DNA of 64,000 nucleotides from an uncultured Hellea sp. GTDB lineage: Bacteria > Pseudomonadota > Alphaproteobacteria > Caulobacterales > Maricaulaceae. The translations under genes and the position numbers were made by a program. Of this stretch, positions 1 through 64,000 are shown piece by piece. The notes beneath the pieces are model-generated. The model did not search any database, was not told the DNA's origin, and saw nothing but the letters and a program-made list of their open reading frames with translations. The first letter of the stretch is position 1, and each line of letters starts with the position of its first letter. The stretch spans positions 248,001 through 312,000 of the forward strand of contig CALLMD010000010.1 of the NCBI GenBank assembly GCA_938007935.1, read 5' to 3'.

Positions 1-233
1 GGCCCATGCTTGAATATGACAATGTCCGAGAGGAGAGGTACAAACGCCCTGAAATATTTAATGTTAGACCAGGAATAACTGGCCTTGCACAAGTGAGCGG
101 AAGAAACTTTATCTCTCCCAAGAATAAAAGCCGGTATGACGCCTTTTATGTAAATAATATGTCCTTTGGATTAGATTTTAAAATCATTCTCATGACATTT
201 GGGGCAGTCTTAAAAACCAACCTCGTAAAATAA
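1..233 (+). CDS. Bacterial sugar transferase (phosphoglycosyl transferase, WcaJ/PglC-like), C-terminal part, truncated by window start
   Basis: 'NVRPGITGLAQVSGRN...DAFYVNNMSFGLDFKIILMTFGAVL' is the typical C-terminus of the bacterial sugar transferase family; the 5' end lies outside the window. Confidence 0.85.
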   Translation, partial: PMLEYDNVREERYKRPEIFNVRPGITGLAQVSGRNFISPKNKSRYDAFYVNNMSFGLDFKIILMTFGAVLKTNLVK

Positions 234-1010
234 TTAACTCGTTTTCCGTTGCGTCTCGATGATGAAAGGTCCCTCTTTACTCAAGCGTACCGCTGTTAAA
301 GGACCGCCTTCATAAGTGCCTGTATCAACCGCTATACGGTTTGGACGAATATCTGCTTTCTCAACAATCGTATGACCATGAACAATAATAAAAGGGTGAG
401 GCTTTTCATAAGCCATAAATTCTTTGCGAATCCAACGCATATCGCGCGTCGATTGTTTTTCAATCGCAACACGCGGCTTTATCCCTGCATGTACACAGAG
501 ATAAGGACCAAATTGGAACGTCTCGTCAAAACTTTCCATAAAATCAATATGGTTTTGTGGAACGGCTTCCTGAATTCTAAATAAGAGGTTTTCTGGACGT
601 GTTAGTATTTCGCCGAGATTTTTTACCCCGTAACTGCGCACACATTCCCGGCCGCCAAATTCAAACCATGACGTTAGCGCGCCTTCAGAACCTGAGAGGA
701 CTTTAAGAAAAACCTCTTCATGATTCCCCATCAAGAAAACAGGCGTGGCATAATCAGGATCGAATGTCCTTAAGTGCTCAACCACCTCATATGACTTGGG
801 GCCGCGATCCATCAAATCGCCTAAAAAGACAATATATTTGGGTGATTCTTCTAATGATTTTGCATCACGCTCTATAAGTTCCAAAAGTTCACAAAGTTCA
901 TCATAACACCCGTGAATATCGCCAATGACATAGGCATAACCTTCAACGGTTTTATCCGCTACCATATCTGGTTTATTCTTCGCGCTACCTTTTTTAAAGA
1001 GACCGAACAT
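234..1010 (-). CDS. Metallophosphoesterase / serine-threonine protein phosphatase-like
   Basis: Motifs GDIHG, GDLMDRGP, GNHE and HGHT of calcineurin-like phosphoesterases. Confidence 0.85.
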   Translation of the reverse strand: MFGLFKKGSAKNKPDMVADKTVEGYAYVIGDIHGCYDELCELLELIERDAKSLEESPKYIVFLGDLMDRGPKSYEVVEHLRTFDPDYATPVFLMGNHEEVFLKVLSGSEGALTSWFEFGGRECVRSYGVKNLGEILTRPENLLFRIQEAVPQNHIDFMESFDETFQFGPYLCVHAGIKPRVAIEKQSTRDMRWIRKEFMAYEKPHPFIIVHGHTIVEKADIRPNRIAVDTGTYEGGPLTAVRLSKEGPFIIETQRKTS

Positions 1011-1212
1011 TTATTTTGGAGATTCCTAACTCGATTTTTCGTCCCCTTAGACTGAAACATTATCAAAGCATAGCTATTGCTACAGTTATTAGAAAAAAAT
1101 TACTTGGGACACCTGATAAGTGCCTGAAGTCATTGTAACTTACCGTAACCATAGTTGGAGTGTAGGTGCGTAGTTTCTGAGATAACCGACCATAAAGAAA
1201 TTAGGCCTTCAT

Positions 1213-2328
1213 ATGGAATTTGTTGATTTAAAATCCCAGCAAGCGCGGATGCAACCCCATCTAAACGACGCCATAACCCGTGTTCTAGAACATGGTCGAT
1301 ATGTTATGGGGCCTGAAGTTCAAACTTTAGAGACCGCTTTAGCCAAGTTCACCAATGCTAAATACGCCTTGGCATGCGCCAATGGAACTGATGCTTTGAC
1401 CCTATCCTTAATGGCCTTTGGGGTTGGGCCGGGCGACGCTGTCTATTGCCCTTCATTTACCTATTCAGCGACAGCGGAAAGCATCGCAATTTTGGGCGCA
1501 ACACCCATCTTTGTTGATATTGACCGTGAAACTTATAATATGTGCGCTGGCAGTCTGGACCGCACTATCCAGTCCACCTTAAAAGAAGGTGTCCTAAAAC
1601 CTCAAGCCGTCATTATCGTAGACCTCTTTGGACAAATAGCCAATTATCCATTGCTTGCGCCAATTGCACGCAAATATGATCTCCATATCATATCTGACGC
1701 CGCACAAGCTTTTGGCGCGACACTCAATGGAAAACATGCCGCCCATTGGGTCGATGTGATGACAACAAGTTTCTTTCCCGCGAAACCCTTAGGGTGTTAC
1801 GGAGATGGCGGTGCGGTATTCACAAATGATGAAAATCTGAAAGCAACCATAGACTCACTTCGTATTCATGGCCGTGGAATCGATAAATATGATAATATTC
1901 ACATCGGGCTAAATTCAAGGCTAGACACTTTGCAAGCCGCTATTCTTTTAGAAAAACTCAATATTTTTCCAGATGAGCTTCGTGTCCGAAATGAAATTGC
2001 CAAAAAATATATCGATGGGTTAGCCTCAAATACGATCAAGACGCCCTACTTAATCTCTGGTGCATATTCCACATGGGCGCAGTTTACTATCGAAGTTAAA
2101 GCGCCAGATGCATTAGCCAAAGGGCTTCTAAAAGAAGGTATCCCAAGCGCCCGTTATTATCCGCGGCCAACACATCGTCAGACGGCCTATAAAGCCTACC
2201 CTTGTGACCCGAATGGGGTACCGAATACGGATGCTGCGAGCAAAAAAGTCATTAGTCTTCCCATGCATGCCTATTTGGACGATGACACTCAAATGAAGAT
2301 TATTCGGCATATCAAAGATATTTCTTAA
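1213..2328 (+). CDS. DegT/DnrJ/EryC1/StrS family sugar aminotransferase
   Basis: 'ACANGTDALTLSL', 'ISDAAQAFGA', 'FFPAKPLGCYGDGGA', 'LNSRLDTLQAAIL' PLP aminotransferase signatures. Confidence 0.9.
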   Translation: MEFVDLKSQQARMQPHLNDAITRVLEHGRYVMGPEVQTLETALAKFTNAKYALACANGTDALTLSLMAFGVGPGDAVYCPSFTYSATAESIAILGATPIFVDIDRETYNMCAGSLDRTIQSTLKEGVLKPQAVIIVDLFGQIANYPLLAPIARKYDLHIISDAAQAFGATLNGKHAAHWVDVMTTSFFPAKPLGCYGDGGAVFTNDENLKATIDSLRIHGRGIDKYDNIHIGLNSRLDTLQAAILLEKLNIFPDELRVRNEIAKKYIDGLASNTIKTPYLISGAYSTWAQFTIEVKAPDALAKGLLKEGIPSARYYPRPTHRQTAYKAYPCDPNGVPNTDAASKKVISLPMHAYLDDDTQMKIIRHIKDIS

Positions 2329-2473
2329 GCAGAAAAATATTCAGCCGATTATCCCCTGATAAAAAACTGACTTTTAGAATTGTGATTCACCGTAGAAAAC
2401 GTTACAGGCCCCGTCATTACGACGTAGAAAGACATCTATAGCATAGTTTAGCCATAAAGGCGTACGGGGAAAA

Positions 2474-4345
2474 ATGTTTGCAAATTTTTTTAATCTTGTT
2501 GACGGTCTAGACCGACGCAGCAAATGGATTATCATGGTGCTGACTGATGTCATCATCATTTTGTTTGCGCTCTACAGCGCCTATGCCCTTCGATATGGTG
2601 AGCTCTTTCCTGCAAGCCAATTAAAACGCGCTTGGCCTATTTTTCCCGCTATGGTCATAGCTGGCATTGGTTACACATGGATGCTCAGCATCCCAAAAAT
2701 CAAACTTCAATCTTTTGATATGCAAGCGATACAACGTATTGCCCTGTGTAGCCTTTTATTAGCTTTAACGGCGATGAGCCTGAGTTTCTTACTGCAAATT
2801 TCTGCACCGCGCTCAGTGCCTGTTATTTTTAGTATTTTATTTTTCACTGGGGCATTATTTTCGCGTATCAACGGATTAATATTACTCCGCCAACTTTATC
2901 AAGTTGGAAATAAGCGCACGCCTGTTGCCATTTACGGCGCAGGGGAAGCCGGAATTCAGCTGGTCTCTGCTCTACAACAATCAAAAGACGTCAAACCCGT
3001 TGCCTTTATTGACGACAATAAATTACAACAAAAATTGATTATTTTTGGCCTCTCCGTATTTGGTCCCGAAAAAATAGAAAAACTCATAAAAGACAAAAAT
3101 ATCGAAAGGATACTAATTGCAATACCTTCACTTTCTTCTGATGAAAAAAAGGCTATTGCGCGCCATTTAGAGCACTTGCCTTGTGCCATTCAAATCATGC
3201 CATCACATATTGATTTAATGCATGGTAATAACATTCTAGATAGCTTTGTAGAGATTAAACCAGAAGAGCTTCTTGGCCGTGACAAATTTAACGTAGACCT
3301 ACCCAATATTGACGCCCCCTATAAATCAAAATCAATCTTAATCTCAGGCGCTGGGGGTTCGATAGGACTTGAGCTTTGCCGTCAGGTTATGGCTCATAAC
3401 CCCTCTAGACTGATAATCTTTGAGCAATCGGAACTCGCGCTTTACTTAGCAGAAAAGGAACTGCGTCTCCTTGCCCAAAAAAACGATATCGAGCTTGTTT
3501 CAATATTAGGGTCTGTCTGTGATAAAAAGACGGTTGCTCATGTTTTCAAGACTTATGAGGTAGAAGTCGTATTCCACGCCGCGGCTTATAAACATGTTCC
3601 CTTAGTCGAAGCTAATGAAATTGCCGGACTCAAGAATAATGTTATTGGAACCCATATAATCGCAAATCAAGCTTTGAACTCAAAGATTGAAACCTTCGTC
3701 CTGATTTCTACAGATAAAGCCGTGAGGCCCACAAATATTATGGGAGCCACAAAACGTCTCGCTGAACTTGTCATTCAAGATTGCGATAGACGCAGTAAAA
3801 AGACTAAGTTCTCAATGGTAAGGTTTGGCAATGTTTTAGGGTCTTCTGGATCGGTTATCCCGCTCTTTAAAGACCAAATTGCTAAAGGCGGTCCAGTGAC
3901 GCTCACTCATGATGATGTCACGAGGTATTTTATGGCAATATCAGAAGCCGCTTATCTTGTTGTGGTTGCTGGTAGTTTCGCCCAAGGCGGTGAAGTGTTC
4001 GTTCTCGATATGGGCGAACCCGTAAAAATAAAAGATCTCGCACGGCGGCTAATCGAAAAAAGTGGTTTAACTGTAAAAGATGATGATAATCCCGAAGGCG
4101 ATATTGAAATCTTAACTACAGGCTTAAGGCCAGGTGAAAAACTATACGAAGAGCTTTTGATTGATGCCGAAACATTAGCAACACCTCACCCAAAAATTAT
4201 GCGGGCCAAAGAAAGTCGTTTGACCTCGGAGCAAATGAAAAACATTATTGCAGAAATCACTCTCGCGACCTCACAAAACAATCAAGCTATGGCGCGAAAA
4301 ATAATAAATAAATGGGTTGATGGTTACCATATACCCAAATCATAA
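2474..4345 (+). CDS. Membrane-bound NDP-sugar 4,6-dehydratase/epimerase (CapD/PglF/WbpM-like)
   Basis: N-terminal TM helices, then 'GAGGSIGLELCRQ', 'ISTDKAVRPTNIMGATKR', 'MVRFGNVLGSSGSVIPLF'. Confidence 0.9.
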   Translation: MFANFFNLVDGLDRRSKWIIMVLTDVIIILFALYSAYALRYGELFPASQLKRAWPIFPAMVIAGIGYTWMLSIPKIKLQSFDMQAIQRIALCSLLLALTAMSLSFLLQISAPRSVPVIFSILFFTGALFSRINGLILLRQLYQVGNKRTPVAIYGAGEAGIQLVSALQQSKDVKPVAFIDDNKLQQKLIIFGLSVFGPEKIEKLIKDKNIERILIAIPSLSSDEKKAIARHLEHLPCAIQIMPSHIDLMHGNNILDSFVEIKPEELLGRDKFNVDLPNIDAPYKSKSILISGAGGSIGLELCRQVMAHNPSRLIIFEQSELALYLAEKELRLLAQKNDIELVSILGSVCDKKTVAHVFKTYEVEVVFHAAAYKHVPLVEANEIAGLKNNVIGTHIIANQALNSKIETFVLISTDKAVRPTNIMGATKRLAELVIQDCDRRSKKTKFSMVRFGNVLGSSGSVIPLFKDQIAKGGPVTLTHDDVTRYFMAISEAAYLVVVAGSFAQGGEVFVLDMGEPVKIKDLARRLIEKSGLTVKDDDNPEGDIEILTTGLRPGEKLYEELLIDAETLATPHPKIMRAKESRLTSEQMKNIIAEITLATSQNNQAMARKIINKWVDGYHIPKS

Positions 4346-4355
4346 ATACCCAGAA

Positions 4356-5720
4356 CTAGTTTCTGTCCGTTCCCATATTTTTATTTGATATAATGACTCC
4401 ACACAAAGCAAAAACAGCTAAAGTCATGACTGAATTAGTCCGAAGTGGAAAATCAAAAATACTATAAATCAGAACAGTTACAATTGCGACCGACATAAAT
4501 TTTGAACTCTTGTCAATAGATCCGCTTGTAAGGAAAAGTGCAGACATATTTTTAGCTAGCCATAGTAATAGAAACCCTATTCCAATAATACCAAAGACGC
4601 CAAATTCCGCGATTATTTCAATATACTCATTATGTGAATGTGGCACCCTAAATCGCCCAACGTCTTCAACGAGACGATATACATCTAAAAAGGATCCGGG
4701 ACCACTTCCCAATGGAAAGAAATTCTTAGCCATTTTAGACGTATTATCGAACATTATCTGGCGCGTTGATGTATCTATAGATGCAAACCTACTCGTTATT
4801 TGTGTCTGAACATCGTTCCAAATAAACATGTCGAACAGCACTGCAGAAACAAGCGATACAAAGAGTCCTATTAAGTAAATATTCTTTCGTTTACCTTTAG
4901 AGGACCAAATAAAGAGCGTTGCCGTCAAAATGGGGATAATCAATAAATATCCACCTAAAGAACCACTCAAGCCAATACCTAGAAAGGCAGCAAGAGCGCA
5001 AATTATGCAAAATGTAAGAGTCCCTTTATTTTGACCATAATTCTGAATCCGATCATAGTTAGCCAGACAGGCAAGAAGTGGGATACTCATCAAAAGAAAT
5101 ACGCCGTAATGATTTGCATTTGAGAAAAACCCAACAGCCGAGCGCTCATTTGTAAAATCATAAAAATGTAACTCAGACCCAAGACTAGCGACTTGCATCA
5201 TTCCCAAAATAACTGAAATAAATACAAATACGCCTAAGCTCCACAATGCTATTCTAAACTCACGGGCTGTCACAACAGTTCCCATCAATAAAATAACTGC
5301 AAGAGGTGGCAAAAAATCAAATAAAGAAAAGAGTGTTTTTTCAGGCGTGAGAGAAATAGGAAGCCATGGGAGTTCCATACCCAAAGTTTGAAAACCCTGT
5401 GCAACAAACTCCCTCCCATTAAATTGGCTCCAAATACCAGGAGGTAATGGGATCAGATATATTAGGTGTAGTGCAAAAAACGAACCCCAAATTATCAATA
5501 ATGTCCTTAATTTTCCAATCCGGTTATCTTTTTTAACAGCGCTTAAACAGCCGCCAATCACAAAAAGTGATATTAAGTAAAGAGGAAATTTTGGAGCCAC
5601 AATATCCTGACTTGTTCCGCCAAGAATAAAGCAAAGAATAAGAAACAAACTGAGTCTGAAAGAAGATACAAAATTGAGAAAAGCAGAAAAACGTTTAAAC
5701 TTTGAGCTGGAAAAATACAT
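4356..5720 (-). CDS. O-antigen ligase / polymerase family membrane protein (Wzy_C-like)
   Basis: Polytopic membrane protein with 'GSGPGSFLDVYR...VPHSHNEYIEIIAEFGVFGIIGIGFLL', typical of Wzy_C/WaaL. Confidence 0.8.
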   Translation of the reverse strand: MYFSSSKFKRFSAFLNFVSSFRLSLFLILCFILGGTSQDIVAPKFPLYLISLFVIGGCLSAVKKDNRIGKLRTLLIIWGSFFALHLIYLIPLPPGIWSQFNGREFVAQGFQTLGMELPWLPISLTPEKTLFSLFDFLPPLAVILLMGTVVTAREFRIALWSLGVFVFISVILGMMQVASLGSELHFYDFTNERSAVGFFSNANHYGVFLLMSIPLLACLANYDRIQNYGQNKGTLTFCIICALAAFLGIGLSGSLGGYLLIIPILTATLFIWSSKGKRKNIYLIGLFVSLVSAVLFDMFIWNDVQTQITSRFASIDTSTRQIMFDNTSKMAKNFFPLGSGPGSFLDVYRLVEDVGRFRVPHSHNEYIEIIAEFGVFGIIGIGFLLLWLAKNMSALFLTSGSIDKSSKFMSVAIVTVLIYSIFDFPLRTNSVMTLAVFALCGVIISNKNMGTDRN

Positions 5721-5730
5721 GGTCGTTTTT

Positions 5731-6951
5731 CTATTGGGCTAAAGTGATATCAACAGAATTGGTTCGACTCCAAATCCGCTGACTATATTGGCCTGGCTTG
5801 GCAACTAATCTTATACTTTGAGCACCACAATTTTGATAAGGAACTTGAAAGACAGCCTGACCTCCAGAATTCTCCTTAGCAGCATCATCAAGATTTACAC
5901 CTGAAATTACTATGTCGCTCGGTATGCAGGTCAAGACCCAAAAAAACATACCTTGACGTTGACGATAAGACCAATTGGCATCAATTTCCAGATTGTAAAC
6001 TTGCCCAGGGTTCAATTTTAATAATTGTTCTGTCAAAACACTGACAGCATTGCCTCCGTAAGAGGCATAAAGGCCTCCGCCTTGATCTAATTCTGAGAAG
6101 TATTTTGGCTTATTAATATCACTCCAATTAAACGGTGCAAGTTCATCTCGCTTCTCAAATTTGGGGTTAAAAACGGTGAATTGTTGAGTCTGGATGGAAT
6201 CTTTATGTAAAATCTTCCAGTATTCAAAAGCAGAATCAATTTTTTGCATACGCTGTAAAGCTTTGAGGTAAGAAGTATGTAGATCCCGATCATTTTTTGC
6301 ATCACTTGAGTCCTGCGTGAAAATTTCAAGTGAATGACGAATGTCTAAATAGTTTTGCTCAGTCATCAGGCCAATGCGGTTCGTTAAATATTTTTTTCCC
6401 CAAACTGGTTTATTGAATAGATATCGATCTATTACGCCTTGAGCTTCCTTATCCTCGCTCAGAAATAACAGGGTATTATGATAATCATCTATTTGGTCTT
6501 TTCTTCCGTTAAGTCGGAGTAATACATCTAAGTTCTGCATCGCGGCAGTATAATTTTTCTGTGATACTTCAATATTTACCAAAGCGCGTAACGCACGTCG
6601 GTCTCTACGATTGCGTTCAAGTGTTTTTTCAAACAATCTCCGACTTTCAGACGTCTCATCAAGAAATAAATTAGCTATACCGGTTTGTACGAAGGGGCGA
6701 TAAGATAAAGGTGCACGTTGTAAGCCTTTCAATGCATTGACTTGAACTTCAAGCGCATCCTGCCTTGTCATTTTTGATCTGAGTAATCTCTCGTTACTAT
6801 TAAGTAGAACTTTTGAGTAATTTGGGAACCACCGTTGGGCATCATTCATATCATGGCCAATAGCCATACGTCCTAGACAGACGGTTGATATAATAAACAT
6901 ACCCAAAAAAATGGGAAGCCAAATTATAAAAATTTTAAAAGCCGAACTCAT
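5731..6951 (-). CDS. Hypothetical protein, N-terminal TM helix plus TPR-like repeats, C-terminal beta-rich domain (EPS cluster)
   Basis: ORF with TM near the N-terminus, helical repeats, and 4-bp overlap with the upstream Wzc-like gene, so probably translationally coupled. Confidence 0.7.
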   Translation of the reverse strand: MSSAFKIFIIWLPIFLGMFIISTVCLGRMAIGHDMNDAQRWFPNYSKVLLNSNERLLRSKMTRQDALEVQVNALKGLQRAPLSYRPFVQTGIANLFLDETSESRRLFEKTLERNRRDRRALRALVNIEVSQKNYTAAMQNLDVLLRLNGRKDQIDDYHNTLLFLSEDKEAQGVIDRYLFNKPVWGKKYLTNRIGLMTEQNYLDIRHSLEIFTQDSSDAKNDRDLHTSYLKALQRMQKIDSAFEYWKILHKDSIQTQQFTVFNPKFEKRDELAPFNWSDINKPKYFSELDQGGGLYASYGGNAVSVLTEQLLKLNPGQVYNLEIDANWSYRQRQGMFFWVLTCIPSDIVISGVNLDDAAKENSGGQAVFQVPYQNCGAQSIRLVAKPGQYSQRIWSRTNSVDITLAQ

Positions 6952-9212
6952 CTTTTTGACATGATGTCCATATAATCTTTAACAATTGAATTGGAGCTTT
7001 TCTTCTGACTGGCCGAAGAGTAATTCGTTGCAGCATCGCCATAACTATACTGATAATAATTGTAATACCCTTTAGATTGTTGTGTATACTTTGTAATAAC
7101 AATACCGAGCACCTTAATTCCGCTAACCAATAGTCTATCAATCGTCGCTTTTACCGCAGGTGTACGTGTTGACGCGCCTTCAACAACTAAGAGAGAGGCA
7201 TCGCAATTTGATGCCAAAATTGGCGCATCAGCCAAGCCCATAACTGGGGGCGAATCTACGATAACATAAGAATATTTATCTCTGACATGATCCAGAATTT
7301 CCCCAAGACGATAGGTCGATAAAATTTCAGAAGGATTTGGAACATTGGCACCGCTTGGTAATAAATATAAATTATCGTGAGCTGTTAGCAAAATGTTATC
7401 ATCGATATTCTCTCTGGAGGTTAACAATCCAGATAAGCCAATACTCTGTTGAACCCCATGTTTAAATGTCGGCAAGCGCATATCTGCATCAATGAGTAAA
7501 ACCTTGTCTCCTAATCCCGCATACCTTAAAGCCAATCCTAAAGAGGAAACAGATTTTCCTTCACCACTGCGCGTGCTAGTAATATGGATAACACGCGGGC
7601 CACCATCGGGGCCTGAGAATTGCAAATTCGTTCGTAGGGAAGCATAAGCCTCAGCCACAGCGCTTGAAGGATTACTCAAGACCTCAGTAATACGTCGCAA
7701 TCCTTTTGCGTCCTCTGTATCTCGATTAAGGCTCTTACCTGTCTTTAAAATATTTTTAGCAACTGGTATGACCCCCATAACAACGCCGCCAAGCTTGTTC
7801 TTGACATCATCTGGAGACTTAATTCTGTCATCAATATATTCGAGGGCGAAGACTAAAACAGTTCCAAGTAACGACCCGAGAAATCCAGCGATTAAAAGTG
7901 ATAATAGAACACGTGGTTTAAATGGAATTTGCGGCGTTTCTGCCGCGTCAACTAATGAAATCAAATTAGACCCAATGTCATCCGCGATACTAACCTCTTT
8001 TAAACGCTGAAGTAATGCGTCATACTGGGAACGGTTCGTTTCCACTTCCCGTTTGAGTATATTATATTCAACGCTTTTATCTCGAATATCTCCAAATGAG
8101 TTTTTAAGAGCTAAAAATCTATTTTGTAAATTCTGCTCACTTCCTAGGGCAACATCATACTCAGCCTTAAGCGCTGAAAGCCCTTGACCTTGAAGAAAAT
8201 CGGTTTCTGCTTCAATTTGTTCCGCAATATAATCAATGCGTGATTGCAATTCTACCATCACTGGAAATTCTGGGACATAAATCGCGCTCTTTTCAATGTA
8301 TTCAGCTGTTAAATCTGTATGTGTTCTCCTCAAATCCGCCAAAACACGCCCTTCCGAAGCAGAAACTGGGCTATCTTGATTTTTTGCAATATTATACTTT
8401 TGCTCCAGTTCAATGCGTTTTGTTCGGGCGTTTAATAATTCACTATTCAGCGCAACAAGAGATTCTGATGCGAGAAATCCTGGAGAAACATTTCCTTGAG
8501 TATCTTGTACAGTTACCAAATCATTAGTAGCCGCATATTCCACCAATTCACGCTCTGACTTTTCAAGTATCTCTTTTGTACTTCTGAGACGATCTTCGAT
8601 AAAATCTCGCGCGTAAGATGTCGCATTATATTTTCTTTCGAGATTATAAGTAACAAAAGACTCTGTTACTGCATTTGCAATATCACGTGCTTTTCTAGGG
8701 TTAGTATGTTCAAAGCTAACCTTGATTAGGCGACTTCTGCCTACAGCGACAACGTTTAACTTCGTTGCGAAAGCACTTATAGCCATGTTTCGTTTTTCAA
8801 CGCGGGTACCCTCTATAGTCGTAAATTCTGGATCGGCCGTTAAGTTAAACTGATCGATAATATCCCCAGCCAAAGTGTCACTACGAAGAAGTTCAATTTG
8901 AGTGTTAAAAAATTCACTATCAACGACGAAATTTTCAACTTCAGAATCTTGATTGAAAATCTGACGTTCCTGCTGTTTAACTTCAATTATACTCGATGCC
9001 ATGTAGACAGGGGTTGCTTGCGATACCACATAAAAAGTGACAAGTAGTGATACCAAAGTTATCAATGCTATGACCCACCACCAACGGCTCAAAACACGGA
9101 ATAAGTCCCAAATATTAAACCCTGCAAAGTTAGAATCCGCTGGACCTGTATAGCCAACACTCTGCGGAGCATTACCCGTACGATATTCACCGTCCATTTC
9201 TTGAATTCTCAT
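6948..9212 (-). CDS. Polysaccharide biosynthesis tyrosine autokinase (Wzc/ExoP-like)
   Basis: Wzz domain, Walker A 'STRSGEGKSVSSLG', Walker A' 'VLLIDADMR', 'YVIVDSPPVMGLAD', C-terminal Tyr cluster 'GYYNYYQYSYGDAATNY'. Confidence 0.92.
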   Translation of the reverse strand: MRIQEMDGEYRTGNAPQSVGYTGPADSNFAGFNIWDLFRVLSRWWWVIALITLVSLLVTFYVVSQATPVYMASSIIEVKQQERQIFNQDSEVENFVVDSEFFNTQIELLRSDTLAGDIIDQFNLTADPEFTTIEGTRVEKRNMAISAFATKLNVVAVGRSRLIKVSFEHTNPRKARDIANAVTESFVTYNLERKYNATSYARDFIEDRLRSTKEILEKSERELVEYAATNDLVTVQDTQGNVSPGFLASESLVALNSELLNARTKRIELEQKYNIAKNQDSPVSASEGRVLADLRRTHTDLTAEYIEKSAIYVPEFPVMVELQSRIDYIAEQIEAETDFLQGQGLSALKAEYDVALGSEQNLQNRFLALKNSFGDIRDKSVEYNILKREVETNRSQYDALLQRLKEVSIADDIGSNLISLVDAAETPQIPFKPRVLLSLLIAGFLGSLLGTVLVFALEYIDDRIKSPDDVKNKLGGVVMGVIPVAKNILKTGKSLNRDTEDAKGLRRITEVLSNPSSAVAEAYASLRTNLQFSGPDGGPRVIHITSTRSGEGKSVSSLGLALRYAGLGDKVLLIDADMRLPTFKHGVQQSIGLSGLLTSRENIDDNILLTAHDNLYLLPSGANVPNPSEILSTYRLGEILDHVRDKYSYVIVDSPPVMGLADAPILASNCDASLLVVEGASTRTPAVKATIDRLLVSGIKVLGIVITKYTQQSKGYYNYYQYSYGDAATNYSSASQKKSSNSIVKDYMDIMSKR

Positions 9213-9398
9213 AATCGTACCTATAAATACCCCGTAAACAGCTAACTACACCTTTCAAACAAATATTACCAATATGAAAATACAGAAAATGGAAGAATTT
9301 TACTGTTCCACGCACTAGTATTATGGCTATGGTTTTGTTACTGAATTTGCCACTTAGACTAAAACTATTATTTAGCCGCGGGCTACAGGTGATTTAGA

Positions 9399-10178
9399 AT
9401 GATTTTTTTTACAAAAACTCCGTTTACTTTACAAAAATCACGATTTGTCAAAGGCTTGGTTCCGGCCATTCAGCTTTTAGCATTTAGCTCAGTTTTACTA
9501 GCAGGTTGCAGTTCAACTGGATTATCATCAAAGACGCCTGAAATACCTGCGTCACAAACCTTTAATGCTTTGCAATATGACACACAAAACGCTGCTAGTG
9601 CTTTCACATCTAAGCTAGAAGACGATGTTTTTAGACAGGGTGATACAGTTACGGTAACCGTGAATGGGTTTGAAGAATTTTCCGGAATTTATAGTATAGA
9701 CAAATCAGGAGAAATTTTCTTAGGCCACATCGGCAAATTGAAAGCAGCGGGGTTAACCATTCCAGAACTCCAGACTAAAATACATCAAAATTATAGTTCT
9801 TGCTGCCTTGTAAAGCCAAATGTATCTATTGAGAGAGAAAAGCAGGCATTTGGGAAAATCGTCGTTGATGGCGCAGTTAACAAGGCGGGCGTCTTCGATG
9901 TTGAAAATGTTATTAAATTATCGGAAGCCGTCGCATTAGCTGGTGGAATTTCCGAAACAGCAAATCCAGAGATGACAATATTATCAAGAGAGATAAATGG
10001 AGAGAGAAGAATTGCCTCTGTCAACTTGACTGAAATTCAACAATTTGGCGGTAACGACCCCCTTATATATCCAACTGATGTTGTATATGTGCAGGATAGC
10101 AAGGGCAGATTACTCTATAAGGACTTCGTCAAAACTTTACCCCTCATAAGCGCCGTAATTCTAGCGACCACAAGGTAA
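9399..10178 (+). CDS. Polysaccharide export outer-membrane lipoprotein (Wza-like)
   Basis: Lipobox 'LLAGCSS', then Poly_export/SLBB-like 'FRQGDTVTVTVNGFEEFSGIYSIDKSGEIFLGHIGKLKAAGLTIPELQ'. Confidence 0.9.
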   Translation: MIFFTKTPFTLQKSRFVKGLVPAIQLLAFSSVLLAGCSSTGLSSKTPEIPASQTFNALQYDTQNAASAFTSKLEDDVFRQGDTVTVTVNGFEEFSGIYSIDKSGEIFLGHIGKLKAAGLTIPELQTKIHQNYSSCCLVKPNVSIEREKQAFGKIVVDGAVNKAGVFDVENVIKLSEAVALAGGISETANPEMTILSREINGERRIASVNLTEIQQFGGNDPLIYPTDVVYVQDSKGRLLYKDFVKTLPLISAVILATTR

Positions 10179-10298
10179 TTTTTAAATTAGCTTACGCGCA
10201 ATCGGTATTTCGCTTCTAAAATTGATGATGATTATCCGCAAAGATTGTCATATCACAACATATCTTATCTTTAAACTTGGCTGAAATATTTGAAAAAA

Positions 10299-11579
10299 CT
10301 AAGCCCTAATTTGTGGGCGGCGACTAGGCATTCGATAATTAATTCCGATAATAGGCCATATTATTAAGATAAATAACAAGGTTTCACTTAAGAGTTGAAA
10401 ACAAAAAGCGCCAAATGATGAATTTAAGAATAGTACTATTTTAGCCAACACCATCACAGAATAGACCTTTACAACAAATGTGGCTTTATTCTCGAATAAC
10501 CGTCGCTCAAAAAACAAAAACAGATAAATTAGGCCTCCAAAGAAGAAAGCGCCGCCAATTACACCAAAAGATAATAAAGCTTCTAGATAACCGCCGGGAG
10601 TCACACCCGTTTCAAAATGAATATTATAAGCTTCACGGCTTAGAATTTTACCTAAATCTTTATAAAACAGAACATCATTATTAAAGAACGGTTCGAATAA
10701 AAATGAAATTGATACAGGGCCCACCCAATTTACTTCTGTAGACCAAAGATAGCCAACCCCAAGTTTAGTAAAATCTAGGAAAAAGCGACTCTCTAGAACC
10801 TTTAAAATTCCTCCGCCCGCGGCTTCTAAGAGATTTGAATATTCTTTATTTGTCCGCAAAACTGTAATTATCAAAAGAAGTATAACCATTGCAACCGCAA
10901 TGGTCATTATCCGTCTAAAATTCAGCTTCCTAAGCAAAATTTGAAAATAAATAATCTCAAGAACGAAAACGAAAAGTAAAGCTCGATGAGAAATAAATGT
11001 CATCGTTAAAACAAAAATCAGGGCTGGAATAATAAAGCATAACCAAGCAAAAATACCCCTTGTCTGAACGGCCCTCACATAGGCTAACGCAATTATAATA
11101 TGGTTGAACATTGAAAGTCGGAGGATCATGTATAATGAAATACTATCAGAGAAACTTCGTTTTCCTGATAAGTCTAAGTCATCTAAATAGACGACATCAG
11201 CAGTTAGCTGACTAATCATATAAAGGCTAACGCCAGACAATATTAAAGCAATAATACTGATGAATATGGGTATTCTAGGGATAGACAAATTAATAGAATT
11301 ATATTTACCTCCCTTGAACAAAAAGGAGGTGATTAAAATAACGACGAAAGCACACAAAAGTAGCATGGCGCCTGCGAATATTACTGTTTCAGAATTAAAG
11401 TCGGAAAAGAAACTTATATAGGCTTTTCTATTAAGATTTGGATTGGCCTGTGTACTCAATACATATGGAAGCCTGACAAAAAGCTCGAATATAAAAAGTA
11501 AGAAGAGAAATATTAAAATCGGGGATCTAACTTGACTTATTCTATTCATCTTAATCTCAAACTGGTTACGAACAAGCAC
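10299..11579 (-). CDS. Polytopic membrane protein, candidate oligosaccharide repeat-unit polymerase (Wzy-like)
   Basis: Multiple hydrophobic segments, position in the EPS cluster, and overlap with the Wzx-like ORF upstream. Confidence 0.6.
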   Translation of the reverse strand: MLVRNQFEIKMNRISQVRSPILIFLFLLFIFELFVRLPYVLSTQANPNLNRKAYISFFSDFNSETVIFAGAMLLLCAFVVILITSFLFKGGKYNSINLSIPRIPIFISIIALILSGVSLYMISQLTADVVYLDDLDLSGKRSFSDSISLYMILRLSMFNHIIIALAYVRAVQTRGIFAWLCFIIPALIFVLTMTFISHRALLFVFVLEIIYFQILLRKLNFRRIMTIAVAMVILLLIITVLRTNKEYSNLLEAAGGGILKVLESRFFLDFTKLGVGYLWSTEVNWVGPVSISFLFEPFFNNDVLFYKDLGKILSREAYNIHFETGVTPGGYLEALLSFGVIGGAFFFGGLIYLFLFFERRLFENKATFVVKVYSVMVLAKIVLFLNSSFGAFCFQLLSETLLFILIIWPIIGINYRMPSRRPQIRA

Positions 11580-12697
11580 AAACTCACTACAAAGAAGACA
11601 AGAGATGCGATCAAATAATGATTATACATAATCTGAATATTATGTGCGAACATGAATATAGTTGATAACACAGCAACCAGCAAACATACAAGTTTCACAA
11701 TAGTCGCCCCCCTCATGTGGGACTGCCCCTTGACTGAATAAACAATTAGGTTGCCCAAACGTTCTAATATGAGTGCCAAAATTAAAATTATGGCCGGGCT
11801 TCGTGACATGCCCGCAGCATCCGGAAATATTAAAGGTACATAATTCCATAAACAGCCCAAGAGAGTAGCATAAAGCAATGCAGGAATTACAAAGAGTGTC
11901 GCGGATAAAACAATCATTTTTGTTCTATTATCATCGCTATTACCCCGAAATATTTGCAGGGCATTCCCCCGAAAAATCATGGCAAAAAGCATAGATATAG
12001 GCGGTAAGATGAGTGTAATATATATACCCGATTGAACGATTAGACTCTTTTGATCGGCAAATGAAAATATATATCGATCCCATTGAAAAAATAGGCTCGA
12101 AATAATTATAAAAGCAAACATTAGCATTGGATTAAAACTATCGCGCGCCTTCTTTAATGCAGAAATATTTAAAGACTTCTTCTTTAGACATGCATAACTC
12201 ACCCAGACAAGCCCTAGTAAGCTACACGCATTTATAAAAAACAGCCGCGATGGCTCTAGATCTTCTTTTAATAAATACACTAATGCAACTCTAACAAAGG
12301 CCGGAGTGAGAGGAATAAGAATTACCAATGCACGCTGGATATTGAATTGAGCCTCAGCCAGCATCACGCTGGCTCGAACTGTTATTGGCACGGATAACGC
12401 ATAGAATAATGTTGAAATGAAAGGACCGTCACCACGTAATAATAAGAAAAGTATCGAAAATGTTATAATAATTATTATATCTACTCTTAGAGAATTTCCA
12501 CTTTCCCCCGTTCGGTAATTTCTCAAAATATTGAGCTGCGCTAATGCTGTTATCATGGGAAAAAACAGCGACTGAAATAAAAAAAATTCAGATTGTAGGT
12601 CTAAACCATTGCTATTCACAATCAGAACAATAACGAGAAAAGATGCTAAAAAATTTGATCCTACAAATATGCCTGAAATCAGCATTCGGGATAACAT
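11546..12697 (-). CDS. Polytopic membrane protein, candidate Wzx-like flippase (MOP superfamily)
   Basis: Many TM segments and cluster context; a weak call from hydropathy pattern only. Confidence 0.5.
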   Translation of the reverse strand: MLSRMLISGIFVGSNFLASFLVIVLIVNSNGLDLQSEFFLFQSLFFPMITALAQLNILRNYRTGESGNSLRVDIIIIITFSILFLLLRGDGPFISTLFYALSVPITVRASVMLAEAQFNIQRALVILIPLTPAFVRVALVYLLKEDLEPSRLFFINACSLLGLVWVSYACLKKKSLNISALKKARDSFNPMLMFAFIIISSLFFQWDRYIFSFADQKSLIVQSGIYITLILPPISMLFAMIFRGNALQIFRGNSDDNRTKMIVLSATLFVIPALLYATLLGCLWNYVPLIFPDAAGMSRSPAIILILALILERLGNLIVYSVKGQSHMRGATIVKLVCLLVAVLSTIFMFAHNIQIMYNHYLIASLVFFVVSLCLFVTSLRLR

Positions 12698-12699
12698 GA

Positions 12700-13515
12700 T
12701 TATCGGTACCCAAACCTATCAAGAAGATCCCCCGCATCTTTCTCTATCAAAGCAATACTCTTCTCATCGAGGGTGTCAGACCATCCACCGATTTTTCCCC
12801 GACGTATAAAAAAATTACCATCCTGGGTGCCGTCTTTACGTCGTTTGGCTAATATTTTCTCAATGTTATTAGCCTCGATAACTTCCTCTAAGCGATCAAT
12901 TGAGTAATCTGCCCCAACAGCTTTTAAAACGCGTCCTATACTCTCGAGAGGGTTTGTACGCATATCTTCATAACGTATTATCGGGTTATTATTTTGGGTT
13001 TGATGACGATAAAAATCTCCCCATGTAAACACCGGAGAGACAGGAGATGTCGTTAACTTTGTAATAAATGCTAATAGCTGATCTTTATTAGATTCGTCTG
13101 CAGATTTTCCTTCATATATTTCTTCCTGCATAATGCGAACACCATGCTTGTTAAAAGGATCATCTGTAAATGTTGTTAGCATGTGGTGAAAATAAGAGAC
13201 AGCGACATCTCTCGGATCACGAATAACCGTTATTGTAGGCATCAAATTTAGAGATTTTCGATGGTGCTTCATAATAGCAGCCCCCATTTTTGGATAACGA
13301 TTATCATCAAAGCGTCTGTCCAAAACATCCGAGAGCATACGGCACAACCAAGTTCCTCCTGATTTAGGAAATTCATTTACATGCAGGGTTGAGAAAAAGA
13401 TGGGATTGATATGTTCATAGCTACGTCGCCAAATGGACCGTATGATATAGGGGTGACGTTTTAACATGGCAGAATTTTCCAGAAAATCAGGTAACTCGAT
13501 GACATTATCATTCAA
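12700..13515 (-). CDS. Sulfotransferase domain protein (PAPS-dependent type)
   Basis: 5'-PSB-like 'FPKSGGTWLCRML' and 3'-PB-like 'VIRDPRDVAVSYFHH'. Confidence 0.85.
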   Translation of the reverse strand: MNDNVIELPDFLENSAMLKRHPYIIRSIWRRSYEHINPIFFSTLHVNEFPKSGGTWLCRMLSDVLDRRFDDNRYPKMGAAIMKHHRKSLNLMPTITVIRDPRDVAVSYFHHMLTTFTDDPFNKHGVRIMQEEIYEGKSADESNKDQLLAFITKLTTSPVSPVFTWGDFYRHQTQNNNPIIRYEDMRTNPLESIGRVLKAVGADYSIDRLEEVIEANNIEKILAKRRKDGTQDGNFFIRRGKIGGWSDTLDEKSIALIEKDAGDLLDRFGYR

Positions 13516-14636
13516 CCATCAACGACAGATTTTATGACATCGATGACTCTGTTTTGGTCACTAACTGGCATACCGCTTCCTGATGGCAAGCACATACCCC
13601 GGTCGAAAAGGTCCTCACAGACAGAACCACCAATCATTTTGGTTTCCTTGAAGACGGGCTGCATATGCATTGGTTTCCAAAGTGGGCGAACTTCAATTTC
13701 AGCTGCATCACAAGCCTTTTGTACATCATGTCGAGTGGTCTTCATCTCTTTTGAAAATGTAAGGCAAGTGAGCCACCGCGTAGATCTGTACCCTTTGGGT
13801 TCAGGCATAAATTTTATACCGGGCGTATCAGAGAAAGCCTCAACATAACGGTCAAAATGAGCACGGCGTTTCTCAACCTTACTTTCAATCTGCTCCAACT
13901 GACCCACGCCAATGGCAGCACAAACATTACTGAGACGATAATTATATCCAATATCAATATGCTCATAATGAATGACGGGCTGACGCGCTTGAGTTGAAAG
14001 ATATCTTGCTTGATCCACAATATTCTTATCATTGCTAATAAGCATCCCTCCGCCAGAGGTGGTCATCATTTTGTTTCCATTGAAAGATAAAATCGCGCAA
14101 TGACTCCCACTTCCTGCGTGGCGGCCATTATAAAACGCGCCAACAGCTTCGGCGCTATCCACAACAAGTATGACCCCATACTCATCACATAATTTTGTAA
14201 TGCGGTCTAAGTCACAGGACTGCCCATAAAGATCCGTTGGCAGAATAGCTTTTGGAAGCTTACCTGTCTTAGCTGCGCGCTTAAGTTCGGTTTCCAGCAG
14301 GTCTGGGTCAATCGTCCAATGCTCTGCACTTAAGTCAAAAAATACGGGTGTCGCGCCTAAATAAGTAATAGGTGAAGCCCCGCCAATAAAAGTCATCGAT
14401 GTTGTCCAAACTTCATCGCCCGCACTGACACCTACAATACGCAAAGCCAAATGCAGAGCGGCCGTTCCGCTAGCTAAAGCAACTGCGTATGCAAACCCTG
14501 TATACTTGCACATATCTTCTTCGAACTTTGTTAGCATAGCCCCAGCAGGCGCAATATAATTACTATCGAAAACTTCGGTGACAAGTTCGCGTTCTCGGCC
14601 AGTTATATCGGGTGCTGAAAGAAAAATTCTACTCAC
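13512..14636 (-). CDS. DegT/DnrJ/EryC1/StrS aminotransferase (PglE-like)
   Basis: 'ALASGTAALHLALR', 'VDSAEAVGAFYNGRHAG', 'FNGNKMMTTSGGGM', 'GYNYRLSNVCAAIG'. Confidence 0.9.
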   Translation of the reverse strand: MSRIFLSAPDITGRERELVTEVFDSNYIAPAGAMLTKFEEDMCKYTGFAYAVALASGTAALHLALRIVGVSAGDEVWTTSMTFIGGASPITYLGATPVFFDLSAEHWTIDPDLLETELKRAAKTGKLPKAILPTDLYGQSCDLDRITKLCDEYGVILVVDSAEAVGAFYNGRHAGSGSHCAILSFNGNKMMTTSGGGMLISNDKNIVDQARYLSTQARQPVIHYEHIDIGYNYRLSNVCAAIGVGQLEQIESKVEKRRAHFDRYVEAFSDTPGIKFMPEPKGYRSTRWLTCLTFSKEMKTTRHDVQKACDAAEIEVRPLWKPMHMQPVFKETKMIGGSVCEDLFDRGMCLPSGSGMPVSDQNRVIDVIKSVVDG

Positions 14637-14645
14637 GGCATTATC

Positions 14646-15287
14646 CTATTTAAATACTTTCATGACGGTCAGTGCCATAATTTTGAAATCTAGCAGTAAT
14701 GATTGCCGATTAATATAGTCTTTGTTCAGCTTCACCTTAGCAGGAAATACAACATTTCGGTTATATTCTTCTGGATCATCAACAGATGCTAAAATTTCCT
14801 CTTCATCCTTAAACGCAACTGAAGCAGCGCCAGTGATACCTGGACGTACGCATAGAAGAACCGCATCATCAGTTTTAAGATCTTGATAGGCCTCAATTAC
14901 ATCTGGCCGCGGGCCGACAAAACTCATATCCCCTTTAAGAACATTTAAAATTTGAGGGAATTCATCAAGTTTCGTTTTGCGAATAATTCGGCCAAAGGCT
15001 GTAATCCTCGGATCATTATCCGTTGTTATATTTGTCGTATAACCTTCCACCTGCCGCATAGAGCAAATTTTATAAAGATTAAAAAGCTCCCCATATCTCC
15101 CAACCCTGCTTTGAATGAATAAGCCACGGCCATTAAAAATTTTTGCGAATATGACCAAGACAAGTGAAATGGGGGCAATAATCGGCAAGATCATGACGGC
15201 TAATAGGATATCAAAACTCCGCTTGGCTATACGCTTGAAGAGCGACAAGCCTGGCGTTCTTAACTCATCTTCAAGTGGAAGGCGCAT
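14646..15287 (-). CDS. Bacterial sugar transferase (initiating phosphoglycosyl transferase, PglC-like)
   Basis: 'KRSFDILLAVMILPIIAPI', 'RKTKLDEFPQILNVLKGDMSFVGPRP', 'VRPGITGAASV'. Confidence 0.92.
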   Translation of the reverse strand: MRLPLEDELRTPGLSLFKRIAKRSFDILLAVMILPIIAPISLVLVIFAKIFNGRGLFIQSRVGRYGELFNLYKICSMRQVEGYTTNITTDNDPRITAFGRIIRKTKLDEFPQILNVLKGDMSFVGPRPDVIEAYQDLKTDDAVLLCVRPGITGAASVAFKDEEEILASVDDPEEYNRNVVFPAKVKLNKDYINRQSLLLDFKIMALTVMKVFK

Positions 15288-16131
15288 AACCGTGCCTGTC
15301 TAAAATAGGAAATAAATATTCAAGGGCTTGTGGCGAGAATTTATCTATTTTTCTTTTCCATCCATAAAGTGAATTGGCATGAATATCTTTTACTGCCTTC
15401 TCAAAATTTGAGCCTATGAGTTCGCTATCATACCACTTCATAACGCCGGCCAAGACTTCGGTAGGGTTGGTGACAAAGTCTTCGTATTTTATGTGATGAT
15501 ATTGCTCATCAGTCATATCGGCAAAAGCCTTATCCGCTTCATTTACGCTTTCAGCCCATTGCCGTGCACAAACATCTAGAAGCGGGTGCACTCTGGCCCA
15601 ATCAGCCATACCCGGAAAAATTGGGCCCCAAACCGCCTGCCTCTTTTCTTGGGACTTGGCTTGATGAATTCGGTTTTTAACAAAACGCAATCCATAAAAG
15701 GGTATATCAACTTTTGGAACATATTTGAGCTTTTTAAGCAAATATTCCATTTCAACTGATGCCGTCCAGCGTTTGGCGGCAGACAAGGCAACATCACGAC
15801 CATCACGCGTAATATAGAGGAATCGGGCCTGCGGGAAAACTTCCCTAATAAAAGGCACACGCATAGAATTTGCACATGTTTTCTCAACAACCACTTTAGC
15901 GCCAGACTGTTTTTCAAAACGTTGAAATGCCCCATGGATATATTTCTTCACGTCAGGACGCGCGAGTCCAGGCCCAAAAACATCATGCGGATGATGGATA
16001 TTCCCATGCCGCCAAATCAAATTTATCTCATCACAATCCCACGTCTCCCACCCAGGCAAATGCGTTAAGGTATCGCGTACAATATTCGTTCCTGAACGCC
16101 CTGCCCCGATGAGTATTAGTGGCGGTTTCAT
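15271..16131 (-). CDS. Sulfotransferase family protein (Sulfotransfer_3-like)
   Basis: 'LIGAGRSGTNIVRDTL' and 'LYITRDGRDVALSAAKRW'. Confidence 0.85.
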   Translation of the reverse strand: MKPPLILIGAGRSGTNIVRDTLTHLPGWETWDCDEINLIWRHGNIHHPHDVFGPGLARPDVKKYIHGAFQRFEKQSGAKVVVEKTCANSMRVPFIREVFPQARFLYITRDGRDVALSAAKRWTASVEMEYLLKKLKYVPKVDIPFYGLRFVKNRIHQAKSQEKRQAVWGPIFPGMADWARVHPLLDVCARQWAESVNEADKAFADMTDEQYHHIKYEDFVTNPTEVLAGVMKWYDSELIGSNFEKAVKDIHANSLYGWKRKIDKFSPQALEYLFPILDRHGYAPST

Positions 16132-17354
16132 GCTTTATCCAACATAGGTGCCTGATATTGAGTGCTTTCAGATAACTCATTTAATAAAGCTAGCCACTTA
16201 TCGCGAGCAGAATTTTGATGATAAATATCAATGGCTTCTGACGGACGCATATTCCCTAGTCTAGCATCATTGATTAATGTTTTGACAGACTCAAGGATTT
16301 CTTCCTCTTGACTTCCCCACTCTACTGTCGCGCCAAGTTTTCTTTGCGAGAGCATCTTAGATAAATTACTGGTTTTTTCTACCATAGCTAACATGGGTAG
16401 ATTAGCCGCCATATACGTCAAAACTTTGCTGGGAAAGGCGTATTTATAAATATTTGGTGACAATGAAACAACGCCTATATGACATTTGCACAATTCCTCA
16501 AATGCAGCGGAGCTTGTCATGTGATTATAAAAGGAAACATTAGTAACTGCATTAGATTTTACGAAATCCTGCAACTCGCTTTTGGCGCGACCCTCTCCAA
16601 TAATATTTAGTATAGCTTCATCATTAGAAATTTTTGAAAAAGCTTTTACTAAAGCTGTAAGATTTTGAAATCGTCCAACATTGCCTGCGAAGACGAACTT
16701 AACAGGTTCGCCTTTTATCGGCGCCTTTGCTAGGTTGGAGGTTTTTTCATCATTTAATATCAAACTGAAATTATTAATTATGGCAACATTATTGACGTTA
16801 ACAGACCGCGCCTTTATAGCCTGCTTCATATCTTCGCTTAGAACAACAATCGCTGCCGCACGTTTTTGTGTCATCTTGTCAAGAATACGAAATAATTTGA
16901 CGGGAAACAATTTGGATATCAATCCCGAAGCACTTGCAATTTCAGGATAGATATCTTGCATATGATAGAGGAATTTAGCGCCTCTCATTTTAGAAGCGAT
17001 CATTAAGGCAAATGCTTGTAGGACAGGCGGAATAGTCGCCGTCCAAACCAAATCGCGCTTTTTACCAAACAAAACCATAAAAAATGCAGTCGAAACGAAT
17101 AGCCCTGCATTCAGCATTTTTACGAAAGATCGACCACGTTCATTCAACAAACGTACGCGCCTAATTTTTACACCATGAACAGTTTCTTTCCAGGGCTGAA
17201 TGGGAATGGCCGCATCTGGTTTATAGGCGGGTTGCGCCGTAATTATTTCGACATCATGCCCCGCATCAACAAACCACTTGGACATATCCCGAAGCATAGA
17301 GGCATAAGGCGGCGTATCAGGCCAGAAGTAGCGATAAACGATTGTTATCTTCAT
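16128..17354 (-). CDS. Glycosyltransferase family 4, WbuB-like
   Basis: 'FVFAGNVGRFQNLTALVKAF', 'IIGEGRAKSELQ', 'YAFPSKVLTYMAANLPMLA'; sits directly after fnlC-like gene as in fnl-wbuB clusters. Confidence 0.85.
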   Translation of the reverse strand: MKITIVYRYFWPDTPPYASMLRDMSKWFVDAGHDVEIITAQPAYKPDAAIPIQPWKETVHGVKIRRVRLLNERGRSFVKMLNAGLFVSTAFFMVLFGKKRDLVWTATIPPVLQAFALMIASKMRGAKFLYHMQDIYPEIASASGLISKLFPVKLFRILDKMTQKRAAAIVVLSEDMKQAIKARSVNVNNVAIINNFSLILNDEKTSNLAKAPIKGEPVKFVFAGNVGRFQNLTALVKAFSKISNDEAILNIIGEGRAKSELQDFVKSNAVTNVSFYNHMTSSAAFEELCKCHIGVVSLSPNIYKYAFPSKVLTYMAANLPMLAMVEKTSNLSKMLSQRKLGATVEWGSQEEEILESVKTLINDARLGNMRPSEAIDIYHQNSARDKWLALLNELSESTQYQAPMLDKA

Positions 17355-17359
17355 GCTTG

Positions 17360-18502
17360 TTAATCACGAATATCCAGGCCGTGCCATCTTGCGCTAAGCC
17401 CTGCTGTTCCCAAAATAAGGCGGACAACCCGCTGGGATGTATTTGTGATTTGATAATCAGCAGGTACATCAGCAATCACGCCGCCATCATAACTCGTTAT
17501 CGCTTCTTTTACGCCAAGTGAAATTGTTCGCGCCTTTAGGCCTGTGATAATTATCGCGCCTGTATCCATGGCTTCAGGCCTCTCCAACGCATTACGAATG
17601 GTTACAGCAGGAAATCCAAGCATTGAACTTTCCTCGGAAATAGTACCTGAATCAGAAATAACGCAGCGCGCTTCCGTTTGAAGTTTATTATAATCGTGAA
17701 AGCCAAAGGGCTTAAGAAAGCGCATAGATTTTGGAATGTCTATTTTGAATTCTTCTAATTTTTTTCGAGTCCGAGGATGTGTTGAGACAATTGTTTCAAT
17801 TCCGTATTCTTCAGATAGGCTTTTTATTGCAGTCACGATTTCAGCAAGATTATCTGGATTATCTACATTTTCTTCACGGTGAAACGAAGCCAGAAAATAC
17901 TCATTCTTTTTCAAGGATAGTTTTGAGAGAATATCGCTTTTATCAATATCAGGCTTATAACGGTTAAGGACTTCCCGCATAGGCGAACCCGTTACATAGA
18001 TACGGCGATGCGGCAAACCTTCTGATAAAAGATGACGCCTTGCATGTTCAGTATAGCAAAGGTTAAAGTCTGATATATGATCCACAAGCCGGCGGTTTAA
18101 TTCCTCTGGTACATTAAAATCAAAACATCTGTTCCCTGCTTCCATGTGATAGACAGGAACTTTATTTTTACGTGCCGGCAAAGCCGCAATGCATGAATTG
18201 GTATCGCCAAGCAATAAAAGCGCTTCAGGCTTTTCTTTGCGAATGACCTTATCAACTTCGATGATAACAGTGCCAATTGTTTCAGACGCCGTTGATCCTG
18301 CCGCATTTAAAAAATAATCTGGTTTTCCAAGACCTAAATCTTCAAAAAAGACTTCATTTAATTCATAATCGTAATTCTGACCTGTGTGAACAATCACAGT
18401 CTCAGCAACCTCACGCAAAGCGTGAATTGTGCAAGCCTGACGAATCCATTCTGGGCGCGTCCCTGCAACCACCATAACTTTTAACTTGTTAAAGGTACTC
18501 AT
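17360..18502 (-). CDS. Non-hydrolysing UDP-N-acetylglucosamine 2-epimerase (FnlC/Cap5G-like)
   Basis: 'VVAGTRPEWIRQ', 'HTGQNYD', 'HMEAGNRCFD', 'SFHREENVDNPDNL', 'SDSGTISEESSMLGFPAVTIRN.LERPE'. Confidence 0.9.
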   Translation of the reverse strand: MSTFNKLKVMVVAGTRPEWIRQACTIHALREVAETVIVHTGQNYDYELNEVFFEDLGLGKPDYFLNAAGSTASETIGTVIIEVDKVIRKEKPEALLLLGDTNSCIAALPARKNKVPVYHMEAGNRCFDFNVPEELNRRLVDHISDFNLCYTEHARRHLLSEGLPHRRIYVTGSPMREVLNRYKPDIDKSDILSKLSLKKNEYFLASFHREENVDNPDNLAEIVTAIKSLSEEYGIETIVSTHPRTRKKLEEFKIDIPKSMRFLKPFGFHDYNKLQTEARCVISDSGTISEESSMLGFPAVTIRNALERPEAMDTGAIIITGLKARTISLGVKEAITSYDGGVIADVPADYQITNTSQRVVRLILGTAGLSARWHGLDIRD

Positions 18503-19617
18503 ACGGCCTCGCTATATGTGTCAGTATTCTTCGGATCAAAAAAGTCATGACTCCAAAAAAGTGTCAAAAGCTCAGTGCTTCCCGTGTTTTTTATATTATG
18601 AGTGTGAAGGGGAGGCATATCGATAATACAAGGCTCATCTCCCTTAACATGATACTCCATAACTTTATCACTAAATATATTTCGAACACGAATAAGCGCT
18701 TCACCTGAGACAACAATGAAACGTTCAATTTTATCAAAATGGAAATGATCACCGCGAACTACGCCTGGAACTGTTGTCGAAAAAGATGTTTGACCTGGGT
18801 TTTCGGCTCTAACACATTCAAAGAATGATCCGCGCGCATCAGCATGGCGAACTAAAGGCATTGGGAAATGCGCCTCAAACATACGAGAGCGTAAGCTATT
18901 AAAAAGCCTCAAATCAAAAGGGTCACGAATATCTGGTAATATTGACTTGGAATAAAGGTCGTAAAAACTCTGCAACTTATCCGCCACGGTCTGCACGCTG
19001 GACTCAGCGCCCTCAACGCGTATCTCACCCTCTGACTCATTACGAATGACGTCTGCTACTAAGTCCGCTACCTGGTTGTAGTGAAGCAAAGTAACCTTTG
19101 AATCATTGTGAATTGTAAGCGGCTTTCCCTCAACAATTTGATCACAAAATGTGCCAATAAAATTATTATAATACGGCCTAGAAAGATCTCCAAAAAGATT
19201 CGGAAGAACCAAGCTAGCAAACAGATTACAATTTGATTTAGCAAACTCCTCTAGACGCTCACCAACTTTACGCTTCACCTGACCATAAATTGACTCATTG
19301 TCGATTTGAATTGTCGAAGCATAAATTATATGAGGTTTTTTTGAGATTGATTTACACGCCTCAATCATTTTTTCAGCAATCTCCAAATTTCCTGCTTCAA
19401 CGTCTTCATCATTCCCGCGGTTTACACCTGCAAGATGTAAGACAATATCGGCATCCTTTACAGACTGCTCAAGTGCAACTGGATCGTTAAAGATGTCACG
19501 ATTAATCGCAATAACCTCATAGCCATGATGATACTTCAAACGCGCATGACTATGCTGGCCGAGCTGGCCTGCCGCACCTGTAATCGCGATTTTTCTAGGA
19601 GTATCTGATGTTCTCAT
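18499..19617 (-). CDS. UDP-2-acetamido-2,6-dideoxy-hexulose reductase (FnlB/Cap5F/WbjC-like) with C-terminal cupin
   Basis: N-terminal Rossmann 'ITGAAGQLGQH' and cupin 'GVVRGDHFHFDKIERFIVVSGEA...PLHTHNIKNTG'. Confidence 0.88.
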   Translation of the reverse strand: MRTSDTPRKIAITGAAGQLGQHSHARLKYHHGYEVIAINRDIFNDPVALEQSVKDADIVLHLAGVNRGNDEDVEAGNLEIAEKMIEACKSISKKPHIIYASTIQIDNESIYGQVKRKVGERLEEFAKSNCNLFASLVLPNLFGDLSRPYYNNFIGTFCDQIVEGKPLTIHNDSKVTLLHYNQVADLVADVIRNESEGEIRVEGAESSVQTVADKLQSFYDLYSKSILPDIRDPFDLRLFNSLRSRMFEAHFPMPLVRHADARGSFFECVRAENPGQTSFSTTVPGVVRGDHFHFDKIERFIVVSGEALIRVRNIFSDKVMEYHVKGDEPCIIDMPPLHTHNIKNTGSTELLTLFWSHDFFDPKNTDTYSEAV

Positions 19618-19661
19618 TTGATTAAACTATTGCCTAAAAGCCTAGCTTTCCACCAACGCCT

Positions 19662-20693
19662 TTATTTGTTTTTCCATAATTCTAATTCTGCCTGTACTTG
19701 AGGCAGAGAGAGTAGAAGGGTTTTGACACCGTTTATATCCAACCGTTCTGTATTGTGAGAATGGTAATCCTCATACGTCACAGCTTTAGTATCCCCTTCA
19801 CTAAAATAGGACTTATAATTTAGGTCCCGATGATCAAGACGAATCCTGAAATAGTCACCCATATCTTCTGAATTTGAAAGTTCTTGCGAGCTTGCAAGAG
19901 TCTCATATAATTTTTCGGCATGTCGCCATCCAATAATTTCGGTGGGATGATCAGGAACATCAAATAAGGATTTAATAGCTTCAACTAAATCTAGTATTGT
20001 CGAAGCGGCGGCTTTTTTAATAAACAAATCGCCCTGATTAGCATGCTCAAATGCATATTGTACCAAGGCCACTGAATCGCGTAATGGCATGAGAAACCGA
20101 GTCATTGTTGGTTCAGTTATGGTGATCGGCTGTCCGGTTTTTATTTGCTTAATAAATAATGGGATTACAGAACCACGGGAATACATCACATTACCATAGC
20201 GTACGCAAGAAATAGTCGTTTTTGCGTCACGACCTAAATCTCTCGCCGCAGCTTGTGCAACCTTCTCCATCATAGCCTTTGAAATTCCCATCGCATTTAC
20301 AGGAAAAACGGCCTTGTCGGTTGAGAGGCAGACCAAACTTTTCACAGAGTTTGATACGGCCGATCTGACCACGTTTTCAGATCCTATAATATTCGTCCTA
20401 ACAGCTTCTAGTGGAAAAAACTCACAGGATGGCACCTGTTTAAGCGCTGCCGCATGGAAGACACATTCCACGCCTGCCATTGCTCTATCAACACTCTGGA
20501 GATCACGTATATCTCCGATGTAATATCTGACTCTATCGTCTCGAAGCTCATTTCGTAACGCGTCTTGTTTCTCTTCATCACGGCTTAAAATTCGAAGTTC
20601 AGGCACACCTGCTTCAAGCAGTTTACGCAGCATTGTTTTACCGAAAGACCCCGTCCCTCCAGTAATTAATACAGATTTTGTTTTTGATCCCAT
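19662..20693 (-). CDS. UDP-GlcNAc 4,6-dehydratase/5-epimerase (FnlA/Cap5E/WbjB-like)
   Basis: 'LITGGTGSFGKTMLRKLLE', 'AALKQVPSCEFFPLEAVRTN', 'STDKAVFPVNAMGISKAMMEKV', 'RYGNVMYSRGSVIPLF'. Confidence 0.92.
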   Translation of the reverse strand: MGSKTKSVLITGGTGSFGKTMLRKLLEAGVPELRILSRDEEKQDALRNELRDDRVRYYIGDIRDLQSVDRAMAGVECVFHAAALKQVPSCEFFPLEAVRTNIIGSENVVRSAVSNSVKSLVCLSTDKAVFPVNAMGISKAMMEKVAQAAARDLGRDAKTTISCVRYGNVMYSRGSVIPLFIKQIKTGQPITITEPTMTRFLMPLRDSVALVQYAFEHANQGDLFIKKAAASTILDLVEAIKSLFDVPDHPTEIIGWRHAEKLYETLASSQELSNSEDMGDYFRIRLDHRDLNYKSYFSEGDTKAVTYEDYHSHNTERLDINGVKTLLLSLPQVQAELELWKNK

Positions 20694-20850
20694 AACCCTA
20701 TGACTTACTTATATTGCTTAAGCGTCTAAAAAGAATTTTCCGCTTGAAATATGGCCCCTTTAATTCAGCGGCCTTATAGGGATGGGGGTCAAAGATTGTC
20801 AACCGAACATACCATCATAGACTCATTCACTTTTGGAAGCCAAAAAGTAA

Positions 20851-21915
20851 TTATCGCGTGGAAATTCTACCATTGGAAAGTTTTTCAATAAACTCTCCAC
20901 TGTGAGGATAAGCAGCTAGCGCGCTTTCAAGATGAACTGTGTCTTCAGCTGTCAAAATTGACGAGATGTTCAGAGCTCTTTCGACTTGCGCTGGTTTACT
21001 CCCAAGAACCATAGGATGAAGGGTTTGGAATATTTTTGATAATGTCGATTTTTTATTCTTTTTTTGAGTAAATACAGGCGCAGAATTTTGATATGTTTCG
21101 TGAAAAGCCTCTATTCCATTTTGAGCCATCAACCAACTTGTGACGAGATATATATGATAGTCATCTATTTGTGCCGCGCTTTTCAAGTTATTATCTTTTG
21201 GGAGGTTAATATCTATGGAATCACGCCCAGTCCGGCAATATTCAATCCATATTTTCGGGGCTTGATGGCCGAGAAACGAAAAACAAAGGCAAACTTCAGA
21301 TAGTAAATCATGATCACTATCTAAATAGGCCAACATGCCGATATGAGTAAGTGAATCGAATATGTCTTCGCTAAAGTAATGCTCTTCTTTGCCAAAATTA
21401 GTCGCATAAAATATCAAATGCGTGAATTCATAGAAAAGTGGGCGATTAAATTTTAGGAACCTTTCTGAGCGCTCTAGAAAACCAGAAATACGTTTATCTA
21501 AAGAGGCGCGATCATCCGTTTCATAGCTAGGAACCCTGCCTCTACGCGATAGGAGATTGATAATTTCCATGCGGCGTGTATCGGATGTATCATAGGCATA
21601 AAGATCATTTTGGAGCACGAAATCAATCAAAACCTCACCTTTGCGCCCGTGCATTCCAAGGTCTTCTAAATCTAGCGCAATTGCTAAGAAAAACCTGAAA
21701 AAGGGCGGGTAAAGTTCACAAAATTTATCAATTTTAGAATACAGCTCTTCGTATAAAGCCAAAGAGCTTGAACTCAAAGTCAGTTCTGAGTTAAGGGCAA
21801 TAGAGAGAAGCTCCCCATTCTCTTTTAAAAACGATATGTTGAGGCCTTTATTGCGATTAGATGCAAAAGCCCTGACACAATCGTACGGTAAGTATTGAAT
21901 GGGGAGATTCATCAT
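20851..21915 (-). CDS. Uncharacterised helical protein with 'EFTHLIFYATNFG' motif
   Basis: 354-aa ORF starting 1 nt after the stop of the upstream secreted peptide ORF; no recognised catalytic motif. Confidence 0.7.
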   Translation of the reverse strand: MMNLPIQYLPYDCVRAFASNRNKGLNISFLKENGELLSIALNSELTLSSSSLALYEELYSKIDKFCELYPPFFRFFLAIALDLEDLGMHGRKGEVLIDFVLQNDLYAYDTSDTRRMEIINLLSRRGRVPSYETDDRASLDKRISGFLERSERFLKFNRPLFYEFTHLIFYATNFGKEEHYFSEDIFDSLTHIGMLAYLDSDHDLLSEVCLCFSFLGHQAPKIWIEYCRTGRDSIDINLPKDNNLKSAAQIDDYHIYLVTSWLMAQNGIEAFHETYQNSAPVFTQKKNKKSTLSKIFQTLHPMVLGSKPAQVERALNISSILTAEDTVHLESALAAYPHSGEFIEKLSNGRISTR

Positions 21916-21916
21916 C

Positions 21917-22192
21917 CTAGTAGTCTGTTACCCAGCGTACAGAAGGAACTTCTGCACCACCCTTACCGGTATATAAATCGCATTGCTCTAAACTGCTTAA
22001 ATGTGCCTTTGAGCTTGCAACATAATCACCTTGGTAAAAATCACTTGCTTCAGCAAAAGCGAATTCCATTGGGGCTTTCATCTCAGCAGATGGAGTCATT
22101 ACCTGCGTGTTTAGCGTAGCCTGGTCGGCAGACGCGCCGGTAGAGAGGCCAAGAGCAAGTGCTACGGCCGTTGTTATCATTAATGGTTTCAT
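21917..22192 (-). CDS. Small secreted protein (91 aa) with N-terminal signal peptide
   Basis: Signal sequence 'MKPLMITTAVALALGLSTGASA'; SD-like aggaaag upstream of ATG; 3' end abuts the next ORF. Confidence 0.75.
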   Translation of the reverse strand: MKPLMITTAVALALGLSTGASADQATLNTQVMTPSAEMKAPMEFAFAEASDFYQGDYVASSKAHLSSLEQCDLYTGKGGAEVPSVRWVTDY

Positions 22193-22278
22193 GTTTCTTT
22201 CCTTTCATGTGGAATCACACAAAAGCAGAAATACAACTTAAAGTAAAGATAAAATTATCAATAATCGTAAAAGTTGTC

Positions 22279-23895
22279 TTAATACACCATTAGCGCCGCC
22301 GATATTGCTGGTTCAAACCCCATATTTTCAATAAATGCCTGTCTCTCCGGCAATTCAAGTAAGTTAAAGTCAATTAAATTATTAGTCGTACGGTCAGTCC
22401 AATCAGCATTATTATATTTCAATGCACAGGCATGAACGATTAAATTAGAGACTTTTGAATGCTCAGAATATGCATTTAAACAATTTTTCCAACCCAGAGA
22501 ACTATTCTCAGATAAGAGAGCAAATGCAGCCTCGACTTGATAGACGGAATTATCTTGATCCGACATAAGCCGTTTAACTTTACCCATCACGTCAATGGCC
22601 TTCTCCCATTCCCCAAGCATAAATCCTGAATATCTTGCAATATCTAGTAAAACGAGAGGATGAGATGTGTATGTTTTTTCTGCACGCAGCAAAGTTTCTT
22701 TAATTTGCTGAACATTGTAATCTTTTCGGACAGAATCATACATGATTTTCGCTGCTGTCGTTTCAGGACTTTGCTGCCAATTCTCTCCGATATCATTAAG
22801 AATCATTTCTGCCTGCTTAAAAGCATCTTCGCTGTCAGCAACACGGTTTCCCTGTACTTGCTCTAAATAGCTAGCCGCAAGCGCGCCCAAATTTTCAAGT
22901 GATGAACTTCCTTTTGCATGGGCCGTTTTCAAACACTCAAACGCTTCATAATAATCCTCGTCCGTATCGGAGGCAAAAGAGTCATACATTTTAACTAAAC
23001 AGCTATAATCTTCCAAATGAGCATGATTATTCCAGCTTTGGCTCACAGCATCACGATGAACCACACCGCTTGGCTGCAGAAGGTCATTCGTGATTCTCGC
23101 AAGCGTATAATAAAGCTCACCATCTTTTGCTATCGCCGACGGCGCACTTCCTGATAAATCGCCTATACCCACGATCTTACCACTCGCCTGCGATGTGATT
23201 GAAAGACTACCTTGGAAGCCTTCATCGCGTTCAAAAAGAGCATAAGTCAGTTTATATCCAGGCACTTGGGAAGTGCCACAGGCCTCGACATTTCTAACAC
23301 TATTGAAATGTTTAAATTGCGATGCTGCGCCCGACACAACTTGATGAACATATTGAGATAAATCAGTGTCATCTGCTGGCGCGGCTATTTCCAAATTTGG
23401 CATTACTATAGAGCAATCTTCGCCTTTGTTTTTGGTTGTTATCGCGCCAGTAAAAATGAAAATTATGGCAGCAATGCTAGCCATGAGTGCGCCGCCTAAT
23501 AAGCGATTTTTACCGCGCCCCGTATTAGCGATAGTATCGACTAATTCATGAGGCTTATTTGACCGGGCTTCAGCAATTTTCAGCAAATAGCTAGATTTTG
23601 GGAGCTCTATTTTTAGCGGCTCTGATTGCTCGTTAAAACTCTCAAGATTTGCGCGAAGCCGATGCATTTCAACTCGCACAATACTGTCCTTCTTGGTATT
23701 GAAATCACCATTCCTACCAAAGACTTTTGCAGCAATATCCTTTGTAGTGATGTCAGGCCTAGTCTCATCAAAGCTGTAATCTAAAAGATATTTGAAAAGC
23801 GCAGATTGATTTTTTGACGAGCCAAGAACGCCGCTTTCAATCACAGCCTCCCATATATCGGATTTTGAAATCCCGACTTCGTTTTTATAAGTCAT
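22279..23895 (-). CDS. Membrane-anchored winged-helix regulator with periplasmic TPR-like domain (CadC/ToxR-type topology)
   Basis: N-terminal 'SALFKYLLDYSF...KDIAAKVFGRNGDFNTKKDSIVRVEMHRLRANL' HTH-like; TM 'LLGGALMASIAAIIFIFTGAI'; long C-terminal helical domain. Confidence 0.7.
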   Translation of the reverse strand: MTYKNEVGISKSDIWEAVIESGVLGSSKNQSALFKYLLDYSFDETRPDITTKDIAAKVFGRNGDFNTKKDSIVRVEMHRLRANLESFNEQSEPLKIELPKSSYLLKIAEARSNKPHELVDTIANTGRGKNRLLGGALMASIAAIIFIFTGAITTKNKGEDCSIVMPNLEIAAPADDTDLSQYVHQVVSGAASQFKHFNSVRNVEACGTSQVPGYKLTYALFERDEGFQGSLSITSQASGKIVGIGDLSGSAPSAIAKDGELYYTLARITNDLLQPSGVVHRDAVSQSWNNHAHLEDYSCLVKMYDSFASDTDEDYYEAFECLKTAHAKGSSSLENLGALAASYLEQVQGNRVADSEDAFKQAEMILNDIGENWQQSPETTAAKIMYDSVRKDYNVQQIKETLLRAEKTYTSHPLVLLDIARYSGFMLGEWEKAIDVMGKVKRLMSDQDNSVYQVEAAFALLSENSSLGWKNCLNAYSEHSKVSNLIVHACALKYNNADWTDRTTNNLIDFNLLELPERQAFIENMGFEPAISAALMVY

Positions 23896-23993
23896 TAATC
23901 ATCCCATGAACCCATTTTGTGGTTCAAAGATTACTTTAGACGCAGATTTTACATTCCACAAATTATTTAGCCATTCGCCAGAATATTAAAACT

Positions 23994-24536
23994 TTAAACG
24001 CCCAAAAGCGGGTAACTCGCCTCGATTTGGTAAAAATTAGGTCCCTTAGTTTTTTTATGACTAGAAAAAAGAAAGAACTCATCAACCAAAAACGGCTTAC
24101 AATTAAAGTTTGCCCGCCGCTTTTCAAAATCAATAATCCGATTTATCGGAGCATTACGTCTTAGATAAGCTAGCGTGACATGCGGCTTGTAATTTCGGGC
24201 CTCAACATCAATGCCGGCGCGCCTCGCCGCATGCTTTGCATATTGATGTAATTTCAATAAATCAGCAGACTCGTTAACGCCCAGCCAAATTGCATGAGGT
24301 TCAGATTTTCCAAAATGCCCGGCCCCGCCAAGGGAGAGTTTAAAACTTGAAAATGGCTTTCGCGCCAGTTCCATATCCAAGACTTCCGCTAAGTCATTCC
24401 CTACCTCTCCATAATAAGCGAGCGTGATATGCAGCTTATCTGGATCAGACCACCGTGCGCCAGAGACACCTTTTTGTATCCTCTCGATTTGCGCAGTCAA
24501 ATGAGGCGGAATTTTTATGGCTGTAAATAGCTTCAT
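23994..24536 (-). CDS. thpR: RNA 2',3'-cyclic phosphodiesterase (LigT/ThpR family)
   Basis: Two HxT motifs ('KLHITLAYYG', 'KPHVTLAYLR'). ORF track start 24656 is too far upstream; 'MKLFTAIKIPP' at 24536 is the likely start. Confidence 0.85.
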   Translation of the reverse strand: MKLFTAIKIPPHLTAQIERIQKGVSGARWSDPDKLHITLAYYGEVGNDLAEVLDMELARKPFSSFKLSLGGAGHFGKSEPHAIWLGVNESADLLKLHQYAKHAARRAGIDVEARNYKPHVTLAYLRRNAPINRIIDFEKRRANFNCKPFLVDEFFLFSSHKKTKGPNFYQIEASYPLLGV

Positions 24537-24567
24537 GGAGACTAGCCTTATGCACAAGCACAAAGAT

Positions 24568-25611
24568 TTAGCGCCCCGCAGGGCAGCGATAAGTTTTATG
24601 TATCCGGTGCGCTTCTTTTTCCATCTCTTTTGTCCATGAGATGTCATGCGCGTCAATATTCTCGGTGAGCTGGTCCATTGTGGTTGCGCCTATAATGCTT
24701 GACGTCACAAACTCACGGCTCTCCGCAAATTTGAGCGCAAATTGCGTTGGTGTTATCCCAAGTGCCTTGGCTGTTTTATTACAGTCCAGCCAGGCTTCTT
24801 TGGAATCCCAATAAGCCCCCATAAAGCTCTCAAACAAAGCCCCACGCGAACCTTTAGGTGAGGTTCCAGCATCGTATTTGCCTGTCAAAAACCCCATCGC
24901 CAGAGGTGAGTAAGCCAAGAGGCCAACTTGTTCGCGCATAGCAATTTCCGCGAGGTCATAATCGAAACGCCGCGCAATAAGACTATAAACACATTGGTTA
25001 GAAACAATACGCGGCCAATTATTTTTCGTAGCAAGTTCCAAATACTTCATTGTGGCCCAGCCAAACTCATTGGAGACCCCGATATGGCGAATATTTCCTT
25101 TTTCAACATGACGGTTCAGGGCGCCAAGAATATCCTCAAATGGTACCATGTCATTCGCATTATAATCTTGATAGCTATGAAAGCCGAAAGGCGGGATTGC
25201 ACGATCTGGCCAATGCAATTGATAGAGATCTATATAATCAGTATTTAGACGCTTAAGCGATTTTACTATGGCTTCATCAATTTGCGCGGGGGTATGACGC
25301 GTCATCTCAGCATTATCGCGGCACCACGCCATACCTGAACGGCCTGTTAACTTGGTCGCGAGCACATATTTATCACGGTTTTTCCGTGCTTTTATCCAAT
25401 TGCCAATATAGCTTTCTGTCCGCCCCTGTGTTTCGGCTTTACCCGGGATCGGATACATTTCCGCTGTATCAATGAAATTAATCCCGCGGCCAATGGCATA
25501 ATCGAGCTGTTCATGAGCCTCGACTTCTGTATTTTGCTGCCCCCAAGTCATCGTCCCAAGGCAAATTGACGTCACTTTAATACCTGTACGCCCGAGATTT
25601 CGAAGTTCCAT
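24568..25611 (-). CDS. Aldo/keto reductase, Tas-like
   Basis: 'RNLGRTGIKVTSICLGTMTWGQQNTEVEAHEQLDYA...DTAEMYPIP..ETQGRTESYIGNW' closely resembles Tas. Confidence 0.9.
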   Translation of the reverse strand: MELRNLGRTGIKVTSICLGTMTWGQQNTEVEAHEQLDYAIGRGINFIDTAEMYPIPGKAETQGRTESYIGNWIKARKNRDKYVLATKLTGRSGMAWCRDNAEMTRHTPAQIDEAIVKSLKRLNTDYIDLYQLHWPDRAIPPFGFHSYQDYNANDMVPFEDILGALNRHVEKGNIRHIGVSNEFGWATMKYLELATKNNWPRIVSNQCVYSLIARRFDYDLAEIAMREQVGLLAYSPLAMGFLTGKYDAGTSPKGSRGALFESFMGAYWDSKEAWLDCNKTAKALGITPTQFALKFAESREFVTSSIIGATTMDQLTENIDAHDISWTKEMEKEAHRIHKTYRCPAGR

Positions 25612-25717
25612 TTCTTAAGTCCTTATCAATTATTTTAACCCTATGCGGGTAACCCTTGGAATTTGCCGTTAAATGGCTTATATAGAGTGCAGTGGTCCTG
25701 AAAAGGATTTTTGATTT

Positions 25718-26455
25718 ATGGAGCGTTTTATGAACGAGAACCTTAACCGTACAATTGGCGCAAGCCAGGAAACCGATCTCGGTCTCCGTAATTTTATGCT
25801 GGGCACCTACCGATATATGGCCGCTGCCATGGCAGTAACAGCCGGTGTTGCCTATTTTGGCGGTCAAGCCATACAGGCGAACCCGCAACTTATGGGCTTA
25901 TTACGTAGTCCCTTCCTCCTTTTAGGCTTCGTTATCGCCATTCCAGTGCTCTTTGGCGCCGTTGGCCGTAAATTGCCAACAATGTCCTTGGGCGGCGTTC
26001 TGACCTTCCTCTTCGGCTTTGCCGCCTTTATGGGCGTCTTTATGTCAGCCGTCTCTGTATTCGTACCCGGTATGGTCATTGCAAAAATATTCTTTATGAC
26101 CGTCGCTATGTTTGGCGCGCTTAGCCTCTTTGGTTACTCGACAAATCGTAACCTAAGTACTTTCGTAAAATATGCTTTCGCAGCCTTCCTTGGCTATGTC
26201 GTCATTAGTGTCTTAGGCATGTTCTTCCCGGCTCTTCGTCCGACGGGACCCCTAGACATTATCATTAATGTCATCGCCCTAGGCGCGATTGCGATGATCA
26301 CAGCTTGGGAAACACAAATGCTAAAGCGTGTATATTATGGTAGCGCTGGCAATCCAGCCATGATGAAGAAAATGTCCGCTTACGGCGCAGCATCACTTCT
26401 CTTAGCTTTTGTCAATATGTTTCAAATTCTTATGAGCCTTTTCGGCAGAGAATAG
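25718..26455 (+). CDS. Bax inhibitor-1/YccA family membrane protein
   Basis: Seven-TM pattern with 'NFMLGTYRYMAAAMAVTAGVAYFGG' and C-terminal 'ASLLLAFVNMFQILMSLFG'. Confidence 0.9.
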   Translation: MERFMNENLNRTIGASQETDLGLRNFMLGTYRYMAAAMAVTAGVAYFGGQAIQANPQLMGLLRSPFLLLGFVIAIPVLFGAVGRKLPTMSLGGVLTFLFGFAAFMGVFMSAVSVFVPGMVIAKIFFMTVAMFGALSLFGYSTNRNLSTFVKYAFAAFLGYVVISVLGMFFPALRPTGPLDIIINVIALGAIAMITAWETQMLKRVYYGSAGNPAMMKKMSAYGAASLLLAFVNMFQILMSLFGRE

Positions 26456-26476
26456 AACTTCATAAATATGAATCAG

Positions 26477-26503
26477 AAACCCGCCTTAATGGCGGGTTTT
26501 TTT
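26477..26503 (+). terminator. Rho-independent terminator (probably bidirectional) after the Bax-inhibitor gene
   Basis: AAACCCGCC-TTAAT-GGCGGGTTT followed by TTTT. Confidence 0.85.
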
Positions 26504-26514
26504 ATGCGGGCTAG

Positions 26515-26874
26515 CTAACGGCTAATTTTAAAGCGTTGCTTATCAAAGACCCGCAAAACACTTTTTAAATCATGTCCACGTTTCAAGATTAAACCGCCGG
26601 GAGCCACAACTGAAAACTGACCTTGCTTACTACGCAGGCCTGGCACTTTCTCAATTTTATAAAGCGGGTGCTCAGACGCCTTTCTATAAACAGAAAAAAC
26701 GGCCTTATCTTTGAGGAAGTCCATGGCGTAATCTTTCCAATCGCCATTGGAGACCATCTGGCCATAAACATTCAGAATAAGAGAGAGCTCTTGTCGATTA
26801 AAGGCGACCTGAGAAGGACGACCTTTTAACTCTGTTGGGCCGCGTGAAGGTAAATTGACAATATTTGACGCCAT
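26515..26874 (-). CDS. DUF2794-like protein
   Basis: 'FNRQELSLILNVYGQMVSNGDWKDYAMDFLKDKAVFSVYRKASEHPLYKIEKVPGLR' resembles this alphaproteobacterial family. Confidence 0.8.
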   Translation of the reverse strand: MASNIVNLPSRGPTELKGRPSQVAFNRQELSLILNVYGQMVSNGDWKDYAMDFLKDKAVFSVYRKASEHPLYKIEKVPGLRSKQGQFSVVAPGGLILKRGHDLKSVLRVFDKQRFKISR

Positions 26875-27132
26875 AAAGACAAACTTAACTCTAACGCATA
26901 ACCACGCAAGAAAATATTGTGGTTAACCGAAATTAAGACACCTCTCCAAAGTTTAAGGGTCTGCCTTATTTATGCCTTAATTCCGTCCCTTTTGAGACAC
27001 GATATTTCAACAGATTAAAGGTGTTAATCGATGGGGCGCAGAACACGGTTTTTTTACAGCCCCCCAGCCCCCGGGTTTTGATACTCATCGTTTAACACTT
27101 CCCACGATCCCCGTGGTTGTTATTGATAGCCA

Positions 27133-27174
27133 CGAGACGGCCCGCACTCTTCAGCCCAGTGTGGGCCTGTCTCG
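27133..27174. other. Strong stem-loop (16-bp stem, one bulge) in intergenic region
   Basis: CGAGAC-GGCCCGCACT-CTTCAGCCC-AGTGTGGGCC-T-GTCTCG; one G.U pair and one bulged T. Confidence 0.75.
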
Positions 27175-27199
27175 TTTACCACCTGCTATATGATGAAGG

Positions 27200-27916
27200 T
27201 TAAGGCGCGTAAGTCGCAGCCGTTGTAATTTTGGCTGATGTCGGGTCGTGAAACAAAGCCGCATAGGCCTTACCAACTTCCGTTTCAATGCCCGTATTTA
27301 AAACGGAACCGTTCCAATCAACGGGAATAACGTCGGTTACCACATTCGCAAGTTTCAATGTCCGGCCGCCATTTTCACCGCGTTTTACGTTCACAAGCTG
27401 CGTACCTGGCGTATAAGTAATTATAACGAGCTTAGCATTCTCTTCAGCTTCCGAGGTTATAACAAGCCTTCCACCAGACACCGTAATATCGGCTGCCGCT
27501 TTTGACTTAGGTAACGGCATTGTTTCAACATCTTTGCGGGTATAACGCGGGCTATGGGCAGACCCATTAAGGACGAGTTGCGGCGTGTAAATATTTGGAG
27601 TCCCCAAAGCCACGCCATATTCGCGCTGCCTTGCCGTAAATTTTGGGTCTCCAAACGTATCTTTCCAGCCCAAATAATCCCAATAGGTAACGCCATAAGT
27701 CAAAACCAATTTATTATCATCTTCGGCAAGCTTTGCGGCGAATTTATTCGCGGGCGGACAAGAGGAGCAGCCTTGTGATGTGAAAAGCTCGATCACCGAT
27801 GCGGCCTGGCGCGATTCATATGTCTCAGAGGCATTCACACTCACGCTCATAAATAGCGCAGATGTTATCAGAATAAGTTTTTTCATAGCGCCTCTTAACC
27901 GAGGAAGCTTGAACAC
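27200..27916 (-). CDS. DUF1223 family secreted thioredoxin-like protein
   Basis: 'VIELFTSQGCSSCPPANKFAAKLA' and signal peptide. Confidence 0.88.
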   Translation of the reverse strand: MFKLPRLRGAMKKLILITSALFMSVSVNASETYESRQAASVIELFTSQGCSSCPPANKFAAKLAEDDNKLVLTYGVTYWDYLGWKDTFGDPKFTARQREYGVALGTPNIYTPQLVLNGSAHSPRYTRKDVETMPLPKSKAAADITVSGGRLVITSEAEENAKLVIITYTPGTQLVNVKRGENGGRTLKLANVVTDVIPVDWNGSVLNTGIETEVGKAYAALFHDPTSAKITTAATYAP

Positions 27917-27955
27917 GCCATAAACGGACTCATCACAGTGCCGTGAGCCATGAAG

Positions 27956-29131
27956 CTACATGGACGGGGTTGCCGACTTGGCCTTCTTTTCATCAGGGTC
28001 AAGGTCCGGCTGCCCATCTGCGGAGAGTAAAACCGCAATCCACCTTGTTATCGGGAATTGCGCTAATATTATCATGATAATGACTGTCAGCGGCGCGGAG
28101 AGGAAAGCCCCGACCCCGCCCCAAAGTGCGTACCATAGAGTCAAAGACAGCACGACGACTAAGGCAGAAAGGTTCATGGAATCCCCCATCATTTTTGGCT
28201 GTATCGTATTGCCGATAATAAATTGGGCGCCGAATAATCCGCCAGCCAAAATTAAGATGGGCGTCATGGTTTCAAATTGCACAAGCCCGAAAATAAGAGG
28301 TAGAACGATTGCAGCTAGCCCCCCGACAATAGGAATGTAGTTGAGGATAAAAATGACCAAGGCCCAGAAAAGCGCATTTTCTAAACCAACGACAGCCATG
28401 ATGGCATAGGAGATAACCGTTTGCATCAGGCTGATAATGGTTTGAACACCGATATATTTTTCGATTGAGTGGCGAATGCGCACAAAGACTTTTGAGGCCT
28501 GAGCGCGCTTATTAATATCAGGAAAAAGATCATCCATTTTTTTCGGAAAGCTGGATTGCGCGGCGAAAAGAAATGCCACGTAAATTGCGATTGTCGCCAA
28601 GTTAGACAGCACGCCTTGTACCGAGCCCGCAAATCCGGCGAGGCCAGAAGTAACTTTATCTTCCAATTCCAATGAGGCGATAAAACTATCAATACTTAAA
28701 TCGCGCCCCAAGAGCCCCCCAACCCAATGGAAAATTTCATCAAGACGTTTCCCATATCGCGGGGCCTGATCCACAACGCTCCCTGCTGTATCGGCTATGA
28801 TTAAAATTATGCCGACAATTGAGGCCACCACCGTCAATATCGCTATGGTGAGGGCAAGCCAATAAGGCAGCTTTGATGACAATCCATCAAGCCAGCGCGC
28901 AAAGGCGTCAATGATAAGCCAGATAAAGACCGCCAAAGCGAAAGGCGTTATAAGGTCGCGCATAAAATAAAGGCTCGCGGTCCCCGCAATGAATGTCAGA
29001 ATTAAGAGGCATGAGCGAACTGTGTTATCCATAGCGGATTTATGGCCATAGCGTCCCTGCCCGTCAATATTGCATTCGCGCTCAAATGGCCATAACAAGA
29101 CGCAACTTTTGCCGAAATTAACAGGCAGCAA
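27956..29131 (-). CDS. AI-2E family transporter / PerM-like permease
   Basis: Polytopic; 'IGVQTIISLMQTVISYAIMAVVGLENALFWALVIFILNYIPIVGGLAA' is typical. True start is probably internal. Confidence 0.88.
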   Translation of the reverse strand: MLPVNFGKSCVLLWPFERECNIDGQGRYGHKSAMDNTVRSCLLILTFIAGTASLYFMRDLITPFALAVFIWLIIDAFARWLDGLSSKLPYWLALTIAILTVVASIVGIILIIADTAGSVVDQAPRYGKRLDEIFHWVGGLLGRDLSIDSFIASLELEDKVTSGLAGFAGSVQGVLSNLATIAIYVAFLFAAQSSFPKKMDDLFPDINKRAQASKVFVRIRHSIEKYIGVQTIISLMQTVISYAIMAVVGLENALFWALVIFILNYIPIVGGLAAIVLPLIFGLVQFETMTPILILAGGLFGAQFIIGNTIQPKMMGDSMNLSALVVVLSLTLWYALWGGVGAFLSAPLTVIIMIILAQFPITRWIAVLLSADGQPDLDPDEKKAKSATPSM

Positions 29132-29146
29132 TGGATTGGGAAAGCG

Positions 29147-30679
29147 ATGAGCGATTCAATTTTCGTCGGCACAGACTCTGAGGGCAATCGTCAAGAGCTC
29201 TTGTTTAAACTGGCCAACCGTCACGGTCTTGTGGCTGGGGCCACAGGTACGGGCAAAACTGTCACGCTCCAAATCCTGACGGAAGGCTTTTCCAAAGCGG
29301 GTATTCCTGTCTTTGCAGCGGATGTGAAAGGTGATCTTTCCGGTCTTAGCCAAGCGGGGTCTGAGACCCATAAGCTTCATGAAAAGCTGATAGCGCGCGC
29401 GAAGAAAATTGGCTTGATGGGTAATGATTATGCCAGCATGATTGGAGATGGCTATAATTATGAAGCCATGCCCACGATTTTTTGGGACCTTTACGGCAAA
29501 CAAGGTCATCCTGTTCGCACCACCATATCAGAAATGGGCCCCGCCCTTCTGGCGCGTCTCATGGAACTTACAGAGGCCCAAGAAGGTATTTTAACTATTG
29601 CCTTTGAGATTGCAGACAATGAAGATTTGCTTCTGCTTGATTTGAAAGACTTACGCGCGCTGCTTAACCATCTCTCCGATAATAAAGACGAGATTGGACG
29701 CCGATACGGAAATGTGACAAGCCAATCCGTCGCCGCGATTATGCGTAGCTTACTCAAGCTTGAACGCGCGGGAGCCGATCAATTTTTTGGGGAACCTGCG
29801 CTCGCTCTCAAAGACATCATGCGCGTCAATGATAATGGCAAAGGTATGGTCTCTATATTGGCGGCAAGTGAGCTTATAAATTCATCTGTGCTGTATTCGA
29901 CCTTTTTGCTCTGGCTCTTATCTGAGCTGTTCGAAGAACTCCCAGAAATTGGTAATCCCGACAAACCAAAAATGGTGATCTTTTTCGACGAAGCCCATTT
30001 ATTATTTAATGATACGCCCAAAGCCCTTGTTGAAAAAATTCGCCAAGTGGCCAGACTTATTCGTTCCAAAGGCGTCTCATTATGGTTTGTGACGCAAAAC
30101 CCGGCGGACATTCCCGATGATATTTTGGCGCAAGTCGGTAACCGTATTCAACACGCGCTAAGAGGCTACACGCCCAAAGAGCAAAAGGCGATTAAAGCCA
30201 GCGCGGAATCCTTTCGGCCCAATCCCGCCTTTGATACGGAAGACATTATTACCCAGCTTGGGGTCGGGGAAGCGCTTGTGTCATTTCTGGATGCAAAAGG
30301 CGTCCCGGGCATTGTCGGGAAAACACTTATTCGGCCCCCAAGCTCACGGCTCGGCCCCGCACTTGATCCCGAACGCGCAGCGATCATGGCTGATAGTCCG
30401 GTTAAGGGCGAGTATGAGACCGTCATAGACCGCGAAAGCGCCTATGAAATTCTGGAAAAGCGTACGGCACTTGAAGAGAAAGAAGAGATTAAGGCCAAAG
30501 AAGCTGAGGTAAAAACCAAAAAGAAAACAAGAAAACCTACGACACGAAAATCATCCCGCCGAAAGAAAACGGCGGGCGATCACATTATGTATGAAGCCAA
30601 ACTTGTCGCCCGCCAAATCGCGCGGCAACATGGACGTAAAATTTTGCGCGGCATATTGGGCTCCATTGCGCGGCGCTAG
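29147..30679 (+). CDS. HerA-like helicase domain protein (DUF853)
   Basis: Walker A 'GATGTGKTVTLQ', Walker B 'MVIFFDEAHLLF', 'SKGVSLWFVTQNPADIPDDILAQVGNRIQHALR'. Confidence 0.92.
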   Translation: MSDSIFVGTDSEGNRQELLFKLANRHGLVAGATGTGKTVTLQILTEGFSKAGIPVFAADVKGDLSGLSQAGSETHKLHEKLIARAKKIGLMGNDYASMIGDGYNYEAMPTIFWDLYGKQGHPVRTTISEMGPALLARLMELTEAQEGILTIAFEIADNEDLLLLDLKDLRALLNHLSDNKDEIGRRYGNVTSQSVAAIMRSLLKLERAGADQFFGEPALALKDIMRVNDNGKGMVSILAASELINSSVLYSTFLLWLLSELFEELPEIGNPDKPKMVIFFDEAHLLFNDTPKALVEKIRQVARLIRSKGVSLWFVTQNPADIPDDILAQVGNRIQHALRGYTPKEQKAIKASAESFRPNPAFDTEDIITQLGVGEALVSFLDAKGVPGIVGKTLIRPPSSRLGPALDPERAAIMADSPVKGEYETVIDRESAYEILEKRTALEEKEEIKAKEAEVKTKKKTRKPTTRKSSRRKKTAGDHIMYEAKLVARQIARQHGRKILRGILGSIARR

Positions 30680-30691
30680 GACAATCAAGAT

Positions 30692-31453
30692 ATGCTGACC
30701 CGTTTCGCGCCCTCGCCCACGGGTTATCTGCATTTAGGCCATGCCCATGCCGCGGCACAAGCTTTTGGTTTCGGGCCTTGCTTGCTGCGCATCGAAGACA
30801 TCGACAAGACACGTTGCCGCCCTGAATACAGAACGGCCATTTATCAAGACCTTGACTGGCTGGGCTTTGATTGGCCAATCCCTGTGCGTATTCAGAGCCA
30901 GCATCGCGGAGCCTATCTGGACGTGATTGATAACCTTAAAGAACGCGGGCTTTTATATCGCTGTTTTAAAACGCGCGCGCAGCTTCAAGACGCGCCACCT
31001 GCGCCCTTGCCAGAAGCTGAGATTCAAACTCGTCTTGAGAATAAAGAGCCCTTTGCGTGGCGGCTTTCCATTGAAAAATGCCAAGCGCGCGTAAAAAGCA
31101 CGTTGACTTACGAGGATACGGAGCAAGACAAAACCGTAGATCTTAGCCAACTCGACGATATTGTGGTCGGGCGCAAAGACATTGGCACGAGTTACCACAT
31201 TGCCGTGACCCATGATGATATGATTCAAAATATCACACATGTCGTGCGCGGCGCGGATTTTATCGACCAGACCCCCTATCATGTTTTGATACAGCATCTC
31301 ATGGGCTGGCCAACACCGATATACCACCACCACGCCCTGCTCCTGCGTGATGATGGCGAGAAGCTCTCTAAGCGCCACTCTGATACAACCATACGCTCGC
31401 TTCGCGAAAATAGCCTGACAGCTCGCCAAGTTTTGGATATGTCTGCGCCATGA
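30692..31453 (+). CDS. gluQ: tRNA glutamyl-Q(34) synthetase
   Basis: 'TRFAPSPTGYLHLGHAHAA', 'LRIEDIDKTRCRPEY', 'KLSKRHSDTTIRSLR'. Confidence 0.93.
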   Translation: MLTRFAPSPTGYLHLGHAHAAAQAFGFGPCLLRIEDIDKTRCRPEYRTAIYQDLDWLGFDWPIPVRIQSQHRGAYLDVIDNLKERGLLYRCFKTRAQLQDAPPAPLPEAEIQTRLENKEPFAWRLSIEKCQARVKSTLTYEDTEQDKTVDLSQLDDIVVGRKDIGTSYHIAVTHDDMIQNITHVVRGADFIDQTPYHVLIQHLMGWPTPIYHHHALLLRDDGEKLSKRHSDTTIRSLRENSLTARQVLDMSAP

Positions 31454-32505
31454 CCCTTCAATCCAACGGCGCAAATTTTTTATTCGACATCTGGTATTTC
31501 GCGGGGCTGTCTTCTGATATCCAAAAGGGTAAGATGGTGCGCCGCGAAATTGCGGGCGGGCCGATAACGCTAGGCCGAGACGAGAGCGGCACAGTCTTTG
31601 CCATGCGCGATATATGCCCCCACCGCGCCGCGCCTTTATCCAAGGGATGCATTAAATCCGGCACAGTGGAATGCCCCTATCATGGCTGGCGCTTTGATAT
31701 CACGGACGGGGCCTGCCAAGAGATACCGGCTTTGACCGCTGACCAAGCCATGGAGACGGAAAAAATTAAAGTGCGGATTTTTCCTGCCAAAGAACAAGGT
31801 CAGCTCATCTGGGTTTATGTCGCAGCCGATAAACGTTTTAAGGACGCGCCCGCGATCGAGCCGCCGCATTTTCCTTTCGCTCATCGCCGCGCGATAATGG
31901 ATGATAGCCTAACCTTAAATTGCCATGTCGATCACGCGGTGATTGGCCTGATGGATCCTGCCCATGGCCCCTTTGTTCACCGTCAATGGTGGTGGCGCTC
32001 TGAGCGCTCTATCCATGACAAAGCCAAAGCGTTTGAGCCACGAGCGCGCGGTTTTGCCATGGCTGCCCATACGCCGTCTTCTAATAGCTTCGCCTATAAG
32101 CTGCTGGGCGGTAAGCCCATCACGGAAATCACCTTTCAACTTCCGGGCATTCGCACTGAAGAGATTAAAGTCGGGAAAAAGACGCTGCTCTCTTTTACCG
32201 CTGTCACGCCAATTGATGAAAACCGCACACAAATTCGCCAGATATTTTTCACCGATATAGGGTTGATTAAACTGCTCTCTCCTGTCCTTGGCATCGCGGC
32301 GCGAAAGTTTCTGCGCCAAGACGCCGATATGGTGGACCTACAGCAAATGGGCTTGAAATATAACCCAACGCTTTTGCTCATAGATGACGCCGACACCCAA
32401 GCCAAATGGTATCACGCCATCAAAAAAGAATGGGCCAAGAGCCGCAAGGAGAAGCGGGCTTTCAAAAACCCCGTTAAGCCTAAAACCCTAAAATGGCGGA
32501 GTTAG
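31450..32505 (+). CDS. Rieske [2Fe-2S] aromatic ring-hydroxylating oxygenase-like
   Basis: Rieske ligands 'CPHRAAPLSKGCIKSGTVECPYHGWRFD'; overlaps gluQ stop by 4 bp. Confidence 0.9.
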   Translation: MTLQSNGANFLFDIWYFAGLSSDIQKGKMVRREIAGGPITLGRDESGTVFAMRDICPHRAAPLSKGCIKSGTVECPYHGWRFDITDGACQEIPALTADQAMETEKIKVRIFPAKEQGQLIWVYVAADKRFKDAPAIEPPHFPFAHRRAIMDDSLTLNCHVDHAVIGLMDPAHGPFVHRQWWWRSERSIHDKAKAFEPRARGFAMAAHTPSSNSFAYKLLGGKPITEITFQLPGIRTEEIKVGKKTLLSFTAVTPIDENRTQIRQIFFTDIGLIKLLSPVLGIAARKFLRQDADMVDLQQMGLKYNPTLLLIDDADTQAKWYHAIKKEWAKSRKEKRAFKNPVKPKTLKWRS

Positions 32506-32525
32506 ATTACACTTGCAATATGTGC

Positions 32526-32541
32526 ATATGTGTGCACATAT
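32526..32541. promoter_or_regulatory. Inverted repeat, candidate ArsR-family operator
   Basis: ATATGTG-TG-CACATAT immediately upstream of the probable ArsR start (ATG 32548). Confidence 0.55.
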
Positions 32542-32547
32542 ACATGT

Positions 32548-32937
32548 ATGAGAAATGATAATACCCAAAATTCGCTCGCACATGACGCTATGGCCGAGGC
32601 AGCGATTGCCGTTCTGGACACTAAATTTTTAAAAGCGCTGACCGATCCCGCGCGTATCCAGATTGTTAAAAAACTTATTCTCTTGGGCGCTTGTGATGTG
32701 TCTACAATTGCCAAAGGCCTCTCGCAAGACCGCTCGGTCATTTCGCGCCACCTTGCAACGCTTGAGCGCGCAGGCATTACCTCTTCGCGTAAAATGGGCC
32801 GCCGCGTCATGTATGACATTGACGGGCCTTATATTGTCAAGAAAGTCACCCTTATTCTGGACGCGCTTCAGCCTATGGCCGCGCTATGCCAACCCTTTCA
32901 AAGCCTGAATAATATAAATGCAGGAGACGCCGCATGA
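32548..32937 (+). CDS. ArsR/SmtB family winged-helix regulator
   Basis: 'FLKALTDPARIQIVKKLILLGACDVSTIAKGLSQDRSVISRHLATLERAGITSSRKMGRRVMYDI'. Start moved to ATG 32548 from GTG 32530. Confidence 0.9.
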   Translation: MRNDNTQNSLAHDAMAEAAIAVLDTKFLKALTDPARIQIVKKLILLGACDVSTIAKGLSQDRSVISRHLATLERAGITSSRKMGRRVMYDIDGPYIVKKVTLILDALQPMAALCQPFQSLNNINAGDAA

Positions 32938-34103
32938 CCAGCTTTACCGGAACGGCCGATAATGGCTCACAAGTCATTTATACGGATAAAAAGCGCCATC
33001 TTTATTGGATGATACTCATATCCCCTGCCGTCTCTTTGTTTTCTATCTGGCTTTATTTCGCGCTTGGGAATAATCCGATTGTCACGCTTATCCCCGCCGT
33101 CTTTTTCTACCTCTTCACCCCGCTCATGGACGTCATCATGGGGGAAGACCCGCATAACCCGCCCGAAGAAGTTGTAAACGCCATGGCGGCGGATAATTAT
33201 TACCGCTTTATCACCCATACCATGGTCTATATCGCGATTGGATTGTTCCTCGCCTTTACCCTCTTTGTTGGCACACAAGACCTGACCTGGTGGGCCATCG
33301 CCGCACTTATATTGGGCGTAGGCAGTAATAGCGGCGGCGTTATGGTGATGACCCATGAGCTAGGCCACAAAGCCAATAAGCTTGACCGCCTCTCGGCCAA
33401 AATCGGCAATATGATTATGGGCTATGGTCATTTTAATATCGAGCATAATAAAGGCCACCATACATGGGTGGCCACACCCGAAGACCCGGCCAGCTCACGT
33501 ATGGGCGAGACCTTCTACGCCTTTATGGTGCGCGAATTATCGGGCACATTTAAGCGCGGAACATCCTATGAAAAAGCCCGCCTTGAAAAACAAGGCCGCA
33601 GCTTTTGGTCCGTCCATAATGACGTGCTTCAAGTCTATGCAGTCACGCTCATCATGGCTGGGATTTTCGTATGGGCCTTTGGACCCGCCATTTTAATCTT
33701 TCTTATCCCGCATCATTTCTTGGCATGGCTGGCGCTTACCCAAGCCAATTATGTTGAACATTATGGTTTAATGCGCGGGAAAAACGCGGCGGGTAAATAT
33801 GAGCGCTGCCAACCAAAGCATAGCTGGAATACAAACCATACCTATTCCAATATGCTATCCTTTCACCTCCAGCGCCACTCTGATCACCATGCCTATCCGC
33901 AGCGCCCCTATCAGGTCCTGCGCGACTATAAAGATGTCCCAACCCTGCCCACAGGATATGGCGGCTGCTTTGCCATCGCCTTCTTCCCCCCGCTCTGGTT
34001 TAAAATGATGGATAAGCGCGTCATAGGCTGGGCGGATGGCGATCTGAGTAAAATCAACATAGACCCGAAAAAGAAAGCCAAGCTCTACCGCAAATGGGCT
34101 TAG
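32934..34103 (+). CDS. Alkane 1-monooxygenase / integral-membrane diiron hydroxylase (AlkB-like)
   Basis: His boxes 'HELGHKANK', 'EHNKGHH', 'LQRHSDHH' plus 'NYVEHYGL'; overlaps arsR stop by 4 bp. Confidence 0.92.
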   Translation: MTSFTGTADNGSQVIYTDKKRHLYWMILISPAVSLFSIWLYFALGNNPIVTLIPAVFFYLFTPLMDVIMGEDPHNPPEEVVNAMAADNYYRFITHTMVYIAIGLFLAFTLFVGTQDLTWWAIAALILGVGSNSGGVMVMTHELGHKANKLDRLSAKIGNMIMGYGHFNIEHNKGHHTWVATPEDPASSRMGETFYAFMVRELSGTFKRGTSYEKARLEKQGRSFWSVHNDVLQVYAVTLIMAGIFVWAFGPAILIFLIPHHFLAWLALTQANYVEHYGLMRGKNAAGKYERCQPKHSWNTNHTYSNMLSFHLQRHSDHHAYPQRPYQVLRDYKDVPTLPTGYGGCFAIAFFPPLWFKMMDKRVIGWADGDLSKINIDPKKKAKLYRKWA

Positions 34104-34119
34104 ACGGACGTAAGATGAG

Positions 34120-34141
34120 AGGCTTAATCGCCTAGAATAAG
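34120..34141 (+). repeat. Imperfect direct-repeat copy 1
   Basis: aggcttaatcgcctagaataag. Confidence 0.4.
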
Positions 34142-34154
34142 CCGCTGAACTCAG

Positions 34155-34178
34155 AGGCTTACATCGCCCGAAAATATG
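34155..34178 (+). repeat. Imperfect direct-repeat copy 2
   Basis: aggcttacatcgcccgaaaatatg. Confidence 0.4.
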
Positions 34179-34304
34179 CTGCTCGCGAGAGCTCAAGTTG
34201 TCGCCAAAACAAGTGACTTGTCCTTTTTATTCGATGATAATTTTAGCTATTGTCAGCAAAATATAAGCAAATTACAGTAACGATGGGAAACAAGGAACCA
34301 AAAT

Positions 34305-34616
34305 ATGATAATCTTGGCTTATGTGCTCCCAATCCTAATTTTGTTTATTTGGCAAAAGCGTCCTTTATTGTCTTTCATTCTGGCCGCTTTTGTTTTGTTG
34401 ATAGGTTTGTTGGCCATAAACTACTTCGAAGCGCTAGAAATTTTAAAAATTTTCGAAGTTGACTCTCGCCCATTACACTTAAACAGAGAAGGTTTTGCAG
34501 GGCTTACTATTGGGATGTCTTTTAGGTCATTTATAATAGGCTTGCCGGTCTTACTTGTAATCCATTTTGTTATATGGAAATTTTACAAAAAAGCGGACTC
34601 AGACCAAGTTGTCTAA
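34305..34616 (+). CDS. Small hypothetical membrane protein (103 aa)
   Basis: Three hydrophobic segments; isolated ORF. Confidence 0.55.
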   Translation: MIILAYVLPILILFIWQKRPLLSFILAAFVLLIGLLAINYFEALEILKIFEVDSRPLHLNREGFAGLTIGMSFRSFIIGLPVLLVIHFVIWKFYKKADSDQVV

Positions 34617-34658
34617 AGCGAACTTAATTAAAAAACTAAGTTTAATGCCACATAGCCA

Positions 34659-34682
34659 AGGCTTAAAATCGCCCAAAATAAG
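34659..34682 (+). repeat. Imperfect direct-repeat copy 3
   Basis: aggcttaaaatcgcccaaaataag. Confidence 0.4.
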
Positions 34683-34844
34683 ACACTGACTGCTCGGCTA
34701 AAGAACAGAACCGCTTTACGTTTCAGACCTCCCTAAAATGTCATGTTTTCGTCCCATCGTCCCACTTGACTCTACAAGCCCTATCCCCACATTAGCTCCA
34801 AAGGATTCAGGCCCATTTCGAGCCGATTTTAAGGATAATATCTC

Positions 34845-35735
34845 ATGAGTGAAGCAACGCTTGACGTAATCAAAGATGGGTCTGACGCGGAGTTTATGGC
34901 CGATGTGATAGAGGCTAGTAACGAAACGCCTGTGGTTGTGGATTTCTGGGCGCCGTGGTGCGGCCCGTGTAAGCAGCTTATGCCAGCTCTAGAGCGCGCC
35001 GTTTTAGGGGCCAAAGGCGCGGTTAAAATGGTCAAAATCAATATTGACGAAAACCCCGGCGTAGCAGGACAGCTTGGCGTGCGCTCTATACCCGCTGTCT
35101 TTGCTTTTAAAGACGGCAAACCCGTTGACGGATTTCAAGGGGGGCAACCCGAATCTGAGCTGACTAAATTTATTGGCCGCCTTAGCGGGGCTTCTGATCC
35201 TATCGCAGAAGCGGCTGAGCTTGTCGCGCGGGCTAAAGATAGCCTGGCCGCAGGCGATCCCGGCGGGGCGGCGCAAGATTACGCGCAGGCTTTGACGCTT
35301 GATGATAAAAACCCCGAAGCCATGGCCGGCCTTGCCCGTGTCTATATTGAGAGCGGCAATGAAGCAGGCGCGGCGGATTTAATCGCCAGCGCCGATAGCT
35401 CGATCGCCGATCATCCTGAAATCGCGGCGGTGAAATCCCAGCTAACGATTATTGCCCAGCCCGCCCCGGCGCCAGATGAAACCGCAGAGCTTAAAGCGGC
35501 CGTTGACGCCAAACCTGATGATTTAGACGCGCGCCTAGAGCTTGCTAAAGCATTGGCAGCCTCTGGACGTAACGGCGAAGCGGTTGAGCATTTGCTCTAT
35601 TCGATAGCCAAGAACCGCTCTCATAAGGGCGAAGCCGCGCGGCTATTCCTATTGACCATATTCGAGGCCGAAGGGCCAACATCAGAGGTTTCTATCGAGG
35701 GACGCCGGCAACTCTCTTCCATCCTTTTTGCGTAA
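34845..35735 (+). CDS. Thioredoxin-TPR protein (YbbN/CnoX-like)
   Basis: 'VVDFWAPWCGPCKQLMPALE' thioredoxin active site followed by TPR-like helices. Confidence 0.92.
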   Translation: MSEATLDVIKDGSDAEFMADVIEASNETPVVVDFWAPWCGPCKQLMPALERAVLGAKGAVKMVKINIDENPGVAGQLGVRSIPAVFAFKDGKPVDGFQGGQPESELTKFIGRLSGASDPIAEAAELVARAKDSLAAGDPGGAAQDYAQALTLDDKNPEAMAGLARVYIESGNEAGAADLIASADSSIADHPEIAAVKSQLTIIAQPAPAPDETAELKAAVDAKPDDLDARLELAKALAASGRNGEAVEHLLYSIAKNRSHKGEAARLFLLTIFEAEGPTSEVSIEGRRQLSSILFA

Positions 35736-35753
35736 AGGCGCGTAAGCAATTAT

Positions 35754-36440
35754 ATGAGCGCACATTATAAATCATTAACCCGGAGAACAAATCCCGCGCA
35801 AGTGGCTATCTTTCCCTTAAGCGGGACGGTATTGCTTCCGGCTTGTGATCTGCCGCTTAATATTTTTGAGCCGCGCTATCTAAATATGATTGACGATGCG
35901 CTTAAGGGTGAGCGCCTGATTGGCATGGTGCAAAAGAAATCCAAGACAAGTGATGAGGTCGCAGAGATTGGCGGTCTGGGCCGCATTACGCAATTTGCGG
36001 AACTTGATGACGGGCGTTACATGGTTGTCCTTAAGGGCCTGAAACGCTTTCGCATTATAGACGAGCCGAAAGTCACGACGCCTTATCGTCAAGCCCAGAT
36101 TAGCTTTGAGGACTTTGAAGCCGATGCCGATATTCATAATGCGCGGCAAACATCTGAAGCTCTATCCGATACGGGCCGCAGTGACCGCGCCACGCTGACC
36201 GTCGCCATGAAGGCGCTGGCAAAAACGCTGAGCGTTCAAATTGATTGGGATAGCCTTGCCGAAATTCCGCTGCCTATTTTAATTAATCAAGCCGCCATGA
36301 TAAGCCCGTTTGAGGCCGAGGACAAACAATCCCTCATTGAGGCCCTAACAACAGATGAGCGGCGGCGGCTTTTAATTGGCTTGATGCATCTTTATGCCAG
36401 TAAAAATATGGGACAAGCTGGCAATCAAGCCCGCCAGTAA
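35754..36440 (+). CDS. LON peptidase substrate-binding domain protein
   Basis: 'VAIFPLSGTVLLPACDLPLNIFEPRYLNMIDDAL...RLIGMVQ'. Confidence 0.92.
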   Translation: MSAHYKSLTRRTNPAQVAIFPLSGTVLLPACDLPLNIFEPRYLNMIDDALKGERLIGMVQKKSKTSDEVAEIGGLGRITQFAELDDGRYMVVLKGLKRFRIIDEPKVTTPYRQAQISFEDFEADADIHNARQTSEALSDTGRSDRATLTVAMKALAKTLSVQIDWDSLAEIPLPILINQAAMISPFEAEDKQSLIEALTTDERRRLLIGLMHLYASKNMGQAGNQARQ

Positions 36441-36452
36441 GAGACAGCGAAG

Positions 36453-36650
36453 ATGGCAGATAAAAATAAAACACAGGACACGGTTATAGATCCCAAAATG
36501 CTGAGCATTCTGGTCTGCCCGAAAACCCGCGCGCCGCTCACCTATAATTCCGAGACACATGAGCTGATTAGTAAAAAAGCAAAGCTGGCCTATCCCATCC
36601 GCGAAGGCGTGCCAATTATGCTCATCGAAGAAGCGCGGCAATTAGATTAA
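36453..36650 (+). CDS. Trm112 family protein (YcaR-like)
   Basis: '[20 protein letters not shown]...[24 protein letters not shown]'. Confidence 0.9.
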
Positions 36651-36736
36651 ATATCGGCTCTTTGCGGCTTTTCTTTCCTTGCGCATTGGGCTAGGTCACG
36701 CCCTCAATCATCAGCTAAGACCTAAGCGAGACGACA

Positions 36737-37930
36737 ATGTTTGAAGCCCTTCAGCCCCGCCCCAATGACGCTATCATGGAATTAATGCAGAAATGCAAAG
36801 CCGATGAGCGGGAGCATAAAATTGATTTAGGTGTCGGGGTCTATAAGGACGCAAGCGGACAAACCGTGATTTTAAAATCGGTCAAACTGGCCGAGGAAAT
36901 GTGGGGCCGCGAAGAAACCACCAAAACCTATGTCGGCACAACGGGCAATCAGGATTACTGCGCCGATATGCTGGCCTTGATGCTGGGCGCGGACCATCCG
37001 GCGATTTCTGAAGGGCGCATTGGCGCGTCGCAAACGGCCGGCGGCTCTGGCGCGCTGCGCCTCGGTGCGGAGCTGCTAAAGGTGGTTGCGCCAGAGGCCA
37101 CAGTTTGGGCCTCGACCCCAACATGGGCCAACCATATACCGCTTATCAGCGAAGCTGGCCTGCGCATGGGAAGCTACCCCTATTATAACCGCGAGACACT
37201 CGGCGTCGATTTTGAGGACATGCTGGATTATCTGGATAAAAATGCCAAGCGCGGCGATATTGTTCTGCTTCATGGCTGTTGCCATAATCCGACAGGCGCA
37301 GATCTCTCGCCCGAAGAGTGGGACCGTCTCGCGCCCTTTATGCTTGAGCGCGGCTTGTTCCCTTATATTGACCTCGCCTATTTTGGTCTTGGCCGCGGTA
37401 TGGCAGAGGATACTTATGGTCTGCGCAAGATGATAGAGGTTCATCCCGAGGTTCTGCTCGCGGCAAGCTGTTCTAAAAACTTTGCCCTTTACCGCGAACG
37501 CACAGGCCTGATAGCCGCGATTACGAAAAGTGCTGAAAAAGCGCAAATTGCGCAAAGCCAATTTGGCGCGATACAGCGCAAACTCATTTCTATGCCCCCT
37601 GATCACGGCGCGGCCATCGTCACCCGTATTTTGCGCGATGAAAATCTGCGCGGCATATGGGAATCAGAACTTGATGACATGCGCGAGCGTATGCGCGGGC
37701 TCAGACAGCTTCTCTCCGAAGCCCTAGACGTTCAGGGCGGCGAAGCTATGTCACGCGCGGTCAAAGATCAAAACGGCATGTTCTCAACCCTCCCGCTCTC
37801 ACCTGCACAAGCCGAGCGGCTACGTAGCGAGCACGCCATTTATATGATGAATTCAGGCCGCATGAATATTGCCGGCGCAAATGCCAGTAATATTCCGCGT
37901 TTAGCCGAAGCCATTTTGGATGTGCTCTAA
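36737..37930 (+). CDS. Aromatic amino acid aminotransferase (TyrB/AspC family)
   Basis: 'KIDLGVGVYKDASGQT', 'HGCCHNPTGADLSPEEW', 'SCSKNFALYRERTG'. Confidence 0.93.
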   Translation: MFEALQPRPNDAIMELMQKCKADEREHKIDLGVGVYKDASGQTVILKSVKLAEEMWGREETTKTYVGTTGNQDYCADMLALMLGADHPAISEGRIGASQTAGGSGALRLGAELLKVVAPEATVWASTPTWANHIPLISEAGLRMGSYPYYNRETLGVDFEDMLDYLDKNAKRGDIVLLHGCCHNPTGADLSPEEWDRLAPFMLERGLFPYIDLAYFGLGRGMAEDTYGLRKMIEVHPEVLLAASCSKNFALYRERTGLIAAITKSAEKAQIAQSQFGAIQRKLISMPPDHGAAIVTRILRDENLRGIWESELDDMRERMRGLRQLLSEALDVQGGEAMSRAVKDQNGMFSTLPLSPAQAERLRSEHAIYMMNSGRMNIAGANASNIPRLAEAILDVL

Positions 37931-37948
37931 GCCGCTAAAATTTATAGC

Positions 37949-38761
37949 CTAAGTAATATCAAAATCTTCGGGGCGGTAACCGGGGTCAGGATATTGAGGG
38001 TTCATCGCTTCTAGCGTGTCTTTGACAATCGTGCTGATAATCGCGCCGCGCGTGCTACGCGAATCCGATGGGATAATATGCCAAGGTGCATGCGTCGTGC
38101 TGGTACGCTGTACCATGGTTTCATAGGCGTTCATAAAATCAGGCCAAAGCGCGCGGTCATCAAGATCGCCCGGATTAAACTTCCAACGCTTGCGCGGCAC
38201 ATCAAGCCGCTCCTGAAGGCGCACGCCTTGTGTCTCTTTGGAAATATGGAGCATAAATTTCAAAATTGTCGTCCCGTTTTCCGTCAGATGTTTCTCAAAA
38301 TTATTAATCTGCTCATAGCGCTGCTCGACTTTATCAGCAGGCGCAAAACCGCGGACTTTCACAACCAAAACATCTTCATAGTGACTGCGGTTAAAGACGG
38401 TAATCTGCCCCTCGCGCGGACAGACATTGTGAATGCGCCAAAGATAATCATGGGCCAGCTCAATTTTGCTCGGCGCTTTAAAGCTCGCCACATTCACGTT
38501 TAGCGGCGGTGTGCGGTGAAACATCGCCGCCGTCGTCCCGTCTTTCCCGCTTGTATCCATGCCTTGCAAAACAATGAGAACCGAGCGATTGGCTTCGCCA
38601 TAAAGACGATGCGCCAATGGCGCAATCGCGCGCGCGCTCTCCCTAATAACCGCTTTTGCTGCTTTCTTATTTTCAAAAATATCAACACGGGTCGGACACG
38701 CCGAGAGGTCAAATTTCGGGCTTAGGTCAGCTTTAAACTGGGCAGCATAATCAATCGTCAT
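37949..38761 (-). CDS. Polyphosphate kinase 2 family protein
   Basis: 'VLIVLQGMDTSGKDGTTAAMFH', 'ITVFNRSHYEDVLVVKVRG', 'PRKRWKFNPGDLDDRALWPDFMNAYE'. Likely start MTIDYAAQ at 38761. Confidence 0.9.
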   Translation of the reverse strand: MTIDYAAQFKADLSPKFDLSACPTRVDIFENKKAAKAVIRESARAIAPLAHRLYGEANRSVLIVLQGMDTSGKDGTTAAMFHRTPPLNVNVASFKAPSKIELAHDYLWRIHNVCPREGQITVFNRSHYEDVLVVKVRGFAPADKVEQRYEQINNFEKHLTENGTTILKFMLHISKETQGVRLQERLDVPRKRWKFNPGDLDDRALWPDFMNAYETMVQRTSTTHAPWHIIPSDSRSTRGAIISTIVKDTLEAMNPQYPDPGYRPEDFDIT

Positions 38762-38906
38762 AAAGGCAGGCTCTCTTATTTTATTTAGGCTTTGTAACCC
38801 GAAAAGTACTGCCACCCAAGCCAGAATGTATACTCGTTGAAGATAAACTAATACGTTGTCTTTCTTATGAATGCTTTTTAAAGAAGCTCAACGAAGGGCA
38901 GATTGA

Positions 38907-39713
38907 ATGACCAAAAAATCACTTAGCTTTTCAAAGTTAGAAACGTCTTTGAAAAAATGTAGGGATGGATACCAAGCAATTATTCCTACTGAATGGCGTC
39001 AAGGTAGAACAGCTTATGGCGGCCTTACAGCTGGGCTAGCATTCGCTTCTGTAAAAGCCCAGTTTCCAGATGCGCCACCATTGCGTAGCGCAAATATTAA
39101 TTTCATCGGTCCAGTTACAGAAAACCCTATATTTAAAAACACAATATTTCGGCGCGGAAAAAATGTAACCTCGATAGAGAGCAAAGCTTTGATAGGCAAT
39201 CAAGTTGTTGCCCATATTATTTTTATCTTAGCGGAGAGCAGAAAATCCGAGCTGAATGTTGATTATCCCATTCAATCTGAAATAGCCCCTGAAAACTGTG
39301 AGGACTTTAATCCAATTGAATCCACGCCTTTTATTCCGCCTTTTATCCGTAATTTTGATGTTAAATTCATCACGGGGCATCGACCTTTTTCAAACGCCCC
39401 TGATGGCCATATACGAACATGGTCACGGCATAAAGACAACGATTCAAGAACAGGGATGGCTAGTCTTCTGACAATATCAGATGTTCTCCCTCCAGCAGCC
39501 ATGCCTTTGATGAAACAAATGGGGCCCGTAAGTTCTATCAATTTCATGCTTAATTTTACGCAGGATAACCCGCAAACGGATGATGGGTGGTGGGATATAG
39601 AAACAAAACTCACCTCAGCAAAAAATGGATATTCAAGTCAGATTATGCGTATATGTAATCGGCAAGGAATTTTAGTTGCTGAGGGCGTACAATGCGTTGC
39701 TATTTTTACTTAA
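38907..39713 (+). CDS. Acyl-CoA thioesterase family protein
   Basis: 'WRQGRTAYGGLTAGLAFASV...PPLRSANINFIGPV' hotdog-type thioesterase pattern. Confidence 0.85.
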   Translation: MTKKSLSFSKLETSLKKCRDGYQAIIPTEWRQGRTAYGGLTAGLAFASVKAQFPDAPPLRSANINFIGPVTENPIFKNTIFRRGKNVTSIESKALIGNQVVAHIIFILAESRKSELNVDYPIQSEIAPENCEDFNPIESTPFIPPFIRNFDVKFITGHRPFSNAPDGHIRTWSRHKDNDSRTGMASLLTISDVLPPAAMPLMKQMGPVSSINFMLNFTQDNPQTDDGWWDIETKLTSAKNGYSSQIMRICNRQGILVAEGVQCVAIFT

Positions 39714-40311
39714 CTTTTGGGCGTTATCCTTAACAACATACCATTGTCAGGATCATCCGTTAAAACCAAAATAGCGCCTTTTTTATCGACGCGAACATCA
39801 CGCACCCGCACATCAAGATCTGCTAAAAGAACCTCTTCATTATTAGACCCGTCTAACTCTACTCGCCGTAGATCACGTGAGGCTAACCCGCCAATAAGCG
39901 CATCTCCGTCCCAGTCTTTAAAAAGGTCTCCGCGGTAAATGGCCAAACCGCTTGGCGCAATTGATGGCACCCAAATATGTTTGGGGTCGATCATATTTTC
40001 GTAAGTTTTATATGGCGATATTCTTGCGCCATTATAATCTAAACCATGTGTCGCAATAGGCCAGCCATAATTATTGCCAGGCATAATAACATTCAGCTCA
40101 TCCCCTCCGCGGGGGCCATGCTCGTGCTGCCAAATAACATCTGTTTTCTCATCATATCCGATGCCTTGTACATTACGATGACCCATTGAATATATTTGCG
40201 GTTTTGCGCCCTCTTCGCCCAAATAGGGATTATCTGTAGGAATAAACGCAGCGTGTCATCACCTTCTTGATAATGTTGGAACCCAGGTACCTTTGAGCAA
40301 AAGGGTTTCAA
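39710..40311 (-). pseudogene. Decayed PQQ-dependent sugar (aldose) dehydrogenase gene, 5' truncated and frameshifted
   Basis: C-terminal half intact ('MGHRNVQGIGYDEKTDVIWQHEHGPRGGDELNVIMPGNNYGWPIATHG'). Upstream family-like residues 'DDTLRL' are in a different frame from 'FIPTDNPYLGEEGAKPQIYSMGHRN', and no full-length N-terminal half exists upstream. Confidence 0.75.
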
Positions 40312-40600
40312 TGAGCATCTATGATTTAAGTCACCTTGGAACGCTCTATTACAACCATCCTCGTCTCAGGCGAGCTATATAAAGTTTTGAAATTTGGCAG
40401 GCTTCCAATTTTCATGGCGGCAGGCGGCATTGCTATTTTTGTAATGCTCATGCTCATGCTCATGAAACAAGCATTTTTTGATATACATATAATTGCAGGC
40501 GGCGTGATAGTTTTGGAATTTTCTTACAATGCCTTATGGGTGTCTTGGGCGGATTTATATTCGCTGTTTTATCAACGCCCAAACCCGCCAAGAAAAAAGT

Positions 40601-41905
40601 TTAGGTATTCATACTGTCAAAAAAGTCTGAATTGGTTTTACTATCTTTTAGTTTCGAGAGTAAAAACTCTATCGCGTCCATAGTTCCCATTGGATTTAAA
40701 ATACGTCTTAAAACATAAGTTTTTTGAAGCTCACTCGGAGACAGTAGAAGCTCTTCCTTACGAGTCCCTGATTTCGTTATATCGATCGCCGGGAAAATAC
40801 GTTTATCGGCAACTTTACGGTCAAGAACAATTTCTGAGTTACCTGTCCCTTTAAATTCTTCGAAAATAACTTCATCCATACGCGAGCCTGTTTCAATCAA
40901 AGCTGTTGCAATAATTGTAAGCGAGCCACCTTCTTCAATATTACGCGCTGCGCCAAAAAATCTTTTTGGACGTTGTAGTGCATTCGCATCCACGCCGCCT
41001 GTCAATACCTTACCTGAACTTGGCACAACTGTATTATAAGCCCGGCCAAGACGCGTGATTGAATCGAGCAAAATAACAACATCTTTGCCATGCTCAGTCA
41101 GGCGTTTAGCTTTTTGAATAACCATCTCTGCAACTTGGACGTGGCGCGTTGCTGGTTCATCAAAAGTTGATGAAACAACTTCACCTTTTACGGAGCGTTG
41201 CATATCCGTTACTTCTTCTGGTCTCTCATCAATTAAAAGAACCAACACATAACATTCAGGATGATTTCTCTCGATAGAATGTGCAATATTTTGAAGAAGA
41301 ACCGTTTTACCTGTTCTTGGCGGCGCAACAATCAAAGCACGCTGGCCTTTACCAATCGGAGACACAATATCAATGATACGGCCTGAAATATCTTTTAGCG
41401 TTGGATCCTCAATTTCCATTTGAAATCTTTGATCCGGATAAAGCGGAGTCAAGCTGTCAAAATGAGCTTTATTGCGCGCTTGTTCAGGCGTTCCAAAATT
41501 CATGGAAACAACATTTGTCAAAGCAAAATAACGCTCATTATCACGCGGGCTTCTGATTTCTCCAGAAACTGTATCGCCTGTTCTTAAACCTAATTTGCGA
41601 ATTTGATTTGTACTTACGTAAATATCATCTGGACCAGGTAGATAATTAGCTTCCGGCGCTCTTAAAAATCCAAACCCATCTTGTAAAACTTCAAGAACAC
41701 CACCGCCATTAATTTGAATATCGTCTTCAGCCAGATCTTTCATAACCCGAACAAAAATATCTTGTTTGCGCATAGAGCCAGCATTTTCAACGCCAACTTC
41801 CTCAGCAAATTGTATGAGTTCAGCAGGTTTTAAAGATTTTAAATCTTGAAGACTAAGGGACGTCATTCCGTCTAAATCTAATTTTATTGTTTCAGTCATG
41901 GTCAT
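40601..41905 (-). CDS. rho: Transcription termination factor Rho
   Basis: '[22 protein letters not shown]', '[17 protein letters not shown]', '[30 protein letters not shown]'. Confidence 0.98.
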
Positions 41906-42020
41906 CCAAAATGTAAGGGAGAAATCTCTTCAGAGCGCGCGCTAATAAATGATAGAGTCAGTAATCAGGACAATTACATAAATTGGCATTTAATAGGCGA
42001 AAATACGTCCGTCAAGAGGG

Positions 42021-42458
42021 TTAAAACGGTTTTACGATAACCATAATAACGATAATTATCGTAAAAATAGCTGGTATTTCATTTATACGCCGGAAAAATT
42101 TTTCTGACTTTGGACGTTCACCTGCAGCAAATAATTTACGCTGTTTTGATAAAAATCCGTGATATCCCATTAATAAAAAGACCAATACTAACTTAATAGG
42201 TAACCAAAAACTGGTTGTTAAATTACTGACATTATACCCGATCAATATAAGCCCAAATATAAAGGCAGCTATCATCGCTGGGTTCATAATTATTCGCATG
42301 AGTTTTTGCTCTGCTTCTATCATTTTAGTTTCGAGCTCGCCGCCTTGATTTGCTTGACTATGATATACAAATAAACGCGGCAGATATAAAAGACCGGCCA
42401 TCCAATATATGACAGCTATTAAATGAAAAGCTTTCGCCCAGCTATATAAATCAAACAT
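42021..42458 (-). CDS. hemJ: Protoporphyrinogen oxidase HemJ
   Basis: 'WAKAFHLIAVIYWMAGLLYLPRLFVYH', context next to hemE. Confidence 0.92.
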   Translation of the reverse strand: MFDLYSWAKAFHLIAVIYWMAGLLYLPRLFVYHSQANQGGELETKMIEAEQKLMRIIMNPAMIAAFIFGLILIGYNVSNLTTSFWLPIKLVLVFLLMGYHGFLSKQRKLFAAGERPKSEKFFRRINEIPAIFTIIIVIMVIVKPF

Positions 42459-43485
42459 AATTCCCTACGCCTGTTCTGATATGGTTTATCACAGCATGGA
42501 CATTTTCAATTTTTACATCTGGTGTTACCCCGTGACCTAAGTTAAAAATATGAGGTCCTCTCGCCGTATTAATAACATTTTGAACAGCTTGCTCTAAAAC
42601 ACTACCACCTATCCTTAAAGCTAAAGGATCCAAATTTCCTTGATATGGCATATTAGACGGTAATTGATCTCTTATTTTATCCATAGGTGTATCAGTTCCA
42701 ATTGCTAAAGCTGTTACATTTGTAGCTTTTGCATATTCAACCGCATTTAATCCCGCACCGCGCGGAAATCCTATTATCGGCTTATTAATCCCAGCTTCTC
42801 TAACAATAGAAACTATCTTCTGCGTTGGCTTAATAACCAATCGTTGAAATAAATCAGGCGCTAATCCTTCTGCCCAACTTTCAAATATTTTTAAAACATC
42901 CGCGCCTGATTTTGCTTGATGAATTAAATACTCAGCGCTTGAAATAACTAAAGCTTCTAATAGATCATCCATTGCCTTAGGGTTTTCATATGCAAAACGT
43001 TTAGCAATTTCTTTAGTTGGTGATCCCCTGCCTTCAATCATATATGTTGCAACTGTCCAGGGACCCCCACAAAAACCGATAAGAGCTTTATCTTTGGATA
43101 AATTTTTGCGAACTTTTGAAACAGTTTCATAAACCGATGAAACCCTATTTGCTGCTCCCTCAATCGTAAGTTTTGATATATCTTCAACACTTAAAGGATC
43201 TAAAACAGGACCAATACCTTTTACAAATTTTACGTCTCGGCCTAATCCAATTGGAATTAAAAGAATATCAGCAAATAAGATTGCTGCGTCCATATCATAA
43301 CGCGTTACGGGTTGAAGGGTGACCTTAGCAGCTTTTTCAGGTGTAAAACAAAAATCAATAAAGTTTTTTGCTGTATCTCTAACTTCCATATATTCTGGTA
43401 AATGTCGTCCAGCTTGGCGCATCATCCATATAGGTGGAATATTTTGTTCTTTACCTGATAAGACGTTTAATATTTTGGATGTCAA
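42451..43485 (-). CDS. hemE: Uroporphyrinogen decarboxylase
   Basis: 'PPIWMMRQAGRHLPEYMEVR', 'GFCGGPWTVATYMIEG', 'FNLGHGVTPDV'. Confidence 0.98.
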   Translation of the reverse strand: MTSKILNVLSGKEQNIPPIWMMRQAGRHLPEYMEVRDTAKNFIDFCFTPEKAAKVTLQPVTRYDMDAAILFADILLIPIGLGRDVKFVKGIGPVLDPLSVEDISKLTIEGAANRVSSVYETVSKVRKNLSKDKALIGFCGGPWTVATYMIEGRGSPTKEIAKRFAYENPKAMDDLLEALVISSAEYLIHQAKSGADVLKIFESWAEGLAPDLFQRLVIKPTQKIVSIVREAGINKPIIGFPRGAGLNAVEYAKATNVTALAIGTDTPMDKIRDQLPSNMPYQGNLDPLALRIGGSVLEQAVQNVINTARGPHIFNLGHGVTPDVKIENVHAVINHIRTGVGNYV

Positions 43486-43905
43486 AATTTATATACCGAT
43501 TTATACTCTAGGGTCTCTTTTTTCTTATATATTATATATAAGAAGAGATAGTATTAGAAAGCTGTAAATGTTGATTGTTTTAATAGTTTTTTATTTAAGG
43601 TTAATTTTTAAATTATTACTGTGCATAAAAATATAGCTAATAGTTTAACAATAAAATTTGTATAGATGTATAATATTCTAACCCATTGTTTTTATTTTAG
43701 TTTATAAATATTTTTTTGTGGGTAAAATTGTTGAGTAAAATTATCCTCATTTCTACTGTATATAAGTTCTTAATCTTATAGGTTTGTATTTTGATGTTAA
43801 TAAATTGGAAGTTTTCCTTCTATTTAATGAATGAAAAATATACGGCGCTTCTATGTGGACAAATTCTGAAAAACATCCAAAATAGTTCGGTGTAATGGAT
43901 ATGTA
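43486..43905. other. Candidate chromosomal replication origin (oriC)
   Basis: Very AT-rich ~420-bp hemE-ppsR intergenic region with divergent flanking genes; DnaA-box match TTATGCACA (minus, 43620-43628) plus one-mismatch boxes at 43717-43725, 43741-43749 and 43854-43862; AT palindrome at 43522-43544; alphaproteobacterial origin gene order. Confidence 0.75.
43522..43544. repeat. AT-rich perfect inverted repeat within candidate oriC
   Basis: TTCTTATATA-TTA-TATATAAGAA. Confidence 0.85.
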
Positions 43906-44742
43906 ATGGCTGAACGAAATAAAAATATTGCTATTTATTTTCATGTACATCTTGTGTCAGATTCTACGGGTGAAACATTAGTTGCTATGATGAAAGCCTC
44001 AACGGCTCAGTTTCGAAATGCAACAGCCTTAGAACATTTACATACTTTAGTTAGAAGTGAACGTCAGATGGAATCTATTCTAACTGAAATAGAACATAAA
44101 CCTGGCATTGTTTTATATACTTTAGTGAATCCGGACCGGCGAAAATTACTAGAACGACGATGCACGCATTTAAATATTCCAGCGATTTCTATTCTTGATC
44201 CAACGCTTTCAATGTTAGGCCGTTACCTTGGCTCGGCGATGATTAGTGAGGTAGGCGCTCAAAGAACGCTGGATGCAGAATATTATAACCGTATTGAAGC
44301 TTTAGATTTTGCGATGGCTCATGATGATGGACAAAATGTGCCAGGGCTGAAAAATGCAGATATAATTTTACTTGGGATAAGCCGGACATCAAAAACACCA
44401 ACATGTATTTATTTAGCAAATCGTGGTTTTAAAGCCGGGAACATACCTTTAGTGCCAAATGCGCCTTTGCCTAAAATATTGGATGGGTTTCATAAACCTT
44501 ATATTGTCGGGTTAACGGCCTCTCCAGATAGAATTGTTCAGATAAGAGAGCAGCGTTTAATGGGTTTAAAACAAACTGAGCAAACTGATTATATAGATGT
44601 TGACCGTGTAAGAGAGGAAATGCGTGAAGCAAAACGCATGTTTTTAAAAAAAGGATATAAGGTGATTGATGTAACACGTAAATCTATTGAGGAAACCTCT
44701 GCTCAAATTATAAACGCCTATCAATCTCGTGATATATCATGA
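43906..44742 (+). CDS. Pyruvate, phosphate dikinase/PEP synthase regulatory protein family (DUF299)
   Basis: 'HLVSDSTGETL', 'DIILLGISRTSKTPTCIYLANRGFKAGNIPLVP'. Confidence 0.95.
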   Translation: MAERNKNIAIYFHVHLVSDSTGETLVAMMKASTAQFRNATALEHLHTLVRSERQMESILTEIEHKPGIVLYTLVNPDRRKLLERRCTHLNIPAISILDPTLSMLGRYLGSAMISEVGAQRTLDAEYYNRIEALDFAMAHDDGQNVPGLKNADIILLGISRTSKTPTCIYLANRGFKAGNIPLVPNAPLPKILDGFHKPYIVGLTASPDRIVQIREQRLMGLKQTEQTDYIDVDRVREEMREAKRMFLKKGYKVIDVTRKSIEETSAQIINAYQSRDIS

Positions 44743-45338
44743 GCAAGCCTTCGGTAATTCTTGCATCTGGTAGCGCGATTAGACGAAAAATAATGTCTGA
44801 TGCAGGGATTGAGTTTGAAGTTATAACACGGCCTATAGATGAAGATGCGATCAAGTCATCTATGTTATCTGAAAATGCAAATTTAAAAGATATTGCTGAC
44901 GCGCTAGCAGAAGCAAAATCTATTCGAGTTAGCCGCCAAGCTCCAGGATTAGTAATAGGCGCTGATCAAATAATGGTTATGGATAATACTTTATATGATA
45001 AACCAAAAGATATGGTCGAAGCTCGAAACCGACTTTTAGATATGCGCGGTAAAACACATTTTTTAATTGGAGCGGTGGTAATTAGTGAAAATGGCAGTCC
45101 TGTCTGGCGTCATCTTGCAAAAACGAAATTAACAATGCGCGATTTTTCAGATAGCTTTTTGGATGAATATTTAGAAAAAGAGGGTGATCAGATTTTGCAA
45201 TCCGTTGGGGCTTATCGCTTTGAGGGTAGAGGTGCTCAACTTTTTTCTAAAGTTGAAGGGGATTTCTTTTCCATTCTTGGTTTGTCTCTTTTACCTGTTA
45301 TGGATTATCTTCGTTTAAGAGGAATGTTGCTAACATGA
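44739..45338 (+). CDS. maf: Maf family nucleotide pyrophosphatase
   Basis: 'ILASGSAIRRKIMSDAGIEFEV', 'VIGADQIM', 'EGRGAQLFSKVEGDFFSILGLSLLPV'. Confidence 0.95.
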   Translation: MSKPSVILASGSAIRRKIMSDAGIEFEVITRPIDEDAIKSSMLSENANLKDIADALAEAKSIRVSRQAPGLVIGADQIMVMDNTLYDKPKDMVEARNRLLDMRGKTHFLIGAVVISENGSPVWRHLAKTKLTMRDFSDSFLDEYLEKEGDQILQSVGAYRFEGRGAQLFSKVEGDFFSILGLSLLPVMDYLRLRGMLLT

Positions 45339-46180
45339 GCCAAGTCGTAAAATTAGCTGGAGTATGTGGGTGGCCAATACATCACTCATTATCACCAGTT
45401 TTACATAATTTTTGGCTCCGTGATCTTGGCCTGTCCGGGGCTTATGTTCATTTTGCTGTTCGGCCTGATGAGGCAGTTAGAGCTTTTCAGAGTTTGAAAA
45501 AGACGTCGATATCTGGCGTTAATGTGACGCTTCCTTTAAAATCTTTAGCGTTTCAAGCCGCTGATGAGCATAGTTCAGATGCGCTCAAATTGGGTGTTGC
45601 AAATTGCCTTTATAAAAAAGATGGATTTTTGATTGCGCATAATACGGATATGGAAGGGTTTGCGGCGCCGTTGCTAAATGCAATGGGAGCGCAAGAATTA
45701 GCGAATAGTTCGGCGCTAGTCATTGGAACAGGGGGTGCGTCAAAGGCTGTAATTGGCGCGCTGCTTTCATTGAATGTACCAGAAATAAGAATTTGCGGTA
45801 GAAATGATTTAGCCGCCGAAAATTTAGCCAGTTCCGTAAATTTGCCGAGTATATATAATGTCCCTTGGTCTCAGCGTAACTTTGCTGTTCAATATGCAAG
45901 CTTGGTTGTTAATGCGAGTGCTGGCGGTATGCGAGGCAAGTCACAATTGGATCTAGATTTATCTGGGATCAGCTCTGATAGTTTTGTTTATGATCTCATT
46001 TATATACCGAGACAAACACGTTTGTTACGAAATGCAAAAAAGATGGGATGTAGAACTTTAGGGGGCCTAGAAATGTTAATCGGTCAGGCACGCCCATCAT
46101 TTAAATATTTTTATGGTCAAGCGCCGCGCCGTGATTGTGATCCGACAGGCGCCCTGTTAAATTATTTACGGACCCAATAA
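45335..46180 (+). CDS. aroE: Shikimate dehydrogenase
   Basis: '[21 protein letters not shown]', '[13 protein letters not shown]', 'NTDMEGF', '[16 protein letters not shown]'. Confidence 0.96.
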
Positions 46181-46761
46181 TGTTGCTCATTGGCTTAACA
46201 GGCTCAATAGCTATGGGTAAATCCACAACTGCTCAAATGTTCAGAGAGGCTGGATGTCCCGTTTTTGATGCTGATGCGGCTGTCCATAGCCTTTATGATA
46301 AAGGCGGAAAAGCTGTGCCGATTATTCGGTCGGTCTTTCCAGATGCCGTAAAGGACGGTGTGGTTGACCGAGCAATCTTAGGACAGCATATGCGCGCTGA
46401 CGCCTTACAATTAAAAGTTCTTGAAAGCTTCATTCACCCCTTAGTTGGAGAAATGAGAGCTGATTTTTTTAAACGGCATAAAGATAAAGATATTGTTGTT
46501 TTAGATATTCCTCTATTATTTGAAACAGGCGCTGATAAATTTGTCCAGCATATTGTTGTTGTTACGGCGCCAGCTGAAATTCAAAGAGAACGCGTTTTAC
46601 AAAGACCGGGTATGACAGCTGAGTTGTTTGAATCCTTACTGGCGCGGCAAACGCCAGATGCTGAGAAAAGAAAACGGGCTGATACACTTATTTTTACCGA
46701 TAAGGGTCTGGATAATGCGAGAGAACAGGTGCAGGATTTACTCACTAAATTAAGAGGCTAG
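46180..46761 (+). CDS. coaE: Dephospho-CoA kinase
   Basis: '[33 protein letters not shown]', '[11 protein letters not shown]'. Confidence 0.96.
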
Positions 46762-46770
46762 TGGCTTATT

Positions 46771-47499
46771 ATGAGCGGTAATCGCAAAATTGTTTTTGAT
46801 ACAGAAACGACAGGTTTTGATGCCCGCGGAGAAGACCGGATAACAGAGCTCGGCTGCGTTGAAATTATTGATTTGCTGCCCACGGGCAGAAATTACCATG
46901 CTTATATAAATCCACGGCGTTCCGTTCCAGAAAAAGTCACTGAAATCACGGGCCTCACCCAAGAATTTTTAATTGATAATGGCGTATTTTTTGAAGAGGC
47001 CGCTCAAGACTTTTTGGACTTTATTGGTGACAGTCCTTTAATTGCCCATAATTCAGATTTTGATCGAGGGTTTATAAATGCAGAACTCGATCGTGCTGGT
47101 TTCGCAGAATTGCCGCGAAGCCGATTTATAGATACGCTGCAAATTGCACGTGAAAAGTTTCCAGGCTCTCCAGCTTCGCTAGATGCTTTATGTAAACGCT
47201 ATGGCATCTCTCTAGCATCGCGAAATAAACATGGGGCAATTATTGATGCTGAACTTACGGCAGAAGTTTATCTACAGCTTAATGGCGGTAGAGCCAGAAG
47301 CTTGGGGTTGGATGATGTGAGCGCTAAAGATGGGGAGTCAATCTTAATCCCAGTTGCGCAGCCAAGGCCTTATAAATTGGAGCCTTTATCTACAGTTGAG
47401 GAAAGAGAGGCGCACCAAAACTTTATTGTGACATTGGGTGATGATACAATTTGGCAAAAATATTGGCGTAAGGCCGAGCGCACAGACTCAAGGGGTTAG
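46771..47499 (+). CDS. dnaQ: DNA polymerase III epsilon subunit
   Basis: 'IVFDTETTGFDARGEDRITELGCVEI', 'LIAHNSDFDRGFINAEL', 'HGAIIDAELTAEVYLQL'. Confidence 0.96.
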   Translation: MSGNRKIVFDTETTGFDARGEDRITELGCVEIIDLLPTGRNYHAYINPRRSVPEKVTEITGLTQEFLIDNGVFFEEAAQDFLDFIGDSPLIAHNSDFDRGFINAELDRAGFAELPRSRFIDTLQIAREKFPGSPASLDALCKRYGISLASRNKHGAIIDAELTAEVYLQLNGGRARSLGLDDVSAKDGESILIPVAQPRPYKLEPLSTVEEREAHQNFIVTLGDDTIWQKYWRKAERTDSRG

Positions 47500-48336
47500 A
47501 CAAGCTTGGTAGGCTTTTCTATTTTTGCGGGTTAACCCCGTTATGGGTCGATGGTTTAAAGCATAATCTGTTACAAGAATATCAGCAGCATTCGCTTTGT
47601 GTGCGTCCCAGTCAAATCCGACCTTTCCAATTATTGGAATGTTTTTTTCAGTTAGTTTATTGACAAGAGCTTTATCAGTAATTCCGGCTCCGACCCATGC
47701 AGCGGCTCGACTTTCTGCATAGCCAAAGGCATCGCGCGATTTTTGGGTCGAAATGGACACCATCATATCTGGCGCAAGCTTTGACAGTTTTTTGGCCTGC
47801 CCTGCATTATATGAAATGAGGATAACATGAGCCGCCATCTCATGCTGTCTAATCTGATCAATTACATATTCATAATTTGCACTGCTTTTGAAATCAATTT
47901 CCAGATAGGTTTTTCCTCTAGCCACAGAAAGGTAATCTGTAAGTTTTGGGATTTTATGTGCAGTATATCGGTTTTGTGTATCTTTAAGAAGATATGTTTG
48001 AGCGACTGGCCACGTGGTAGCTGCAACGACTCCTTTGCCTGTAGAGCCCTCTTCCCATACGCCATCATGATAGAGAATATGTGTGCCATCTTTTAGGCGC
48101 GCGACATCTATTTCTGACATGAGATAACCTTTGCTCAGGAGGTAGTTTAAGCCTTCGATAGAATTTTCCCCATATGGCGTTCCCCGTGCTGTGCCGCGGT
48201 GAGCAGATATGAGTGCTGTTTCTTGCGGCAAACACGTTATTTGCTTTGCAAGGGGCGGTAGTCCCCCTACTAATTCCAGCGGCTGAACCCCGCAGGCGCT
48301 AAGGATCATTGTTAGGCTATATATTAAGCGTCGCAT
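47488..48336 (-). CDS. Glycerophosphodiester phosphodiesterase family lipoprotein
   Basis: 'ISAHRGTARGTPYGENSIEGLNYLLSKGYLMSEIDVARLKDGTHILYHD'; N-terminal 'MILSACGV' lipobox. Confidence 0.88.
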   Translation of the reverse strand: MRRLIYSLTMILSACGVQPLELVGGLPPLAKQITCLPQETALISAHRGTARGTPYGENSIEGLNYLLSKGYLMSEIDVARLKDGTHILYHDGVWEEGSTGKGVVAATTWPVAQTYLLKDTQNRYTAHKIPKLTDYLSVARGKTYLEIDFKSSANYEYVIDQIRQHEMAAHVILISYNAGQAKKLSKLAPDMMVSISTQKSRDAFGYAESRAAAWVGAGITDKALVNKLTEKNIPIIGKVGFDWDAHKANAADILVTDYALNHRPITGLTRKNRKAYQACLTP

Positions 48337-48392
48337 GACTGGGTCTTATCAGTGCTTTGCATAAACAGAAAGGAAGGATAAAAGCTGCATCC

Positions 48393-49730
48393 ATGAGCTC
48401 TCATATAAATGATACGATTTTTTCTCTTAGTTCTGCGCCGGGACGTGCGGGTGTCTCGGTTTTTCGTGTTAGTGGCTCACGGTCAGGGGATATACTCGCG
48501 GCGATTATAAAGACGCGGCTCCCACGTCCAAGAAAGGCATCTCTTAAGCGCCTATTTGATCGAGATATATTGATTGATGAAGCCTTAGTTTTGTGGATGC
48601 CGGGGCCCAAGAGTTTTACAGGTGAGGATTGCGTTGAATTTCAGGTTCATGGCAGCCCCGCCATTATTGAAGCGATGGCTAAGGCGTTGTTGTCTGTTGG
48701 CGCGCGTCAAGCAGAGCCAGGCGAATTTACTCGGCGAGCCTTTGAAAATAATAAAATGGATTTGACCGAGGCCGAAGGGCTTGCAGATTTGATTGAAGCG
48801 GAAACAGAAGGTCAACGCAAGCAAGCTTTGCGTCAAATGCAAGGCGGCTTGAAAGACATATATATAGAGTGGCGGGAAAAACTTTTAGACGCATTGGCCC
48901 AGATTGAGGGTGAGATTGACTTTCCTGATGAAGAGGATGTCCCTGATATGCTTTCCCATAGAGCTTATCCTTTTTTAACACAAACGATAGTGTCAATGGA
49001 GACAGTCTTAAAGGATGTTGATAGAGGAGAGCGGGTTCGTACAGGGTTAGATATTGCGATAATTGGAGCGCCAAATGCCGGAAAGTCTAGTCTTTTGAAT
49101 ATCTTAGCTGGGAGAGAAGCAGCCATTACTTCACCTCAAGCCGGAACAACACGTGATATTGTTGAAATTCAAATGAGTCTAGGTGGGTTACCCGTTAGGC
49201 TCTCAGATACAGCCGGATTGCGCGATACAGATGAAACCATTGAGGCAGAAGGCGTGAGGCGTGCTAAGGCCCGAGCCACTGAAAGTGATATCCGTATATT
49301 TGTACAAGACTGCTCGAATGAAATATGGGATATGGAGTCGCTTCAGATGCTTACAGATGCAGACTTTGTTGTGCTAAATAAAGTTGATCTTGGAAAGAAA
49401 AATAAGCCCCCCGCCCTTCCAGCAGATTATTTCGAAGTTAGTGCTTTAACAGGTCAAAATTTAGATCGTTTTCGTGATGCATTAGAAGCCCGTGTTATTG
49501 AACAATTTAGTCCTAGTCAGGATGCTGGCCTAACCCGGGCCAGACATAGAGATTGTGTGCAGCGCGCTGCCGAATCTATGCGGTCAGCTCTTAAGGCGCT
49601 TGGTATTGCGCCTGAGCTTGCAGGTGATGATATTCGTTCTGCTTTGCACGCACTTAAAGAGCTTTCAGGTGAGATAGACATAGAATCTGTTTTTGATCGA
49701 ATTTTCTCTAGGTTTTGCGTTGGAAAATAA
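48393..49730 (+). CDS. mnmE: tRNA uridine-5-carboxymethylaminomethyl(34) synthesis GTPase
   Basis: 'DTIFSLSSAPGRAGVSVFRVSG', G-domain 'IIGAPNAGKSSLLN', 'DTAGLRDTDETIEAEGVRRA', C-terminal 'FDRIFSRFCVGK'. Start refined to ATG 48393. Confidence 0.96.
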   Translation: MSSHINDTIFSLSSAPGRAGVSVFRVSGSRSGDILAAIIKTRLPRPRKASLKRLFDRDILIDEALVLWMPGPKSFTGEDCVEFQVHGSPAIIEAMAKALLSVGARQAEPGEFTRRAFENNKMDLTEAEGLADLIEAETEGQRKQALRQMQGGLKDIYIEWREKLLDALAQIEGEIDFPDEEDVPDMLSHRAYPFLTQTIVSMETVLKDVDRGERVRTGLDIAIIGAPNAGKSSLLNILAGREAAITSPQAGTTRDIVEIQMSLGGLPVRLSDTAGLRDTDETIEAEGVRRAKARATESDIRIFVQDCSNEIWDMESLQMLTDADFVVLNKVDLGKKNKPPALPADYFEVSALTGQNLDRFRDALEARVIEQFSPSQDAGLTRARHRDCVQRAAESMRSALKALGIAPELAGDDIRSALHALKELSGEIDIESVFDRIFSRFCVGK

Positions 49731-49746
49731 TGTTTCACGTGAAACA
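49731..49746. other. parS site 1
   Basis: Perfect palindrome TGTTTCACGTGAAACA, directly after the mnmE stop. Confidence 0.95.
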
Positions 49747-49849
49747 TTTACGGCTATGTCTTCACTTAAACTGCTCTATCGACATAAGTTTCTGGTGGCG
49801 TTATAGGCCCTCCAAGACCTAGAAGGGTTAGATGTAAAAGTTGAAAATT

Positions 49850-49865
49850 TGTTTCATGTGAAACA
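49850..49865. other. parS site 2 (one-base variant)
   Basis: TGTTTCATGTGAAACA, upstream of the probable mnmG ATG (49879). Confidence 0.88.
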
Positions 49866-49878
49866 TTTGGAGCAAGAT

Positions 49879-51741
49879 ATGCCAAGTAAATGGGATGTTA
49901 TCGTTATTGGCGGGGGGCATGCGGGCTGTGATGCTGCTGCTGCCTCGGCCCGCCTTGGTGCAAAAACACTATTATTGACGCATAAGCTCGAATCTATTGG
50001 CGAAATGTCCTGCAATCCAGCGATTGGCGGCCTTGGTAAAGGGCACTTAGTTCGCGAAATTGACGCTATGGATGGTGTTATGGCCAGCGTTACGGATGTA
50101 TCCGGCATCCAGTTCAGACTCTTAAATCGTTCAAAGGGCCCTGCAGTAAGGGGCCCGAGGACACAATCTGACCGGTGGCTTTACAAGCAGGCAATGCAGA
50201 AAATTTTGGGTGATTATCCAAATTTGACATTAAGGGCCGCTTCAGTTGAAGATTTAGTCGCCAAAAATGGGCGCGTTATTGGCGTAGAGGCTTTGGACGG
50301 TCAAATATATAAATCTGAGCGCGTTGTTTTAACTACAGGAACTTTCCTTAGAGGTGAAATACATATCGGGCATGAAAGAACGCCCGCTGGCCGTTTTGGT
50401 GATGAGCCTTCCATTGGGCTCGCAGACCGCCTTTACGGTTTGGGTTTTGATATGGCGCGTCTTAAGACAGGAACCCCTGCCCGCATTATTAAATCATCAA
50501 TTGAGTGGGAGGCATTAGAGCAGCAAGCCGCTGATGATAATCCTGTTCCATTTTCATTCATGACCAATGAAATCAATGTGCCTCAAGTAACCTGTGCAAT
50601 TACGCATACAAATGAGGATACCCACCGTGTTATTAGTGAAAACATAAAGAAATCAGCACTTTACGGTGGCGGTATCTCAGGAAAAGGTCCGCGGTACTGC
50701 CCCTCGGTCGAAGATAAAGTCGTCCGTTTTGCTGATAGAAATAGGCACCAAATTTTTCTTGAGCCTGAAGGATTAGAGGGAAATCCTGATGGAGATACAG
50801 TTTATCCTAATGGTATTTCAACATCATTACCTATTGATGTGCAGGACGCGTTTATGCGTACAATTCGCGGTCTCGAAAATGTCCATGTGAAACGTTATGG
50901 CTACGCTATTGAATATGATTACGTTGATCCAAGGGAGCTTAGAGTCACGCTTGAGACGCGCCGACTGCCGGGGCTGTATCTTGCGGGCCAAATTAATGGG
51001 ACAACCGGTTATGAGGAGGCGGCCGCGCAAGGTATGATTGCTGGTTTCAATGCGGCACTGGCAGCGAGCGGATCCAAACCTTTTGTTCTTGATCGTAGCC
51101 AAGCTTATATAGGCGTGATGATTGATGATTTGATTACGAAGGGCGTTACTGAACCTTATCGTATGTTTACATCTCGCGCTGAGTACCGTTTATTACTGCG
51201 CTCGGATAATGCCGATCAGCGTTTAACAGGACTTGCTGAAGGGATTGGCGCGGTAAGTTCACAGAGATCAAAAGCTTTCGCAGAAAAGATGCAGACTTTA
51301 AAAATGGCTAAAGAGATGGGGGTTTCGCTCACTAAAACGCCAAATGAGCTTAAAAAACAAGGATTTACAATCAATCAAGATGGCATTAAGCGTTCTGTGC
51401 TGGATCTTTTAGCCTATCCTGATATTGGGGTAAATGACTTGATGCCGATTTGGCCTGAGCTCGCCAAATTGCCCGCATATGCTCATGAATATCTTGAAAC
51501 AGAAGCGTTATATGCAGGTTATATAGAACGCCAAGCCAAGGATGTCGCCGCTTTTCGCCGGGATGAAGGCCTGCGTATTCCAGATGAGCTGGATTATAAG
51601 GGCATAGGGGGTCTTTCGAATGAAGTGCGCAGTAAGTTGGAGTCGGTACGGCCCGCAACATTAGGGCAGGCTGCGCGTATAGAAGGCGTGACTCCCGGAG
51701 CCTTAACGGCAGTCTTGGCTTATCTGCGGAAAGCGAGCTAG
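49879..51741 (+). CDS. mnmG: tRNA uridine-5-carboxymethylaminomethyl(34) synthesis enzyme MnmG (GidA)
   Basis: '[29 protein letters not shown]', '[22 protein letters not shown]', '[13 protein letters not shown]'. ORF-track start TTG 49849 reads through parS 2; ATG 49879 preferred. Confidence 0.97.
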
Positions 51742-52367
51742 TGGCCTATAGGACAGAAGATTTTGCAAGAGAGACGAATGTTTCACGTGAAACATTAGCA
51801 GAATATCAGGCCTGGCACGGGCTTTTGCTTAAATGGAACAAGAAAATCAATCTCGTTTCGCCCACGGCTTTGGATGATTTTTGGAGGCGTCACGCTTTAG
51901 ACAGCTGGCAATTAACGCCTCATATGGCTGATAAACCTCGTAATTACATAGATTTGGGCTCTGGGGCGGGCTTTCCAGGCATTAGCTTAGCCATTGCTGC
52001 TAAAGCTCAAAACCCTCAAAGCCATGTCTTATTGGTGGAATCCGCTGGTAAAAAGGCAAGTTATCTGAGAACAGTCATCAGAGATCTGCATTTACCAGCA
52101 AGCGTAACGTCCCAAAGAGCGGAAGAAATAAGCCCAAAAACCTATGATATGGTGAGCGCCCGCGCTTTTGCGCCATTAGACAGATTATTGAATTATGCAC
52201 AGCCTTTCTGGGGCGAGGGGACCATTGGCCTGTTTTTAAAGGGTGGAAATATCCAAGATGAATTGACTGAGGCTGATAAATCATGGACATACAGCGCAGA
52301 ACTTATCCCGAGCCTGTCTGATTCCACGGGATGTATACTTAAAGTCACGGGGCTTTCCCCCAAATAA
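51741..52367 (+). CDS. rsmG: 16S rRNA (guanine527-N7)-methyltransferase
   Basis: 'LLKWNKKINLVSPTALDDFWRRHALDSWQL', 'YIDLGSGAGFPGI'; GTG start overlaps mnmG stop. Confidence 0.95.
   Translation: MAYRTEDFARETNVSRETLAEYQAWHGLLLKWNKKINLVSPTALDDFWRRHALDSWQLTPHMADKPRNYIDLGSGAGFPGISLAIAAKAQNPQSHVLLVESAGKKASYLRTVIRDLHLPASVTSQRAEEISPKTYDMVSARAFAPLDRLLNYAQPFWGEGTIGLFLKGGNIQDELTEADKSWTYSAELIPSLSDSTGCILKVTGLSPK
51779..51794. other. parS site 3, inside rsmG
   Basis: Perfect TGTTTCACGTGAAACA encoding the 'NVSRETL' segment of RsmG. Confidence 0.95.
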
Positions 52368-52378
52368 TCGGAGTTTAT

Positions 52379-53161
52379 ATGGCGAAGACCCCTAGAATTA
52401 TCGCCGTCGTAAACCAAAAGGGGGGTGTTGGTAAAACAACCACAACAATCAACCTTGCGGCCGCGCTGACGCTGCAAGGCAAAAAGATCTTACTTATAGA
52501 TATGGATCCGCAGGGTAATGCCGCGACAGGATTAGGTATTCCAAGAGCGTCACGCGAAATAACGATATATGATGTATTGGTTGATGGTGTGGACCTTGCC
52601 GAGGCAATACTAGAAACGAGTGTGCCTGGTTTAAAACTTATTCCGTCTCATGTTGAATTGGCAGGTGCTGAACTTGAAATTGGAGATAGGACTGGTCGTA
52701 CAACAATATTACGTGATGCCATAAAAAATGACCCAAATAAATTTGATTATGTTTTAATTGATTGCCCGCCTTCATTGAATTTATTGACGGTTAATGCTTT
52801 GTCAGCGTCACGCTCGGTTCTGGTTCCGCTTCAATGCGAATTTTTTGCTCTTGAAGGATTGAGTCAGCTCTTACAGACAATTGAGATGGCGAAAGGCAGG
52901 ATTAATCCTGACCTTGTGATTGATGGGGTTATGCTCACAATGTATGATCCGCGCAACCGTCTCTCTGCGCAAGTGGCGGCTGATGTTCGCAAGCATTTAG
53001 GGCGCGCGGTTTTCAAAACAATTATTCCGCGCAATGTACGTATTGCAGAAGCACCGTCTTTTGGAAAACCCGTATTAATGTATGACCCATCTTGCGCGGG
53101 TTCAAAGGCTTATAAGGCTCTCGCTGTTGAAATGCTCTCGCGGCATTCGCGGTCCAAATAA
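52379..53161 (+). CDS. parA: Chromosome partitioning ATPase ParA
   Basis: 'VVNQKGGVGKTTTTINLAAAL', 'LIDMDPQGNAATGLG', 'YVLIDCPPSLNLLTVNAL'. Confidence 0.97.
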   Translation: MAKTPRIIAVVNQKGGVGKTTTTINLAAALTLQGKKILLIDMDPQGNAATGLGIPRASREITIYDVLVDGVDLAEAILETSVPGLKLIPSHVELAGAELEIGDRTGRTTILRDAIKNDPNKFDYVLIDCPPSLNLLTVNALSASRSVLVPLQCEFFALEGLSQLLQTIEMAKGRINPDLVIDGVMLTMYDPRNRLSAQVAADVRKHLGRAVFKTIIPRNVRIAEAPSFGKPVLMYDPSCAGSKAYKALAVEMLSRHSRSK

Positions 53162-53197
53162 TATAAATTTAATCAATTATTACAATAGGTTAGACTA

Positions 53198-54157
53198 ATG
53201 GCTAAGAAAACAAAGAAGAAATCAAGTGAACGGGGTCTTGGCCGAGGACTGTCGGCGCTGATGTCGGATGTTAGCGCAATTAATGAGCCTGTTAAAACAC
53301 CGAAACCAAAGGCAAAGCCTGTTGTTAAAAAACCAGCAGCTAAAGAGGATAAAGCACCTGTTAGTCCACGCGGCGTAACATCTATTGCAATTCATCAGTT
53401 AGAGAGAAACCCTGATCAGCCGCGAAAATATTTCGATAAAGAGAAGCTAGCGGAACTTACCCAATCCATAAAAGATAAAGGTGTATTGCAGCCTATCCTC
53501 GTTCGGCCACTATCAAGCCGGAGCTCTAAAAGTGAAGCGCATTATCAAATCGTAGCCGGTGAACGTCGCTGGCAAGCGGCGTTAAAAGCAAAACTTGATT
53601 CAATGCCTGTTCTTATTCGTGAACTCTCTGATCAGGATGTACTCGAAATTGGCGTTGTCGAAAATGTCCAACGCGCAGACTTAAATCCAATTGAAGAGGC
53701 TTTGGCTTATAAAGCGCTTTCAGATCAATTTAAACGCACCCAAGATGATATTGCTCTAGCTGTTGGTAAGTCCCGACCGCATGTAACGAATATGCTTCGT
53801 TTACTTACGCTTCCCAAGAGGGCACAAAGTTATCTCGCAAAGGGTAAAATTACAGCGGGCCATGCGCGGGCCATAATTGCTGCGCCTGACCCAACTGAGC
53901 TTGCCGATGCAATTGCTGAAAAAGGTTTGTCAGTACGCGAAGCGGAAGATTGGGTTCGCCGTATCAAAGCCGCTAATGGTCAAACAAAAAAAGTACCTAG
54001 TCAAAAAGATGCTGATACACGGAAAGTAGAAACTGAATTATCTGATATGCTGGGTCTAAAAACTGATCTTCGGCATAAAGGTCCTGGAGGCGAGCTTCGC
54101 ATTAAATATAAAACGTCTTCGCAGCTCGAAGCTCTTATTAAACAGTTGAAATCCTAG
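53198..54157 (+). CDS. parB: Chromosome partitioning protein ParB
   Basis: 'ERGLGRGLSALMSD', 'LERNPDQPRKYFDKEKLAEL', 'ENVQRADLNPIEEALAY', 'GKITAGHARAI'. Confidence 0.97.
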   Translation: MAKKTKKKSSERGLGRGLSALMSDVSAINEPVKTPKPKAKPVVKKPAAKEDKAPVSPRGVTSIAIHQLERNPDQPRKYFDKEKLAELTQSIKDKGVLQPILVRPLSSRSSKSEAHYQIVAGERRWQAALKAKLDSMPVLIRELSDQDVLEIGVVENVQRADLNPIEEALAYKALSDQFKRTQDDIALAVGKSRPHVTNMLRLLTLPKRAQSYLAKGKITAGHARAIIAAPDPTELADAIAEKGLSVREAEDWVRRIKAANGQTKKVPSQKDADTRKVETELSDMLGLKTDLRHKGPGGELRIKYKTSSQLEALIKQLKS

Positions 54158-54832
54158 GTGGCAAATTTAGGACACAGTCCTCTTATTCCGGCAGCGACCA
54201 TTATGCTCTTACGGGATGAGAATGAACGCCTCGAAGTGCTGATGCTTCGCCGTAACAGACGGCTAAAGTCCTTCGGCGGGGCCTGGGTTTTTCCGGGCGG
54301 ACGAGTCGATAGTATCGATGCCCCTGATGGTGATGAACTTGCGCGAGCAAAGGCTGCGGCTATTAGAGAAACACATGAAGAAACTGGCCTTGATATTTCC
54401 AGTGCTGTTATGGAAACGCTATCGTGCTGGATACCGCCTATTCAAGAAAAGCGGCGATTTTCGACCTGGTTTTTTATTGTTGAGGCGCCTGACGCGGTTG
54501 TTGAAATTGATAATGGTGAAATACATGATTATCGCTGGGTGTGCCCAAAAGAATTTATCATGCAAATACCATCTGCAGATATTAGTCTTATGCCGCCAAC
54601 TTATGTGTCGCTACATACGCTCGCACAACATAGGACAGTGAAATCCGTCATGGAAACGACAAAGGCGAGACCATCAGAAATGTTTGAGACCCGCTTTCAA
54701 AAATCAGATGCTGGCTTTGTTACCTATTGGGCAGGAGATGCGGCTTATGAGAGCGGAAATTTAGACATATCTGGACCCAGACGGCGCCTAGTATGCGGCC
54801 CTGAAAAGTGGGAATATCAGACTCATAATTAG
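54158..54832 (+). CDS. NUDIX hydrolase
   Basis: GTG start; Nudix box 'GGRVDSIDAPDGDELARAKAAAIRETHEETGLDI'. Confidence 0.88.
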   Translation: MANLGHSPLIPAATIMLLRDENERLEVLMLRRNRRLKSFGGAWVFPGGRVDSIDAPDGDELARAKAAAIRETHEETGLDISSAVMETLSCWIPPIQEKRRFSTWFFIVEAPDAVVEIDNGEIHDYRWVCPKEFIMQIPSADISLMPPTYVSLHTLAQHRTVKSVMETTKARPSEMFETRFQKSDAGFVTYWAGDAAYESGNLDISGPRRRLVCGPEKWEYQTHN

Positions 54833-54928
54833 ATACATCTTGCAGTGAAAACCTCAAGATTATTTCTGTCTTTTCTTTTTTAACCAAATCAGCTTAATAA
54901 TTCTTATGAATTTGATTGGAGAAAGCCT

Positions 54929-55813
54929 GTGGCGGACTTATTTACAATAGAAGCACTCTTTACTTTACTTATGCTTATTTTGCTTCAGGCCGTGCTTGGC
55001 TTTGATAATCTTTTATACATTGCGATTGAAAGTAATAAAGTTGGCGACCCTAAAGATGCTAAAAAAGTACGTCAGTGGGGCATTGCTATAGCGGTGGTTT
55101 TCCGAATCTTACTTCTCTTTATTATCGTCAGTTTATTTGGATATTTAGCAGAACCTCTTTTTAATGTTCACCTTAAAGACTTCATTGAAGGTGAATTTAC
55201 CATGCAAGCCCTTGTGACTTTGCTTGGTGGTGGGTTCATTATCTATACAGCAGTTAAAGAGATTCACCATTTGCTCTCGGTCGATCATATTGAGCATTCA
55301 GAAGGGTCTGGCCGCCGTTCCGTCGCAAAAGCAATTGCTTTAATTGTTTTGATGAACCTCGTTTTTTCAGTTGATTCCATTTTATCTGCGATGGCGATTG
55401 CGTCAGAAAAAGCAGCAGATGGAACCGTACAATATAACGTACCGCTCATGGTCATTGCGATTGTTATTTCAGGACTTGCAATGATTTTTATGGCGGATGC
55501 GGTTACAGAATTTTTGAAAAAGAACCGGATGTATGAAGTTCTTGGACTATTTATTCTCTTCCTCGTTGGTGTTTTACTTGTCACGGAAGGCGCGCATCTT
55601 GCACATCTTAAGTTATTTACCTTCCCAATTGATGCGATGAGTAAATCAAGTTTTTATCTTGTTGTGGGTGTGTTGGTGGTTACGGATATTTTATCCAATC
55701 GTTATCAGAAACGTCTTTGGGCTCAGAAGGAAGCGGAAATTCGAGGCACGTCTGAAACGGCTGGCCTAGAGGCTGTTGATGCCTTCAAAAACAGAAAGAA
55801 ATCTAAACATTAG
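54929..55813 (+). CDS. TerC family integral membrane protein
   Basis: 'LLQAVLGFDNLLYIAI', 'NLVFSVDSILSAMAI', 'IFMADAVTEFLKKNRMYEVLGLFILFLVGVLLV'. GTG/alternative start. Confidence 0.9.
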   Translation: MADLFTIEALFTLLMLILLQAVLGFDNLLYIAIESNKVGDPKDAKKVRQWGIAIAVVFRILLLFIIVSLFGYLAEPLFNVHLKDFIEGEFTMQALVTLLGGGFIIYTAVKEIHHLLSVDHIEHSEGSGRRSVAKAIALIVLMNLVFSVDSILSAMAIASEKAADGTVQYNVPLMVIAIVISGLAMIFMADAVTEFLKKNRMYEVLGLFILFLVGVLLVTEGAHLAHLKLFTFPIDAMSKSSFYLVVGVLVVTDILSNRYQKRLWAQKEAEIRGTSETAGLEAVDAFKNRKKSKH

Positions 55814-55830
55814 TGCGAGTATAAAATATG

Positions 55831-55851
55831 GTTAACGCTTTATGCGTTAAC
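55831..55851. repeat. Perfect inverted repeat upstream of the 30-aa ORF
   Basis: GTTAACGC-TTTAT-GCGTTAAC. Confidence 0.8.
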
Positions 55852-55861
55852 TATTCATTAA
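55847..55861. promoter_or_regulatory. Candidate CtrA box
   Basis: TTAA-CTATTCA-TTAA, an exact fit to TTAA-N7-TTAA, ~40 bp upstream of the 30-aa ORF. Confidence 0.6.
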
Positions 55862-55902
55862 CGGTTCACAGCAAAGGCTCTAACGCTTCTCACCTTGAGG
55901 TG

Positions 55903-55995
55903 ATGAACATGGATATATTAATTATTTTCCTCGTCGCGATACCAGGATGGTTTTTATATAAGTCAGGTATCTCTAAAGACGATAAGGGAGCATAA
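55903..55995 (+). CDS. Putative 30-aa single-pass membrane protein
   Basis: ATG..TAA encodes MNMDILIIFLVAIPGWFLYKSGISKDDKGA, preceded by SD-like 'TTGAGG'; below the length cut-off of the ORF track. Confidence 0.55.
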   Translation: MNMDILIIFLVAIPGWFLYKSGISKDDKGA

Positions 55996-56073
55996 ATTTT
56001 ATTTAAGCTCATAAAAATTTAAGCCTTAGAATTTATACATGGATTTCATAATTTTCGCTGTAGGAAGTCCGAC

Positions 56074-57606
56074 ATGTCACAAGCTAACACTCGCAAACCA
56101 AAACCCGCGCTCTCCCCAAATACTATTGAATTTGAAACTCAGGCTCTCGTGAAGCCGACCGGGTTTCGGGAATATGATGCGCGCTGGTATTTTGGCCTAG
56201 CTGGAGATGAAAAAGCCTCCGAGCTAAACCTTTATGGTGTTCAAGCTTTGGGCGAAGGGCTCGGTACATTGATGTATGAGCGCGGGGTTGATCCGAAAAT
56301 TGCTGTTGGGCACGATTTCCGCCATTACTCACTGGGCATAAAACAAGCGCTTATGCTTGGTCTTGTTAACGCTGGCATTGAAGTTCTTGATATTGGTCTT
56401 GCTTTATCACCGACCGCATATTTTGCACAATTTCACTTAGACTGTGCAGGCGTTGCTATGGTTACAGCTAGTCATAATTCAAATGGCTGGACAGGTGTGA
56501 AGATGGGTATTGAACCGCCCCTAACATTTGGCCCAGATGAAATGAGCCGTCTTAAGGAAATCGTTTTAGGCGCACAAGGCAAAGTTCGGGCAGGGGGGTC
56601 ATATCGTTATGTTGAAGGCGTCCGTCAGGCGTTTATTGATGACCTTGTTAAAGACGTAAAACTTGAAAATAAAATAAAAGTTGTGGCGGCTTGCGGCAAT
56701 GGAACAGCTGGCGCATTTGCCGAAGAGGTTCTAACGCGTATTGGCGCCGAAGTCGTGGCGGTTGAATGTGAACTTGATTACTCCTTCCCAAATTATAACC
56801 CAAACCCTGAAGATATGAAAATGTTGCATGCGATGCGTGATAGCTGCCTCGAACATAAAGCAGATATAGCCCTTGGCTTTGACGGGGATGGAGACCGTTG
56901 CGGCGTCGTGGATAATGAAGGCGAAGAGATATTTGCTGATAAGGTCGGGGTTATGTTGGCACGCGATTTATCCGCGATTTATCCTAACGCTCAATTTGTG
57001 GCTGATGTAAAATCGACAGGCTTGTTCACGACAGATCCCGTTTTGATTAAAAATGGTGCAAAGACGGATTATTATAAAACGGGCCATTCTTATATTAAAC
57101 GCCGTTCTAAAGAGTTAAATGCCTTAGTCGGTTTCGAAAAGTCGGGTCACTATTTTTTCAATAAACCAATAGGACGTGGTTATGATTGCGGCCTGACATC
57201 GGCTATTGCCATACTACAGATGCTCGACCGTAACCCTGATAAATCCATGGCAGACTTACGGCGTGATTTACCAAAAACATGGGGCAGTCCTACCATGTCG
57301 CCCTATTGTGCTGATGAAGAAAAATATGACGTTATTGATAAAATCGTCAAAGAAGCTCAGGATGATGCCAAAGCAGGAAAAACAATTTTAGGTCAAAAAG
57401 TTGTTGATGTGAATACCGTCAATGGCGTGAGAATGACATTGGAGGATGGAACCTGGGGTCTTATGCGCGCAAGCTCAAACACACCAAATCTTGTTGTTGT
57501 TGTTGAAAGTCCTGCATCTGAGGAAAATATGATCGGTATGTTCCGTGAAATTGAAAAACGTCTCGCGAAATATGATGAAATTGGTGAGTTTGATCAGAAG
57601 ATATAA
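56074..57606 (+). CDS. Phosphomannomutase/phosphoglucomutase
   Basis: 'TASHNSNGWTGVKMG', 'ALGFDGDGDRCGVVD', 'GFEKSGHYFF', 'RASSNTPNLVVVVES'. Confidence 0.94.
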   Translation: MSQANTRKPKPALSPNTIEFETQALVKPTGFREYDARWYFGLAGDEKASELNLYGVQALGEGLGTLMYERGVDPKIAVGHDFRHYSLGIKQALMLGLVNAGIEVLDIGLALSPTAYFAQFHLDCAGVAMVTASHNSNGWTGVKMGIEPPLTFGPDEMSRLKEIVLGAQGKVRAGGSYRYVEGVRQAFIDDLVKDVKLENKIKVVAACGNGTAGAFAEEVLTRIGAEVVAVECELDYSFPNYNPNPEDMKMLHAMRDSCLEHKADIALGFDGDGDRCGVVDNEGEEIFADKVGVMLARDLSAIYPNAQFVADVKSTGLFTTDPVLIKNGAKTDYYKTGHSYIKRRSKELNALVGFEKSGHYFFNKPIGRGYDCGLTSAIAILQMLDRNPDKSMADLRRDLPKTWGSPTMSPYCADEEKYDVIDKIVKEAQDDAKAGKTILGQKVVDVNTVNGVRMTLEDGTWGLMRASSNTPNLVVVVESPASEENMIGMFREIEKRLAKYDEIGEFDQKI

Positions 57607-57650
57607 ATAAGCCTCTTGCGGTTTTATTCCGCATCCCCCATCTGGCAGCC

Positions 57651-58553
57651 ATGAATGTGCTAGATAATAAGAACGATGATGTCGTCACAGTTTTTCAGCT
57701 CGATGGACAACCTGTTCGTGGACGCGCTGTTCAATTAGGTGATGCTCTGAATAAGGCTATCGGGCCAAGATACCCTGAGCCTGTTGCGCGTATGCTTGGT
57801 GAGGCGATGATGTTATGCGCGATTGTCGCGCGTTCACTGAAATTTGAAGGGCGATTGCTCATTCAATGTCATGGCACAAATGATGGCGCGATAAGTCTTT
57901 TGCTAGCAGATTGCACGACGGATGGCGCTATACGGGGTTATGCGCGGTGGGATGAGGACAGCCTGAAACAAATCACACTTGATAGCCGCAATCCCGGAGC
58001 CGAGACATTACTGGGCGGAGGAACATTTTCTATGACAATTGATCAAGGCGCGGATATGGATAAGTATCAAGGCCTTGCCGCGATTGAAGGCGCGCGCTTA
58101 TCAGATTGCGCAGAGCATTATTTTAGTCAATCGGAACAAATCCCCACGCAAATTCGGCTCGCCTGCGGGCAAATACAAGAACCTGGGAAAGAACCAGTTT
58201 GGCGGGGAGGGGGCATCATGATTCAAAAAATCGCAGATGATGACCTTCGAGGAGATACAGAAGATGCTTGGGTCACAGCACAGTCTTTATTTAGCACTGT
58301 CTCTGACACAGAGTTACTTGATCCGGAATTGACACAAGACAGACTCTTATACCGTTTGTTTCATGAATATGGTGTCCGTGTTGTTGATAGAGCTATTATT
58401 GAGGCCAAGTGTACGTGCTCAAGGAAGCGTCTCGAAATGACGCTTAAATCTTTTGAAGCTAAGGCCTTGGAAGAGATGGCGGAGAGCGGCGAAATTAAAG
58501 CGAATTGTGAATTTTGCAATACGGATTATATTTTTAAATTGACCGAGCTTTAA
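57651..58553 (+). CDS. hslO: Redox-regulated chaperone Hsp33
   Basis: 'CKC'-type zinc motif 'CTCSRKRL...CEFCNTDY' and Hsp33 core '...AEAMMLCAIVARSLKFEGRLLIQ'. Confidence 0.93.
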   Translation: MNVLDNKNDDVVTVFQLDGQPVRGRAVQLGDALNKAIGPRYPEPVARMLGEAMMLCAIVARSLKFEGRLLIQCHGTNDGAISLLLADCTTDGAIRGYARWDEDSLKQITLDSRNPGAETLLGGGTFSMTIDQGADMDKYQGLAAIEGARLSDCAEHYFSQSEQIPTQIRLACGQIQEPGKEPVWRGGGIMIQKIADDDLRGDTEDAWVTAQSLFSTVSDTELLDPELTQDRLLYRLFHEYGVRVVDRAIIEAKCTCSRKRLEMTLKSFEAKALEEMAESGEIKANCEFCNTDYIFKLTEL

Positions 58554-60001
58554 GCGCGCCAAAAGGCTGGCGTTAAAACAACTAAGGCCGTTACGATTTC
58601 AAGGCGTCCAACAATCATAGCCAGAAGTAAGACCCATTTTGCATTATTGGGTAAGGCTTCATAAGTCCCTGCTGGGCCAATTATATCGCCCAGACCTGGA
58701 CCTACATTTGCAACGGCGCTGCCAGCCCCAGACCAAGCTGTGATAGGATCTAAGCCTAGAATTGAAAGTGTAATCGCGACGGCGGCAAAAGTCATAAAGA
58801 AGAGAAAGAAATATCCCATAACCGAATATACGACGGCTTCCGGTAGGGGTTTTCCGCCATAACGTAACGGGACCACTGTATTTTGGCGCGGCATTTTAAA
58901 TAGATATCCACGTAGCGCTTCAAACGCGACTTGGTAACGAAATATTTTTATAGAACAAGCTGTAGAGCCAGCGCAGCCCCCTATAAACATAAAAGCAAAA
59001 AAGGCCGTCATGGCAAAAGGCCCCCAAGCATTATAATCCGCTGTGGCATAACCTGTGCCTGTCACAATAGAGACGACATTAAAGGCGGAAAGCCTGAGCG
59101 CTCTTGAATTCGTGAGTTCTGAGTTCAGCCATAAATAAACAGTAATCAAAGCAATTAAGGCCGTCATAACAATAATGAAAGCGCGGACTTGCGAGTCTTT
59201 AAAGGGCGCGCGCCAATCACCGCGGGTTACAAGTAAGAGGTAAATCCCAAAGGGCATCCCCCCTGCCATCATAAAGGCTATGCAAACAAGGTCTGCCCCA
59301 TTATCCATGAAACCGCCCATTGAGGCATCGGAGGTCGAGTATCCCCCTGTTGCTAATGTGGTCATCGCATGAGCGACGGCGTCAAAGCCGTTCATGCCAG
59401 TCGCGACATACCCAATTGCGCAAAAGACTGTTAAGGCAACATAGATACCACCAATTCCGGCAGCAAGTGAGGCGGCTCTTGGAAGAATTTTTTCGCCCAT
59501 ATCTGAGGATTCAAGACGGAAGAGCTGCATACCGCCAACTTTGAGCATGGGTAGTACGGCCATAGCCGTCACAATAATACCGACCCCGCCTATCCATTGC
59601 AGAATTGCGCGCCACAGCAAAACGCCTTTGGGTAGATTATCCAGTCCTGTTAATATGGTGGACCCTGTCGTTGTAATGCCTGATGTGGCCTCAAAAAGCG
59701 CGTCCGTTACGCTAAGTTCCATAGGATCAAGCATAAAAGGGAAGGCGGCAAAGAATGATAGTGATACCCAGCTTAAGACAGTTAATAGAAAAGCGCCCCG
59801 CGCGCGCAAATCGGGTTTAGGCGTATAAGTCGCCATGGCTAAAGCTGAGCCCAAGAGGGTTGTCAGAATTCCTGAAATCCCGAATGCGCGCCATGACCGG
59901 TCCCCATAGGCCAAGTCCACGCCCATGGGCGCGAACATCGACACACCCAGAGCGGCAACCATCAAGCCGATGACAAAAAAGACAGGACGTAAATCCAGCA
60001 T
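58550..60001 (-). CDS. TrkH family potassium uptake protein
   Basis: 'SGITTTGSTILTGLDNLPKGVLLWRAILQWIGGVGIIVTAMAVLP', 'MFIGGCAGSTACSIKIFR', 'GRLEIVTALVVLTPAFW'. Confidence 0.95.
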   Translation of the reverse strand: MLDLRPVFFVIGLMVAALGVSMFAPMGVDLAYGDRSWRAFGISGILTTLLGSALAMATYTPKPDLRARGAFLLTVLSWVSLSFFAAFPFMLDPMELSVTDALFEATSGITTTGSTILTGLDNLPKGVLLWRAILQWIGGVGIIVTAMAVLPMLKVGGMQLFRLESSDMGEKILPRAASLAAGIGGIYVALTVFCAIGYVATGMNGFDAVAHAMTTLATGGYSTSDASMGGFMDNGADLVCIAFMMAGGMPFGIYLLLVTRGDWRAPFKDSQVRAFIIVMTALIALITVYLWLNSELTNSRALRLSAFNVVSIVTGTGYATADYNAWGPFAMTAFFAFMFIGGCAGSTACSIKIFRYQVAFEALRGYLFKMPRQNTVVPLRYGGKPLPEAVVYSVMGYFFLFFMTFAAVAITLSILGLDPITAWSGAGSAVANVGPGLGDIIGPAGTYEALPNNAKWVLLLAMIVGRLEIVTALVVLTPAFWRA

Positions 60002-60105
60002 ATTCCCGCCATATAACAGACAAGCTATTTGTCAAACAGATGCTTGCGGAACTTGGGTATTTTGGGCCATATGCAAATGACCACTTAATAACTAAAGAGC
60101 AGCTA

Positions 60106-62463
60106 ATGAGTCTAAAACCCTTTCTGATAATGATGGCAAGCTTTGCGATAATATCTGGATGCGGAGATAAGTCCTCACTTGGCAATTCTGACGGCCCGTT
60201 ATCTGATTTGGAGACTGCGGCGCAACAGGCCCAGACACCAGAAGCTAAAAAAACTTATCTGACGAATAAGCCAGGCCCAGGCAAGTTAACGCCCGAGGCT
60301 TTACATGCTGATCCGTCAATTCATGGCCCGAGGCTTAAAGGAGCTCAGATTTCACCTGAAGGAACTATGGCGACTGTTTTGCAGGGCCGTAAAGATAATG
60401 CGAGACAGCAAGATCTCTGGGCCTATGACCTTGAAAGCGGAGAAGGACGTTTGTTGGTCAGCTCGACTGACATTTTAGGCGCGCCTGAAGAACTATCTTT
60501 AGAAGAAAAAAACAGACGGGAACGTAAGCGCGAATATGGAAGCGGTATTGTCTCCTATAAATGGGTGGGGGATGACCTGCTTCTTTTCCCACTTGGCGGA
60601 GACATCTATTTATATGATTTAAAAACCAATAAGCCAAAGCAAGTTACGGCGACGAAAGGATTTGAAACGGACCCCAAAGTATTCGGAAAAGGGCGCTATG
60701 TCAGCTATATCCGTGAGAATAACTTATATGTCAAAGACCTAGACTCTGGACTAGAGAGGCAACTTTCGGATGGTGCAACTGAATTAATACGAAATGGTAT
60801 TGCTAGTTTTGTTGTTCAAGAAGAGCTGGACCGTTTTACGGGTTATTGGCCAAGTCCTGATGCAGGACGGATAGCCTATACACAAACGGATGAGAGTGAT
60901 GTCGCAACCCGTAACCGTATTGAATATACAGGCAATGGCGTAAAAAATATTACGCAGCGCTATCCTTTTGCGGGAACTCCAAATGCGACTGTGAAGCTCG
61001 GCATAGTTTCCCGGCGCGGTGGTAAAACAAGGTGGGTGGATATAGGCTCAGAAAAAGATATTTATTTAACGCGAGTCTTTTGGAGTGCTGATAGTAGGGC
61101 GCTTTACGCAGGTATTCTATCACGGGATCAAAAATCTCATAGATTGCTCAAAATAAATCCGAATACGGGCGTCTCAGAAATTTTGTTCGAAGAAACGTCT
61201 GAGACGTGGATAAATGTTGAGCTCAGCATAAAACCATTGAAAGATAGAAATTTACCTGCGGGCAACCTTCTCTTGTCAAGTGAACGCAATGGTCAATGGC
61301 AACTCTTTAATGTCCAAACAAGCGGCGACATGGCAGGTACTTTTACGGCAGTCACCCCTGCCGATATCCTAATGACTAAACTGAACTGTGTGAATGAAAA
61401 GACAGGTGACATTTATTTTACGGGCTGGAAAGAAACACCTGTTGAGCGCCATCTTTATCGAATTAATATCGATGGAAGCGAGCTTATTCAAATTTCGACT
61501 AATTCAGGTATTCATAGTGCTAACTTTAGTAAGAGTTGTGAGCGTTATATTGGCGGGTTTAACAATGTTCAGACGCCGCCACAAAGCCGCGCCTTTCAAA
61601 GTGATGGAACACCGCTGTCATGGCTGAATGAAAATAAAATTGGTGCGTCTCATCCTTATGCCCCTTTTCAGCCCGCCCATATAATTCCTGAATTTGGAAC
61701 GCTTCAAACTGCAGATGGAACGGATCTTCATTATGAAGTGTTCAAACCGCTGGATTTAAAAGCGGGTGAGAAACGCCCAAGTGTGACTTTGGTTTATGGC
61801 GGCCCACATGTTCAACGGGTTAGGAACACATGGAACCGGAAAAGCTTTGCAAGAATGCTGGCCCATCATGGGTTTGTTGTTTTCCAGATGGATAATCGAG
61901 GCTCTGGTTATCGCGGCAAACAATTTGAAGAAGTGATCTATCGTAAGATGGGACAGCCTGAAGTCGCAGATCAACAACTGGGCGCGGCATGGCTAAAATC
62001 ACAACCCTTTATCGATCCTGATAAAATGGGCGTTTATGGGTGGTCTTATGGGGGCTATATGACAGCGCATATGCTCGCGCAAACGGATGATTACAAAGCC
62101 GGCGTTGTCGGCGCGCCTGTCACGGAGTGGCAGCTTTATGATACGGCTTATACGGAACGCTATTTGGGCAGCCCGGACCCTGACAGTCTTAATTATACGC
62201 AAGGCGCTTATGAAAAGAGCAATGTCTTTCCGTATTTAGATGGATTAACAGAACCCTTCCTTCTTATTCATGGCATGTCTGATGATAATGTTGTGTTTCA
62301 TAACGCGACAAAATTAATGGACGCAATGCAAAACCGCGGCGCACATAACATGTCAGTTATGACTTATCCGAGAGAGAAGCACGGATTTCGCAGCAGTGAA
62401 AACCGTGTTCATCGGGATAGACAAATTTTGGAGTTCTTCTTAAAAGAACTCGGGGCAGACTAA
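60106..62463 (+). CDS. S9 family (DPP-IV-like) peptidase, lipoprotein
   Basis: Lipobox 'AIISGCGD'; N-terminal beta-propeller; catalytic 'YGWSYGGYMTAHML', 'HGMSDDNVVFHN', 'REKHGF'. Start refined to ATG 60106. Confidence 0.9.
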   Translation: MSLKPFLIMMASFAIISGCGDKSSLGNSDGPLSDLETAAQQAQTPEAKKTYLTNKPGPGKLTPEALHADPSIHGPRLKGAQISPEGTMATVLQGRKDNARQQDLWAYDLESGEGRLLVSSTDILGAPEELSLEEKNRRERKREYGSGIVSYKWVGDDLLLFPLGGDIYLYDLKTNKPKQVTATKGFETDPKVFGKGRYVSYIRENNLYVKDLDSGLERQLSDGATELIRNGIASFVVQEELDRFTGYWPSPDAGRIAYTQTDESDVATRNRIEYTGNGVKNITQRYPFAGTPNATVKLGIVSRRGGKTRWVDIGSEKDIYLTRVFWSADSRALYAGILSRDQKSHRLLKINPNTGVSEILFEETSETWINVELSIKPLKDRNLPAGNLLLSSERNGQWQLFNVQTSGDMAGTFTAVTPADILMTKLNCVNEKTGDIYFTGWKETPVERHLYRINIDGSELIQISTNSGIHSANFSKSCERYIGGFNNVQTPPQSRAFQSDGTPLSWLNENKIGASHPYAPFQPAHIIPEFGTLQTADGTDLHYEVFKPLDLKAGEKRPSVTLVYGGPHVQRVRNTWNRKSFARMLAHHGFVVFQMDNRGSGYRGKQFEEVIYRKMGQPEVADQQLGAAWLKSQPFIDPDKMGVYGWSYGGYMTAHMLAQTDDYKAGVVGAPVTEWQLYDTAYTERYLGSPDPDSLNYTQGAYEKSNVFPYLDGLTEPFLLIHGMSDDNVVFHNATKLMDAMQNRGAHNMSVMTYPREKHGFRSSENRVHRDRQILEFFLKELGAD

Positions 62464-62850
62464 TTAATCGGCCTCAGGTGTGACCATAGCAAAGGAATTA
62501 AGTTTATTGCCATCAGGGTCACGAAAATAGCCGCAATAAAAGCCTGTATCGCCGCGCGGACCAGCAGCGCCTTCATCTTGAGCGCCTAAAGCAATTGCCT
62601 TGTCATAAATTTTATGGACGGTTTCTTTATTTGGGCAGGCTAAGGCAATCATTGTTCCATTTCCGGATGTTGCGGCTTTACCGTCATGGGGTTGGCAGAC
62701 ACCAAACATGGGCTGATCCATTGATGGGCCATAGCCCACAAATGTATCACTTGCCCAAAGTTCCTTAATGCCGATTTCGCCAAACAATGAATCATAAAAC
62801 TCTTTGGCCCGCTTTAAATCATTAGTTCCAACTGTGGTGTAAGCAATCAT
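62464..62850 (-). CDS. VOC family (glyoxalase-like) protein
   Basis: 'YTTVGTNDLKRAKEFYDSLFGEIG', 'YFRDPDGNKLNSFAM'. Confidence 0.88.
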   Translation of the reverse strand: MIAYTTVGTNDLKRAKEFYDSLFGEIGIKELWASDTFVGYGPSMDQPMFGVCQPHDGKAATSGNGTMIALACPNKETVHKIYDKAIALGAQDEGAAGPRGDTGFYCGYFRDPDGNKLNSFAMVTPEAD

Positions 62851-62866
62851 ATAGTTCTCCGAACGG

Positions 62867-63532
62867 TTACTTTTGTTTGCGTATAGCTTCGTTTATCTGA
62901 CCTCTCAAGAGCGCTGTCTCAACCGATGTTGGGCCATAGGCTAAAGAATTTTCTATATCTACTTTTGCTTCTGATAATCGCCCTTGTTGCAAACGGGCAT
63001 CAGCACGGTAGCGTAAGGCATCAGCATGTTGTGGGTCAAAGCCAAGCACCGAGGTTAAATCCATTTCTGCATATTCATAATATCCTGACATGGCATAGGC
63101 GCGGGCGCGGGCAATGCGAAGATCAAGATGATCCACTTTTAGGGCAAGGCCATCCGTTGCCGATTTGTAAGCGCGGTCCGGTTTATTGGCGACGAGCCAA
63201 AAGTTAGCAGCCTCACTGTAAAAATCTGCACGCATTGAAGGGGTGCCGCCATCTGAAGCTTTCGCCAAATTATCTAGCCTATTGGCGGCTTCATCTTCAT
63301 GGCCAAGGGCATAAAGTGCCATAGCAACACAATGTTTGGCCCGGCGTCCACCGCCATCATCTTGCCAGATCATGGCTTCTTCAAAGGCTAATTCATTATC
63401 TATGGCAATTCGTTCCAAGCAGCTTTTGTGTTTTGCATCAAAGCTGGCTGTTAAGTCTGCCGCAAAAGCAGGCGCTGCAAATGATATTGCAATCAAGGGT
63501 AAAACCCCTAGGAGTAAGCAGCGTAAATTCAT
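62867..63532 (-). CDS. Secreted TPR-repeat protein, unknown function
   Basis: Signal peptide 'MNLRCLLLGVLPLIAISFAAPAFA' and TPR-like helices. Confidence 0.75.
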   Translation of the reverse strand: MNLRCLLLGVLPLIAISFAAPAFAADLTASFDAKHKSCLERIAIDNELAFEEAMIWQDDGGGRRAKHCVAMALYALGHEDEAANRLDNLAKASDGGTPSMRADFYSEAANFWLVANKPDRAYKSATDGLALKVDHLDLRIARARAYAMSGYYEYAEMDLTSVLGFDPQHADALRYRADARLQQGRLSEAKVDIENSLAYGPTSVETALLRGQINEAIRKQK

Positions 63533-63566
63533 GTGAGGTAAATAGCGAAAGGAATGTCAGGCAGCA

Positions 63567-64000
63567 ATGGCACAGCGCATTAAATCACAGCAAGAAAAAA
63601 GCGTCCAAAAAACGGTCGTTTTACTTGGAGCGGGATATTCCGCGCGAGCGCTTATTCCGCATTTTAATGCACAAGGCTATCGCGTAGCGGCAACAACGAG
63701 GACGGAAGCCAAAGCCAAATCTTTACGCAATATGGGTATTGAAGCCATTATATATAGCGGAACTGTTTCTAGCAGGCTTGCCGAATTTTTAGGCCGAGCT
63801 GATATCATCTTATCCTCTATTCCGCCTAATGCTGAAGGTGATCCGTTTTTAAATGGACTTAAGATGCCATTATCAAAAATTGCAAAAAGGGCCGCATGGG
63901 TAGGATATTTATCCGCAACAAGTGTTTATGGCGACCGGAAAGGGCAATGGGCATATGAAGATGAACTTTTGAAGCCTTTAACCCAGCGCGGCAAAAATAG
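63567..64000 (+). CDS. NAD(P)-binding SDR/epimerase-like protein, truncated by window end
   Basis: ATG 63567 stays open to 64000: MAQRIKSQQEKSVQKTVVLLGAGYSARALIPHFNAQGYRVAATTRTEAKAKSL...SATSVYGDRKGQW. Not in the supplied ORF track. Confidence 0.8.
   Translation, partial: MAQRIKSQQEKSVQKTVVLLGAGYSARALIPHFNAQGYRVAATTRTEAKAKSLRNMGIEAIIYSGTVSSRLAEFLGRADIILSSIPPNAEGDPFLNGLKMPLSKIAKRAAWVGYLSATSVYGDRKGQWAYEDELLKPLTQRGKN

Follow-up and report, generated by a model that had tools for sequence, protein, structure and literature searches.

The window (the whole 64,000-nucleotide stretch of DNA analysed here) carries three tandem minus-strand open reading frames (ORFs) encoding proteins of 538, 91 and 354 amino acids, all at the positions and with the sequences predicted by a first-pass annotation made from the letters alone. 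Together with one intergenic feature they make up the following cassette:

22279..23895, minus strand: one-component membrane regulator, 538 aa (AF2 model, Foldseek, alignment)
22193..22278, minus strand: intergenic stretch, 86 nt, with a predicted RNA hairpin (fold z-score)
21917..22192, minus strand: putative precursor peptide, 91 aa, with a predicted Sec signal peptide and two motifs (alignment, Ka<Ks, co-occurrence)
20851..21915, minus strand: DUF6902 protein, 354 aa, proposed peptide maturase (epimerase-like) (Pfam, invariant residues, AF2)

The ATG of the 354-aa gene lies 1 nt past the stop codon of the 91-aa gene, a gap that the first-pass annotation had pointed out and that recurs unchanged in the congener L017; the DUF6902 gene is probably translationally coupled to its small neighbour. 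Comparison of the 91-aa gene with its L017 homologue gave a Ka of 0.47 and a Ks of 1.58, and the corresponding small genes of the pair L015/L016 gave 0.46 and 1.28; because Ka is below Ks, the 91-aa ORF evolves like a coding gene. NCBIfam assigns no family to any of the three cassette proteins, a tblastn search of plasmids with the 91-aa and 354-aa proteins as queries returned no match, and no dedicated protease or exporter was seen near the cassette. Just downstream, at 17360-20693, lie genes for a Polysacc_synt_2 protein, an epimerase with Polysacc_synt_C, and a UDP-GlcNAc 2-epimerase, a sugar-nucleotide trio that perhaps belongs to a UDP-N-acetyl-L-fucosamine-type pathway and is absent from the other cassette loci.

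Among 137 genomes from the GTDB family of the window organism, DUF6902 exceeds its family cut-off in eight, and in every one of these a protein of 83-94 aa with a hydrophobic N-terminus is encoded immediately upstream of it, preceded in turn by the regulator, so that the gene order regulator, peptide, DUF6902 is constant. A profile of the small proteins, run against the same 137 genomes, found full-length matches in exactly these eight, its remaining matches being weak, partial and limited to about the N-terminal half of the profile; if independence is assumed and shared ancestry ignored, the chance of two identical 8/137 sets is 1/C(137,8) = 4e-13. So tight an association greatly exceeds what chance would give. 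The contigs with matches carry the taxon names Hellea, Robiginitomaculum and Hyphomonadaceae, which makes the window organism a marine relative of these groups, and a ninth genome (G070) holds a weak DUF6902 relative below the cut-off that fits the related family DUF6895 better. Since the flanking genes differ between loci, except for the congeners (the window and L017) and a few weak matches, the trio remains linked while its surroundings vary. The cassette proposed in the first-pass annotation has thus held up at the level of sequence: its homologues do co-occur, its peptide is conserved, and no known unrelated function attaches to the family of its third protein.

The 91-aa protein begins with a hydrophobic stretch ending ...GASA-DQ, with a 12-residue Kyte-Doolittle maximum of 2.13 (1.42-2.38 across the window-type peptides) and a predicted Sec signal peptide at about residues 1-22, a structure that suggests export by Sec. 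Alignment of its homologues, which the annotation had proposed, reveals two short conserved motifs after the signal peptide, FYxGD[FY] and LYxGxG. The same annotation had described a secreted peptide with a single Cys; the signal-type N-terminus and the lone Cys are both there, but that residue is Ser in the two nearest relatives. We therefore dropped the idea of a conserved Cys, and emphasis on it is unsupported. Upstream of the gene, in the intergenic stretch, a predicted hairpin (CUUUUGUGUG-auuc-CACAUGAAAGG) hides the Shine-Dalgarno sequence (fold z = -2.34). Hairpins covering this element are predicted at seven of the eight loci (the window and L015-L020, not L014; z from -1.0 to -3.7), differ in sequence between the seven, and might serve as a translational switch. 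Alignment of the loci showed no conserved operator between the regulator and peptide genes, and sigma-70-like promoters are hardly commoner than in shuffled sequence.

The 354-aa protein, which the first-pass annotation could not assign to an enzyme, proves to be a member of DUF6902 (Pfam PF21843; 5e-69, 233 bits against a cut-off of 27, spanning profile positions 24-348 of 351) with a further match to DUF6895 (PF21836, 1e-17); by Pfam the two families are sisters in one superfamily, if distant relatives. DUF6902 has no described function, and none of 5.39 million open-access papers mentions it. An AF2 model built from 22 homologues (pLDDT 89.7, pTM 0.91) is almost entirely helical and has no Foldseek match in the PDB with E<=0.001, and a PDB sequence search with profiles of this protein and the regulator gave nothing. 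Across an alignment of 22 DUF6902 and 11 DUF6895 proteins (window numbering), H166, G175, D203, E207 and H254 are invariant in all 33, and Y162 and Y253 nearly so. We regard H166, D203, E207 and H254, with Y162 and Y253, as candidate catalytic residues, a site read from conservation because the predicted fold has no significant match in the PDB. One homologue from the roseobacter family, L152, sits in the usual gene neighbourhood yet carries Q, L, R and T at positions 166, 203, 207 and 254, and no ORF resembling a precursor lies upstream of it: in this single case, loss of the candidate catalytic residues coincides with absence of the substrate gene. That joint loss, with the activity reported for a DUF6895 protein (PMC13352647, ref. 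371, as cited there), argues against DUF6902 being a non-enzyme, such as a chaperone, receptor or immunity partner of the secreted small protein. We consider such a role improbable, even though no cofactor motif was recognised in the protein and the weak Foldseek matches of its all-helical model are to armadillo/HEAT-type peptide-binding folds.

A genome-wide scan with the 354-aa protein as single query found nothing, whereas an alignment-based scan yielded 286 relatives, of which we kept the best 80 (6 window-type and 74 roseobacter-type). Within these best 80 of 286, a small precursor-like gene lies directly upstream of DUF6902 in 80 of 80 loci, and in all 74 roseobacter loci that gene encodes tandem repeats. 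The regular expression G-[DE]-x-x-[EQ]-[ML]-F-[ST]-[ST]-x-x detects 2-11 repeats at a spacing of ~20 residues in 68 of the 74 (for example GDAVEMFSSGS), and variant repeats are visible by eye in the other six (L033, L035, L041, L042, L078 and L090). Repeats within one precursor usually end alike (FSSGS, FTSGL, FTTSC, FTSSM, FTSWS), while the endings differ between species; the putative cores are Ser/Thr-rich and some contain Cys. Judged by sequence, this is an architecture typical of multi-core RiPP precursors. A strongly hydrophobic N-terminal stretch is missing from most of the roseobacter precursors (Kyte-Doolittle median 0.25, maximum 1.42), and where these have clear repeated cores the window precursor shows only two degenerate motifs after its signal peptide. 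FYxGDF and LYxGxG resemble the roseobacter G-D-x repeats, a likeness that is statistically non-significant: the window peptide scored a combined p of 0.18 against the repeat profile, and an hhalign comparison of the window-type motif with the repeats (E = 0.058, probability 0.9%) is at most suggestive, so we claim no homology between them. DUF6902 occurs in 56 of 199 sampled roseobacter-family genomes (~28%), where, judged from sequence, a gene for an exonuclease-III-like protein recurs upstream of it and genes of housekeeping type recur downstream; no further recurring biosynthetic gene was found among the neighbours at these loci.

DUF6895 loci offer a parallel. In Actinomycetota, Bacillota and Pseudomonadota an ORF of 62-143 aa precedes the DUF6895 gene, lying directly or shortly upstream in Streptomyces, Kitasatospora, Pseudalkalibacillus, the alphaproteobacterium L150 and a more distant member of the Pseudomonadota, L151; several of these ORFs have a leader-like stretch in common (for example SGLLNPNLTTDQLL), and several end in a GPW[FY]-type sequence such as GPWFVLK, a related ending occurring twice in L151. 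In a Cupriavidus locus, L158, no convincing short precursor was seen. A precursor-like ORF lies directly upstream in most of the DUF6895 loci read. The peptide modification that the first-pass annotation had listed among its options is strongly supported by the loci of both families, in nearly all of which a DUF6902 or DUF6895 gene immediately follows a small gene of precursor type, and we think it very probable that the 91-aa protein and DUF6902 form a precursor/maturase pair. Two DUF6895 loci hold additional genes. The minus strand of L021 encodes, in tandem, a radical SAM/SPASM protein (10127-11638) that resembles RiPP maturases below NCBIfam cut-offs, a small protein with a TAT signal (9700-10101) and a DUF6895-like protein (8728-9693), a trio that is probably another RiPP operon combining two modification enzymes. 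In L150, a gene for a papain-like C70/C39-type peptidase (7770-8402), possibly the leader peptidase, lies ~1.1 kb upstream of the DUF6895 precursor gene.

What the modification might be is suggested by the same relatives. Lasso-peptide epimerase activity has been reported for a DUF6895 protein (Shi et al., ACS Catal 2026, as cited in ref. 371 of PMC13352647); in so far as that citation describes it, the enzyme belongs to the superfamily matched by the window protein. The two families have an identical invariant His/Asp/Glu/His/Tyr set, which, with the reported activity, favours a common chemistry, and we put epimerisation by DUF6902 at somewhat short of an even chance. Compared with the lasso system as cited, the window protein is DUF6902 and not DUF6895, its precursor differs in its motifs and in bearing a Sec signal, and neither a lasso B protease nor a C cyclase appears among the annotated neighbours of the cassette (window 17360-29131). 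DUF6902 might instead install something else in a RiPP operon of the same kind, for example a crosslink, an isoAsp isomerisation or a backbone cleavage. The distance between the two families and the difference in precursor motifs leave room for this, as do the conserved Gly-Asp/Glu of the precursor motif and the Ser/Thr-rich, occasionally Cys-containing cores of the roseobacters; set against the common residues and the DUF6895 report, we rate it as rather unlikely.

The third member of the cassette, described in the first-pass annotation as a membrane-tethered regulator with a winged-helix-like N-terminus, one transmembrane (TM) helix and a periplasmic helical domain, is well described by those words. 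The 538-aa protein has a winged-helix-like domain at ~10-110, read from predicted secondary structure as it has no match in Pfam, and a single TM helix at ~128-150; in an AF2 model (pLDDT 81.7, the linker containing the TM helix being poorly ordered) the periplasmic part comprises an alpha/beta subdomain and a TPR-like all-helical domain. Its best Foldseek matches are to the periplasmic domain of CadC (3ly9, E 5.8e-4; 3ly7, E 9e-4), with the TPRs of the Rap and NprR peptide-pheromone receptors at lower rank. Given the winged-helix-like N-terminus, the TM helix and these matches, a CadC-like membrane sensor is a fair description. Like CadC, a ToxR-like one-component regulator (3ly7), it would join a DNA-binding domain of the wHTH type through a TM helix to a periplasmic alpha/beta and helical domain; unlike CadC, it has no Pfam or NCBIfam match, has six Cys that are invariant among its homologues in the region after the TM helix, and has a peptide gene, not cadBA, as its genetic partner.

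All eight DUF6902 genomes encode a close homologue of the regulator, a further close homologue is an orphan (L137), and more distant relatives are found without the peptide/DUF6902 cassette; L143, for instance, has three near-tandem CadC-like TPR regulators of the same family (5325-10962) that adjoin neither a peptide nor a DUF6902 gene. The existence of such free-standing relatives, together with the absence of a CadC-like regulator from the recurrent neighbours of the roseobacter precursor/DUF6902 pairs, raises the possibility that the regulator is an independent CadC-like sensor of envelope or acid stress and that the functional unit consists of peptide and DUF6902 only. Yet the regulator adjoins the pair in 8/8 same-family loci whose flanks are unshared (except between the window and L017), its tree largely agrees with that of DUF6902, and the cassette-linked regulators cluster with the orphan, separately from those that are unlinked; we give independence about one chance in three. 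Sensing of the cassette peptide by the regulator is an equally tentative proposal. Of the two further options in the first-pass annotation, signalling keeps its anatomy, a sensor beside a secreted peptide, to which the CadC-like periplasmic domain and the constant gene order now add, with sensing of the peptide still conjectural; for an envelope-stress system we found no evidence at these loci.

Taking the three proteins together, we favour, as probable, a RiPP operon in which a CadC-like regulator governs a precursor exported by Sec and the DUF6902 maturase that modifies it. The 91-aa gene would encode the precursor, synthesised with its Sec signal peptide; cytoplasmic modification by DUF6902 would involve recognition of short G-x-G/G-D motifs, with L-to-D epimerisation by two histidines and Asp/Glu as the most likely chemistry; and the modified peptide would leave via Sec. 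The CadC-like regulator would control the operon, its TPR-like periplasmic domain being a natural site for sensing the product or an envelope signal. Parts of this scheme have precedents. MslH (PMC10406935) is a metal-dependent peptide epimerase using His/Asp pairs, as proposed here for DUF6902, though it has a calcineurin-like fold in contrast to the all-helical DUF6902 model, which lacks a PDB match. RiPP precursors with Sec signal peptides, which are called rare, exist in the bufferins and related peptides (PMC12452194); their modifying enzyme, MNIO/DUF692, is unrelated to DUF6902, and bufferins bind metal and are rich in Cys, in contrast to the window peptide with its one unconserved Cys.

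The most economical reading of the cassette is an undescribed RiPP class, here Sec-exported and regulator-linked. At its most ambitious, and this we hold to be speculative and on balance doubtful, the system could be a self-contained Gram-negative signalling circuit: a maturase whose fold is undescribed would produce a peptide bearing a D-amino acid, Sec would export it, and the CadC-like TPR regulator from the same operon would be its cognate periplasmic sensor. In roseobacters, maturases of this family would process tandem arrays of short, almost identical cores whose sequence changes from species to species (FSSGS, FTSGL, FTTSC and others). If the proposed operon is real, this marine RiPP class would be widespread, its enzyme might have a new fold, and its minimal pathway of two genes would be easily reconstituted; the variant with a Sec-routed precursor and its own membrane regulator would be a rare combination. 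The cores, mostly uniform within a precursor and varying between species, look like those of a diversifying signal or antagonism molecule.
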